Of a stretch of DNA of 64,000 nt, positions 1-64,000 are shown one piece after another. The stretch's first letter is position 1; each line of letters opens with the position of its first letter. This DNA is from Xestospongia bergquistia. Taxonomy: Eukaryota > Porifera > Demospongiae > Haplosclerida > Petrosiidae. The stretch is taken from positions 1,364,001 to 1,428,000 of the forward strand of contig OZ014414.1 of the NCBI GenBank assembly GCA_963965975.1, given 5' to 3'. Under the pieces are notes generated by a model. That model was not told the origin of the DNA and ran no database searches. It worked only from the letters and a program-made list of their open reading frames with translations. Both the position numbers and the translations under genes were made by a program.

Positions 1-648
1 CATTATGACGTTGTCTACTGGGTGCTGTTTCCCTGCCTCTTGTAAGGAATAGAGGGTATCCATTAAAGTATCAAGTTCTTCTCTAAATTTCTCTATTTGA
101 GCATTTTTTTCGATTAATTGACGTCTGTACTTCAACTACAGAGAGAGAGAGAGAGAGAATAAAGCATTAAACATCATTCTAAGTACTCTAACCTCTAGTT
201 TTTGTACATGTTCCTCTGTCACATGACTAGTTTTTCTCGTAGTTTCTTGTAGTTTTGTTTGATACTCAGTTAACCTATATGGAGCAGGTAAATTAAAGAA
301 AGAAAATATTTCTTTAAAAGTTAATAGACTCAATGAGGCAATATAACTACCATTACGTTCCATAACTGTTACCTTAATAACAGCATTATTTCCTTTAAAG
401 TTTGACATGCTTCATGATATGCTAGGCAGTGATAATTGTTTTGGACCATTTATACAGATCTATTAAAATTCATTGAAGAATATTTTATATCTATAAAGAA
501 AATAACTTATTTGACTATTATTCAGATAGTTAGTCTCATATGTTAAATTAAAGCATGATATGACATCTCCAATAGATGTTAACTCACCAGAAATATTATA
601 ATCAGTGGTAAGTAACATAGTATCTGTTGATATCTTCTTTGTATTCAT
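1..648 (-). CDS. Unidentified coiled-coil protein gene, 5' part (3' end outside window)
   Basis: Read on the minus strand. A first exon (588-648) opens with ATG at 648 and ends at a strong donor (CTG|GTGAGT). A long open exon (193 to about 411) follows. A clean junction (GAG|GTTAGA at 193; a CT-rich tract then TAG at 135/136) joins it in frame to 1-135. The joined exons read as a compact N-terminal part (ISCFNL, SFFNLPAPY) followed by a heptad-rich helix (KLQETTRKTSHVTEEHVQKLE, then QLIEKNAQIEKFREELDTLM). A globular head plus long coil recalls the XRCC4/SAS-6 fold, but no signature motif proves it. The junction between the first and second coding exons is not resolved, because several acceptors near 412 are possible. 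Function unknown. Confidence 0.5.
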
Positions 649-659
649 ATATTCTTAGT

Positions 660-1400
660 CACCTCACAGTAAAGAGATACATTGAGTGTTCCTTCCACAC
701 CAACAAAAAAAAAAGTTGGACAAGTATCAGTACAAGGAAAAGGTGTGAAAATAATTTGAGCTGATGTTGTATATACTGCTAACAAAACCAATTATGGAAA
801 GCATAAATGCACAATGGAGGTGTGGCTGAACATAATACTTATTAATATTATTATAATATATACACATCCGTACTATATTAATTTTATTGTCTCATAAACT
901 GGAGGAGGTAATAAGACAATGAAAGATATAAATTAATGTCCAGTATATAGTGAGATGAAGTTAATATAACAATTTGTAGTTCAGGAACTAGAGCAGGTTT
1001 AGCGAATAGTTGGCCCCTCCTACAAAAAGTGAGGGAGAGGCTGGCTATACGAGAATATATTAAGTTTACTCCAGTTAACGTACACTCTATCAAGCTATCG
1101 TTTAACGTAATGGACAATAAACGCCGTAAATCAAGTATGTAAACAATTCATAAATGGATCACTAATAGTTTTACTGTAGGAGTATTACATGTCTACTCCT
1201 CGAGCTCTGTGAGAAATATTAATGGACGCGAGAATGGACAGGAGTTAAGGACAATGGTAATTGAAGTAGTAAATATATATATAAATATATATAATTATAT
1301 CTATATACAATAATTATATTATTTCGAAATAAGAATAATAATTAAAAAGAACATTAAACTCATGATCAATATTAATAGTGTGTTGTTGATGTATAATTCA
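660..1400. promoter_or_regulatory. Intergenic region between divergent genes
   Basis: This region lies between the minus-strand coiled-coil gene and the first plus-strand PPxY gene. The segment 1130-1185 (AAACAATTCATAAATGG, then TTTTACTGTAGGAG) is a diverged match to 3960-4030 and 5850-5925, which sit just upstream of later copies of the same gene family. It is therefore probably promoter/5' UTR of the first PPxY gene. A 77-codon minus-strand frame at 884-1117 has no supporting splice structure. Confidence 0.4.
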
Positions 1401-1425
1401 GTATGTTTTTATGCAATTTTTGTAG

Positions 1426-3504
1426 TCATGTTCTCAGCAGGAGTTACCATTAAGAGATGATCAACTAAATCTTGAAGTAAATACTATAGAAACTACACAG
1501 TTTTCTTTACGTCATGAAGACTTAGATGAAGTAAGTATAACTAACGCGACTACAATGTATTCTTCAAAATAATAATTTTAGGTTGAATTATAATATTTAT
1601 TATAAAAATATTAGAAATACAAATATTATTTTTATAATATTTATTATAAATATAATAATTATAATTAATTGTATATATTTAATTTATAAATCATAGATCA
1701 TTCTTATTTAACAATAACCTACAATAAATATCAGCTAAACTTTATCATGTTCATTCAAATTTAATAACAGTAATAGGTACACTATTATGTTACACAATAT
1801 ATAACAATAACTATTTTAGGTAGACACTGATGATGATATTGACCCACAAACAAATGAAGCCAATTCATCAGGTATTAGTTCAATTACATTAAGTCATACC
1901 GAAGAAGGCAATCTGTTTTCATTATTATAGGTTATACATCGATAGATCCGGTAAGTATGTATATCTATAATTCCTTGTTTACTATAATTTGACATGAATG
2001 TGATCATGTATATCTAATTACAATTGTACCATATCATCTAGTATAGCCATGTATGCAACATCAATCAATTAGTATACCTAGAAAGCTGAATGGACTGACT
2101 AGCTGATTTTCATAGTAATGCTAAAATTGGTTTAGATGTATCATGACATTACAGTTATATGTATTTATATCTGATAATGATATTTATTCTTATATGTGTG
2201 TGTGTGTGTCAATGACCTTCCTGTGAACACTCAATATGAAGTAAAGTGAAGAAAATAAAGTGTATATATAAAATCACATATTGTTATATCCCATATAGAG
2301 TCATGCTCAAATCAATAATGACATCATATTAAAACATTCTAGTTGCATGATATTATGACTCTATTATATTAATAGTCATATGAAGATACATATTGTAATG
2401 TATCGACTTCTCAAACATTAAGTGTATCTGTTCCTACAAATCCATCAGAAGCATTATATTAGAAAAGAACATTATGCCATCCCTACATAGGGCAGTACTA
2501 CAACTTGTCTGAGTGATATTATGACTCTATATATATCATTAGGTTCATGAAGATATTCAATCTGATCTATCGAATTCTGAAATCTACAGCTCAATTCCTG
2601 TTAATACATCAGAGGTAATAGTAATAACATCAGTATATTGTTCTATTTCAATATCACAGCCCCCTCCTTCATATGAACAACTGATTCAAGAAGATCCATC
2701 AACTTATTATAGCTCAATTGCATCAAATAACAGAAATCAAGAAGTTAGTATTAGTTAATGGGCCTTATATTTTATTAGATAGTAGCATCATGATATAGTA
2801 TATCTCTAGTATCTTCAAATGTTACCACCTCAAATCAGAGGGTAACATCAGCTTCAATACCTATGCATAATTCTATTATTTCAGTATGTACATAATCTTT
2901 CTACATTAGCACTATAATAATTGTTATAATTCCTTTATATATACAGAATCAGGGATTATACTATGTACAACCATTTCATCCCTACTTTCAATATGGACTG
3001 CTACTTTATGCTCCTGTTCAAACACGTATGTGCAATTAATTATCTTTAGAGAGTGTATTACCATAATTATATAGAACCAGTTGTAGCTCCTTTAAACCCA
3101 GTATCAATAGACATACCACGTCAACAGCAAGTAACATATTAACTTATAATTAGGACATTTAATATTGATTATTTAACAGACAATGGATGAAGGAAGTCAA
3201 CTTAACAACTCTTTCTCAAATGAGCATTTTATCTATCTCTCTATATCAATTATTTTAATGATAATATTCCTTATTTTTGGAGGGCCTTGGTCCTTATTTT
3301 TCACAATACCTGGTCTGATTCTTGTGCTATCAGTAAGTAAGTTCATTATAATTATTAAGATATTTCTTCCATCTAATTTAGTCTGAACGACAAGTGTCTA
3401 CAAAAAGAAAACAGTACAAAGTGTGTGGCTATATATTGCAATTAATTGGTGGTCTGGCCTCTTGTGCTATTACTTTATTCTTTATTTTTACTGTTGCAAT
3501 ATAA
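1426..3504 (+). CDS. Proline-rich PPxY protein with two C-terminal membrane helices (copy A)
   Basis: About ten small exons join in one frame. The first recognisable is about 1426-1528 (CSQQELPLRDDQLNLE); the start codon lies upstream and is not fixed. Later exons carry an acidic region (VDTDDDIDPQTNEA), a PPPSYEQ motif from about 2660, and tyrosine/proline-rich stretches (YYVQPFHPYFQYG). The last two exons (about 3181-3330 and 3383-3504) encode two hydrophobic helices (FIYLSISIILMIIFLIFGG; GYILQLIGGLASCAITLFF) around a short basic loop (SERQVSTKRKQYK). PPxY is the ligand of WW domains such as those of NEDD4-type ubiquitin ligases. The tail topology is like CD225/dispanin proteins, but the sequence match is weak. 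A tandem paralogue lies at 6.2-7.7 kb. A membrane adaptor role is inferred only. Confidence 0.6.
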
Positions 3505-3589
3505 TGTAGTTATTGGTGTAAATTATATTATTATAATTATAATGCCATGTTCATTTCTGCATGCATTATCAAGATGATCTTATATGCTA

Positions 3590-4080
3590 TGTTTATGGCT
3601 ACATCACTTAGCCTGACATAATGATAATCAGAATGCAGAGTCTAAAATTGAGAATTGAATTTACTCATAGAGTCAATTAGTCACATGTCTGTCAATTATT
3701 CTCTTGGTTTTTAATAGACTGTAAAATTACAATATATTGCAAAATGCTTCATTGATGGATTTTAAAATATAATATTAGTCAAAGAATTGAGATACAATTT
3801 AAAATTAATTATAGCTACAGTGATGTATATATTCAACAAAATGATTATAATAAACGTTTTTTCTTATTTTTCTGTATTAATGTCATTGATATGTTTATAC
3901 GCAGTAGGAATTCGAGTCTATGACGTCTTCTACTCCGCCCAGTTATTAACAAAGAGACTTAAGCACAAGTATGTAAACATTAGATTGTAAGTAGGTCACT
4001 TATAGTGGTTTGTTGTAGGAGAGTTACATTCATACAACTTTGAACAAGAGGTAAGTATATATACATTTGAGATAATATGA
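3590..4080. repeat. Tandem duplicated 5' region, copy 1 (matches 5460-5960)
   Basis: This stretch matches 5460-5960 closely: the same TAATCAGAATGCAGAGTC start, the same GTAGGAATTCGAG-CTATGACGTC core and the same AGTGGTTTGTTGTAGGAGAGTTA end. It holds a CRE-like TGACGTC (3921-3927) and a GC box (CTCCGCCC), so it is probably the promoter and 5' leader of a PPxY gene copy. In this copy only the first coding exon follows. Confidence 0.75.
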
Positions 4081-4318
4081 TGAATATAATGTAAGTATTT
4101 GTATGTATTTTTTAATAAAATAATTATTTTTAAAAGTCAAGAACAAGGCTCAAAATAGTGCTAGATATGTTTATTATATCTTTTACTATGTTAATCGTAA
4201 TCCATGTTCCCAGTAAGAGTATATCAGCTAGACTTTATCAATTTAATTCAATTCCTATAATACGAAGTAATAAATGTAATTACAATGTACATACAATAAA
4301 TTAATTATATTAATTTAG

Positions 4319-4369
4319 ATGGAGATTAATGATAACAGTGAGCCACACAATGAAGCAATTTCAACAGGT
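4319..4369 (+). pseudogene. Orphan first coding exon of a PPxY gene copy
   Basis: ATGGAGATTAATGATAACAG here is nearly identical to the start exon of the downstream gene (6212), including the CAACAG|GTAT donor. None of the later exons follow before the next promoter copy. It reads as a truncated duplicate, or as an alternative first exon for the gene at 6.2-7.7 kb. Confidence 0.6.
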
Positions 4370-4419
4370 ATGAATTTACTTGTATAAATCAATATAGAAA
4401 TATTGTATCTACATCATTA

Positions 4420-5460
4420 TAGGACCCGTATGGATAGATATACGGACCCATAGATCCCACTATATAGTGTCCTAACCCATCATTGGACCCATAGTAATTG
4501 CTGTAATCACAAGTGATTACAGCAATTACTTTGTCTGATTATGATTACAATTACCGATTACAATGTTTCTGGAAAGTTGATTATGATTACGATTGCAATT
4601 ACAGCAAAAAATGTAATTGATTGTAATTTATTATGATTGTAATTGGCCCCAGCCCTGGTGTACAACTATATGTATGTTATGTTGGCAGTATATCTTTCAC
4701 TTGAAAGTATTGTCAGCATAGTAGAGTTATCAAAAGTATATGTGCATGAACTGTGTTAGTGTTTATTTGTATTAATTGTGAATTAATACAAATATTAATT
4801 GTAAAGTTAGCAGAATGTTGATAAATTTTTATATTTTTACTATAATTTTATAAATAAAATACTATTTTGTGAGTATTAGACATGGATGACTTTTTAAGAT
4901 GTTAGATCATCAAATTAGAAGCATTATTTTCTAGAGATTCTGTATAGAACATCAGTGATTACTCCAAGTAAGAGCTTCTAGGAGATCCAGTTAAAACATC
5001 AGACACAGGACATCAAATAAGAACATCACTAAGTCCAGTGAAATCAATTAGTGAAAAAACTGCAAAGAAATGTAAATAACACAATTGAAAAAACAACTAC
5101 AAAATCACAGAAATTACAAAAAGAAATGACATTAAAATGAACTAAAAGGAGTGAAAGAAGTAGAGGGGATCCAATGAACAGATGAGGTGTTCTAACAGGT
5201 AGGTAAGGGAATCTAATGAAAAAGAGTCAATCAGTTAGAAAATAGGGTTGGAAGATGTGCTGTAGTACAAGCATGGGAGCAACTCGCTTACATTTCCAAG
5301 AACATCACTCAAAGTAAAAGTTCTAGTCAGTTTGTAGCCAAGCAGGAACTTAATTGAAAAAGACACAAGATGCATCAATGAGGAGACAAGTTGTTTCAAC
5401 AATAAATTGATTTAAGGAAATGTCGAGAAGACATGCAGAAGCACTATCACTTCAATATGT
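4420..5460. repeat. Non-genic insert with GATTACA-type simple repeat
   Basis: This kilobase separates the two promoter copies. Positions 4500-4660 alternate short TGATTACAATTAC-like units on both strands, including the near-palindrome TAATCACAAGTGATTA. The rest is AT-rich with no coding frame I can support. It is probably inserted or decayed repeat DNA. Confidence 0.4.
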
Positions 5461-5960
5461 ACATTCACTTTGTGCTAATATAATGACAATCAGAATGCAG
5501 AGTCCAAAATTGAAAATTGAATTTAGCAATACAGTTGATTAGTCACATATCTGTCAATTATTCTCTTAGTCTTCGATAGACTGTAAAATTAAAATCTATT
5601 ACAGAATGCTTTATTAAGGGATTATGAGATTTTAGTCAAAGATTTGAGGTACAATTAAATTAGTCATTACTACAATGTTGCATATTGGAAAATATCTATC
5701 AATTTTCAAGATAATTACTATGATAAAAGTTGTTTTCCTATTTGTCGATGTTCATGTTGAATATTCGTAGTCACAGTAGGAATTCGAGCCTATGACGTCG
5801 TTTCTTCTCCGCCCCGTTGTTGACTAATAGGATAGTGAAAATTTCAAGCACAAGTATGTAAACATTGGATTATAAGTAGGTCACTTATAGTGGTTTGTTG
5901 TAGGAGAGTTATATTCATACAACTTTGAACAAGAGGTAAGTATATATACATTTGAGATAA
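5460..5960 (+). promoter_or_regulatory. Probable promoter/5' leader of PPxY gene copy B
   Basis: This is the second copy of the duplicated 5' segment, directly upstream of the complete gene starting at 6212. It keeps TGACGTC (5793-5799), the palindromic core of CREB/ATF sites, a nearby CTCCGCCCC GC box, and a GAACAAGAG|GTAAGT donor that would end an untranslated first exon near 5936. Conservation of these motifs between copies supports a regulatory role; transcription itself is inferred. Confidence 0.5.
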
Positions 5961-6211
5961 TATGATGAATATAATGTATTTGTAAGTATTTTGATAATGA
6001 AATAATGATTTTTAAAAGTCAAGAACAAAGCTCAAAATAGTGCTATATATGGCTAGTGTATGCTTCACTATGTTAATAACCAATAAATTTAATCCATGTT
6101 CCCAGCAAGAGTATATCAGCTAGACTTTATCAATTTAATTCAATTCGTATAATACGAAGCAATAAATGTAATTACAATGTACATACAATAAAATTAATTC
6201 TAATAATTTAG

Positions 6212-7680
6212 ATGGAGATTAATGATAACAGTGAGCCACACAATTATGAAGCAATTTCAACAGGTATAAGTTTACTTGTATAAATCAATATAGAAATACT
6301 CTATCTACATCATTATAGGAGCCGTTTGGATAGAGCCAGTAAGTACACATTATCATAGTAATACTAATGATTAATTATTATATTGTTTAAATTATAATCA
6401 TAAGCAACATTACTGCGTATGATTATATATATATATATAGGTCAATGACCTTCCTGAGAACACTCAACATGAGGTACAATGAATATTATATATAAATAAA
6501 TTCATACATGGTTGTTATATAAAATAATAATAACATTGTAGTAATTAGAATATACTAACTACTATAACTCTATTGTATTATTAGTCATATGAAAATACAC
6601 ATAGTGATGAATTGACTACTCAAGCATTAAACACATCAGTTCATATAAACACATTTGAGGTAATATATTATGTAAATAATTCATCAATTAAACACATATA
6701 TAGCTACCTCCTTCCTATGAACAATTAATTCATGGAGACCCAACTTATTATAGCTCTCCAGAAGTAAAGAACAATGAAGTAAGTATGTATCATTATCATA
6801 TATCCTATTAACAGGTAATTTATTACAAATAACATTGGTATACAAACATACGTCTCATTATATATAATTATTATTTAGCCACCTCCATCTTATGAGCAAT
6901 TTATACGTGAAGAATCAACATTCAATGACTCTACTACAGCAAACAACAGAAACTACGAAGTTATATACATTATTTGTACCAATAATTTAAAATTTGTTTT
7001 AACACTTTTAGTTATTATCGTCATTTCCTTCCTGTCAAACAGCAACGCCAGTACAACATCAAACAGCTATTCCAATTCAGCATCCTGTAACTACAAATGT
7101 AATAATAATAATAATATAACTATATTGATCTTATCAGCCTCAGGCAATGTACTATGTACCTTCGACACAGAGTATGCAATATGGGCTACCTGTTAATAGA
7201 CCATTTAGAGAAGGTATATAAGACTTTCTATATAATATATATATAATTCATTAATACATAGAACATGGCCAACCACAGCAGGAACAACAAGTAATGAAAA
7301 TGTTTTTTTCTCTTTGATCTACTTTTTATGTTAAAACAGATAATGAACACTGAGTGCTTTTCTCAAGAATGTATTGCCCTATTCTCTATGCATGTTATAT
7401 TAATTATTATTTTTTTCATTTTTGGAGGTCCTTTGACTTTAATAGTGACATTAACTGCTTTGTCATGTATGATTAGGGTAAGATTTATTTAAAATTTAAA
7501 TGTTTACCATTTTACTTTATTTATAATTAGGCTCAACGAAAGACAGGGACGGAAAGAAAAAAGTTTAGAAAATACAGTTATATAACACAGTTCATAGGAT
7601 GTATGCTTACATTAATTTGCTTTCCTGAATGGGCTTTTGGACTTTGCATATTTATTTTGATCTTCTTATCTTTTTGTTGA
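6212..7680 (+). CDS. Proline-rich PPxY protein with two C-terminal membrane helices (copy B)
   Basis: ATG at 6212 begins the exon MEINDNSEPHNYEAIST. Further small exons follow: AVWIEP (about 6320), VNDLPENTQHE (about 6441), SYENTHSDELTTQ (about 6585), LPPSYEQLIHGDP (about 6704), PPPSYEQFIREES (about 6879), a proline/glutamine stretch (about 7014-7290) and two tail exons to the stop at 7678-7680. The protein has two PPSYEQ (PPxY) motifs where copy A shows one. The tail has two hydrophobic helices (ALFSMHVILIIIFFIFGG; a last helix rich in F, L and I) around the basic loop AQRKTGTERKKFRKY. It is clearly paralogous to the gene at 1.4-3.5 kb. The motifs suggest a membrane-anchored partner for WW-domain proteins; function is not known. 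Confidence 0.65.
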
Positions 7681-8031
7681 TAATTGATTACTTATACATC
7701 AATTATGTTCATATCTTAATTGGTAATGTTAGTGAAGTTTAGTTCATTCTGTACAAGTGTCCATGTAGTGATTATATATACAATCTTTACATCAATATTT
7801 ACCTAATCTCTGTGTTTGTTCTGAATGTTTCTTTTATCAATGAATTACTTATTTTAATTAAATATTGTTTGTTGGTTTTCAAAGTATACACAGTCGTTAC
7901 TACATAGTTAAAATCCACCAATTAATTTAGTTAATGCTTAATATTCACAAAAAGGTGTGTAGCCACACCTTTACTTTATGACAGCCCCTCCTTAAAATTT
8001 TAGGAAATTCTTATAACTATTTAAAACGTCA
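7681..8031. other. Intergenic spacer
   Basis: This AT-rich stretch lies between the PPxY gene and the first death-fold gene. I see no coding frame; the last part probably contains the promoter of the gene starting at 8032. Confidence 0.4.
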
Positions 8032-9872
8032 ATGTCAAGTCCAGTAAGTGTTCTTTTATGATTGCTATATTGTTATATAATATGTATATATCTAATATAG
8101 GGATACCATCGTTCAGGTTCAGAAACAGAGGAATATAAAGCATTTATATCTCACTTTTCTGATATAAGTAATGCCATTCAAAATCCAGTGGCATTTGCAG
8201 GAGAGCTACTACAAGAATCATTAATAAATGAGTCCACATATCGTGATGTTTGTGATCGAGGACTCGTTCATAGTGATAAAATTAGTCGTCTGATGATGTC
8301 AGTACAATCTCAGATCCAGGGGAATGCTGACAAGCTGAATTCATTTATCAAAGTTTTAGAGAAAGATGCCACAATGTCTGGACTATGTGCTCTCCTTAAA
8401 ACAGATTGTACTAAAGGTATACTATATCAGTTTATGTACTTCAATCAGATCTGATTTATAATGAATATATTAACATATTAAAGGGTAATTTTATAACAAT
8501 CCTGACTTGTGTTTATGTGATGTATATCATTAATAATGTATAACATGTTTGTTACTTTCCCTACACATCTACAGTAAAATGGTATGCAGACACTAATATA
8601 ATTTTCACTGTTTTGTTGTTATTTAGATTTCTCTAAACTATTGACAAAGTCCGGTATAAAATACAGCGATTTAGAAAGGGAGTGTGATGACGGCTTATTT
8701 AATGATATTATTAAAGATATTGAAAGTTATTCTGATATGGCCAAAGGTCTAAGAATCCCTGAAGCGAAATTTAAAACAATATGTGAGAGTAAAGAAGATG
8801 AGAATGGGAAGTGTCTTGCTATACTGAAGGCATGGAAAAGAAAACATGGCAGTGATGGGACATATTTGATATTGGTAGAAGCATTTTTGGCGATGGATGA
8901 TAGAACAGTTGCTGAAAGAATCATTAAATATGTAAAACATCTACCTCCAGAAGAAGGTAATAATATATTACTAGTAACGTGTAATAAGTTTGTGTATGTA
9001 AAACTAACCTTTAATGTTGTAAGAGATATTCTTTTATATACATGTAGATTAGTTTTAATGATTGTTTGAGTATAAAATAAATTAATTGTCATAATATAAT
9101 CTTTGCTTATTAATTTCAATTGTAGCTATTGCTGAAGATGACCAGGATATTGAAATTGAAGGTAAAGAAGACGCTCTCAAAGACTTCATTCTAGATCAAA
9201 GTATGTGTATGCAATACAAAATAACCTTGTAATAATAATCACAACTTTTGTATGTGTACACACTCATATAATTAATTCTCTGGTATTAAATCCTCGTCAT
9301 GTATGAATATTAAACTATAACCTTTAACCTTTGACCTTTACAGTTAAGCTAAGTGGACATTCCAAGTATTATTATTCATAGCTAGGTCAAAAGTATTATC
9401 ATTTATACTTAACAAATTACGTCTTCATACTAAGTCTGTTTTAAATTATGCTATGCTATAATATGTGTTGTTTGATCTTATTCTTATAACAATTGATATT
9501 ATACTTTTAACAATTATGTCTAACACAATGATCTATCTATATCTTAACTTAGCACTTACTATTTTTTATCATTTACCATTAGAACATCATTCTGATGTAA
9601 TGCTAGACATTCAGGAATTAGCTCCAGACTTCATTAGGCTAGCTACTGCTTTCAAAATATCACCTGCCACAACAAGATCTATTGAATATCAGCATAGGAA
9701 CTCTCCTCCATGGAATTCTCTTAATGATGTGGTTACAGAATGGTTAAAGTGGAATTGTGACCGTGCAAAAGGCAATCCCAATAGACGATGGCTAGTGAAT
9801 GCAGTGAAATCAGTAGACAAGAAACTTGGTTTAAGAATAGAAGCTAAGTATACTGCATCAAAACAATCCTAA
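8032..9872 (+). CDS. Death-fold adaptor: CARD-like + two death domains
   Basis: Five exons keep phase exactly: 8032-8043, 8101-8416, 8627-8956, 9126-9200 and 9583-9872, giving 340 residues. A four-codon first exon (MSSP) precedes a CARD-like six-helix region (EEYKAFISHFSDISNAIQNP, then DKISRLMMSVQSQI and LNSFIKVLEKD). Exon 3 is a death domain (LFNDIIKDIE; MAKGLRIPEAKF; CLAILKAWKRKHGSDGTYL). A short acidic linker (AEDDQDIEIEGKEDAL) leads to a second death domain (ELAPDFIRLATAFKI; LNDVVTEWLKWN; RRWLVNAVKSVDKKLG). There is no catalytic domain, so it is probably a cytosolic adaptor that nucleates signalling complexes by homotypic contacts. The next gene shares the same CARD and tiny first exon. 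Domain calls are by pattern; exon structure is strong. Confidence 0.75.
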
Positions 9873-10183
9873 TATGGTAATACCTAATGAACTGTTGTGT
9901 GTAATTCTTAGTGGTATTTTCAAAATTTGTACAAAATTTGTAGACTTTTTTCGAATTTTTGAAAAATATGTTTTAAAAAGGAACTTGAGAGAAAGCATTA
10001 CACATCATAAAGGTGTTATTGCAGTCTATTGTAATAATGTCTACATTTAGATGTTCTCAGTGGCTGTTCTTGTTCCTAACATAATTCATTGATACTATGG
10101 AAACATATGCTACACATGATGTCATAATAGTTACACCCATCCATTCTTTAAAGATATTGCTGACTTAATTCTTGGAAAAGAGA
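9873..10183. other. Intergenic spacer
   Basis: No coding frame is visible. It separates two co-directional CARD genes and presumably includes the 3' UTR of the first and the promoter of the second. Confidence 0.4.
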
Positions 10184-10341
10184 ATGGCAGCTAAAAAGGT
10201 AAAAAGTATAAAATATCCTAAAATATATAAACTATATTTCTTTAGCAAAAGGTCCATTATATATTATATAGCTCATATTCTAATAACTACTTTAATTAAA
10301 GGTCTAAAGCAATAGCTAGACTCAATTGTATATATATAATA

Positions 10342-10395
<54 letters not shown>

Positions 10396-11850
10396 TGTGT
10401 GTGTGAGGGTTCATACCAAAACAACTAAATATAAACAACTTATAAGGTCATATCATCAAGTCTATTCGTGTAGGATGATCATCAGTCAGGACGTACAACT
10501 GAAGAGTACAAAGTTTTTATTGCTCACTTTGCTGATATAAGTAATGCAATACAAAATCCTATTGCTTTAGCTGGACATTTACTTCAAGCACAGCTAATCA
10601 ATGCTGATGTACTTAAAAATGTCACTAGTCCTGGTCTAGAACACGGCTATCAAGTCAGTAAGCTAATGCTGTGTGTGCAATCTCAAATAGAATGGAATGC
10701 TGACAAATTTTATGTGTTTATTGGAGTCCTAGAGAAAGATACTACTTTATTAGGAATTTGTGACCAGATTAAAAGAAAATGCACAAAAGATAGACATAGT
10801 AAGAACTATACTTAATGTCTAGATAAATAATAAAATGTACATACTGAAGATAGACCGAAATTAATGTATATGTAGACAAGTAATAACAAGTAATAACATT
10901 AGTACATAGTAATTGATACATGTACATGTAATTAATTAGTTAAGCTGCTTTTGCTTTCTATAGACATAACAATTAGTTTGTTATGGAGTAAACTAATTCT
11001 CTTTATTATGAAGTGATGTAATACTCATTTGTTAGCGTTAAATAGAATTGACTTTAAGATAATTCTTTGATGTCTTAGAGAAGGCTATCCCTATTATTCA
11101 TTCACAGAGAAACGTACATTAGTCATAGCTAATTGGTTGACTTTGTATGGAAGTCCAGACTGGACAACACTTTTTACTTTCCAAGTTACTAGCAATTATT
11201 CAACTTTTATATTGTTTCTAGACCCCATCCCAAACCTTTCTAAATCCTAAAGCATAACACCAAGTGTTACAGTTGGTATAGAGTCCATGAGCAATGTAAA
11301 ATATAATGTGCCTAGTAACTTGGAAAAAATACTATTTCTTTTTACTGTTTATGCCTTTTACACCTCATTATCACCAGGTTCCAGTGAGAAAGAACTCTCT
11401 CTACAATATCAGCAAAGGGAAGGTAAATTCATAATCATTATACATTAACAGAGTTTCTATATAAACTTAATTGTATTAGTAAATATCATTGAGAGAAATA
11501 TAACTATTCCTTCTCAACCTCATTTTATAGTTAGTTCTGATCCATCTGAAATATTTCAAACTTATTCTAATGATCTTTGTGATGCCTTTGAAGCTGATCC
11601 ACTTCGCATTGTAAATGGACTCATTTCCAGTATACTGATATCTCCAAATCTTAGGAATGATATCACAAGTATGAGTGGTAGAGCGTATGATAAAGCTAGT
11701 AAAATCATTCAGGAATTGCAGAGAAAGTTAGATGCTGATAAAGAAAATTCGGTTCAATACTTAGAAGGGATTTGTATCTTTCTTCAAAGACAGAAAGACA
11801 CCACTCTTAAGAATATTGGTGAAAAAATGAAGAAAGAGTTAATAATATGA
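10184..11850 (+). CDS. Tandem CARD-like protein
   Basis: Four exons, 10184-10198, 10474-10798, 11378-11422 and 11531-11850, join in phase to 234 residues ending at TGA 11848-11850. The first exon encodes only MAAKK. Exon 2 is a CARD-like domain close to that of the upstream gene (EEYKVFIAHFADISNAIQNP versus EEYKAFISHFSDISNAIQNP). The last exon is a second, more diverged CARD (IFQTYSNDLCDAFEADPLRI; NGLISSILISP; ASKIIQELQRKL). No enzyme or membrane segment is seen. It probably arose by tandem duplication of the CARD gene at 8.0 kb with loss of the death domains. A CARD-only protein could act as an adaptor or as a competitive inhibitor; that is inference. Confidence 0.7.
10343..10395. repeat. 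(GT)n microsatellite in intron 1 of the CARD gene
   Basis: About 50 bases of TGTG dinucleotide repeat lie between the tiny first exon and the CARD exon. The cysteine/valine-only frame across it is an artefact. Confidence 0.9.
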
Positions 11851-12560
11851 AGAATGTTAATATGTAGGCATTAATTGTCATATATTTTTTTCTTGATTCT
11901 TATTGTATTCTATTTTGGGCTAAGATTGCTCTAATCATGTCATATCTCAGGAAAAATACTAGTAGAGGGATTCAAGATTCTTAAATAAGATAATTACTAA
12001 TTTATAGTGTAAAGTGTCGGATTTGGCTGCTGGCTAGCTTATTATTAAAATAATTATATGGAGCAATTTAATAATGTACAAGATGTGACCTGATTTGCAA
12101 AAAGGGACCACTTCTGTCAAAACATTTGTGACATGACTTTTGAACAAACTACTGTTAAAACATCTCAGTTTTGTATACATACAGTTGATACATATGCATA
12201 ACTATTCTACATGTATGTAAAACTGTTTATTGTTATGTTTTAACAGTGTTTTTTTCACAAATCAGGTCACAAATGTTGTGACAGAAGTGGTCCCTTTTTG
12301 CAAATCAGGTCACATATAATAAAAACAATAATACGCTTCATTGAGCATGAGTAAATTACTTTAAATTTTATAGAGCATTTTTGGTTAGGAGTTTGCATCT
12401 TCAAAATTATGTTTACGATGGCAACAGCTTAATATGTACATAATCTAACTATATCTCATATAATTATCTTGCTTGATGGAGTCATTTCATCTTTGCATGA
12501 TAGTATCACTATAACAATATTCAGTTAATGAATAATTAGTATAAATTTTAGTAACAGGTG
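11851..12560. other. Intergenic region containing a MITE
   Basis: Apart from the inverted-repeat element at 12083-12315 it shows AT-rich DNA without coding support. The 5' exon(s) of the next gene may lie in its last 200 bases but I could not place them. Confidence 0.35.
12083..12315. mobile_element. MITE-like non-autonomous DNA transposon with long terminal inverted repeats
   Basis: The left end ATGTGACCTGATTTGCAAAA continues as AGGGACCACTTCTGTC. It is mirrored at the right end as GACAGAAGTGGTCCCTTTTT, then GCAAATCAGGTCACAT. The inverted repeats are about 36 bases and nearly perfect; the roughly 150-base interior has no coding frame. No clear target-site duplication is visible. Confidence 0.8.
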
Positions 12561-12568
12561 TGTTTGTT

Positions 12569-13139
12569 TTGATAAGATATTGCTGGAGGTGTTTCATCAC
12601 TGTATGACAAGATTTTAAAGCCCAAAATTATTCAACAAGAGAGGTATGTGTTAATTATTTTTTCATGACTCTCCTAGAATGATTTTATCCTTCAAAATGT
12701 TCTATTTTTATTATACAGTTTCAAGTTCCTGATGTCTGCTAGTGATAAAGATCCAATTTGGACTAAGGGTGAAGTAGGATCTGATGTTGTTGAAGCATGC
12801 CTACGGAGGTTGAGTGACATATTTCCAGAACTAGAGGATCATCAATTTATGAGACGAGTGGCATATGTCATGTCTAGAGATGGTGAACCATCTGCAGACA
12901 TTTGCTTGTACAATGATGGTGGTATTTGGCAAGTCAGCAAGCACGCATTGGAAGATACAATGGATACTAAGAGTCATACTCATTTGGTTATAAAACATAC
13001 AACCATTTTAAAACACTTTAATATTACATGGAAAAATGTTAAACGTTCAGACCTTGCTATGCCAATGATTTCTATGTTTAATATTCTCACCTTCACTTCT
13101 AGTCATCTGGCAAAAAAAGGAGCAAAGTTTATTCACTAG
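12569..13139 (+). CDS. Lysozyme/transglycosylase-like protein lacking the expected catalytic Glu
   Basis: Two exons are visible: about 12569-12642 (IAGGVSSLYDKILKPKIIQ) and 12720-13139 (stop 13137-13139), joined in frame. Upstream exons are not placed. The second exon carries GGIWQVSKHALEDT, then a helix and DLAMPMISMFNILTF. From memory this matches a lysozyme-like family of marine invertebrates with the order AYVE(S/T)xDG, GGIWQV, FEDT, and a DL-xP-SxxAA helix. In those proteins the Glu of the first motif is the expected general acid; here the segment reads RVAYVMSRDG, with Met in its place. The protein may therefore be inactive or bind sugar only. There is no signal peptide in the visible part. 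The family call is moderate; the missing Glu is seen directly. Confidence 0.5.
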
Positions 13140-13736
13140 TTACAACTCTAACACAAGTGTCAGTGATGCATTGCTTCATGACACTCATGTACTATTTATA
13201 CAATGTTTAGAACAACTTGTGAAGAAATGTTAATAATAAGTCAAGCATTTAACTTCAGTATAGCATAATGAAATGACCATGTTATAGTTTTATTACTCAA
13301 TCAAAGTATCTCTTCACCATTTGTTACATACAATATTATGTAAATAGCAACTTTTGAGTCAGTAACAAACAACTACATCACAACCTCTGTTTTGAGGATT
13401 GATAATGATTTAATTTGCATTGTGATGACTGTAAACTAGTCTGGTATTACTGCCCTTTTGCTAAAACATTAAATTCTCTTGGCAACACCAAAGTGGATGA
13501 AATAGCATCCCATAAGTTGACTAGAGATTGTCAAAGCAAAATTCCACTTGAACATCAAAATGAATTATATGATAAATCTTTAATAATTAAATTGAAAACT
13601 ATAACTGAACTTCAAAGTGATATTCAAATTTAAATTGTCAATCAATTTTTCGAAGAATTTTGCCTTTTTTGGGGGGGGGGGTGTGACACAACCCTGCCTC
13701 CTCTTTGAATTTTATGCTCACGTGACTGTGTCAACA
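13140..13736. other. Intergenic region with a poly-G tract
   Basis: A 72-codon frame (13415-13633) has no homology I recognise and no splice support. A G homopolymer occurs near 13671-13681. The promoter of the DD gene starting at 13737 should lie here. Confidence 0.35.
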
Positions 13737-15285
13737 ATGGCTAGTACTCGTACTTCTCTCCCCGACAGTATCTTGAATGTACAACCCAAATTGATAGAAG
13801 TAACTACTCATGCTAAGACTGCAAAGTGGTTTCTATTGGGAACGCAGCTAGAACTAGATGGTACTGCTCTAGATGGATGTACAGATATGACACGGATGTA
13901 TCAGTTGTGGATTCAGGAAAAAGCTGAAAATGCAACGAGAAAAAATTTATTAATTGCTTTGAGAGCAATTAATCAAAATAACGATGCTAAAAAATATGAA
14001 GATTATTTGAAGACCTTGACAGTAAGTGTGAGTTACTAAGTCAACACAGTTAGGCCAGGCCCGTTTTGATATAGGCCACTTTGCTAAACTAATTAATGGA
14101 TGAATTTTGAACATGACAACTATTTGAGATTCTTTGTAGTTAATAGAGAGGTTATTCCTTTTCTGTTATTTTATCATAAGTATTATTAATATTTTGCCAA
14201 CTTTTGTCCATTTTGATTTAAAAAATGCTCAATGCATTTTGCATAGACTATGTATGTGGTTGTTAAGTGAAAACAGCTTGCAGTTCAATCTGTCTGTATG
14301 TCAAAATATGTTTCATGCTTTTGAGCATTCTTACATGTATCATTGTTGGCTTCTTTAACCATACAGCAAGAAATTGCTTTTACTATTAAACCTCAGACAA
14401 ATATGTTAAGTATTACTATATTTTTATTTCATATTGCATGAATGCAAGAATATCTCTATAAGGTATGGGTTCTCCTATTCTTGTCTTTTGTCACACTGTC
14501 ACTTCGATACTGCATGTGTCTAATTTTAATATAGCTATGGTTCTAACCATTTATGGTAAGATATCAAAATCATGAATTGTAGAATGTATTTGCCCAAAGT
14601 GTGTAACTGATGTGGCTAGCTACATGAGTTGGTGGTTTGATATTATAGTAGTTCAAAATTATGTTCCAGCCACAGTGTTTTGGTATCATTTCATTAGCAT
14701 TGTTAATTCCTACGGGATCATATTATAAATTAAATTATTTAATATAGGGAGAAGAGAGTACCCAAACCCATAGCGATGTAAATCAGCATGAACCAAAACC
14801 AACCAGTAAGTATATAGAATAATGTAATCCTGAAATCTTTTACTTAACTAAGTAAAATTAACATATTGTCATGTAAATTGTAATTAACCTGTTGTACTGA
14901 TCTGTAGAAGTAAAGATATAAATACACAAGGAATATATATGTATGTGTTATTTTTGTACTATTTCCTTTATCAGATACTACTGATGTCCTTAAGAGTGCT
15001 CCTGATAAATTTAAGGTCATAGATTTATTGGCTGATATTAGTTCCAGATGGCAAACAATTGGTTTAGCTCTGAGAGTCGATAGCAATACTTTGAGTGGAA
15101 TAGGTCGCAACAATGCACAAGATTCAGATGCTGTTAAACTTGACATTGTGATTGAAGCCTGGAAAAATACCAGATCATCTTCATATACATGGGAGACATT
15201 AATCAGTGCTATCGGTGGACGTCTTGTTAACCACCAAGCAAAAGTAGATGAGATACGTACCTATCTTGCAAGCCTTCCTAATTAA
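13737..15285 (+). CDS. Tandem death-domain protein
   Basis: Three exons, 13737-14021, 14748-14805 and 14975-15285, join in phase to 217 residues. Exon 1 (285 nt, phase 0) is a complete death domain: PKLIEVTTHAKTAKWFLLGT, then MYQLWIQEKAENATRKNLLI and ALRAI. A hydrophilic linker exon (THSDVNQHEPKP) follows. The last exon is a second death domain (VIDLLADISSRWQTIGLALR; IVIEAWKNTRSSSYTWETLI). No other domain is present. The first exon is a close relative, of identical length, of those at 16984 and 62472, so the unit moves as a single-exon module. It is probably an adaptor that bridges death-domain partners; the partner is unknown. Confidence 0.75.
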
Positions 15286-15399
15286 ATGTCTTCATGTAGA
15301 TGCATGACTATAATAACTCCTTCAACTTTTGATAAACTTTGACTTTTAGTTTTCTATCTTAGGGATTTTATGTATTATTATTGCCAGTTTTAATTGCTA

Positions 15400-15560
15400 A
15401 AATTGATCAGCGGGCGCGCACATAGGTTGAACAACGATTGATGACGTTTTTGATTTCTAAATGGGCGTGGCCTCATTCTGTTAGAGCGTGTTTGCTGTTA
15501 CTTTTAGAGTTTCAGTGTATTTCTCTTTTACTTGGGACAATAAGGTAATTGATTACTTAT
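15400..15560 (+). promoter_or_regulatory. Putative promoter and untranslated first exon of the caspase-like gene
   Basis: A locally GC-rich island (GCGGGCGCGCACATAGG; GGGCGTGGCC box near 15463) stands out in AT-rich DNA. It ends at GGACAATAAG|GTAATT, a good donor near 15545. A very similar ACAATAAG|GTAACT occurs at about 44140, upstream of the related DD gene, so an untranslated leader exon shared by the family is plausible. The coding start follows 1.4 kb later at 16984. Confidence 0.4.
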
Positions 15561-16983
15561 TTATTGTAGAACTTTTTCATGTCTGAACTAAGCACAGAAT
15601 TATCAACTCTTAATTGCTATACCTCTGTCCTTGTTAGTGGTATTTGCTAGAGAACAAAGGGTCTGTCTGCTATACTGTTCATCATCTATTGTACAGGCAT
15701 ACTACAATTAGATTTATCAGTAGTAACAATCAGATTACATCGTTCATAGTAAAACTCATTGTCTAGTGAGTTTTGGTCAATGTTTTGCTTAGTATAATAG
15801 CATCTGATGCTTGTATGACTGTCTTTGTGAGAAGGAGACCTTTTTACACTTACTCTATATATAGTGGAATGTAAATTAGTGCTAACTAGGTAAAGATCTG
15901 GCAAGAAGTTCATACTTCATTGTGTATTAAACTGAACCCCACCCCCTAAACATCAACTGTAAAGTAGGATTCCCTACCTGTCCTATAGACTGTGATTGTT
16001 TATAGACAATTTTCATTGTAATGGTTATAACATTTTAAGAATATCCCTGTTTACTCATTTTAAAGTGGATTAATTGATCTAATCAATCCATGGTCATTTA
16101 CAAGGCATATAATACAGGACAAGATTTAACAAAATGATAAATATTACATTGTTGTCATTAGTACAAATGTTTTAATATATAGTTGTTTGCTTAATTGTCA
16201 GATCAACCAGCTCTTTAGTTAATGGATGCTGTAAGTGCTGTCACTATGTAATCTGTTATAGCTTTCCTTCATTGGAATTTGCTATGGGAAAACCCTCCAT
16301 ACCTCACATATGTCCTTATTAGGAAGTTATTTATTTAAGTATACAAACTGCAAATATGTTAATCGGTAGAAGTTCTTAACACATTTCAATGTATTTGTTG
16401 TTATAATAGATTGGTTGTTATAATAGATTGGTTTTTTAACTGATTCTTGCAAATGTCAAACATTTTAAGATGATATTGTACTCTTAATGTGAAGGCCTTA
16501 ATTCATTAGTCATGGCTTGCTTTGCTCTAATCTAAATCCACTGCTAAATAACCTCTTTACTCAACACAGGTCTTGTACATAAGACTAGGTGTATGAAAGA
16601 TCTTTTGTAGCTGTAGATATGGCTAATACTGATAAGCTTTCCAAATTCATTCTTAAATGTTGACATATTGTTATTTTATTCGTCATGTTTTCTCAATTAA
16701 ATCTATCAGTATTAAAATGTTAGTGACTATACACTTAAATGAGATGGGCATTTATTATTACATTTAAGTAATATTAATATTGAACATACAATAGTACATC
16801 ATCTGTATTGTATACATGTATCTGAATTAAAGACATATATCAACAAGGTCAAAGTCTATTCAATATCATAGAAGTTTATTATCATTAGTTTTCTTATTGT
16901 TTTCTAGGCCTTTTTGTTGACTTTTGGCTGCCTGACTAAAAATTGTCAATTAAATCTGCTGCAGTATTTTACTATATTACAAA

Positions 16984-17317
16984 ATGTCTGAAGAGAGTGT
17001 GTCTTCACTGAACCAGCTTTTGAAAAGTCAACCCCCTTTGCTAGAAGTAACCACCCATGCTAGAACAGAGAAGGTTTTTCTATTAGGAACACAACTACAA
17101 CTGGATAAAGTTAATCTGAAAGGATGTAAAGATGATTTATGCCGTATGTATGACTTGTGGATTCAGGAGAAAGCTGAAAATGCAACGAGAGGAAATTTAT
17201 TAGATGCCTTAAGAGCCATTCAAAAGAAAGACGTTGCTAGGATATATGAAGCTCATGTGAAAACAATGGTTAGTGATTCTGTTGAGATCATGTTTTAAAA
17301 CTAGACCTTCAAGTATT

Positions 17318-17361
<44 letters not shown>

Positions 17362-20300
17362 TTCAAGATCATATCATCAGCCTCTTCAAAGGTAACCAAT
17401 ACGTACTTTAGTCTACAATTGTTGGCCTCAGATATTATTTTACGCCACTTGATCAAAGTAAAAACTAGACTTCATATTATAGCACATGCCATCTGTTATT
17501 GTTTCATACATAAGCTACTATCCTACTTTCTTAATTGATGGTTGATACACATAATTCTGTACCAACAACGAAAGCCAATAGCTTACAGTCTATAGTGTAT
17601 ACTTACTATAGATATTCCTCTGATAAAATCATGTTTTATCTGTGTGTAGGTACCAGTTAGCGATAGTACTGAACCAAAAGTCACAGATCCTAGTAAGTAT
17701 ATAAAGTACACTATGTATGTACTTAGTCTAACCTTTGTATACATGATCACATTACTATGCCTATCTTAAAGAAATTATTAATCATGTGGAATCATGTACT
17801 TATGCTCCTCAATTTAATCCTTATCCTCCTCAAACTAATCCTAACCCTGCTTATATTCCTCAACCTAATCCTCATGCTCCTCATCTTAACAGACACTACT
17901 AATGTGCCCATTTCTGCACCTTATCCAGAAACTACTAACTTCCCTGTACCAGTCAGTACTAGTACTGAACCAAGTAAGTATGTAAAGTACACTGTACTAT
18001 GTATGTACTTAGTCTAATCTTCCTATACATGTTCACATTACATTGTCTATCTTAAATCAATAATTAATCATGTGGGATAAGCATATACATGGTAGTGTGT
18101 TAGCTTATATATATTTTCTGACACATTATGGTTTATATACACATCACTAGTAACAAACTAATTTAGTGACATACAAATAAGCTGGACCTTGTAGCTTATC
18201 ATATACAATGTATCTATATAACTGTACTTTGTAGTCACTATGATAACTTGATATTTCCTTTATAGATACAAGTTCAGTACAACCACTTCCTGTTAACCCC
18301 CCTCATTCAAACTATGTCCCTCAACATAATCCTGCTTTCCCTCATCCTAACATTAATCCAACAGGTATGTCTAAATTGGTGATCATTAATGACTTTATAC
18401 TGAGTTATATAATGTACATTTATAATATATAATGTTTACTATGGCCTTTGACTTTGTGGTATTTTTGGATCAGTTTTCTATAGATGTCATAAGGTTTCAC
18501 TTGTTTGATAAACAACCTTTATTACTAAAAGACGTCAGAATTATCATTCATTTGTTAAGGCTTTTAAAAATGAATAAAATTAGTTTATTTATCTCAAAGA
18601 GTGATGGACTACTACAGTCAATATTTTTATTACATAATGTATTATCTTTTTATCATGTATTATTTCTTATGTATCTTTATCATGACTTTGTCAATATATA
18701 TATATATACTGAAGTATTTAAGTCTGTTGAAGAGTGCTCAATGTCATTTAGACAGAGCGGGTTAGAACAGAATTAAAGGACAAAAGAACAGGGCTCTCGC
18801 TGTGTTCCTGTTACTCCGAGTTTCATGTGTTATGCGATCATCAGACAGCTGTCTGATGATCACATAATGCGTGAAACTCAGAGTAACAGCAACACAGTGA
18901 GAGCCCTGTTCTTTTGTCCTTTAATTCTGTTCTATATATATATATATATAATATTATATATATATTATATACTTCAATTGCTATTACAATAACTGTTAAT
19001 ATTTTTTATATAGTTGGAGGTGGAGGATATCAACCTAATCCTTATCATCAATATTATCCTCCTCAACCTTATCAATATCCTTATCCTGCTCCAAATCCTC
19101 CTTATTATCAACAACCATATGCAATTCCTTATGCTCCTCAATTTAATCCTTATGCATATCAAACTAATCCTAACCCAGCTTTTGTACCCCAAACTAATCC
19201 TAACCCTGCTTACACTCCTCAAGCTAATCCTAACCCTGCTTACACTCCTCAAACTAATCCTAACCCAGTTTATGTTCCTCAAACTAATCCTAACCTTCCT
19301 CAAAACAACCCTTACCCTGCCTTTGCCCCTCAACCTAATCCTCATGCTCCTCAACTTAATCCAAACACTACTAACATCCCTACTCTTCAACTTAATCCAA
19401 ACACTACTAACATCCCTACTCTTCAAGCTAATCTGAGCACTACTAACGTCCCTACTCCTCAAGATAATCCAAACACTACTAACGTCCCTACTTCTCAAAC
19501 TAATCTAAGCACTACTAACATCCCTACTCTTCAAGATAATCCAAACACTACTAACATTCCTACTCCTCAAGATAATCCAAACACTACTAACATTCCTACT
19601 CCTCAAGATAATCCAAACACTACTAACATTCCTACTCCTCAAGATAATCCAAACACTACTAACATTCCTACTCCTCAAGATAATCCAAACACTACTAACA
19701 TTCCTACTCCTCAAGATAATCCAAACACTACTAATGTCCCTGTTTCTCAACCTAATACTAATGCTACCCCTATTGTTAATACTATTGTCACAGGTATATC
19801 TATCCTTATATTGCATGAATCCTTAAAATTAATGATTTTGTTTACTTGTACTTAGTTTTAATAGGATGCACTTAGTGAAATAATTGAAAAATCATTTCTA
19901 CTATACTAAGTATATTTTGAAATTTTTTGCTTTGCTTTACTATTGAAGCCATCACGTTTTACAAATGTTTTGAAAAACAAACAAAATTTCAATAAAACAA
20001 CGACTTCCCAAAGCTACCACAAATTATATGGTACAGCCCTTAGTAGTCATACAGACCTAACATCCATGAGTATTATTTTTCCTATAATAAGTAGCTAATG
20101 ATATAGATGATGATAAACCAAATCTTCTGTTAACCAGTATATTTATTAATGACAACAGTTATATTATAAAAATATCTATCAAAATTAATGTTTATAACTT
20201 TATATTTTTATAATTTCAGATGAAACCCGTGCAGATTTTGATACACAAGTGAAGATGCAGCATGATGATAAACGAGTTGGTCTTATGGTCATAATGGGTG

Positions 20301-21831
20301 TGGTTAACAAATATGGTCCTCAAGGGACTGATATTGATATTAACAGAGTTGAAAAAACATTTCAAGTCCTAAATTTTGCGACATGGGTTATTAAAGATCC
20401 AACACCAGAAAAAGTCAGAGAAGCTGTGAAGATCGTCACTGAATACAACTTTCCTCTCAGTTTCAGAGGTGTCGTAGTCTATTATGCAGGTCATGGAGGA
20501 AGTTATAATGACAAAGGGTACTTCTTTTTACCCTGTGGTGATGATAAGCATGACAAGTTCCTCATAGATAACGAATTAATCGCACCATTTCAACCTAAAA
20601 ATAAAGAGTGTCGTCTTGCAAATCGCTTTCGTCTGTTCCTTTTTGATTGTTGTCTGAAGGAGGACAAAGAATCGGGAGAAGCTCCTACTGCCAAAACCGT
20701 CATAACAACTAATCCTCTTCTACCAACTTATCAACCAGAAGATGACTACACTGTAGTTGCCCATGCTTCATACCTGAGGAAGCCTTCTAAAGGTAATTTT
20801 TCAGAAGGAGGTGTTTGGACTGGCTGTCTCTGCGACAATATTAAGAAATTTGCAAATGACAAAACAATTAGTGGCATCCTGGAGCAAACTAGATTGGATG
20901 TAATTTCTAAGACAAAGGGTGCCGTACAAGCACCATTTCACAAGTCAATTGGTGGAGATGTTAAACTTATTGAAGGTTAGACTATAATAATATTATCAAA
21001 TTACATATATACCAAGCATACTATATTTTTTAACCCAAAATTTGTAAACATTCCATTGAATTTACATCCAACATTTTGTTAATACCTAATTTACTTACAT
21101 TATATTTCCTATAATCAATATATATAGGTACAGTTCCTTCAACTGATCCAATCATTCCTACACCACCAGCTGCAGCTGATCCTGGTCCAGGTAATGACGG
21201 TTCATTACTGATGTATATGTTTAGTTTGTTACCAACTTTTTGTTATTAGATATTGATATTGATAAAATATGATATTTGCTATAACATACATCTGTTAACT
21301 AGAGTTTTGTTAATACCTAATGTACTTACATTATATTTCAATGTATATAGGTACAGTTCCTTCAACTGGTCCAATCATTCCTACACCTCCAATTGTACCT
21401 CCAGCTGCTAATGGTTTGTTACTGATGTATATGTATAGTTTGTTACCAACTTTTTGTTAATAGATATTGATATTGAAAAAATCATGAATGCCATTCCTGA
21501 AAAGTCTGATCTAATGACTGTGTTAGATGGTATTAAAGATGATGCCAAAAAATGGCGTGAATTGTTTGGGAAGCGTCTTCTCAAAGATGTAAAAAATAGT
21601 GATTCATGGTTTCGTAATTTTACTGAGCTTGAGTTTCTAATTGATGAGATAACTGGAGATAATGCTGATGATTACATTTATACTTGGGGTTCTGTTATCA
21701 ATGCATTAGATAAACCAACTATCATTAATATTGGTAGTAATAGAGCTGGTTTCAAGCCTGTTTCTGATGTAGTCAGAGATCATTTAAATAATCGTGATGT
21801 CTATGACAACTATATGGATCAATTGAAATAA
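16984..21831 (+). CDS. Death-domain caspase-like protease with Pro/Asn/Gln repeat region
   Basis: Nine exons keep phase: 16984-17268, 17650-17692, 17893-17973, 18266-18364, 19014-19793, 20220-20975, 21128-21190, 21351-21413 and 21464-21831; 845 residues. Residues 15-92 are a death domain. Residues 96-429 are a low-complexity Pro/Asn/Gln/Tyr region with 10- and 12-residue tandem repeats. Residues 430-681 are a caspase-like (peptidase C14) domain with GVVVYYAGHGG (catalytic His near 521) and RLFLFDCC (catalytic Cys near 574). Two proline-rich mini-exons come next, then a 122-residue C-terminal domain (DIEKIMNAIPEKSDLMTVLD) that recurs at 63.66 kb. The YAGHG motif is closer to metacaspase/paracaspase-like C14 members than to classical executioners. 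It is probably an initiator-type protease activated by death-domain clustering. Substrates and activity are unknown. Confidence 0.8.
17321..17351. repeat. (TA)n microsatellite in intron 1 of the caspase-like gene
   Basis: A pure TA dinucleotide tract lies just downstream of the death-domain exon. Confidence 0.85.
17795..17892 (+). pseudogene. Intronic copy of the proline-rich repeat exon
   Basis: The stretch just before the exon at 17893 reads, in one open frame, YAPQFNPYPPQTNPNPAYIP and QPNPHAPHL. This is the same text as inside the large repeat exon at about 19130-19355. It ends at the CTTAACAG acceptor. It looks like a fragment duplicated from the repeat exon into intron 2, and it may be an alternative 5' extension of exon 3. 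Confidence 0.65.
18762..18934. mobile_element. Foldback (hairpin) MITE in intron 4 of the caspase-like gene
   Basis: TAGAACAGAATTAAAGGACA at the left is mirrored by TGTCCTTTAATTCTGTTCTA at the right. The arms continue almost perfectly to the centre (CAGACAGCTGTCTG near 18848), so nearly the whole 173 bases form one hairpin. It is flanked by TA on both sides, as for elements that insert at TA. No coding capacity. Confidence 0.85.
19160..19350 (+). repeat. In-frame 30-base (10-residue) repeats, type QTNPNPAYTP
   Basis: The first half of the large exon has several 10-residue units (QTNPNPAFVP, QANPNPAYTP, QTNPNPVYVP) that differ by single substitutions. They precede the more regular 36-base array. 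Confidence 0.8.
19352..19747 (+). repeat. Eleven in-frame 36-base (12-residue) repeats, type QDNPNTTNIPTP
   Basis: The array is exactly 11 x 36 bases. The first copies are diverged (QLNPNTTNIPTL, QANLSTTNVPTP). Five successive copies read QDNPNTTNIPTP and are almost identical at the DNA level, which points to recent expansion by unequal exchange or slippage. The period is a multiple of three, so the frame is preserved. Confidence 0.9.
21060..21475 (+). repeat. Tandem duplicated exon cassette before the last exon
   Basis: Two successive blocks of about 200-230 bases share the intron text TTTTGTTAATACCTAAT, a TATATAG acceptor, a mini-exon (GTVPSTDPIIPTPP / GTVPSTGPIIPTPP) and the downstream tract TTTAGTTTGTTACCAACTTT. 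The first block also keeps the opening bases of the last exon (TTAGATATTGATATTGATAA) as a relic. The duplicated unit was therefore mini-exon plus intron plus start of the terminal exon. Confidence 0.75.
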
Positions 21832-22529
21832 ATTAATACTTGATATTAATTTTTGAATTACACTTACAATCCTTTGATTTATCATTAATTAATTAATTAA
21901 TTGTTGTTGTTTTGATTGATTATCAAATTTATGATGTAACCATATTTTAAGTTTTGGTAACATTAGGTCTTTTGTTATACAGTAGTTTGTTTGTTATAAT
22001 TCATTGCTACAATTGTCTTTATAAAATTAACTTGTTTTTTTTTTTGAAAAATTTGAGGTCAATTCTTTGGTATACGTAAGCTGACATTACACTTGCAGTA
22101 TAGGAACAAAATTATAGTTATTGACAACAAGAATACAGTCACTTCCAACTATATTATATAACTCTCTTTATAACATTATTAACCCAATGTATTTTTGTGT
22201 AAATATTAATAACAATGTCCTAATAGTAGATTTGGTTTAATTTTTGAAAAATTCTTTTGAGTGTTTTAAAACACAGTATTATTGTTAACCTTTCTAAAGT
22301 CACTCATAACAGGTTAACAAACTCAACCATCACCTGTTACTTGGAAATAGTATGTATTGTATATGACCACCTTACCTATCATGTCTGACGTAACACTACT
22401 TTTAAGTTCTCTACTTATAAGAGATAGAGTCTTGTGAGCACACATGCTTAATTTCATTGTCTTATACATTACTTTGAACATTATCTCTAATATTAGTTTA
22501 TGAACTGTTATTTCAACAAGTATAGTTCT
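21832..22529. other. Intergenic region between convergent genes
   Basis: It contains the 3' ends of the caspase-like gene (plus) and the OSCP gene (minus), and a (TTAA)n-like tract near 21887-21901. No coding frame is supported. Confidence 0.5.
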
Positions 22530-22652
22530 CTACAATCCTTGTTCCATAGATTGAACTATTTTCTTGATCTTTGTAGCTGTTGACATGTCAATGTATTTAT
22601 CACCAATACTAACTATCATACCACCAATGAGAGCAGGATCAGTCTGGAGAGA

Positions 22653-22691
<39 letters not shown>

Positions 22692-22799
22692 GGAGGGAGG
22701 GAGGAGAGAGAGAGAGAGTGAGAAAGAGAGAAAGAGAGAGGGAGAGAGAGAAAGAGAGAAAGAGAGAGGAAGAGAGAGAGAGAGAGAGAGAGAGGAGAC

Positions 22800-22831
<32 letters not shown>

Positions 22832-24548
22832 GGAGGGAGAGAGAGAGAGAGAGAAAGAAAGAGAGAGAGGGAGGGAGGGGGAGGGAGAGGGAGAAAGAGT
22901 GTGTGTGGTCATACACTAGTACATGTACATTGAAAGTCTTACCTGAAAATCTACATTTAGTTTTTGTCCTTTACTTATAAATTGTTGGAGAACAGTTTGT
23001 ACTTCTTTATTGTTTTTATCACTCAGTGTCTTCATGAAGTAAAAACTCACATAAAATTATATGTACCTAATAATTAGTATTATTATACCTTAGCAGTAGT
23101 GACAACACAGTTGACCTCTCCTCTATAAGCACTCATTATTGTACCAAAGGCTTTGATCACTCCAGAGACTTTGGTTAAACGATTATTTTCAGCTAATGCA
23201 CCTGTAAAATCATTATGACAACACATAATACGTCACTGTGGATTAAGGATGACTTACCAAAGAGGTTCACAGTGAGATCAGAATACTTCTTTTCTTTTAA
23301 AACGTCATTAAGAGCAGCTAAAGATGAGTAAGTATTAAAAGAGCACTTATCTTTATTACTTACTTTGTTTCTGTTGTTTTCTGATAGTAGGGTTATTAAT
23401 AAAACCAGCAAGAGCTGGTGAATCTTGCATTAGTTTCTATAGAAAGAATTACATTAAACAATTATATAAACCATTACATGTACATATACACTCTACATGT
23501 ACTTCACTATAAACTATACATTAGCAGTTATAATAATAAGAGTTATATTAATAACTATTAATTAATTACTTGAAAGTCTTTTAGTTCTCCTTCCACTTTC
23601 TCTAATGACGTTTTCTTACTAGCAGCTGAAAACAAAGCATGAGCATATCTTCCTTCTAATCCAAACACTTGAACAGGAGCCTATAATATAAATGATATAT
23701 ACTGTATATAATAGTTACTAATAACAATGGATGTCATTATTTTATTAAAAAAACAAAATCTAATGATCATATAATATTAATTACTAATAATAATTTAGCA
23801 TTTTACAATAAATTATCTTATACACATATGTCTGTATGTCTGGTAATACTATTAATATAAGATATATTCAAATTAAGGATGGAACCTAATTAACATAGTT
23901 TTTTTGTAATTTATATAAACTAGATAAAGCTGTTGGCTTGATAGCAAGACCACATACTGCATGTAATTACTCATTAACAGTACAAAATTAAATACTTTTT
24001 ATTGAGATGATTGCCTCATTAAAATGTTGACTAATATTATACCTATCATCACAGACATTTTAGACAATTACCTTAACACTTTGTTGTGCAGCTGCTCCTG
24101 TTGGTAATGTTGTACTCAGATATCTCATTGAACTAGTCTAAATGAATAAAAGAACAAGTCACATAATGTACTATAAATTATAAAATAATAGAGATACACT
24201 TTTATAATAATTGTCTCTAATTATCAATCCTGAAATGAAGGAGGTTACCCATTACTGAATTTTGTGACAATGACCAAACCAGGCGTTAGAGTCCACATGG
24301 TCTCATACCCAGACCTACAAACATCAGGAAACATTGTAGGTCTGGGTACGATACTGTACATGGCTCAATGTAGACCAATTTCATGTTGGATATGAAATAT
24401 GTAATATATCCAGTCTTATATTAAGAGACATATGTACAGCATTATGTAAGTAATTACTGAATGTTATATAACTATTTCAATACTTTTTTAGCTATATACT
24501 TACTAAATGGTTGACTCTGAGCCAGCTAAGTCCTCTCCAGGCAGCCAT
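22530..24548 (-). CDS. ATP5PO: Mitochondrial ATP synthase subunit O (OSCP)
   Basis: Eight minus-strand exons: 24504-24548, 24072-24137, 23570-23680, 23364-23436, 23258-23317, 23089-23201, 22943-23029 and 22530-22643. Together they encode 222 residues, the usual length for the family with its transit peptide. OSCP is the peripheral-stalk subunit that holds F1 to Fo on the matrix side of the inner membrane. Diagnostic text includes [20 protein letters not shown] near the mature N-terminus, [35 protein letters not shown], and the C-terminal [20 protein letters not shown]. The first exons ([26 protein letters not shown]) form a basic amphipathic targeting sequence. It is a housekeeping gene among fast-evolving neighbours and shows no damage. 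A long (GA)n tract sits in its last intron. Confidence 0.95.
22650..22900. repeat. (GA)n microsatellite in the last intron of the OSCP gene
   Basis: About 250 bases of GAGA with scattered GGGAGG and AAAGAG variants. Long frames on both strands here (Arg/Glu or Ser/Leu only) are artefacts of the repeat. Confidence 0.95.
24302..24352. repeat. Short hairpin in OSCP intron 1
   Basis: CATACCCAGACCTACAA is mirrored by TTGTAGGTCTGGGTACG about 14 bases later. It is probably the remnant of a small foldback element; it has no terminator-like T run. Confidence 0.6.
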
Positions 24549-24927
24549 GGTTCTTTATGTTTGGTGCAGCAGGTCTCGTGATACTCACGTGGTGTAAGGA
24601 AGGTGTGGCTAATGCTTCTGTTGGCACGCCCATAACAAAATGGCTACTAAGACAGAGAGATAATTGTCATATCCCTTTGATTTATTACGTGAAATGTAAG
24701 TGAAAGTAGCTGTTAAAATATAACTGTATTATTTCTTAATTAACTCCATTTAGATGACAAAAGCATTTGTACAAATTAAAACACAGTATTGTCTATTGTA
24801 CCAGTATCAGTTTATAATGGAGGTTTGTGATGTCTGACATTCTTATATATAATACTTAGTTTTTGTGTTTTTGTTGATCAAGCTATTTTGTTACACTTTT
24901 ATTGCCAACTCTTTAATTGTAATAGAA
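24549..24927. promoter_or_regulatory. Divergent intergenic region (OSCP / coiled-coil gene)
   Basis: Some 380 bases separate the OSCP start (minus) from the coiled-coil gene (plus). It includes the relatively GC-rich stretch GGTGTGGCTAATGC and CACGCCCATAACAAAATGGC near 24628-24647. A bidirectional promoter is likely but no element is certain. Confidence 0.4.
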
Positions 24928-27900
24928 ATGAAGCAAGAATTACACAGAGGAAAGAAAGGTAATACTTGTACATTATTAATTTATGTAATATTATTGTTAT
25001 GTTCTATCTAGGAACTGAAAAGATGAAACGAATGTTACAAACAGTGATGGATAATTTTATAATATTACTGAAACAAAAGGAAGGCAAGGAATCTAATTAG
25101 TACCATTACAATGTAGGGACCAATGCTTATCCTAGTATATGTATTAGTATACATTACACAACTACATTATTGTCATATATTATCTACATGTAGATACTGA
25201 AGAACAACTTACACTAGTGAAACAAACATTAGAACAGAAACAAAGGGATTTTGAAGAGGAGCAATGCACATTCAAAATGAAGATATTAAAAATGTTTAGT
25301 GTCACAGAAAGTAAAGGTGAGTTCATAACAACACATGTTGTGTATTGTCTTGTTCTCTCTTGTATGTAGAGTTTGAGTTGAAACAATTGTTAGAAACAAG
25401 TACTAAAATGAAAGATTTTACAGATAGAACAGTTAACAAATATTATCAAGGAAAAAGAAGGTGAGATATTAATAATATACACATGATATTGTGTTATCAT
25501 CATAATTGTTTCATAGTCTTTGAAAAGGAGTTACTGTTAGTGTGTGATGAGAGACAAAGAGAGATAGAGACACTACAAGAAATAATAACAACATTGACAT
25601 TACAATTAAGAGAGAAAGACAAACAGATTGAGGAGATAAAACAAAGTTTGAAAGGTAACTGATATTAGTGGATAATTGTTATTTCTCATTATATGATATT
25701 GTTACTAAATTTAGCATTTATACAAAAGCCTCAGAAACCATTAACCTCATTATATAACGTTGTTACTAGATCTAGCATTTAGACCAAAGGCTCCTAAATC
25801 ATTATTTGATCATGATCATGGACTAGAGGAGACCCAAACACACCATAGCCAAGGAGAGTTCACAACATTTATCGGTATAGTACTAAATAAAATTAAATTG
25901 TATATATTTTAGTTATTCTTGTAGACTCTTGTAGAGTAAAAGAGTTAAAGGATAAGATACAAGAAGAGTTAGATGAAGATATAGGTAAATTTTATTACAA
26001 TTATATATCATTCATCCATTAATCATCTATTTGTACATTTATCCAAGCATTCATCCATTAATAATCTATTTGTCCATCTATGCAACCACTCATCCATTAA
26101 TCATGTATTTGTCCATTATCCAACCATTCATCCATTAATCATCTATTTGTCAATCCATCCAAGCATTCATCCATTAATCACCTATTGTCCGTTTATCCAA
26201 CCATTCAGCCATTAATCATCTATTTGTCCATTATCCAACCATTCATCCATTAATCTTCTATTTGTCAATCCATCCAAGCATTCATCCATTAATCATCTAT
26301 TTGTCCATTATCCAACCATTCATCCATTAATCATCTACTTGTTTATTTATCCAACCATTAATCCATTAATCACCTATTGTCCATCTATCCAACCATTCAT
26401 CCATTAATCATTTATTTGTCCATTATCCAACCATTCATCCATTAATCCATTTGTCAATCCATCCAAGCATTCATCCAGTAATCACCTATTGTTCATCTAT
26501 CCAACCATTCATCCATTAATCATCTATTTATCCATTATCCAACCATTCATCCATTAATCACCTATTGTCCATCTATCCAACCATTCATCCATTAATCACC
26601 TATTGTCCATCTATCCAACCATTCATCCATTAATCACCTATTGTCCATCTATCCAACCATTCATCCATTAATCATCTATTTGTCCATTATCCAACCATTC
26701 ATCCATTAATCACCTATTGTCCATCTATCCAAACATTCATCCATTAATCACCTATTGTCCATCTATCCAACCATTCATCCATTAATCACCTATTGTCCAT
26801 CTATCCAACCATTCATCCATTAATCATCTATTTGTCCATTATCCAACCATTCATCCATTAATCACCTATTGTCCATCTATCCAACCATTCATCCATTAAT
26901 CATCTATTTGTCCATCTATCCACCATTCATCCATTAATCATGCATTTGTCAATCCATCCAACCATTCATCCATTAATTATCTAATTTATTTGTCCATCTA
27001 TGCAACCATTCATTCATTTATCATCTATATGTCCATTTATTCAACCATTCATCCATTAACTATCTAATCTATTTGTTCATCTATTCAAGCATTCATCCAT
27101 TAATCATCTATTTGTCCATTTATCTAACCATTTATCAATTAATTATCTATTTGTCCATTTATTCAACCATTCATCCATTAATCATCTATTTGTCCATTTA
27201 TCTAACCATTCATCCATTAATCATCTATTTGTCTCTCTATCCAACCATTCATCCATTAATTATCTAATCTATTTGTCCATCTATCCATCCATTCATCTAT
27301 AGACTGTGGAACCATTCCCACACCATTTACAAATATAGGGTTTCCCTCCAAGCTACTATATAGCACTGGCAGATCTTAGTTCATACAACTAGTCAGATAC
27401 ACTCTAATAGCTGTTTACTAGTTTCACTAATTCATATAAATATATAGTGATATAAATATATTGTAATAGAAATGACTTTGAGACCTTTAAACTGACTATA
27501 TAGTTTAGAATTTTCTGTCAGAAATATTGTACCCTATATCACATATAGACATTGTATTACAAATATATTTCTTTCCAGTAACAAGTTGTAGAATAGTTAA
27601 AGTACTGTTGAAGACTTTTAATTAATTGTTAATTGGATCAATTAAAAATCAATTAATGTTGGTCACGTGTGTGGTATGGAGGTGACAAATGTTTCACGCG
27701 TTTTCTTGACTGATTGTGAAATTGAAGCGTGAGAAAGATCTCTTGATAACATAAAAGGTACTCCATTTTTCATGTCTCTATCTTCTCTACGACTCGCCTC
27801 GTCGCTGGATCATCTCGTCACTTCGTTGGATCGACTCGCCTCGTCGCTGGATCATCTCGTCACTTCGTTGGATCGACTCGCCTCGTCGTTGGATCATCTC

Positions 27901-30150
27901 GTCACTTCGTTGGATCGACTCGCCTCATCGCTGGATCATCTTTTTGTTTTAGTTATGTCATCTTTATTTATTTCTTTTCTTTTTTTATTTTATTTTTTAA
28001 TTCTTTGTTTGTGTAAAGATTTTTATTTTCACCCTTCGTTTCTACAGGACTCAACTTGGAAGTTCTTCTTGACTGTCTCTGATGTTCTTGACTGTTCTGA
28101 TGTCCTTGACTGTTCTTCTCTGATGTTCTTGACTGTTCTTCTCTGATATTCTTGACTGTTCTGATGTTCTTGACTGTTCTCTGGATGCAAAAGATGAGTC
28201 GTTCTCCTGCTCACTCTTTCCTGTCTTCCTTCAAGCCTTCTTTCCTTTCTTTTATTTTTTTTTAAATTTTATTTTGGGCTATCTAGCCTATCTACACCAT
28301 ACACACACTCATACAATCTCTAAAAATCATATTCCTCCTGCCGCCTGGCGGCCAAAAAAATTTTTTTTTAATATCCAAGGCCGCCAGGTGGCGGGGGGAA
28401 CCTCTGATCTTCTAGGGTGCGTGTGTGTGTGTGCTGTGTGTGTGTGTAGGTTGGTAGTCCTTTTTCACTTCCTCTGTCTCTCTTCACTCTCTATCCATTC
28501 ATTGTCACTAGTTCAGTTTTGACTACTCTTTTTCTTTCCCTGCAGGAGCAGCACAGTTGAAAGGTGAGCTACCTCTCCATCCATCAATTCTTTAGTAATC
28601 CAGTTGTTCCAGCTAACTTTCTTTTTCTTCCTCTATGCTCTCTACTTGTGGACTGACTGGAAGACTCTTGTGGACTGACTGGAAGGCTCTTGTGGACTGA
28701 CTGGAAGACTCTTGGGGACTGACTAGAAGGCTCTTGTGGACTGAATGAAAGACTCTTGTGGACTGACTGGAAGACTCTTGGGGACTCTTCAACTATGGAG
28801 ACTGTCTTATTTTATTTTTTATTTTTTTTTCTGTAATTTTTAATGCTTTTCTTTATAGTTTGTTTGTATATTGTTTTAAATTCTCAAAAACATTTTTTTA
28901 AAATCTAAACTTTGTCAAAAGTCAATCTTCAGTTAAAATTATTTATTAATCTTCAAGTCAAACATTCTATTTTTTATTTTTTTAACTTGAGTAAGTTTTG
29001 AAAATTGAGTTAGTTAAGAATTGAGTTTTTTTTACAACTACAATAGACATTGAATATCTTAGTAATCTTTTTATACAACTAATGTATTATACCAATATAG
29101 ATCATTTTTTATTATTGTTAATTGTTCTTTTGGAAAACTAAAAGAACTTTATTAATATTAGTTTGTATCATATTATCATTAATGTTTTTAGCGAATAGCT
29201 ATACCAGTTAATTAATTATCTTTTTTTAATAATTAATTAAAAATCTATTAATATCTTGCTGTTCTCTGCAATGTAATATTTCCCGCCAAAATAGTGGTGG
29301 TCACGCGTTTGTTGTTCCTTCCTAGGTGTGTGCTCCTGATATTTTCCCGCCTAGCCTACGTATGAATTCTCATTGGCTGGAGACCTTTGACTGACTCTTT
29401 CCGTTTTAGTGTTCCACTATACTCACTTACTTTATCACAGAATGTGCCAAGAACAAGAGTATTGAGATGGAGTGTCAAAAGAACTCTTCATATTTATGGA
29501 TGTTATGTAGCCATGATTGATCAATGGATGAACAAAACAATGATTGGAGGTAGTTATGTTAGAAACTTAACATTTGACTATATAGTTCTCCTATCAGTTA
29601 TTTCAAGCAACTTATTTTTAAATTTTTATTTTGCTTATTGTTAAAATTAAAGTTTATTTATCAGTTGCAGTAGATTTACATATAATACAGCAATATTTGT
29701 AAATGGGTATTGTATAATTTTATTAATGACAAATTAGAGCTGAATTGAGTGCACGAAATGATATATTTCAAAATCAAGATTTTTATGAAAGCTGACACTG
29801 TTTGATTCAAGTCCAGTTAGGGTAGTCAAGGTACCACAAATAGCAAGTATGTACATGTAATATCGTAATACTGGTATGGAAGTTACCTTCAATATGTACA
29901 CATGTACATGTACATATAATATGGTAATAATGGTATGAAAGCTACCCTCAATAGGTATATATGTACATCTAATATGCTAATAATGGTACTCTCATTAGGT
30001 ACATATGTACACGTACATGTACTCTCATCAGAAATATTAATAGAGGAATACCAGAAACAAGCTAGAGTACTTGTTCAAGATTTAAAAACTAAAACTAGAG
30101 AAATTGAAATAATAAGAGAATATTTACAGAGAACTGAACAAAGCAGATGA
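24928..30150 (+). CDS. Coiled-coil protein related to the middle of the CARD-CARD-DD gene
   Basis: ATG at 24928 opens MKQELHRGKK. Following exons are 25012-25083 (donor GAAG|GCAAGG, a GC-AG intron), 25194-25316, 25370-25460, about 25518-25654, about 25772-25879 and about 25925-25983. The last exon is 30032-30150 (ILIEEYQKQARVLVQDLKTK; stop TGA). All exons end in phase 1. The protein is almost pure coiled coil (ERQREIETLQEIITTLTLQL; EKDKQIEEIKQSLK). It is clearly paralogous to 38255-38553 of the large CARD gene (ERQNELETLQEITTSMTLRL; QIEELKQSLK; DLAF..KA). No death-fold domain remains, so it is a fragment or coil-only derivative. The exon at 25370-25460 reads best in two frames, which suggests a frameshift. 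An 18-base microexon at 28546-28563 fits the phase. Confidence 0.5.
25990..27310. repeat. 38-base minisatellite (about 33 copies)
   Basis: The unit is CCAACCATTCATCCATTAAT followed by CACCTATTGTCCATCTAT, with a variant CATCTATTTGTCCATTAT. Central copies (26540-26900) are almost identical and edge copies are diverged, as expected for a slippage or unequal-exchange array. It lies in the long last intron of the coiled-coil gene. Smaller degenerate copies occur near 30200-30340, 31940-32010 and 34460-34560, so the motif is dispersed locally. Confidence 0.9.
27311..27770. other. Intronic AT-rich stretch
   Basis: Nothing coding is visible. A short GC-richer piece (GGTCACGTGTGTGGTATGG, near 27661) includes a CACGTG E-box. 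Confidence 0.4.
27788..27945. repeat. 42-base minisatellite (3.7 copies)
   Basis: The unit CTGGATCATCTCGTCACTTC plus GTTGGATCGACTCGCCTCGTCG repeats nearly without change. It is 42 bases, so an open frame (SLDHLVTSLDRLAS) runs through it, but no start or splice context supports translation. Confidence 0.85.
28045..28185. repeat. Short tandem repeat of TGTTCTTGACTGTTCT type
   Basis: Irregular 12- to 30-base units of TTCTTGACTGTTC(TTC)TCTGATG repeat about eight times. There is no coding support. Confidence 0.75.
28335..28400. repeat. GC-rich hairpin separated by an A/T tract
   Basis: CCTGCCGCCTGGCGGCC and GGCCGCCAGGTGGCGGG are inverted copies on either side of AAAAAAATTTTTTTTTAA. The centre is itself an A-T palindrome, so the block can fold into a stem. 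Confidence 0.7.
28650..28800. repeat. 22-24-base tandem repeat
   Basis: GACTCTTGTGGACTGACTGGAAG occurs about six times with small variation. Confidence 0.85.
28801..30031. other. Intronic/intergenic stretch with a possible internal promoter
   Basis: The stretch is AT-rich. Around 29290-29400 it contains TTTCCCGCCAAAATAGTGG, TTTTCCCGCC and CATTGGCTGG (an inverted CCAAT box), resembling a promoter with E2F-like TTTCCCGCC sites. An 85-codon frame at 29387-29644 has no recognised domain. Confidence 0.3.
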
Positions 30151-30799
30151 AGTAAGTTAACATCAAATTGTGTCTATCTGGACATATTTTATACTATTGT
30201 GTTCATGTATCCATTTATATCTCTATACATCCATTGATTACATATAAATTAGCCATCATTTTAATATCTATTAATCCACTCATTTCAATCTATCAATACA
30301 CCTATATATGTATCCATTAATCAATCTATTTGTCCATTTTTATAATAGTGAGTGATGTACTAAATTCCAACAGACAATTTATTAATCTTTCCATCAATGA
30401 TATGAATGACTTTAAGTTGCCATCACTTATTAGCTACTCAATTCCAATTGTTGTATATAATAAAGATGCCTTCATTTCCTTATGGTGATCTCACAAGAGA
30501 ATATATAGATAAATGGATAGATAGATAGATACATGTCACACTGAGTACATGATTATGATCCCATTAACAGTATTAGCAATAGCCATTTAATTAATAACCC
30601 TTTGCTAAATAATGATTGTAGTTAGTGTAACTTTTTTCTAAATTTGCTGTCCAGTTTTTGCCATTACCAGTTGAGCAGAGATAATATACTTTTGTAAACC
30701 AAACCTCCATTTAAAAGAGTGAATTTCTCATAAAAAGTATTTTTAATATTGTAAGGTGTGTTATATTGATACTGTGTTAAAACCATCTTTTTACCTATT

Positions 30800-30990
30800 T
30801 TTTTAACATTCAAAGATCAAACATACTCCTACATAGTATTTTATTGTCATTTTGATAATCTTTGTGATGATATTGAAGCTAAAATTGATAGCATTTCTCA
30901 AAGTCTTGTTGCTGAGAAACTTATAGAACAAACTGTACTGCTATCCTCTACAATTAGAAGGTCCTTCTGACTATAAAAAAAGTCAGTCAA
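30800..30990 (+). pseudogene. Decayed CARD-like fragment
   Basis: The text reads YIVFYCHFDNLCDDIEAKID, then SISQSLVAEKLIEQTVLLSS and a stop. The HF(D/S)xL/I..I.......L...LI pattern matches helices 1-3 of the local CARD-like domains. No start codon or complete domain is present. Confidence 0.45.
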
Positions 30991-31265
30991 TTATTTTGTG
31001 AACTATAATATAGTCAGTCAAATTATCATAGTGATCCACAGCAATACTTAGTTAAGGTTTGTGATCAATGTGATGTACTTTTGGGATATGATTAGAAGTT
31101 AACTAAAGTTGTCAATAAAATAAAAAGTAAGTCGTAAATTGCATTAAGTCAAAGAAAACTAAGGTATACTTGTCTTTAATTAAAATGCTAGTTTGCTAAT
31201 TAATAGCTAAACTAATTAATTTATTCATGACCGCTAGAAGTATTTAGACATACCCACTTGAAGAA

Positions 31266-31911
31266 ATGGCTGCTAAAAGTGAGACTATTACTCAGGTCTC
31301 ACAGCATCTTACTGGTAATTGTAAGTTACTAATAATTTGAAAAATCATATGTACTTTCTTTATTTGTTACTATGATTATAGATAATGACAGTTCTTGGTG
31401 GTCATCAAGAACAAAGTGTAAACATCCATTAAGTACTTTTAATGAAGGGGCATTCCATATTTCCTTACAAGATCCTCACACTGATCCTGACTATCTCCCT
31501 CTATCATTATATAATGATATATTACCATACTACACTATACCTATGTGGTAAGTTTGAGTAGGGCCCCCATAGAGAGTGATATATACTTAATATATTGTAA
31601 TATTGTACTGAGACATGTACATATACTTCCAATATCATAACATTATCTATATTTGTACTATAATAATTATAAATGTAAGTTTGTTCCTTTTATCTAGTTA
31701 TCTGTTTATCTAGATTATATGTCTATACATCTTATATTCTATTTAACTGTACTACATTTCAATTTTCTCTAGTGGTGTATATGGTACTGAAGATTACTAC
31801 CTTACTGATCCACTGGTTATCATACTATTACCCAGTACCCCTTCAATCAAGTTATCTAATGATCACTTAACTCATGATCTTCAATCATCATTATCAAAAC
31901 ATGTTAGTTAA
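31266..31911 (+). CDS. Short unknown protein, best copy of a locally triplicated gene
   Basis: Exons 31266-31320, 31382-31547 and 31773-31911 join in phase. They start MAAKSETITQVSQHLTG, continue with SSWWSSRTKCKHPLSTFNEG and NDILPYYTIPMCGVYGTEDY, and end near LSNDHLTHDLQSSLSKHVS. I do not recognise the family and see no signal peptide or membrane helix. Copies follow at 33.85-34.8 kb and 41.4-42.6 kb. In the second copy an extra exon (VKSLSEDDLLVVLLVHSLPQ) follows the HLTHD/HLPHD exon, so a final exon may also exist for this copy and the apparent stop could be read-through of a donor (CAT|GTTAGT). Confidence 0.45.
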
Positions 31912-32039
31912 TGAGGTTTGTCTGTTTACATATCATATAATCCAACCATTCATCCATTGATCATGTAATTTTCCATCTATCCATCCATTCATAATCCCAT
32001 CCATTCATCCATCCATGTTTTAATAACAATGCTTTAGTA

Positions 32040-32200
32040 TATTATCCCCTTTTTATATAGAGGACACCTCTGTATTAATTTAAGGACACCTCTATTCTGC
32101 AGACTTATCTATAGTGGGACACATCTATACTGGGACACTCCTATAATGAGGACATCTTTATATTGAGGACACCTCTATAAAAAGTGTCCACTATAAAAAA
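32040..32200. repeat. GGACACCTCTATA-type degenerate tandem repeat
   Basis: Seven or so imperfect units of GGACACCTCTATA(CTG) with spacing of 20-35 bases. A related tract occurs at 41860-41955 in the duplicated block. Confidence 0.6.
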
Positions 32201-32715
32201 TAGATGTTTGTCTATACTTTTGTTAGCAATCTCTCTTACTACATATAATCAATATGACCATTATTTGTGATAGCTTTGCTATGTTATTAAGTGTAAGGAC
32301 TGTTACCATTTATAGAAGTTTTAATAGGACATCCTTACTACACCCATTTTTATCAGTCATTAAAGTAAATTCCATAGTGTAATTATAGTAATTATAGTAA
32401 TTATAGTAATTACAGTGGATAAATAGTGTATGTTTTTGATAATTGTCTTGGGGAAACATGTAACTCATGTGACTATGAATCAGGACAAGTGTAAACCAGT
32501 TAAAAGAGCGAATATATCTAAACAGTGACGTATTAGTTGAGAGTGAGGGTAGTGATGGTTTGCTTTTGACCATAAAAGAGTAAGTTGATTGCTATTGTAA
32601 TGAAGCTTTGGCTATTCCTTACATTTTATCCTAAATAATGTAAATGTTAATTTGTCATTATTACCATAGCCTTTGTTAAGTTATAAATTATATTATATTT
32701 ATTTTGTTGTATAGT

Positions 32716-33603
32716 ATGGCTGCAGGAATCTACACACAATTGGTAGAGGATCCTGAGTTTGATGATGCCATTAAAGTTGCTAATGATCTCAAGCAGAGTC
32801 TTAGAGATTCATTATCAAGTCGAAGAACTACACTAGCTAATCTCAGGTTAATGAAACAAGAGGTTGAAGAAAGTTACAACAAATCCAGAAAGGCTCGTAT
32901 TGGTGGGGCCGTAGCGGCAACAACAGGATCTGCACTCGCCGTTGTTGGTTTTGGTCTCAGTTTCGTGACACTTGGAGCTACCTTAGGCTTAACTATTGCT
33001 GGTGGTACCTTGGCAGCAGCTGGAGGAATAACTTTAGCCGGTGCTGGTATAGGGTATTATGTAGTCTCACAAGACACTCTTAAGCATGCTCAAAATGCAT
33101 GTGATGTTGATCGAGATTTGATGAAGAAAGTTGAGAACAATGGAAAGAAATTCACTCGTCGTATAGAATCACTTGCAAAAAAATACAATACTTCAAGTGA
33201 TGGTATATACGAGATTATTAAATCTAAATTAGGTGTGGCAACGAAAGTCGGAAAATTTTTATATAATGCATACAAATTAGGTGATGGTGTGCTAGATGCA
33301 GGTAGAGTTACATATCGTGCTGTAACTGTTGGAAAAACTGTTGCTCTTGGTGTACGCACAACTCTCACTGGACTTAAATCACTGGCTGGAATTGCTCGAA
33401 TATCATTTGTTGCACTTGATGCAGTTTTCATTCCAATAGATCTTGCTGTAATGATGAAGTCTGCCTATGATGTTCACAAATACAGAACTGGACAGGGATC
33501 AAATTCAGCTGTTGCTAACAAAATTGGTAAACTAATATCTGATCTTGAAGAGCATGAACAAAAGATGAAAGAGAATTTAGAAGAATTAGAATCATCTTGT
33601 TGA
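32716..33603 (+). CDS. Apolipoprotein-L-like protein
   Basis: A single 888-base coding exon preceded by an acceptor (TTGTATAG|TATGG) encodes 295 residues. Order: an N-terminal helical part (DAIKVANDLKQSLRDSLSSR), then a long Gly/Ala-rich hydrophobic hairpin (residues about 58-118: GGAVAATTGSALAVVGFGLS, GATLGLTIAGGTLAAAGGIT), a basic amphipathic part, a second hydrophobic stretch (SFVALDAVFIPIDLAVMMKS) and a C-terminal coiled coil (SDLEEHEQKMKENLEELESS). This is the apolipoprotein-L layout: a paired membrane-inserting helix followed by a membrane-addressing region and leucine-rich tail. Vertebrate ApoL proteins act on membranes in immunity and cell death. There is no signal peptide, so an intracellular protein is likely. 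The reading frame is intact. Flanking DNA recurs in duplicated copies that lack this gene. Confidence 0.75.
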   Translation: MAAGIYTQLVEDPEFDDAIKVANDLKQSLRDSLSSRRTTLANLRLMKQEVEESYNKSRKARIGGAVAATTGSALAVVGFGLSFVTLGATLGLTIAGGTLAAAGGITLAGAGIGYYVVSQDTLKHAQNACDVDRDLMKKVENNGKKFTRRIESLAKKYNTSSDGIYEIIKSKLGVATKVGKFLYNAYKLGDGVLDAGRVTYRAVTVGKTVALGVRTTLTGLKSLAGIARISFVALDAVFIPIDLAVMMKSAYDVHKYRTGQGSNSAVANKIGKLISDLEEHEQKMKENLEELESSC

Positions 33604-33849
33604 ACTATTTCCTTACTTGCTCACTTTAAAGGTGTTATATTTGCTACATAAGTAATATTTCCTATAATCCTGAACTTTAGTTGGCTTGTATATGGCTCAT
33701 GGCAATTTTATGTTATGCAGTTTGTTTATTTTTATAACTTGATTAAGTTATTTTTTATTAAGTTGATGGTCAAAATATTGAATAATTAATGTTATTGTTT
33801 ATTCATAACCACGGGTAGTATTTCGACACACCCACTAGCAAAGAGTGAA

Positions 33850-34790
33850 GTTATTTCTCAAGTTTCTCAGCATCTTAGTGTAAATTGTAAGTTTCTAATA
33901 ACTAGAAAATCACTTACTTTTGTTTCTTTGTTTCTCTGATTATAATAGTACATTCAGATAGTGACAGTTGTTGGTGGTCATCAAGAACAAAGTGTAAACA
34001 TCCATTAAGTACTTTTAATGAAGGGGCTTTCCATATTTCTTTACAAGATCCTCACACTGATCCTGACTGTCTCCCTCTATCACTATATAATGATATATTA
34101 CCATACTACACTATACCTATGTGGTAAGTTTGATTAATATATACTTAATATATATTGTAATATTGTACTGTATAATATAATATAATATAATATATGTAAC
34201 ATATACTTCCAATATCATAACATTATCTTTACTTGTTCTATAATAATTATAAATGTAAGTTTGTTCCTTCTATTTAGTTATCTGTTTATCTAGATCATAT
34301 GTCTACATACTTTGTCCGTCTTATCTTCTATTCAACTGTATCGGTACTGAAGATCCATTGGTTATCATAGTATTACCCAGTACCCCTTTAATCAAGTTAT
34401 CTAATGATCACTTACCTCATGATCTTCAATCATCATTATCACAACATGTTAGTTAATGAGGTTTGTCTATTTATCCAACCATTTATCCATTAATTATCTA
34501 TTTGTCCATCTATCCATCCATTCATCCATCCATTTAATCCTTGTATCCTATCATTGATCCATACATCCATTGTTCATCTACAATGAGTTATTACTAATCT
34601 ATTTTAATTCATTATTAATTATAATCGTTATCTCTCTATTACAGGTGAAGTCATTATCAGAGGATGATCTATTAGTAGTTCTATTAGTACACAGTTTACC
34701 ACAATTTGAATATGGGGTAGACCTTGCTATTAAACAAATTAATGTCATGTATCATACCTGGGCCTTTAAAAGTATAGAGTTTGTATGATA
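33850..34790 (+). pseudogene. Second copy of the short unknown gene, start lost
   Basis: It matches the gene at 31266: SEVISQVSQHLSVN, then SCWWSSRTKCKHPLSTFNEG and DILPYYTIPMW. The ATG-containing bases are missing (CCCACTAGCAAAGAGTGAAG versus the intact version) and the third exon has lost its acceptor side. A further exon at about 34645-34755 (VKSLSEDDLLVVLLVHSLPQ) is well preserved. It is probably a decaying duplicate. Confidence 0.5.
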
Positions 34791-34799
34791 AGTTTTATT

Positions 34800-35800
34800 A
34801 AATATATTCATTAGAAGTATAGAGCTGTACTTATTTTAAAGGTAAATTTAAATTAGGAGTACATGTACAATATTATGTGGACAAGTTATAGTCTACAATA
34901 CACATTAATAGACTATAGAATAGTCATGTTATGATATCTGCCTGGTGTGCCAAATTACGTTGGAATAGATAATTATATCTGGGTATTCATAATTGTCAAG
35001 TACTTAAAACTTCCATATATGGTAATTATGAGATGCTACTGTGGAGCTTTCAGGTGGGACTTGTATCCCCTTCCTCATTTGCAAAGCAACAGGTTCTCTT
35101 ATGCTTTCATGAATATAACTTTAGACAGACCCTAATTTAATCCTATTCCAAAACCTTTTCAGGCACTCATAGAGATTTAAACCTTGTCATTATTCTTTTG
35201 GCCGTACTTTATGACACTTGTTAATATTTAGAGTTCATTTCTATATAGATAAAAGCAGTACCATAGAGAAAAGAATCTGTCTAATACTAATACAAATTCT
35301 AAAAAAAATCAACCAAATGAAAAAGGTATGTTATTTGTCATGTATGACACAACAATATGGAGATTTACTTTACCCAAATCTAACATTCCATCACAAAACA
35401 GCACATTCTTAAATAGTAATCATACAATGTAAATAGTACATCATGTTATAGTTGTACATAAATTACAGTTACTACTTTTGCAGAAAGCAGTATGGTGGTA
35501 ATACAATTCAAGGAAATTATTGGTATTATTATAAATGTGACTGATATTGGAAAGATTTGATAATGTAAGTTTATATTTTCTTCAGTTATACTTAATGTCC
35601 TGACACATTACAAATATTATTTTCCTTTTTATAGTTGGACAATATGTAAAGACAGTTTGAGTATATACTTCTATTTGTTGTGTTGTGACACTGACAATTT
35701 TTTCTGTTGAGTTGCATATTATATATCTGAAGATCTATTTGTTACTAGTAATGTATTAATGTTAATACATTACTCTATTTCTTGGTTTTAATTATTAAAT
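34800..35800. repeat. Duplicated non-coding block (matches 43145-43880)
   Basis: Several stretches match the later block: AATTGTCAAGTACTTAAAAC / ATTGTCAAGTACCTCAAGCT, GCAAAGCAACAGGTTCTCTT / GCAAGGCTATAGGTTCCTCT, and the run from TTTATATTTTCTTCAGTT to ATAGTTGGACAATATG. No coding frame is supported in either copy. Confidence 0.65.
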
Positions 35801-36001
35801 GTGTAATGGTTACTTTTGTTTATACTACTATTTTAAGACTTTGTTATTCATGATGCGAGGAATTCATTCATGATGCGCCTCGCCCTAAATTCCTGATTTC
35901 ATAATTGTAGTCATGACTAGCACGTAGATTCCTGGAACTGTTCTTCCCTTCGTATATACAGTAACTAAATAGTCCTCAAAAGTAGACAGAGAAATGCTAT
36001 T

Positions 36002-39000
36002 ATGGAAAGTCAACTAGGTGAGAATCGATATATATTGATTATAAATAGACTTGACCATGTATTTATTTCAAGCTCACATTTTGTAATACTTACGGCCAGT
36101 TCTGGCATAGCAATCAGTTAACAATTTTTATAGTTTATGATGAGTATCTGAAAGAGCTTTCTTTTTATTACACATGACCAGTTCAATCTGGCCAATGTCG
36201 AAACTAGTTACTAGAGTCAGTTGTCTTAAGTTTGAAGTTGAATGTTTATACCTCAGTAATCACTTGTTACAAATATATTGTACTAGGAGACTATAATGCC
36301 TGCCTGCATTATATTAGCTTCTTTGTGTCACTAAATAACAAAGTAGCCTCTGCCTTGGTCTCTAACCTATACATAATGTCTGACTATTGGCGCAGTTAAT
36401 ATGACTTCGTAACTCCTTTAGATGTAGCTATAGAAGAAGCAGTTGAAGTTATTTTTACAACAGACTCTCCGAGTTTGATCCATCCAGTGAAAGTAGCGCA
36501 GCTCTTGTATAGTGAGATATGCATCAGTGAAACAACACTTGATAAGATGGAGATTTCAGAAAGTCCATTAGATGAGAAGAAAACAACTCTTTTAACTGCT
36601 ATACAAACAACAGTATCTTCAGACTACAAAAAGATCAGAATAGTAGCTGCTGTATTGTCCAAGTTTGAGAAGACAAAAGATCTATCAGACAGAATTAACA
36701 ACATATATGGTAAGATGCCAGCACTTTAGTTAATACTAATTAGTATATATTTGTCTAGCTCAACTTTCACCAGTTGATGTTGGCATTCTAGACTATGAGA
36801 TAGCAATAACAGACTTTAGCAGCCGTGAGGATCATGCTAGTCACATTTTACGTTGTCACTATTACACACTCTCTCAATCTCTTCATAACCCAGCTTATAT
36901 TGCTCAGGTACTGTCTTCAGAGATTTCAGGGATGACACAAAATATTCCGAGATCCAATGTGCAGTCTGCGTCTGAAGATTTGACAACATTTCTTCTGTTA
37001 AAAGCTGTACGTCAGGCTGTACATACTGACTATCATAACTTAGAGGTGTTTGCCAGTGTACTGTTAAAATTTAGCAGTGTACATTGTGCTGTGGCTATCT
37101 TAAATGAGTATGGTAAGTATGCAACTTATGTCAGACTCTATTGTTATAATGTTCATGTTTTTTAGCAAAAGAATTTTGTTCTCCATTGCCAAATGTGAGT
37201 GATATATTTGAGACAATGAGAACAAAATTTGATACAACCTTTGGTAAAATTCAAGAAGCTATCATTTCAAGCCCTCCACCTATTGATGAATTGCAACAAT
37301 TTCTTGCAAATAGCTACAACTATACATCCACCCACAAATAGCTCATTCTATTTTCATAAATGAAATACTAACTGTTTTGAGAGATCATTGTACACTCATC
37401 AATATCAGTTGTCTGGAGGGTATTGTAAAGTGCTTCAAAATCAAGGAAGCTGAGACACACATACAAACATACAAGGATATAGTTCGGTCATTTTGTGAAA
37501 AAACAAAGGCTTCTCTCTGTCTGGATGAAAGTTTTAAAATAACAAACACTCCTTCTCTTCTCAAATGTGAGACAGTTGTCTTTGTGTTAAACTGGGATCC
37601 AAAAGATTGTACTTTGAAAGATATTGAGGACATTCTTTCCCTATCACTTGAGATAAATGTGGAGATTCGTTACATACAAAGAGGCAACTCCATCATTGTC
37701 ACCTGTTTTTTCCCACTCAATCTAACAACTCTACTTATTTCCAGAGCTCAGGAGACTCTTGAAATAATGAAAGAGAAAGGATTACTCCAACTTACAGTTG
37801 GTTACTATACCATTTATGATCATAGAAGAGACAAGGTAAAAGATGAGTAGTATTAGACAACATTTACTACATGTGTTTTTTATTGATATATATAGGAGGT
37901 TAGAACTATTGTAGAAGAGAACACAAAGGAGTTGAGAAGTCGTCTGGAACTAGAACAAACCATCCGGAAAAAGATGACTATCCAAATGTCATCTATTATC
38001 AGACAAAATGAAGGTATATTATGTACAACTATTGTTTTATTTAATAACTGTCTATTATATGATATATCTGATTAATAACTTAATGTTCCTTTATATAGAA
38101 ACAAGAGAAATGAAAGAAAAGACAATTGAAGATTTAACATCACTTGTTAAAACAAAGGAAGGTAAATTAATACAATAGTGATCACAAGTCCAATATTAGC
38201 AATATTTTACATAATATATTATAGTGATCAATTTTCTTCTCGTTTTATATAAAGCTATTGAGAAAAATATACTATCAGTGTTTGCTGAGAGACAGAATGA
38301 GTTAGAGACACTGCAAGAAATAACAACTTCAATGACTTTACGACTAAGAGAGAGGGATCAACAAATTGAGGAGTTAAAGCAGAGCTTGAAAGGTATATAC
38401 ATTGGTATTAGTCACTTTTAATTTTTACTTTTTTTACTTTTCTATTGTTACTAGATCTAGCATTCATAATAAAGGCTCAAAAACCAGTACCTGATGAAGA
38501 ATATAAAGAAATAAAACCTCACCAAGAAGAAGGATCCATACTCAAAACTACAGGTATTAATATTAAAAAATACTATACTCTGATCTTAGGAAGAAATCAG
38601 ATGTTGCATGTATGTGCTTTTAACTAAGTAGACATAACATCTTCCTCTGCCATGCATGTATGTAATCAGGCCATTCTAGGAAAGTGTGAAATGTTGAGGG
38701 GAATGATCACATCTTAAGCCTAGTATTAATTGTGTGGACTCAATTTCGATTTATGATGATAATAATTAGCTATAAAAGTAATGGCTTATATGACATCAAC
38801 ATCAATTTACATTTTACTTACATAAAAATATTTAATTTTATCAGGTAATATGGATGAACATAGCTTACCTGATGAAATCTTAGATGCTGAACCAAATATT
38901 TGTGAACTGGTTACCCATGCAAAAACAGCAGAATGGAATGAACTATGAATACATCTAAGACTAGATCCAGTATGCCTAGCTGGATGCCATGACTGTGTCA

Positions 39001-40964
39001 AATTGTATCAGTTGTGGCTTGATGTAAAAGGTAGATATGCAACCAGGAGATATTTGTTAGCTGCTTTGAGAAAGATTAGTCAGAATAGAGTTGCTGATGA
39101 TTACGTTGATTACCTTAGAAATATGGTGAGTAATGTAGATATATAAGGACAAACCACACAAGATATTGTGGAAACTCAGTGTAGCCTTTGAAAAAAATTG
39201 ATCAATGACCACTTCACTGTTCTGATTTATGAGATTTTATAAAAAGTATATTGGCTGCCATTCATGTGTGATTGTATTTACTAGAAAAAATATTATAAAG
39301 AAATATTATACTTTGCATGAATGAGATTTTACTGGTTTTTGGACACTTCAACAAAAATTACTGATTTTTAGCTGCATATATATATATGGCCAAATACATA
39401 GCAGGAAGGTTCCTGTCCCAAACCCTAACAACAATATTTTCTTTTACTTTTAATAACAAAAGTAATGGTAATAAACAGATTAACCTACCTTATATAAAAC
39501 TTTTAAAACTTGTAAACTTGTGACAATTGCACCAACTGGCATCAAATTTGTAATAGCTTTAACTTGAGTTAAAAAACAATTTGACATGTTCACTTTTATA
39601 TGCTTGCAGAGAACCAATTGTGTGTCACAAAAGATAAGCAGTATCAATCAGCAACAAGAAATGTTTGCTGGATCGCCTAAAGTATCTCAAAGTAATGACA
39701 TGAGGGCAAGCCTTTGCAACCAAGGTGAGTTCATGGAAAGTAAATATGTCATATGCAGTTATACTATCCCTTTGTATAGGTGTTACTTCTAGTTGCGAGA
39801 AACTCTTGAGCGATACAGCATGGCCCTTACCAAACGAGAATTCTGATCTAGTCCGCTCAGAAAGAAAAGATTTGCTTTACACACTTAACTTGCGGGCTAT
39901 CATTGAAGGCCTTGACAAAGTTGGCACGTTTTTTCGCATTGCTGACACTTGTGTTAAAGCTGCTGGTCCAAAATTTCATACCCTGCAAAATGAAATACAA
40001 ACACTTGAATCTGATACTGCAACCCTTCTGAATATGTCCGCATTAGATGTCGATGATTTTAAGTCTACCTCACAAAAAATATTATCCCATTTAGAAGATG
40101 CCTATCATTACCTTATTGAACATCGTGTAGACTTGTCTATTTCTAGACTAAATGAACTCGAACCGTTGGCAGAAAAATGTAGTTCTATATATAGCAAATG
40201 AACTTTCTTCAAAGTTTGAAAAACATCGGCAGCAAGTACAGAGAGCCCTCAAAGAAACACTTGACGAAAAAACCAGGGAAGAGCATCAAAAAGAATGTGT
40301 TCTGCAGGAGGAGAAAGACGATCTTATTAAAAAAATCATTGAAGAGTATTACCACCAAAGAGATGAAGCCAATGAAAAAATATTGAAAGATATTGAAGAA
40401 GGCGATTTGTGGACAAAACTTCTATTAATTTTCTCTATGGAATCAGCTCAAAACAACTTTTTAGCGACAGAAAATGGCACGAAGTTACTTCAAATTCAAC
40501 AAAAAAAGATGTCATGTGTTAAATGTGTAAATGATTTTTTAGCTGAACTTGAATGTAGTGGTAGTAACTTTGAATCTTACGTGATTTCTTTAAGTGCAAC
40601 AGCCTTACACAATGCTAGTGAAGCATTGAAATATTTGCAATTTGTAATGCTGAATTTTGCCAATTACTGGTCTCTGCTACAAAAACGTTATGCAAATTTC
40701 TCAGATCCATACATTCGAACAGATATCAAGTCAGAAGAGCACCCATTAGAATCTCCTACTTTCAAGAAAGCGTTTATGAAATTTTACTCACAATTTGTTG
40801 CCTTGCATTGTGTTTCCAATGAGGTTTTCGATAAAATAAAGCTTATTCAGGAGGACTTGAACATAACTCAACCTAAAATTCTAAAATATGATGAAGCAAA
40901 ACAGATTTTAAAAGATCATTGCAAAAAAGTTCTGGATGACTATATACAGCCGACTTTTAAGTAG
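36002..40964 (+). CDS. Multi-domain death-fold protein: CARD-CARD, coiled coil, death domain, helical C-terminus
   Basis: Exons: 36002-36017, 36422-36709, 36759-37112, 37166-37835, 37896-38013, 38099-38161, 38255-38392, 38455-38553, 38845-39125, 39610-39724 and 39780-40964. Exons 2 and 3 are CARD-like domains (SLIHPVKVAQLLYSEICISE; NPAYIAQVLSSEISGM). Exon 4 carries a conserved region (CTLINISCLEGIVKCFKIKE; TVVFVLNWDPKDCTLKDIED; GNSIIVTCFFPLNLTT) that I recall from invertebrate death-fold/NACHT-type proteins; its first 180 bases are in another frame. Exons 5-8 are coiled coil. Exon 9 is a death domain with an in-frame TGA in place of the Gly codon of the ELG motif. The last exon is a long helical domain of unknown role, read in two overlapping frames. 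The gene may be decaying, mis-assembled or recoded. Confidence 0.55.
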
Positions 40965-40994
40965 AGTTAAACTTCTATATCTTCTATATCTATT

Positions 40995-41425
40995 TGATCT
41001 AGTCCCCATATTAATAGTATAGGCTAGTTGTATGTTATATGATCTTTACATAGAGTTATTTAATACTATATTATAAGTCTGTCTATAAACCATGTCATTT
41101 GTGGTGGCTTTGCTATGTCATTGTGTGTAAGGACTGTTACACATAATGACGCAGCAATTTAGAAGAATTAGAATCGTCTTGTTGAACAATTTTCTTACTT
41201 GCTCACTTTAAAACTTTTATATTTTTGCTACATAAGTAATATTTTAAATAATGCTGAACTTTAGTTGACTTATATATGGCTCATTGTAATTTTATGTCAA
41301 TCAACTTGTTTATTTTTATAACTTTGCCTAGTTATTTTTTCTGCTGTTTTATGAAGTTGATCGGCCACTCAATACTGAATAATTTTTCAAATTAAGTTTA
41401 TTGTTTACCCATAAACACACCCACA
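40995..41425 (+). repeat. ApoL-locus flank with the gene deleted (direct copy)
   Basis: GTGGCTTTGCTATGTCATTG, then GTGTAAGGACTGTTAC, equals the DNA upstream of the ApoL-like gene (about 32270-32312). After a few bases it is joined directly to TTTAGAAGAATTAGAATCGT and CTTGTTGAAC, the last codons and stop of ApoL, followed by its 3' flank. The whole coding region between is missing. Confidence 0.7.
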
Positions 41426-41429
41426 AAAA

Positions 41430-42600
41430 GAAATGGTTGCAAAGAGTGAAATTATTTTTTAGGTTTCTCAGCATCTTAGTGTAAATTGTAAGTTCCTAAT
41501 AATTTGAAAATGACTTATTTTTGTTTCTTTGTTTTGATTATAATAGTATATTGAGCTTCTTGTTGTTGGTTGTCACGAAACCATACCCTCTTCCTCTCTA
41601 AGCTAAGGGTCTGGCCTCACAAGAACAAAGTGTAAACATCCATTAAATGCTTTTAATGAAGAGGTTTTCCATATTTCCTTACAAGGTCCTCATGCTGACC
41701 CAGACTTTTCTCTTCCTCCGTCACTCTATACCTATTACCTATGTGATTACATTACAGTTATTTCTCTCAGTATGAAACTGGTCTCCTCTACTTTTAAGAC
41801 ACTTCTTTTTGTCCTCTGTTAATAAGAGTACTTTAGTATATTATTCAACCTCTATCCTGAGGACATGTCTATACTGGGACAATCTATATTGTTGCTGAGG
41901 ACAACTCTATACTGAGGAAACCTTTATATTGAGGGCAATATGTCCACCATTAAAAATAGATATTACTCTATACAATTACTAGTGATCTCTCTTACTACAT
42001 ATGATCAAATGTCCCTCTTTATTCTCCAGATATGACTGTACCCTCTAATGACAGTGACCTTCATCTGACACTATTTACAGGTGCTTTTGCTCCTCATGCT
42101 GTGTGTGAAACTGCACAAGATGTAGCTGAGGAGTTAAATGAATTACCACTAGGTAGACTAGGACCAAGAATAAAATATATGGTAATATATATATTGTAAT
42201 ATATGTTATAGTGGAACCTCTCATAAAGACACTCAAATTTGGCATACCAGGCAGGGAAATCATAACATGACTACTCTATAGTCTATTAAATTGTCCACAT
42301 AATCTTATACATGCACTCCTAATTTAAATTTACCATTAAAACAAGTTTGCTGACTCAAACTGTTTGTATCAGCATGTACTAGAGTTATCAAGGCAATGCA
42401 CTGATTTAACAACAAGTCAGATATTGTGACTGCTTCTTATAAGCACAGTGCTCTAAGTAAACAACAATTGGTTTGCTGAGCTCAGAGGAACTGGATACAG
42501 ATATATCACAAATAGCACTGATAAGTTTGTTACCTTCAGGAAACTCAAACTTGGACCTTGTACTCCACAAACATTTTAAGCAGGTGTGTGAGTCAATACT
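41430..42600 (+). pseudogene. Third copy of the short unknown gene, decayed, with extra exons
   Basis: Matches to exons 1 and 2 are recognisable (VSQHLSVN; TKCKHPLNAFNEE; SLQGPHADPD), but frames are interrupted. Further on are exon-like blocks GAFAPHAVCETAQDVAEELN (about 42080-42180, donor ATG|GTAATA) and SSEELDTDISQIALISLLPS (about 42480-42590, donor CAG|GTGTGT). These may be the missing 3' exons of this family. Confidence 0.4.
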
Positions 42601-43145
42601 ATATACCAGTGGTTATGAATAAACAATAAACTTAATTTGATTAATTATTCAGTTATTGAGTAGCAAAGTAGGAGCTTCATAAAACACCAGAAAAAACAAG
42701 CTTAGCAAAATTATAAAAATAAACAAGCTTCACGACATAAAATTGCCATGAGCCATATATAAGTCAACTAAATTTGAGCATTATATAAAACACTATTTGT
42801 GTAGCAAAAATATAACAGCTTTAAAAGGAACAAGTAAGAAAATAGTCTTTTGGATTGAATGCTGGTTCATAGTCACATGAGTTGTGTGTTTCACTAAGAA
42901 ATGCATTAAAAACATACACTATTTAGTTATTATAATTACTATGGAATGTACTTTAACAGATAACTTATCAAAATAACTTAGTAAGGAGCCCTGTTGTAAA
43001 TTCTATAAATGGTAACAGTCCTTACACACAATGACACAGCAAAGCCACCACAAATGACATGGTTTATAGAGAGACTTATTATAGAGTATTAAATAACTCT
43101 ATGTAAAGATCACAACTAGCCTATACTATTAATATGGGACTACAT
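42590..43145 (-). repeat. ApoL-locus flank with the gene deleted (inverted copy)
   Basis: Read on the minus strand it repeats the block at 40995-41425. It has the TATTAATAGTATAGGCTAGT start, the GTGTAAGGACTGTTACC element and about 130 bases of ApoL upstream DNA (through ACTCATGTGACTATGAA). It then jumps to the ApoL 3' flank (CTTACTTG, GCTACAC). Together with 40995-41425 it forms a large inverted repeat around the decayed gene copy. Confidence 0.7.
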
Positions 43146-43930
43146 CAATTGTATCCATGACTAAATAATATAGTTAATTGTATTCATAGTATTCATAGTT
43201 GTCAAGTACCTCAAGCTCCATATATGGTGATTATGAGCTGCTTCTGTGGGACTTGTATCCTCCCTCTTCCTCATTTGCAAGGCTATAGGTTCCTCTTTTG
43301 CTTTAATGAATAAAATTTGTAGACTGAGCCTAATACCCCTATTCCTTCAGGCACTCGTAGAGATTTAAACCTTGTCATTACTCTTATGGGCATACTTTAT
43401 AACACTGGGTAACATTTATTGTTCAGTTCTATAAGACAAAAGCAGTATCATAGAAAAAGGAATCTGTCTAATACTAATACGAAATTCTAAAACAAACAAA
43501 GAAGGTATGTTATTTGTCATGTAAGACACAACAATATGGAGATTTGCTTTACCCAAATCCAACATTCCATCACAAACAATACATTCCTAAATAATAATCA
43601 TACAATGTAAATTGTACATCATATTATAGTTGTACATAAATTACAGTTACTACTTTATAAAAGCAGTATGGTGGTAATACAATGTAAGAAATTACTGGTG
43701 TTATTGTGCATGTGACTGATATTTGAAAGATTTGACAATGTAGGTTTATATTTTCTTCAGTTGTATTTAACATCCTGACACATCACAAGTATTTTTTCTT
43801 TTTATAGTTGGACAATATGACAGTTTGAGTATATACTTCTCTGTTGTTGACAATTTTTTTTCTATTGTGTTGTATATGATAATTATACTGGAAGATTCAT
43901 TAGTTATCGTGCATTACTCTGTTTCTTGCT

Positions 43931-44145
43931 ACGCATGCGCAATAGGTATAGATAGTCTTACACTACATATTGCGCATGCGAACCCGAACACCAGTCCCAG
44001 GTTGAAAGTTGCAGTTATAGTTTTTCTTGCGAGAGTTTACAGACGGTGCTACCTGTGTAATAAAAGTGCATCTAAGTCAAAGTTACAGCGAATCTATCCT
44101 GTTTTTGCTACAAATTAGATTTTTTCTCGAGAACAATAAGGTAAC
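43931..44145 (+). promoter_or_regulatory. Putative promoter with NRF1-like palindromes and leader exon of the last DD gene
   Basis: ACGCATGCGC (43931) and TGCGCATGCG (43971) are two near-consensus NRF1-type sites (GCGCATGCGC) in inverted arrangement 30 bases apart, in otherwise CpG-poor DNA. The block ends at GAACAATAAG|GTAACT (donor near 44141), which parallels GGACAATAAG|GTAATT before the caspase-like gene. It probably starts transcripts that splice to the DD exon at 62467, across the transposon. Confidence 0.4.
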
Positions 44146-44820
44146 TTATTGATTGTGTCATTTGAACATAAGATTACCTATATTGTTAAAAATAACACCA
44201 TAATCACAATAATTATGTTGATTAATATGTCACTTTTTATATACATTACATTATGATGGTCATGATTTGTTTCAATCAGCGATTTAATGCTCTAATTAAC
44301 AATTAATTTTTATTGAATTTTTAGCTTATATATTTATTGAGAAAGACTGGCATATCTGTTTTATCTTGTTTCAAACTAGCCTTAAAACAATAGTCAATAT
44401 ATGGCATAATTTTTAGCTTAGTAACATGAGAAATAGCATGCAAAGAGTACCGTATTGTCTACTTATATTGTATTAGTATGTGTAGCTGTTATATAATGTG
44501 TGTGATAGCATCACAGCATACATTCATTACATTGTTGTAAGTTGTTTTTAACCAATAAAATGCACTATACAATATAGGATACATATGTATATATATCCTA
44601 TGGTTCCACATATATTAATAGATTAATAATTATAGTTGTTTTGAGTCTATATAATTAACATAAGAAACAAAGAAAACCTCTCCCCTCCTTCAGATATATA
44701 ATGAAGCGGATATATTATATGTAAGATAAAGCTCAGTATGTTTTATGTTGTGTATATAAAAACGCACATTACTACATTACATGTAAATATTATATACTGT
44801 TATCTATGAGGTGTGTTTTA
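44146..44820. other. AT-rich non-coding stretch, probable 5' intron
   Basis: No coding frame is supported. It lies between the putative leader exon and the tandem hairpin repeat. Confidence 0.4.
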
Positions 44821-44824
44821 CACT

Positions 44825-45075
44825 TATTGTTCTTGTCATAAAGTAACTCCTCATGGGAGTTATATTATGACAGTAATATACACTATGTATGAATGTTTAA
44901 AAGATTTTTAGTCAAAGTAACCAGTCATTTATATATAGGTGTGTAAAATGTTATGATTGACTTAATATCTTATTGTTCTTGTCATAATGTGACTCCCAAT
45001 GGGAGTTTCATTATGACATGCAATAGTTATGACAGTAATATACATTGTGTAAAATTTTAAAGGAATTTTAGTTGA
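44825..45075. repeat. Tandem 150-base repeat with hairpins
   Basis: Two copies of TTATTGTTCTTGTCATAA-TGACTCC...GGGAGTT-ATTATGACA...CAGTAATATACA are arranged head to tail. Each contains an inverted repeat (GTCATAATGTGACTCCCAAT with GGGAGTTTCATTATGAC). The text GTTATGATTGACTTAAT at about 44952 recurs at 62431, just beyond the far end of the palindromic transposon. Confidence 0.7.
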
Positions 45076-45294
45076 AGTAAGCAGTCATTTGTAGGAGTAT
45101 ATATGTAGTGTAAACTACTTAACTGTTATTATTAGTAGTTTCCTTATTTGGTGCTTTCTATATTATTTTGCATTATTTTTGTTATATAAAGAGATCTAGT
45201 TGTGGCAGACAGTTAGTTCTGTCCAGACAAATATATCTGTGATGTTGTAAGTGTGAGCTCTATATGGAATACGAACTACGACAAAATTGGCGTC

Positions 45295-45465
45295 AAATTC
45301 ACGATTATTGCACACTCAAAATTCACGATTTTAACGTAATTCACGGTTATTGCATATTCAAATTTCACGATTTTACCGGAAATTCCCGATTTTTACATTT
45401 CAAAATTCACGATTTTACTGTGAATTCGCGATTATTGCAATTCGCGAATTCACGATTTTACAGGT
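45295..45465. repeat. Subterminal TTCACGATTTTAC repeats (left)
   Basis: Units of AAATTCACGATTTTA / ATTCACGGTTATTGCA / ATTCGCGATTATTGCA repeat about eight times at 20-25-base spacing. The inverted counterpart is at 62200-62380. Clustered subterminal motifs are typical transposase-binding arrays, but that role is inferred. Confidence 0.7.
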
Positions 45466-45689
45466 ACAATTAGCAATCTTTGTAAGTATCGATACTCGAT
45501 AATACTGAAAATTCCTTCCATTTCAGTATTAAGGTGGGGATGAAGTAGGCGTCACAATTGGGCGTGGTGATGAACAGAATGATTTTCTTCTTATTATATG
45601 AAGGTACTTGCTAAGGTGATGTTCTCAATATACTATTTGCTTTTGTTGTTATCATTAGTGCTATGTTTAACTCATCAGATTATTATTAT

Positions 45690-46520
45690 TATTATTATTT
45701 TTATCTCCTCTCCACATTCTATGGCAATGGTTGCGATATACCATCTAGATCTCAAGAGGGGACACCCTGGCTATGAACACGAATGGGATAGGCAGATTGC
45801 CATTGATTGATCATCCTAGGAAAAACACATCAGTTGACCAGGTCTGGTATGCTGACGATTTAGCTGCAGAAGACTCACTTACTTGTAAAACCTGACTTCT
45901 ACTCCGAGGCAAAGAGGGTCTTTGCTGGTTTTGGGATACACATTAGTTCAGTTGGGTTTGAATATCTTAGAGGTGCTTTGGATCTCACAACTTCATAAGA
46001 CAAGTTGCTGAAAATAAGATCAGTCTTTGGTGTGAAGAGCTCCATCGCTAAGTCCCATTTTCATGCTGCTTATGCAGCCTTTATTGACAGACTATCGTCA
46101 CATTGGACATAGTTCTTTCAGATTACAGATTTGTTGGCAACTTTTCTAAACAACTCTGGATCAAAACCTCCATTCAAGGAGAAAGAGGAAGCATAACAGG
46201 GATAACACAGCTCCCCTTTATAACAAACTAGGCCCTATCCTTCAGAAGACTATGGATCTTTGTAATGAAAAAGGCGTGTCCATCTGGCTCTCTGTTTTAC
46301 CAATCTAATTTCATGAATTCGCACTAGCTACATAAGACAGCATTGTATCTTTGCTATGGCTGGTCCATTAAGAATTCTTCTTCACGTTGTAATTGTGGCC
46401 AACTCTTTATAACTGATCAATTGCTATCTTGTCCATTGGGGGGTTTCCCTCTATAAGACACAATGAAATATGCAACATTAATGCCTCCTTTGTGTGCCAC
46501 AACATGTCAATAGAGCCAAG
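45690..46520 (+). pseudogene. Reverse-transcriptase retroelement fragment in the left arm (fossil)
   Basis: Short runs match a retroelement reverse transcriptase common in sponges and corals, including a VWYADD catalytic-box remnant and a C-terminal GGFPSIRHNEI block. It is broken in many places and clearly non-functional. The right arm carries the same fossil at 61080-61930, so it predates the duplication of the arms. Confidence 0.65.
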
Positions 46521-46689
46521 TCTGCAACAAATATTATTATTATTATTATTATTATTGTTATTATTATTGTTACTGTTGCTGTTGTTGTTATTATTATTAT
46601 CATTATTATTTTAATGGCTATTACTATTACTATTATTATTATTTTTGTTTTTGTTTTTGTCTTTAAAATCAAATTTCTATGAGTGTAAA

Positions 46690-47850
46690 TAGCCAATGTA
46701 GTAGATGATGAGGTTTTGACACAAGATATGTTTGATCAGTACATTAGTAACCAATTAACATGACAAAAATTACATCACCTAATCGTTATGATTAGAAATG
46801 TGATAAAACATAATGGCCAAACATAAAGGTTTAAGATATCTATAGCAGATCTTAAACAATTAATTTCTATTAGTCAAAGTCAAAGTCATGAATGAAGTTT
46901 TGGCACAAGATATCTTCATATAGTGACATTAGCAACCAATTCATTTGAGAGAAATGACATCATCATAATCTGCATTACAGTGGCCTTAAATCCTAATCTT
47001 TAAACATAAAGCTTTGAGATGGCTACCGCATCACTTAAACCATAATTTCTATGAACAAAAATGGCCAATAGAGTAAATACTGAAGCTTTGGCACAGGATT
47101 AATTTGCAAAAGTCAATTTTAATTACCAATTCACCTTAGAGAAACAACACCTCAATAATCATGATTACAAGAGCCTTAAGCCCTAATGCTGAACTTAAAG
47201 TCTTACAATCTCTATTGCAATCCTTAAACCCTAGTTTATATGAGTGAAAATGACCAATAGAGTAGATAATGAAGTTTTGTGACAAAATATCTTTCAAAGT
47301 GAACTTGTTAACAAATTCATATGAGAAGAATGACATGACCTTAATTGTATGATTGCAATGGCCTTAAACCCTAATCACCATGCAGAAAACCATAAGATGT
47401 CTATGGCAGTCCTTAAAGTCTAATTTTTATGAGTCAACCCTAACATGCCAACATCAAGCCTTAAGATTTCTATTGCAAACCTTAATTGATCCCTCCTTTA
47501 TGTGAGTAAAATAGCGAATGAAGTATATACTGAAGTTTGGTACAATATATATATATATATATGAGAAAAATGACATCATCCTAATAGATATGATTAGAGT
47601 AAATTTAAACCCTAATTGCCAAAGATTAAGCTTAAGGTGACTATGACATCCCTTATACCTTAATTATTTTGCGTGAAAATGGAGTAAATATTGAAGTTTA
47701 GGCACAAGATATCTTTGGAAAGTGATGTTAGTAACCAATTCACTTGTGAAATATGACATCATCCTAACTGGCATGATTACAATGCCTAATCGTCAAACAT
47801 AAAGCTTTTAACAAGTCTATGGCAGTCCTTAACTCAAACTATACAATACT
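46690..47850. repeat. About six 180-base tandem repeats (left arm)
   Basis: Each unit includes GAAGTTTTGGCACAAGATAT, a CAATTCAC..GAGAAATGACATCATC stretch and CCTTAAACCCTAAT. Starts recur near 46708, 46899, 47081, 47271, 47540 and 47692, so the period is mostly 180-190 bases with two irregular steps. The mirror array is at 59290-60480. Confidence 0.75.
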
Positions 47851-47859
47851 TTGATAAAA

Positions 47860-48255
47860 AGGTGAGCTTGATCAACTATTGAACAGACTTCAAACTCTTG
47901 GTGTGACAGATGCCATGAAGTCTCACCCAATTAGTACTGATCCTTTATGCCCTACTGAATTGACTCCAGGTATTGATTGAATAGAAGAGTCAACAGTACG
48001 TGTAATCTGTGGTAATGTGTTTATTCTTCTATTCCTAATTAGGACTATCAAGTCACTGTTTCAAAACTGAGTTGGCTACTCTGGGAATTCAAGTCATAGA
48101 AAGGAGAAAGAAATGTCAACGTATGTACATTTGGTGACTATTTAAGGACTTCAGTAATCCAGCAACCTTGTATCCAACAGCTTCTACATGTACTATTCAC
48201 TTTCTCACTCACTCTACCGACACAATACTACAATGACTATAATCAATTTAAACTC
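47860..48255 (+). pseudogene. HECT-like gene relic (left arm)
   Basis: GELDQLLNRLQTLGVTDAMK matches the HECT-like gene's AELDQLLNGLQSLGVPDDMK at about 55230-55300. The block at 48050-48120 matches its next exon (tcaagtcactgtttcaaaac). It runs on directly into transposase-related DNA, so two genes that are convergent in the core element are fused head to tail here. Confidence 0.6.
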
Positions 48256-49500
48256 AAGGTGGGTTATCTGTGTGTGCTTGATAAAGATGGATGGTTGGAT
48301 TGAAAGCATAGACAAATTTGAGAAGGAATAGAGATGATTAAGAGAATCTGTCCTTCGAGTTCTATAGGCACTAAGAAGGCTCTTATAAGGGAGCTGACCA
48401 TTAATTTTGTTTGGAAGCATGCGTATACCTAGAATTGCTGGTTCCTAATTGCTGGGACTTCACTCCTGTGACTGGAGTAGTCCACCAACTGATTGTTCAA
48501 TTAACTACTGATTCAGTGATATAACTAATCAAAATTTGGATGACCTAGTTAACGAGATTGTAACACGCTTACCTGCTAGTAATGTGCAATTAATACAGAC
48601 CCTGCTTAATGGAAATGGTGGGATATTGCTAAAAGAAAATGGTCTATTCGTTGCGTTGATTCCTTGGGACTTGAAACTAGGCTACATAAAACTCTGATTG
48701 TTGGCAATATAATGTTGGCACATTAATGGATATCACAAAAGTATAAGGTGGCGGTGAGTAATACATTGCAGTATAGATGGACATGGCTGAGTTCCAGTTT
48801 ACTGAAATGTAACCTCTAGTGACAAAGCTGTGACTGTTTTTAATGAATTTTTGCAAGTTGTTGAGTGTTATGGATTACCAATTTGTGTACGTTTGGACCA
48901 TGGAGGAGAAAATTTCTAGTTGGACACTTCATGCTTGAGCACTCCGAGAGAGGTCCAGAGAGAGGAAGTTTCATTTGTGGTAGAAGTGTCCACAAATAAA
49001 GAAGACAGCTTTTATGAAGTGATCTTTTCATGGCTGCATAGTTTCTGTTACTTCCTGTTTATTTGCTGGAAGAAGTGGGTCTATTAGATCCAGTTAGTGA
49101 AGTTGATGTATGTGCCCTTCACTTTGTTTATCTATGTAGAAACCACTTTTTCTTTCGAAATCTAACAAAAAAAAGAAAAGACGGCTGAGTACAGCTGAGA
49201 AGAAAATACTCATTTCAATGTGTTCATTCGTTGTCTTTGCTATATTTACTTCAGTACATACTGGGTATGTCACAGCTATAGCTGAAAAATTTATTGCTGC
49301 AATACAATGTTAAGCAGCCGTGTTTCGTGAGGCATGGTGTAATCATCCTCTCAGTATAGCACACAACCAAACACCACATCAGCTACGGATTCTCAGAACG
49401 CCTCAAGCTAGGATGGAAACACCAACTAGCAGGGTAGTACTAGGAGTTACTGGAATTACTGAAATATATATATTTTGTAATTAGTGCCATGTTATACAAT
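48256..49500 (+). pseudogene. Decayed copy of the DDE transposase gene (left arm)
   Basis: Alignment to 52280-53570 is continuous at the DNA level (for example ACTCCGAGAGAGGTCCAGAG; AACCAAACACCACATCAGCT), but the frame is repeatedly interrupted. It represents an older element copy captured in the arm. The mirror copy in the right arm (58310-58930) lacks about 580 internal bases. Confidence 0.75.
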
Positions 49501-49876
49501 ACGTGGGTTAGTCCATGTAATGTACAAAGCATAATATTAACTATTACTCATCATGACATCAGTTACAACAAGTACATGTGACCTTGATTACTGTACATGA
49601 TGTAAAGATGTCATTTATTAATGCATTAACTTTATTGAGGTTGGGTATTAAATTTTCACAGATAATGTTGGGAACAGTTTGTATATCTTTTATTAAACAT
49701 TTACCATATCCAGAACTTCTTGTATTAACAATAAGATTAAAAATGTATTTTGAAATCATCAATTACTAACAGAGTAAATGACAAATAATGAAAAGAACTA
49801 ATATGAAAATTTTGAAATGATATAAGAGACCGATAGTGAACTTCAAATTATTATATAAAATTATAAAAACGACTTA

Positions 49877-49896
49877 ATAATAATAATAATAATAAT

Positions 49897-49930
<34 letters not shown>

Positions 49931-49931
49931 G
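49877..49931. repeat. (TAA)n microsatellite (left arm)
   Basis: A trinucleotide tract just upstream of the HECT-like gene's 5' end; the mirror (TTA)n tract is at 57837-57891. Confidence 0.9.
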
Positions 49932-50150
49932 AGCTAGTCACAGTTCAGTGACCAATCAGATTTTGCTGTGTCAATCTTTGTTGTACCGCCAAAAAAGTAT
50001 CTAGAAAGTAGAAACGAACGTCTTGCTACTGTTTGCTAAGTCTTTATAGTGGTACGAAGATAAGTTTGAAGATTGAGAGAGGTTGTCTGTAAGTATCAAC
50101 TGTCACGTGTTTACGTTTTACCAACTTATTTAACTAGGGTAGTTTCAAAC

Positions 50151-51460
50151 ATGGCAGGTTTTTTTTCACAGGATCTTGTTGAAAAGGCTCAAGAGGCAAT
50201 AAGAATTATGGAGTCATTTACCTTGCCTACTCCATCATTAGCATCTCAAGGCCCTACTACTAGCTCTGGTGAGACTGAACTATGTATGTATACTATACAT
50301 TCATACCGCGTATGTCTAGTCACTTGCATTCACAAAGACAAAAGCATGATCAGCTGGCATACCAGAAAAATATCAACTAATGTAAACTTTTGCCCCTATG
50401 TAGTTATTGCTATCATACTATAAAGAACACCTGCATGCAGGTATATAGGTTGATAAATGACCTTTCATGTATGCCTACCTATGTATGTATAGGTAATGCA
50501 GGGGATACCATAGTTCAACAAACGTGTGATATTGCACTGAGCAATCTCCGAAGGGCCAGGGAAGCCCTCACTGCTAGAGCTCGAGAATCGAGAAATGAAA
50601 GTTCTTTTAGCAGAGAATTTACCCGAGCATCACCTTTCTTAGGACAGAAGAGAAGCTCTGTGAACCAACTGGACAAGCGACCATGTAAACGTGCAGCAAG
50701 GACATGGACACAAAAATTTGTTTGTTTAAGTCATTGTGCTCAAGATATCATACCAACTACTGATGCAGAGAAAGATACTTTGTTGGGAGCTGGGCTTGGG
50801 GAAAAGAAGATTGTTGTTGAAAATGTTGACTGCTCAGGGGAAGAGTTTTGTGAGCTATTACATGCAGCATTTCCAAAATTAAAAGATTCTGGTGGCTTCA
50901 TATTTGCAAAGTGCAAATGTAATTCGCGGTTTTTAGAACGACTCTCATCAATGTGTTTAACCTCACCAAGAGCTTTACAAGAAGAAATTGGTAACTCTAG
51001 AACATACATTATTCCATTGGAGAGAGATTTAGACTTGACACCCTGCCATCTTCCACCTGGGGTAAGGCTTGCTGATTATTAATCTCAACATATTTATTTA
51101 TCATACATGTACATATAGCCTGTGGTGAAGTGCCTATCATGTGCTAAAGACATTCCTGTTACAGTGTTTTGTCATCATTTGTCATCATGTATAAAGTCAA
51201 GGTGAGATGTCTACTATGCTTATGGTTTGAGTTGATTATATGTCATGTAGGAGAGGGCTAGAGGAGGATATGCAACAATCAAGTGATGAGGATTTTGACC
51301 CACCCCCACCAACCTTTGTTCATCTTCCACATCCTTCCATGTCATCAAGTAATGTTGAGCTTCTTGATGAAGAGTCTGATCTGGAAATTGAAGAGACAGA
51401 AGATGCAATTGTCACACATACACTTGAGCTAAGCATTAATGAAATTGATGAAGTTGGCAG
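50151..51460 (+). pseudogene. 5' half of the HECT-like gene (left arm, truncated duplicate)
   Basis: Exons 50151-50268, 50493-51061, 51119-51201 and 51251-51460 are intact. They encode the same N-terminal half as the minus-strand gene, differing by about one residue (NEIDEVGR versus NEFDEVGR). Past 51483 homology ends and no HECT domain follows, so this copy could only yield a truncated protein. If transcribed it would also produce RNA complementary to the full gene's 5' half. Confidence 0.75.
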
Positions 51461-51483
51461 GTAATGCAGCATATAGTTAGAGC

Positions 51484-52280
51484 TTATACTTTCCATACTT
51501 TCTCTCTCTCTCTCCAGAGATGGAGAGAATCTACTAGAGAGACAAGCAAACAAAATTGGATACTTACAACAACATAATGCTTAGGATGAAGAATAACGAA
51601 AACACAAGCAAGAACAATGTAATAAAAAATTGATAATGAATGGACTATTTTAGTTATTTCTGCATTCCTGGCTTACTAATTTAATGGCCAACTATAATAT
51701 ATATACGTATATATATATATTATATTACATATAGTTAATCAGTGTGTTATTTTATAATTATGTAATTGACATTTGTTACGTCACTAATCAACTACACTGA
51801 TGAAATGTAATTGAATTATATGAAACCTCTAACATCTACATCATAAAGTCTATTCACTTCTCATGTGACAAAGGCAAATGTTAAAGACAGTTGTATCCCT
51901 GTCAGTCTTGTCTGAATATTATACATTAATATTAACATTAATATTAATATTATTATCATTGAACATATATAGGCAGTCAATATCTTTATTGGTGGAAGAG
52001 CATTGTCTTTTAGTTGAAAATCCAGATTATATCATCTCATCACCAGCAGTAATAATCAGTTAGTAATTATGTTGTAATTGTCTCAATATGAAAAGAAAAA
52101 GAAAGCATTCAAGTGCAGAGGTTGTCTTAAAACAGAATGACCAAACTATAAAGAAAACATTACTACATCTAACCGTACACTTCTCTTTTAGCTGAATATT
52201 CTAAAGATAAAAAAAGAGCTTCTCAAGCGACGCCTTTAATTATAATAAAATCTAACAGTCAATTAAGAGTTCATATCCGT
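51484..52280. other. Unique left part of the palindrome centre
   Basis: The stretch is AT-rich, with a TATATA/ATATAT tract (51698-51735) and a TTAATATTAACATTAATATT run (51925-51950). No coding frame is supported. It separates the truncated HECT-like duplicate from the transposase gene. Confidence 0.4.
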
Positions 52281-52415
52281 GTGTGCTTCATAAAGATGGA
52301 TGGTTGGATTGAGAGCATTGACAAACTTGAAGAAAGAGTAGAGATGATCAAAAAAATCTAACCCTCGAGTTCTATAGAAGCTAAGGAGGCTCTTATTGAG
52401 GGAGCTGACCGTTTA

Positions 52416-54248
52416 TTGGAAGCATGTGTACAGCTAGAACTGCTGGTTCCTAATCGCCGGGACTTGACTCCCGTCACTCGAGTAGTCCAACAACTGATTG
52501 TGCAATTAAATACTGACTATGAAATGGCATTGATTACTTCAGTTGTGAGAGATCATGGCCGACCACCTTTAGACATATGCGAGGATCAAGTTAGATTCTT
52601 GGTTGAAAATGGATTTAAAGAAACTGAGATTGCACCACTGATCGGTTGCTCTACACATACAATTCAAAGAAGACTAAAAGAGTTTGGAATTGAATTCAAT
52701 CAATTCAGTGAAATAACTAATCAAGATTTGGATGACCTAGTTAAAGAGATTATAACACGCTTACCTGCTTGTAGTATACGATCAATACAGACCCTGCTTA
52801 AAGTTAATGGTGTGATATTGCAAAGAGAAAGAGTAAGAGAGTCAATTCATCGTATTGACCCCTTGGGACTTGAAACTAGACTATGTAGTACTCGTTATCA
52901 TCAGCAATATAACGTTGCAAACCCAAATGCATTGTGGCACATTGATGGATATCATAAACTTATAAGGTGGAGATTAGTAATACATGGAGGTATAGATGGA
53001 TACAGCCGAGTTCCTGTTTACTTAAAAGTAGCCTCTAATAACAAAGCTGTGACTGTTTTTAATGCATTTCTGCAAGCTGTTGAGTTATTTGGACAACCAT
53101 CTTGTGTACATTCGGACCGTGGAGGAGAAAATTTTCTAGTTGGACGTTTCATGCTTGAGCATTCTGAGAGAGGTCCAGAGAGAGGAAATTACATTTGTGG
53201 TAGAAGTGTCCACAACCAAAGAATAGAACATTTATGGAGAGATCTTTTTCAAGGCTGCATTCGTTTCTATTACTTCCTGTTCTATTCACTGGAAAAAGTG
53301 GGTCTATTAGATCCAGCTAGTGAAGTTGATATATGTGCCCTTCACTTTGTTTATCTACCAATTATACAATCTCAAGTAGACATGTTTCGTGAGGCATGGT
53401 GTAATCATCCTCTCAGTACAGTACACAACCAAACACCACATCAGCTATGGATTCTCAGAATGGCTCAAGCTAGGATGGAAACACCAACTAGCAGGGCAGT
53501 ACTAGGAGTTACTGGAATTACTGAAGTATGTATATTTTGTAATCAGTGTCATGTTATACAATAGGTGGTTTAGTCCATGTAATGTACAAAGCATAATATT
53601 AACTATTACTCATCATGGCATCAAGTACATGTCTCCTTGATATAATCATTAGTTATAGCTTTCTGTAGTCCAAGTCACAAAAAATGACTGAGGACCTAAA
53701 ATGTCCTGGGAAAGCATTCCTTCAGTCCCTGTCTAAAGTTTTATTGTTGTGGTTGGACACTTTTCTAGTTGTGATCAATTTCCCCCTCCCCTCTGTCAAG
53801 ACAAATTCTAGAGTAAACGCTGCTTTGTGTATTAGTTTGTACAGAGTACCAAATGTGCCATTAGTCCACAATTTGTTCTCATTTTCTCCATTTGACTACA
53901 CCCAGCAAAGGATTATAAATCTATTATAACATTATACCAAGTGTAAAGTTAGATTAGCATACTGTGTTGAGGACTATTTAGAAAGAAATGAAAATATTAG
54001 TTATCAGGTTCTTTTATTTGCAGGACTGTGATTATGGGATTGACTGGAGTGGACCAGTGAGTAGTGATGATGATAGTAATACTGTAATTGTTCCTGATCT
54101 TCCATCTAATTTCTTAACTGAACATCAAAGAATCTCATTAACAAAAGAACTTCAACAGTATCCAGACACAAAATTTGGTGTAGAACACTACATCTTAGCG
54201 AAAGGCTTCATCTCAAGTTGCCACTCTCCACCACGAACAGTTACATAA
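52416..54248 (+). CDS. DDE (rve-type) transposase
   Basis: The open frame from 52416 runs to a natural donor (GAA|GTATGT at 53525). It joins in phase to a second exon, 54024-54248 (DCDYGIDWSGPVSSDDD...), ending in TAA; the homologous frame extends a little upstream of 52416. N-terminal third: helix-turn-helix-like region (VENGFKETEIAPLIGCSTHT). Catalytic core: WHIDGYHKLIRWR (first Asp), GGIDGYSRVPVYL, VHSDRGGENF (second Asp) and NQRIEHLWRDLF (Glu), so the D-D-E triad is present. The C-terminus includes NHPLSTVHNQTPHQLWILRM and the acidic YGIDWSGP tail, which I recall from related animal repeats. It would act in the nucleus on the element's ends. Except for its start it looks whole. Confidence 0.75.
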
Positions 54249-54486
54249 ACATTTTCCCTTTTTCAAAAACATAATTATGATTCCCTTCCAAAAATATAAA
54301 CAGATTGAGTGTGAAATAAACTATTGATTGACAAAATGGTTTTCACCAAAAATTCATCAAGTGTATATATTGCAGAGACTACACTGTCCAAAAAAACATA
54401 AAATGAATACAATGAACGTAAGATAGATTGAGCATAAATTAAACTAGTTTTTATCAAGAGCATAAATGTATTGAACATAACATTAA

Positions 54487-57400
54487 TCAAACTACACCAA
54501 ACCCACCATGACAAGTAAAGGCCTGATCCATTTTGAGTTTAAATTGATTATAGTCAATGTAATATCGTGTAGGTAGAGTGAGTGAGAAAGTACATGTAGA
54601 GGCTGTTGGATAGACTGCATTGTCGCTGAATGACAGAGTTGGATCTATATCAAACTCGAGTGGAGGTACAGCTGATGAACCAGTAAAAAAACTCAGAATG
54701 TCCTTTAAGGAAACTTCATTACTCCCACCTGTAAGGAATGTGAAAGTATATTGAAAGTATATAAACAGCGTATGCAAACTTTACAACTAATCTTAGTGAA
54801 TGTATACATAAAGTGACTAATGAAATGATATCAAAGAAACCACTAAGACAATGGAGGCTGAAACTAACTCAATCATGTCATTACTTAGTGAGCTATAAAC
54901 CACAAGGCCCACCCAATCACCAGAAAGTATTGACATTATTGGTAAATGAATATTTATTTTTAATAAATAGGATGCTTACTTTTGCAATCATCTAAATAGT
55001 CACCAAAAAGTATGTACGTTGCCATCTCTTTCTCCTTTCTATGATTTGAATTCTCAGAGTAGTGAACTCGGTTTTGAAACAGTGACTTGATACTCACTAT
55101 TAGAAATAAAAGAGCAAACACATTACCACAGATTATATGTACTATCGACTTTTCTATTCAATCAATACCTGAAGTCAATTTATTAGAGTGTGAAGGAGCA
55201 GTGAAGAGGAGTTCTAAGACTAATCAGGTGAGACTTCATGTCATCTGGCACACCAAGAGATTGAAGTCCATTCAATAGTTGATCAAGCTCGGCTTTTGAT
55301 CGAAGTATTGTATAGTACATTGTGATTCTATGCACTAAGGTAGAACAATCTTCAAGTGTCAATGTTGTGGGACTCTTATTGAACCCACAGTAGGACAGTA
55401 CTTCTATTGCATCCATTGATAGGATTTGGATCTGCTCATTGCTGACAGCATCTATCATCTAAGACAACAATTAACAAGTCCATAAATAAGAGAGATTGGA
55501 AAAGTGTCCCTAACTGCTTAAGTAGGAAAGTTATAAACAAATTATAAAGTTGTATTGTGGGAATAGTACTGTGATTCTTTTTTTAACATAAAATAAAGAA
55601 ACTACACAACAAAATTAGGCTAGTTCAGTAAATCTCAGCTGAATACACTCTTAAATTAGAAGTACCTATAACATAGTCATCATGACTTATTTACCTTGCT
55701 TACTAATACTTGATGTCATAATTAGGTATAATAGTATAGTCAATAGTGATTTCGTTAAGCTCCGTGCCACAAAGGTAATCGTATAAACCCCTTTACAGAT
55801 ATAAGGATAGCCCGATCCTCCTTGACTAAGAGATTCAGACATCAAAGAGCCAATTTTGTAAAAAACATTTGTCTACAATGGAGTTGAGTGAAAATCATTA
55901 GCAGCAACAGACTTTATACGTTTAAAACTGTCAACATCATTCAAATGATTTCATGCATTATATACCTGAAGACCAAAAATATCATGTCGAACTACTTTTA
56001 AAAGGTGCCAAAGTTCTCTTCCCAGTCCTCCACCATCTTCACCCTGTTCTCCTTTGAAGACAACCTATTGAAGAAAGTCTTGTTTATGTGAAAATACAAC
56101 TTGTACATACTTTGATAAGTTTAGTGGGAGAAAAGTCGCAATTGTTCACAATTTTAAAACCGTCTGCAAGTACACATTCTCTGTCAACTTCCAATAAAAA
56201 TTCATCATATTGCTCCACTTTTCTGGACAACCTTTGTATGATGTCTTCCATTGAATAACTACAGAGACAAGAGAGGTTTAAAAGCTCTAACTATATGCAG
56301 CATTACCTGCCAACTTCATCAAATTCATTAATGCTTAGCTCAAGTGTATGTGTGACAATTGCATCTTCTGTCTCTTCAATTTCCAGATCAGACTCTTCAT
56401 CAAGAAGCTCAACATTACTTGATGACATGGAAGGATGTGGAAGATGAACAAAGGTTGGTGGGGGTGGGTCAAAATCCTCATCACTTGATTGTTGCATATC
56501 CTCCTCTAGCCCTCTCCTACATGACATATAATCAACTCAAACCATAAGCATAGTAGACATCTCACCTTGACTTTATACATGATGACAAATGATGACAAAA
56601 CACTGTAACAGGAATGTCTTTAGCACATGATAGGCACTTCACCACAGGCTATATGTACATGTATGATAAATAAATATGTTGAGATTAATAATCAGCAAGC
56701 CTTACCCCAGGTGGAAGATGGCAGGGTGTCAAGTCTAAATCTCTCTCCAATGGAATAATGTATGTTCTAGAGTTACCAATTTCTTCTTGTAAAGCTCTTG
56801 GTGAGGTTAAACACATTGATGAGAGTCGTTCTAAAAACCGCGAATTACATTTGCACTTTGCAAATATGAAGCCACCAGAATCTTTTAATTTTGGAAATGC
56901 TGCATGTAATAGCTCACAAAACTCTTCCCCTGAGCAGTCAACATTTTCAACAACAATCTTCTTTTCCCCAAGCCCAGCTCCCAACAAAGTATCTTTCTCT
57001 GCATCAGTAGTTGGTATGATATCTTGAGCACAATGACTTAAACAAACAAATTTTTGTGTCCATGTCCTTGCTGCACGTTTACATGGTCGCTTGTCCAGTT
57101 GGTTCACAGAGCTTCTCTTCTGTCCTAAGAAAGGTGATGCTCGGGTAAATTCTCTGCTAAAAGAACTTTCATTTCTCGATTCTCGAGCTCTAGCAGTGAG
57201 GGCTTCCCTGGCCCTTCGGAGATTGCTCAGTGCAATATCACACGTTTGTTGAACTATGGTATCCCCTGCATTACCTATACATACATAGGTAGGCATACAT
57301 GAAAGGTCATTTATCAACCTATATACCTGCATGCAGGTGTTCTTTATAGTATGATAGCAATAACTACATAGGGGCAAAAGTTTACATTAGTTGATATTTT

Positions 57401-57616
57401 TCTGGTATGCCAGCTGATCATGCTTTTGTCTTTGTGAATGCAAGTGACTAGACATACGCGGTATGAATGTATAGTATACATACATAGTTCAGTCTCACCA
57501 GAGCTAGTAGTAGGGCCTTGAGATGCTAATGATGGAGTAGGCAAGGTAAATGACTCCATAATTCTTATTGCCTCTTGAGCCTTTTCAACAAGATCCTGTG
57601 AAAAAAAACCTGCCAT
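54487..57616 (-). CDS. Transposon-borne HECT-type ubiquitin-ligase-like protein
   Basis: Minus-strand exons: 57499-57616 (MAGFFSQDLVEKAQEAIRIM), 56706-57274, 56566-56648, 56307-56516, 56111-56258, 55966-56064, 55695-55871, about 55180-55451, about 55012-55075 and 54487-54728. An Arg/Ser-rich region comes first. A Cys/His cluster (CLSCAKDIPVTVFCHHLSSC) may be a small ubiquitin-binding-type zinc finger. An acidic linker leads to a HECT-like domain: FKGEQGEDGGGLGRELWHLL, then SLSQGGSGYPYICKGVY, and finally ILSFFTGSSAVPP and NAVYPTASTCTFSLTLPTRY. The Cys of the last block is the HECT active-site position. The layout resembles vertebrate G2E3-like proteins. Two junctions (55966/55871 and the end of the 55.2-kb exon) do not keep phase cleanly, so the copy may be damaged. 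Confidence 0.7.
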
Positions 57617-57836
57617 GTTTGAAACTACCCTAGTTAAATAAGTTGGTAAAACGTAAACACGTGACAGTTGATACTTACAGACAACCTCTCTCAATCTTCA
57701 AACTTATCTTCGTACCACTATAAAGACTTAGCAAACAGTAGCAAGACGTTCGTTTCTACTTTCTAGATACTTTTTTGGCGGTACAACAAAGATTGACACA
57801 GCAAAATCTGATTGGTCACTGAACTGTGACTAGCTC

Positions 57837-57870
<34 letters not shown>

Positions 57871-58309
57871 ATTATTATTATTATTATTATTAAGTCGTTT
57901 TTATAATTTTATATAATAATTTGAAGTTCACTATCGGTCTCTTATATCATTTCAAAATTTTCATATTAGTTCTTTTCATTATTTGTCATTTACTCTGTTA
58001 GTAATTGATGATTTCAAAATACATTTTTAATCTTATTGTTAATACAAGAAGTTCTGGATATGGTAAATGTTTAATAAAAGATATACAAACTGTTCCCAAC
58101 ATTATCTGTGAAAATTTAATACCCAACCTCAATAAAGTTAATGCATTAATAAATGACATCTTTACATCATGTACAGTAATCAAGGTCACATGTACTTGTT
58201 GTAACTGATGTCATGATGAGTAATAGTTAATATTATGCTTTGTACATTACATGGACTAACCCACGTATTGTATAACATGGCACTAATTACAAAATATATA
58301 TATTTCAGT

Positions 58310-58930
58310 AATTCCAGTAACTCCTAGTACTACCCTGCTAGTTGGTGTTTCCATCCTAGCTTGAGGCGTTCTGAGAATCCATAGCTGATGTGGCGTTTGG
58401 TTGTGTGGCCATGTCCATCTATACTGCAATGTATTACTCACCGCCACCTTATACTTTTATAATATCCATTAATGTGCCAACATTATATTGCCGGCAATCA
58501 GAGTTTTATGTAGCCTAGTTTCAAGTCCCAAGGAGTCAACGCAACGAATAGACCATTTTCTTTTAGCAATATCCCACCATTTCCTTTAAGCAGGGTCTGT
58601 ATTGATTGCATATTACTAGCAGGTAAGCGTGTTACAATCTCGTTAACTAGGTCATCCAAATTTTGATTAGTTATATCACTGAATCAGTAGTTAATTGAAC
58701 AATCAGTTGGTGGACTACTCCAGTCACAGGAGTGAAGTCCCAGCAATTAGGAACCAGCAATTCTAGGTATACGCATGCTTCCTAATGGTCAGCTCCCTTA
58801 TAAGAGCCTTCTTAGTGCCTTAGAACTCGAGGGATAGATTCTCTTAATCATCTCCTCTCCTTCTCAAATTTGTCTATGCTTTTAATCCAACTATCCATCT
58901 TTATGAAGCACACACAGATAACCCACCTTG
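58310..58930 (-). pseudogene. Decayed, internally deleted transposase copy (right arm)
   Basis: Mirror of 48256-49500, lacking about 580 bases of the middle. The remaining parts align with the N-terminal region and the extreme C-terminus of the transposase at 52.4 kb. Confidence 0.7.
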
Positions 58931-59289
58931 AGTTTAAATTGATTATAGTCATTGTAGTATTGTGTCGGTAGAGTGAGTGAGAAAGTGAATAGTACATGTA
59001 GAAGCTGTTGGATACAAGGTTGCTGGATTACTGAAGTCCTTAAATAGTCACCAAATGTACATACGTTGACATTTCTTTCTCCTTTCTATGACTTGAATTC
59101 TCAGAGTAGCCAACTCAGTTTTGAAACAGTGACTTGATACTTCTATTCAATCAATACCTGGAGTCAATTCAGTAGGGCATAAAGGATCAGTACTAATTGG
59201 GTGAGACTTCATGGCATCTGTCACACCAAGAGTTTGAAGTCTGTTCAATAGTTGATCAAGCTCACCTTTTTATCAAAGTATTGTATAGT

Positions 59290-60480
59290 TTGAGTTAAGG
59301 ACTGCCATAGACTTGTTAAAGGCTTTATGTTTGACGATTAGGCATTGTAATCATGCCAGTTAGGATGATGTCATATTTCACAAGTGAATTGGTTACTAAC
59401 ATCACTTTCCAAAGATATCTTGTGACTAAACTTCAATATTTACTCCATTTTCACGCAAAATAATTAAGGTATAAGGGATGTCATAGCCACCTTAAGCTTA
59501 ATCTTTGGCAATTAGGGTTTAAATCTACTCTAATCATATCAATTAGGATGATGTCATTTTTCTCATATATATATATATTGTACCAAACTTCAGTATATAC
59601 TTCATTCGCTATTTTACTCATATAAAAGAGGGATCAATTAAAGTTTGCAATAGAAATCTTAAGGCTTGATGTTGGCATGTTAGGGTTGACTCATAAAAAT
59701 TAGACTTTAAGGACTGCCATAGACATCTTAAGGTTTTCTGCATGGTGATTAGGGTTTAAAGCCATTGCAATCATACAATTAAGGTCATGTCATTCTTCTC
59801 ATATGATTTGTTAACAATGTCACTTTGAAAGATATTTTGTCACAAAACTTCAGTATCTACTCTATTGGTCATTTTCACTCATATAAATTAGGGTTTAAGG
59901 ATTGCGATAGAGATTGTAAGACTTTAAGTTCGGCATTAGGGCTTAAGGCTCTTGTAATTATGATTATTGAGGTGTTGTTTCTCTAAGGTGAATTGGTAAT
60001 TAAATTGACTTTTTAAATTAATCCTGTGTCAAAGCTTCAGTATTTACTCTATTGGCCATTTTTGTTCATAGAAATTATGGTTTAAGTGATGCGGTAGCCA
60101 TCTCAAAGCTTTATGTTTAAAGATTAAGATATAAGGCCACTGTAATGCAGATTATGATGATGTCATTTCTCTCAAATGAATTGGTTGCTAATGTCACTAT
60201 ATGCAGATATCTTGTGCCAAAACTTCATTGATGACTTTGACTAATAGAAATTAATTGTTTACGATCTGCTATAGATATCTTAAGGCTTTATATTTGGACA
60301 TTAGGTTTTATCACATTTCTAATCATAACGATTAGGTGATGTAATTTTTGTCATGTTAATTTTATTACTAATGTACTGATCAAACATATCTTGTGTCAAA
60401 ACCTCATCATCTACTATATTGGCTATTTACACTCATAGAAATTTGATTTTAAAGACTGCTGCACAGATGTTAAGACTTTT
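59290..60480. repeat. About six 180-base tandem repeats (right arm)
   Basis: Inverted counterpart of 46690-47850 with scattered substitutions (for example TAAGGTTTAAGTGATGCGG). Divergence from the left array is visible by eye, unlike the near-identical HECT 5' exons. Confidence 0.7.
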
Positions 60481-60979
60481 GACACAAATTATCTATGGAA
60501 ATAATAGGCAGACTTTGTAAAATATAACAACTTCTGAAGAACAACTTTTTTACTTTCAATAGTTGATAATTTAAGGAACATAACATATTATTATAACTAT
60601 GACTGGTGTGCCTGTTTGATGTATTTGGTGTGCCTAGTACTGACCCTTTAATTACTTCTGAAATGACTGGTAGTTCTACTAAGCAAACACCATTAATTAG
60701 TGATAATATATATAATTACCAATCAATAACAGAGAAAAAAAAATTTTCATACATAACCAACAAGAATCAGTGAAAAGAACTAATTGAACATTCTGTGGAC
60801 AATATAGAAACCAATAGTGAACTTCAAATTATTATAAAATTTAGAAATGACTTATAACAATAACAATACTACTACTACTACTACTACTAAACTAATAGTA
60901 ACACTATTACTAATACTTAATAATGATAATGGTAATAATAGTAAATTAATGTTAACAAAAATAATAATAGTAATAGTAA

Positions 60980-61075
60980 TAGCCATTAAAATAATAATGA
61001 TAATAATAATAACAATAACAACAACAGTAACAACAACAACAACAATAATAATAATAATAATAATAATATTTGTTG
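60980..61075. repeat. (AAT/AAC)n microsatellite (right arm)
   Basis: Trinucleotide tract of AATAATAAT with AACAACAAC; mirror of 46530-46650. Confidence 0.9.
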
Positions 61076-61079
61076 CAGA

Positions 61080-61941
61080 CTTGGCTCTATTGACATGTTG
61101 TGGCACACAAAGGAGGCATAAATGTTGCATATACGTCCTCTTTTCTCCTTGAATGGAGGTTTTGATCCAGAGTTGTTCCCAGCGACAGTCCATTAGGTTT
61201 GGAGATGTTGATTGCTTGTTAATGAGTTTAATGAGGGGGCCACAAATTGAAGAATTGTACTGATGCAAAAGTAGCTGGTTTCTGTAATCCCAGACTTCAC
61301 AGGTGAGTTGGTAAGGCCAAAAGGTCCCGTTCCAGTTCCCCAGGTGGGTTTCTGTCAGATAGGGAGGGAATAATTTTAATTGCAGCGTCTCTTCCAAAGG
61401 TTGGAGGATCTCTTATAGAAAAGTTGCCAACAAATCTGTAATCTGAAAGAAGTAAGTCCAATGTGACATTACTGTGTGAGTGAAGGCTGCATAAGCAGCA
61501 TGAGGTTGGGACTTAGTGATAAAGTTCAGGGTGTTAAGCTCCTCACACCAAAGACTGATCTTATTTTAAACAATTTGTCTTATGAAGTTGTGAGATCCAA
61601 TAGCACCTCCAAGATATTCAAACCCATCTGAACTAATCTGTATCCCAGAACCAGCAGAGACCCTCCTTGCCTCATAGTTGAAGTCAGGTTTTAGAAGTAA
61701 TTGAGTCTTCCAATTATTGGAGAGTAACCATAGTGTTGGGCTAGCGTATTTGGCTGATCCCATCACAAATTCAAATTCTGAAGACTACCACCAGCAGCTG
61801 AATCATCAGCATACTAGACCTGATCAACTGACATGTTTTTCCTAAGGTGATCAATCAATAGTAATGTGCTTATCCCATACATGGCCATAGCCAGGGGGTC
61901 CTCTCTTGAGATGGTATATTGCCATAGAATGTGGAGGAGAG

Positions 61942-61972
<31 letters not shown>

Positions 61973-61980
61973 TAATAACA
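61080..61980 (-). pseudogene. Reverse-transcriptase retroelement fragment in the right arm (fossil)
   Basis: Mirror of the fossil at 45690-46520. A short open stretch reads SSDGFEYLGGAIGSHNFIRQ, a block typical of the region after the catalytic box in this reverse-transcriptase family. It is broken in many places and shorter than the left-arm copy. Confidence 0.6.
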
Positions 61981-62199
61981 GTAATAATCATCATCTCATA
62001 AATATCACAAATGAAAACAAAAGTAAATAGTATATTGAGAACATCACCTTAGCAAGTACCTTCATATAATAAGAAGAGAATCATTCTGTTCATCACCACG
62101 CCCAATTGTGACGCCTACTTCATCCCCACCTTAATACTGAAATGGAAGGAATTTCCAGTATTATCGAGTATCGATACTTACAAAGATTGCTAATTGTAC

Positions 62200-62380
62200 C
62201 TGTAGAATGGTGAATTCGCGAATTGCAATAAACGTGAATTCACAGTAAAGTCGTGAATTGTGAAATGAGAAAATCGCGAATTTCCGGTAAAATCGTGAAA
62301 TTTGAATATGCAATAACCGTGAATTACTAGTAAAATCGTGAATTTTGAGTGTGCAATAATCGTGAATTTGGCGCCTATTT
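62200..62380. repeat. Subterminal TTCACGATTTTAC repeats (right)
   Basis: Inverted counterpart of 45295-45465, with units such as GTAAAATCGTGAA and GCAATAACCGTGAATT. Confidence 0.7.
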
Positions 62381-62471
62381 TTGTCGTAGTTCGTATTCCA
62401 TAGCTCTATAGCTCACACTGTATACATATAATGTTATGATTGACTTAATGTCTTTTAATTTAACAGGTAAT

Positions 62472-64000
62472 ATGGCTGAAAATACCTTATCAGACAATAT
62501 AATGAATGGTATTCCAGAGATAAATGAACTGATTACCTATGCTAAAACATCAGAATGGAATGAATTAGGTATAAAGTTAGGGTTAGGTACTCAGAGTCTA
62601 GCTGAATGTAATGGCTGTGTCAAGATGTATCAATTATGGCTTAGAGAAAAAGGTTATGGTGCAACAAGGAGAATTCTGATAAAAGCTCTGAGAGAAATTA
62701 AAGAGGCTAGAGTTGTTGATGACTATGTAGAAAAATGTTTGAAAAAATTGCCAATGGTTAGTTAATACAACTGAATCACGTATTTAAATCACATATTATA
62801 TGCAACTCAAGACAAAATGGCATGTCACACTTAACATGCATGTAATATATTAGTGTGCTTTACTATTGTCCAATAGTAAAGTGATTGTAAGTAATAAGTG
62901 ATTGTGATAAGTTGTTATGAGTGAAATCATAAATTAATTTATTTAATATAGGGAGGAAAAAGTGTTCAAACCAGTAGTGATGTAAGCCAGCATGAAACAA
63001 GTAAGTGTGTAGTAAATACTATAATCCTAAAAATCTATTTAACTAAATGTATTGCCATATAAGCTGTAGTGATCTTTAGTTTATAAAGATATGAGTATTC
63101 AAAGAACCTTGTTTGTATTTCTACTAGATGTTATGCTTCTTCAAGGTTAGCACAGACTGTAAATTGATGTAGTACATAGTAAAAGAATGACTATATATTG
63201 AATAATCGAGATATGTTATATAATGTATATATAAATGCTTGAGAATTTTATTTGTTGTCTCGTGAAATTGTAAAATATTCTAATTATGTCTATTAGCTAG
63301 AATTTTGTTAATACCTAATTTATTTACTTTATATTTGCTCTAATCAATGTATATAGGTACACTTCTTACACCTCCAGCTGATCCTGGTCCAGGTAATGAT
63401 AGTTTGTTACTGATGTATATGTTTAGTTTGTTACCAACTTATTGTTATTAGATATTGATATTTTTTTATATGATATTTGCTATAATATACATCTGTTAGC
63501 TAGAATTTTGTTAATACCTAATTTATTTACTTTATATTTGCTCTAATCAATGTATATAGGTATAGTTCCTACACCTCCAGCTGATCCTGGTCCAGGTAAT
63601 GATAGTTTGTTACTGATGTATATGTTTAGTTTGTTACCAACCTTTTGTTTTTAGATATTGATATTGATAAAATCATGGATGCCATTCCTGACAAGTCTGA
63701 TTTAATGAGTGTGTTAGATGGTATTAAAGATGATGTCGATAGATGGCGTGAGTTGTTTGGGAAGCGTCTTCTCAATGATGCAAAAAAAAGTGATCCATGG
63801 TTTCGTAATTTTACTGAGCTCGAGTTTCTGATTGATGAAATAACTGAAGATCATCCTGATGATTACATTTACACTTGGGGCTCTGTCATCAAATCATTAG
63901 ACAAACCAACTCCCATTAAAATTGGGAGTAATAGAGCTGGTTTCAAGCCTGTTTCTGATGTAGTCAAAGATCATTTAAATAAACGTGATGTCTATGACAA
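62472..64000 (+). CDS. Death-domain protein with the caspase-gene tail but no protease exon (3' end outside window)
   Basis: ATG at 62472, within an exon starting at 62467. Exons: 62472-62756 (285 nt, death domain: EINELITYAKTSEWNELGIK, then MYQLWLREKGYGATRRILIK), 62952-63000 (linker GKSVQTSSDVSQHE), 63357-63392 and 63560-63595 (both TPPADPGPG mini-exons), and 63655 to the window end. The last exon is highly similar to the C-terminal domain of the gene at 21464-21831 (KSDLMSVLDGIKDDVDRWRE; WFRNFTELEFLIDEIT). All junctions keep phase. There is no proline/asparagine repeat exon and no caspase-like exon between the linker and the mini-exons. It is probably a protease-less paralogue that acts as adaptor or decoy (inference). 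The exon begins GTAATATG like the DD exon at 38845, so upstream coding exons are also possible. Confidence 0.7.
63295..63655 (+). repeat. Tandem duplicated mini-exon cassette
   Basis: Two blocks of about 190 bases share TAGAATTTTGTTAATACCTA, a TATATAG acceptor, a TPPADPGPG mini-exon and TTTAGTTTGTTACCAAC. The first block ends with a relic of the last exon's start (TTAGATATTGATATTT). It is the same arrangement as at 21060-21475, so the duplication predates the split of the two genes or recurred. Confidence 0.75.

What the first reader, a model, noticed from the sequence alone, without database searches (positions are those of the whole stretch)
45251..62418. 17-kb near-perfect palindrome made of a DNA transposon and its truncated inverted duplicate
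Arms of 6.2 kb are inverted copies; 50073-51464 pairs with 56303-57694 at a constant coordinate sum with almost no differences. The centre carries the only whole transposase gene. Such long palindromes are unstable and hard to assemble, so this is either a young rearrangement (hairpin-type transposition or template switching) or an assembly join of two allelic copies.
Basis: seen in the sequence. Interest (0 to 1): 0.75.

Follow-up and report, generated by a model that had tools for sequence, protein, structure and literature searches.

The report
Palindromic transposon with self-copying arms
The big palindrome is one transposon with giant mirror-image ends that jumped into place as a unit; its relatives indicate that the two arms overwrite each other and lengthen, so it looks like real biology and not a genome-assembly error.

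Summary
The inverted arms are real (45263-51488 and 56279-62402, centre 51489-56278), but only the inner third is near-perfect: 99.8% inside, about 96% mid-arm, 85-87% outside. It is neither a local rearrangement nor an allele join: the 17,140-bp unit has matching TATGG...CCATA termini, a 6-bp target-site duplication, and five uninterrupted copies of the host repeat it landed in. Seven more palindromic loci were read; E2, E4 and E5 also have perfect 6-bp duplications. Transposase domain, termini and duplication fit IS3EU; a HECT-like gene is carried too. Across E1-E4, a block 0.4-1.2 kb inside each end groups by end type (138 L/R sites, 0 element-specific), while the innermost 2.1 kb groups by element (50 element-specific, 0 L/R). 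Arms therefore convert each other within each copy. One copy has its centre flipped, one has arms extended by about 430 bp, and E5 and E8 have arms holding more genes. Best reading: a foldback-like IS3EU transposon whose arms evolve by inter-arm conversion, as proposed for Galileo but several-fold longer. New variant of a known kind.

The parts
45257..45262 (.). left target-site duplication GCTCTA
   Evidence: identical to 62403-62408; uninterrupted site in L035-L039
62403..62408 (.). right target-site duplication GCTCTA
45263..51488 (+). left arm (giant terminal inverted repeat), L-type
56279..62402 (-). right arm (giant terminal inverted repeat), R-type
45263..45662 (+). left terminus: TATGGAATACG..., with 42-bp tandem subrepeats (45296-45461); plausible transposase-binding repeats (inference)
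62003..62402 (-). right terminus, same terminal motif and 43-bp subrepeats (62220-62368)
45663..46462 (+). subterminal block (0.4-1.2 kb inside the end) that differs between L and R arms but is about 98% alike among the L arms of E1-E4
   Evidence: 138 L/R-type, 12 mixed, 0 element-specific sites
49360..51488 (+). inner left arm, homogenised with the right arm (99.8%)
56279..58407 (-). inner right arm, homogenised with the left arm
48788..49359 (+). 572-bp block present only in the left arm here; in both arms of E2, one arm of E3, neither arm of E4
48265..49561 (+). degenerate transposase remnant in the left arm (82-93% DNA identity to the central gene)
51489..56278 (.). centre (spacer of the palindrome)
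52362..53564 (+). IS3EU-type DDE transposase frame (Pfam rva_4 E 2.4e-75; D195, D252, E289)
54487..55458 (-). HECT ubiquitin-ligase-like coding pieces (C-terminal piece Pfam HECT E 9.3e-09, with an STC cysteine motif; the upstream pieces had no Pfam HECT hit and are assigned by inference)
50381..51082 (+). left-arm copy of a 233-aa open frame without a Pfam hit; probably 5' exon material of the HECT gene (inference)
56685..57386 (-). right-arm copy of the same frame, on the same strand as the HECT pieces and pointing into the centre
45098..45256 (+). host interspersed repeat into which the element inserted (its end continues after the right duplication)

Best explanation
It is one copy of an IS3EU-type DNA transposon family whose terminal inverted repeats have grown to about 6 kb, making the element palindromic. 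It inserted as a complete 17.1-kb unit with a 6-bp duplication (shown), as DDE transposases do. The inner arms of each copy have overwritten each other by gene conversion since the copies diverged (shown by trees and site patterns; timing relative to insertion not shown). A block 0.4-1.2 kb inside the ends kept two distinct types, L and R, in E1-E4 (shown). Crossing over between arms can flip the centre, as in E3 (flipped state shown, event inferred). Conversion tracts that run past the arm/centre border copy one flank of the centre onto the other, so arms grow inward: about 430 bp in E2 and gene-sized pieces in E5 and E8 (states shown, event inferred). The likeliest trigger is a break or stalled fork in or near the centre, whose resected end invades the opposite arm and copies inward (inferred). 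The transposase moves the unit; the HECT-like gene is a passenger that may act on host silencing or the transposase (inferred).
For: Unit insertion: matching termini and perfect 6-bp duplications in E1 (GCTCTA), E2 (GAGCAT), E4 (AAAGGA) and E5 (TGTATG), 4 of the 5 loci with both ends found; E6 is the miss. Five of five fetched host-repeat copies, out of 23 other matches listed, run through the site. Family: 16 of the 20 longest listed matches to the inner arm form 8 inverted pairs, counted. Conversion: 8 arms of E1-E4; at 45663-46463, 138 L/R-type, 0 element-specific, 12 mixed sites; at 49360-51488, 0 L/R-type, 50 element-specific, 3 mixed. FastTree: L clade 1.000 outside; E1, E2 and E3 arm pairs 0.995-0.998 inside, E4's two arms adjacent. 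The 572-bp indel has one pair of breakpoints but is in both arms of E2, one of E1 and of E3, none of E4. Flip: the transposase reads away from the L-type end in E1, E2, E4 and towards it in E3. Growth: E2; E5 arms 11,739 bp at 99.93%; E8 with transposase and HECT pieces in both arms. Simple relative: X9, 2,027 bp, TIRs of about 0.2 kb, 6-bp duplication.
Against: No reads were examined; only one assembly. Fine-scale inference rests on four close copies. In the mid-arm tree E1's arms do not pair (E1R groups with E4, 0.944), and 46463-49360 holds 30 mixed against 28 element-specific sites, so homogenisation is patchy. The terminal 0.4 kb shows no L/R-type sites at all (3 mixed of 58 usable columns; 7 mixed of 316 without E3). 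E5 has R-type sequence at both ends, so the L/R block is not always spared. E6 arm blocks are mostly 80-92% alike and E7 blocks 88-99.6%, and E6 lacks a matching duplication. Conversion during transposition, before insertion, cannot be excluded. A break in the centre as trigger is inferred only.
Confidence: 0.82

Rival explanations
1. Assembly artefact: two allelic or paralogous copies joined head to head, or arms made falsely alike by polishing.
For: Long palindromes are hard to assemble; no reads were available here.
Against: Perfect 6-bp duplications at E1, E2, E4, E5, uninterrupted sites, similar architecture at loci on contigs C4, C9, C11, C10 and C8, element-specific variants shared by both arms of a copy, and arms that still differ at defined places.
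Confidence: 0.05
2. Local young rearrangement: one normal transposon was duplicated in inverted orientation at this site after insertion (template switch, hairpin-type event).
For: Inner arms are 99.8% identical.
Against: The same arm/centre border occurs in E1, E3 (2.2 Mb away on C4) and E4 (C11); one pair of duplications bounds the whole; L and R block types are shared across copies. The palindrome predates these insertions.
Confidence: 0.04
3. Palindromes are rebuilt at each transposition (an intermediate copies one arm from the other), not by ongoing conversion in the chromosome.
For: Inner arms of E2 and E4 are 98.7-100% identical in each 400-bp step from 47.26 kb inwards (steps counted on E1); excision and gap repair could give the same pattern.
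Against: E1 and E3 still carry both states of the 572-bp indel and mid-arms of 97-99%, so a full rebuild at each move does not happen.
Confidence: 0.15
4. Two transposons inserted next to each other in opposite orientation, acting as a composite transposon.
For: Arms contain remnants of the genes in the centre, and some loci are nested mosaics (E6, E7).
Against: The terminal motif was found only at outer ends in the loci scanned, and not at all in E7; one duplication pair bounds E1.
Confidence: 0.05

Closest known systems
IS3EU (IS3EU/GingerRoot) DNA transposon superfamily
   Same: rva_4/rve integrase-type DDE transposase, TA...TA termini of the form TATGG...CCATA and 6-bp duplications. Passages of PMC10045372 give TA..TA termini and usually 6-bp duplications; passages of PMC12730594 give TAYGG..CCRTA for fungal IS3EU with passenger genes.
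   Different: About 6-kb (E1-E4) to 11.7-kb (E5) terminal inverted repeats, a palindromic body and a HECT-like gene; I saw neither in the listings, which are open-access papers only.
Galileo (P superfamily, Drosophila), foldback-like
   Same: Long TIRs, recruitment of internal sequence into TIRs, alike TIRs within a copy, and repair-based TIR growth proposed (passages of PMC3573991); stem-loop-prone DNA (passages of PMC2775673).
   Different: Different superfamily; the longest Galileo TIRs in D. mojavensis are about 1.26 kb and its longest-TIR copies lack the transposase frame (PMC3573991). Here arms are several-fold longer, flank the genes, and conversion is seen site by site.
Foldback elements and Tetris (D. 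virilis)
   Same: Long inverted repeats around a middle domain, tandem subrepeats in the TIR (passages of PMC4079207).
   Different: Tetris is apparently non-autonomous and suggested to be Mutator-like with 8-10-bp duplications; this family holds its own IS3EU-type transposase frames.
TIR-TIR recombination inversions of bacterial insertion sequences
   Same: Recombination between TIRs flips the element, comparable to the flipped centre of E3 (abstract of PMC3004938).
   Different: Bacterial IS; TIRs far shorter (recalled).
KolobokP composite-like transposons
   Same: Long repeats around an internal coding region in animals (passages of PMC9587614).
   Different: KolobokP repeats are direct, about 450 or 660 bp, Kolobok superfamily.

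Membership tests
IS3EU superfamily | integrase-type DDE transposase of the IS3EU kind | tested here: inconclusive
   Pfam rva_4 E 2.4e-75, rve 4.2e-08; D195-D252-E289: an integrase-type DDE core. That rva_4 is the IS3EU kind is inferred from termini and duplication.
IS3EU superfamily | TA...TA termini | tested here: met
   TATGG...CCATA at both ends of E1, E2, E4, E5, E6 and one end of E3 and E8; none found in E7
IS3EU superfamily | 6-bp target-site duplication | tested here: met
   E1, E2, E4, E5; not E6; E3 and E8 have one end only
IS3EU superfamily | transposase groups with known IS3EU proteins in a tree | not testable with these tools
   no Repbase sequences available
Galileo / P superfamily | P-type transposase with THAP domain, 7-8-bp duplications | tested here: not met
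   rva_4/rve domain, 6-bp duplications
Foldback architecture (descriptive class) | long terminal inverted repeats around a middle segment, with TIR subrepeats | tested here: met
Polinton/Maverick | protein-primed polymerase and packaging genes with long TIRs | tested here: inconclusive
   Eleven frames inside E1 were scanned against Pfam; above cut-off only rva_4, rve and HECT appeared. Other frames and the other copies were not scanned.
Composite transposon | complete mobile units at each end | tested here: not met
   terminal motif only at outer ends

The most novel reading that the evidence does not exclude
The family keeps two kinds of sequence in one giant repeat for a reason: a subterminal block must stay an L/R pair because transposition needs unlike flanks to its ends, while everything further in is free to be copied between arms. 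Arm conversion is then a built-in repair and gene-capture route: it copies gene pieces between arms, flips the centre, and lets arms swallow genes step by step (E1-like, then E5-like, then E8-like).
Probability: 0.17. Interest if true: 0.75.

Novelty: new variant of a known kind. Interest (0 to 1): 0.55.

Why it matters
TIR growth by inter-end conversion was proposed for Galileo from TIR structure (passages of PMC3573991). Here one genome holds a graded series (ordinary relative with TIRs of about 0.2 kb, 6-kb arms, arms extended by 430 bp, 11.7-kb arms, arms holding both genes) with markers that separate conversion from common descent. That makes the origin and upkeep of giant palindromic transposons testable, and warns that arm identity cannot be read as insertion age.

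Tried and rejected
Assembly join and local rearrangement were weighed and disfavoured; neither could be tested with reads. Insertion preference for palindromic targets, suggested by E1's hairpin target, was dropped: the flanks printed for E2, E4 and E5 show no such hairpin by eye, and the hairpin belongs to the host repeat.

Selection: transposase dN/dS between E1-E4 and E5, E6, E8, and among these, is 0.32-0.57; comparisons with the E5 arm remnant give 0.49-0.67, and those among E1-E4 give 1.0-2.9 with few changes. Codons with stops or gaps were dropped first. For the HECT pieces dN is below dS in 12 of 13 comparisons with E1. The arm frame has stops in the matches of E4, E5, E7, E8 and part of E6; only four E2-E3 comparisons were printed (0.49-0.54), so its constraint is open. 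No structure prediction or fold search was run.

X3 has about 0.6 kb of inverted sequence nearly 6 kb apart, but no TA...TA ends with a 6-bp duplication were found. X9's duplication came from a search that asked for such ends; its 13-of-14 terminal match was not asked for, and its transposase frame contains stops.

Papers: PMC10045372, PMC12730594, PMC4168063, PMC4079207, PMC3573991, PMC2775673 and PMC9587614 were seen as passages, PMC3004938 as abstract and outline, the rest as search listings. PMC2268567 is not held.
Full report
OBSERVATION. The window is G000:C4:1364001-1428000 of a 146.5-Mb genome in 21 contigs. The inverted arms exist. Identity falls from the centre outwards: 2,129 bp with 5 mismatches (49360-51488 with 56279-58407), then about 96% (46468-48787 with 58408-61132), then 85-87% (45263-46148 with 61416-62402). 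The claim of a near-perfect 17-kb palindrome is true only of the inner part.

IT IS ONE TRANSPOSON. The outer ends read TATGGAATACGAACTACGACAAAA inwards on both sides, flanked by GCTCTA (45257-45262 and 62403-62408). With one GCTCTA and the insert left out, the flanks match five of five fetched copies of an interspersed repeat...AAGTGTGAGCTCTATAGCTCACACT..., of which L037 and L038 differ by a base within it. This is an empty-site demonstration.

THE FAMILY. The inner arm has 30 listed matches in the genome; of the 20 longest, 16 fall into eight inverted pairs (counted; the search gives lower bounds). I read eight loci: E1 (window), E2 C9:6706797-6724912, E3 C4 (right end 3663286), E4 C11:5444254-5460782, E5 C10:3368828-3401931, E6 C8:4084041-4116504, E7 C10 3.608-3.638 Mb and E8 C10 3.759-3.789 Mb. 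All eight have long inverted arms, though E6 and E7 are mosaics with less similar blocks (E6 mostly 80-92%, E7 88-99.6%). Both ends were found in E1, E2, E4, E5 and E6; four of these five have perfect 6-bp duplications, and E6 does not.

GENES. The central frame 52362-53564 matches Pfam rva_4 (E 2.4e-75) and rve (4.2e-08), with D195, D252 and E289. In E1 an in-frame stop lies just upstream of the 400-aa frame; E2 and E4 read through there. On the opposite strand, 54487-54780 matches the end of the HECT domain (E 9.3e-09) with an STC cysteine motif, which is present in 10 of the 11 matches listed for E1-E8, E1 included; E2's match has two stops. A 233-aa frame lies in each arm; the right copy points into the HECT pieces and the left copy points at the transposase. 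I infer that it is 5' material of the HECT gene, duplicated by arm growth; it has no Pfam hit. Transposase dN/dS between subfamilies is 0.32-0.57.

ARMS CONVERT EACH OTHER. Eight arms of E1-E4 were aligned from terminus to centre. Columns with any gap were dropped; sites with three bases and singletons were set apart. Counts as L/R-type, element-specific, mixed: 45263-45663: 0, 0, 3 (only 58 usable columns); 45663-46463: 138, 0, 12; 46463-47263: 6, 3, 17; 47263-48063: 0, 16, 3; 48063-49360: 0, 9, 10; 49360-50463: 0, 26, 1; 50463-51488: 0, 24, 2. Leaving out E3, whose R arm is truncated, gives 155, 0, 10 at 45663-46463, 0, 38, 3 at 49360-51488, and 0, 0, 7 of 316 columns in the terminal 0.4 kb. 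So the L/R difference sits in a subterminal block, not in the very ends. FastTree on 45263-46862 separates L from R (support 1.000). On 49360-51488 the E1, E2 and E3 arm pairs have supports 0.995-0.998, and the two E4 arms lie together at the root of the printed tree. In the mid-arm, E2 (0.991), E3 (0.913) and E4 (0.996) pair, but E1 does not: E1R groups with E4 (0.944). A 572-bp indel with one pair of breakpoints is present in both arms of E2, absent from both arms of E4 and mixed in E1 and E3. With E1 and E3 keeping both states, conversion in opposite directions in E2 and E4 is the simplest account (inference).

FLIPS AND GROWTH. The transposase reads away from the L-type end in E1, E2 and E4 but towards it in E3, as expected from one crossover between arms. 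E2 carries about 430 bp of the transposase-side centre also on the HECT side, placed at the arm border, so its arms are longer; E1, E3 and E4, and by the matches E5 and E8, lack it there. E5 has 11,739-bp arms at 99.93%, R-type sequence at both ends and HECT pieces in both arms. E8 has arms of about 5.6 kb in two blocks (99.8% and 97.6%) around a 1.4-kb spacer, with transposase and HECT pieces in both; its left terminus was not found. A relative, X9 (40% protein identity), is an ordinary 2,027-bp element with TIRs of about 0.2 kb and a broken transposase frame. The series suggests inward growth, but the order of events is inferred.

MECHANISM. Shown: insertion as a unit; conversion between arms of the same copy; an L/R subterminal block kept in E1-E4; flipped and extended states. 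Inferred: breaks or stalled forks in the centre start the events, and the broken end invades the opposite arm and copies inward. This is close to the TIR-extension model proposed for Galileo (passages of PMC3573991) and to TIR-TIR inversions in insertion sequences (abstract of PMC3004938).

NOVELTY. IS3EU termini and duplication as described in PMC10045372 and PMC12730594 (passages) fit. In the listings of the searches made I saw no IS3EU element with kilobase arms, nor a HECT gene in one. This is weak: the library is open-access only, one search listed 10 of 7,681 papers, and Repbase was not searchable. I file it as a new variant of a known kind.

The IS3EU transposase row is now inconclusive, since no IS3EU protein was compared.

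Noticed in passing
G000 C6:3.42-4.31 Mb, C5:4.62-5.12, C15:2.38-3.16, C7:4.67-5.24, C11:3.47-3.74, C14:2.74-3.20 Mb: Broken copies of this family recur every 110-200 kb in mid-contig blocks on several contigs. Flanking stretches of 1.5-3.7 kb are 97.7-99.1% alike in three comparisons, so giant repeated units of over 100 kb may exist; they might be centromere-like or segmental duplications.
   Followed up: partly
window 45098-45256 plus 62409-62418; L035-L039: Interspersed repeat of about 170 bp ending in a 10-base hairpin (AGTGTGAGCT CTAT AGCTCACACT); resembles a solo LTR (starts near TGTAG, ends near CTACA), unclassified.
   Followed up: partly
G000 C3:6373183-6373590, C4:9011387-9011736, C14:4586603-4586967: Pairs of 74-80% matches to the element's terminus in inverted orientation about 20-55 bp apart: probable MITE relatives of about 0.4 kb; other similar pairs are listed.
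   Followed up: no
L012 local 2351-6519 (C4:3.642-3.647 Mb): Satellite-like repeats of about 140-bp spacing lie next to where the missing end of E3 should be.
   Followed up: no
window 26009-27297: Tandem array of about 38-bp units, roughly 84-89% alike, in a 2-kb step with extreme GC skew (-0.52).
   Followed up: no
window 8641-9069, 20249-20980, 32704-33603, 62412-62765: Death-domain (the copy at 62412 just under Pfam's cut-off), caspase and ApoL-like frames around the element: a cluster of cell-death-type genes.
   Followed up: no
G000 C10:3.37-3.40, 3.61-3.63, 3.76-3.79, 3.85-3.87 Mb: Four loci of the family lie within about 0.5 Mb on C10 (the last not fetched), so local hopping or segmental duplication is possible.
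   Followed up: no
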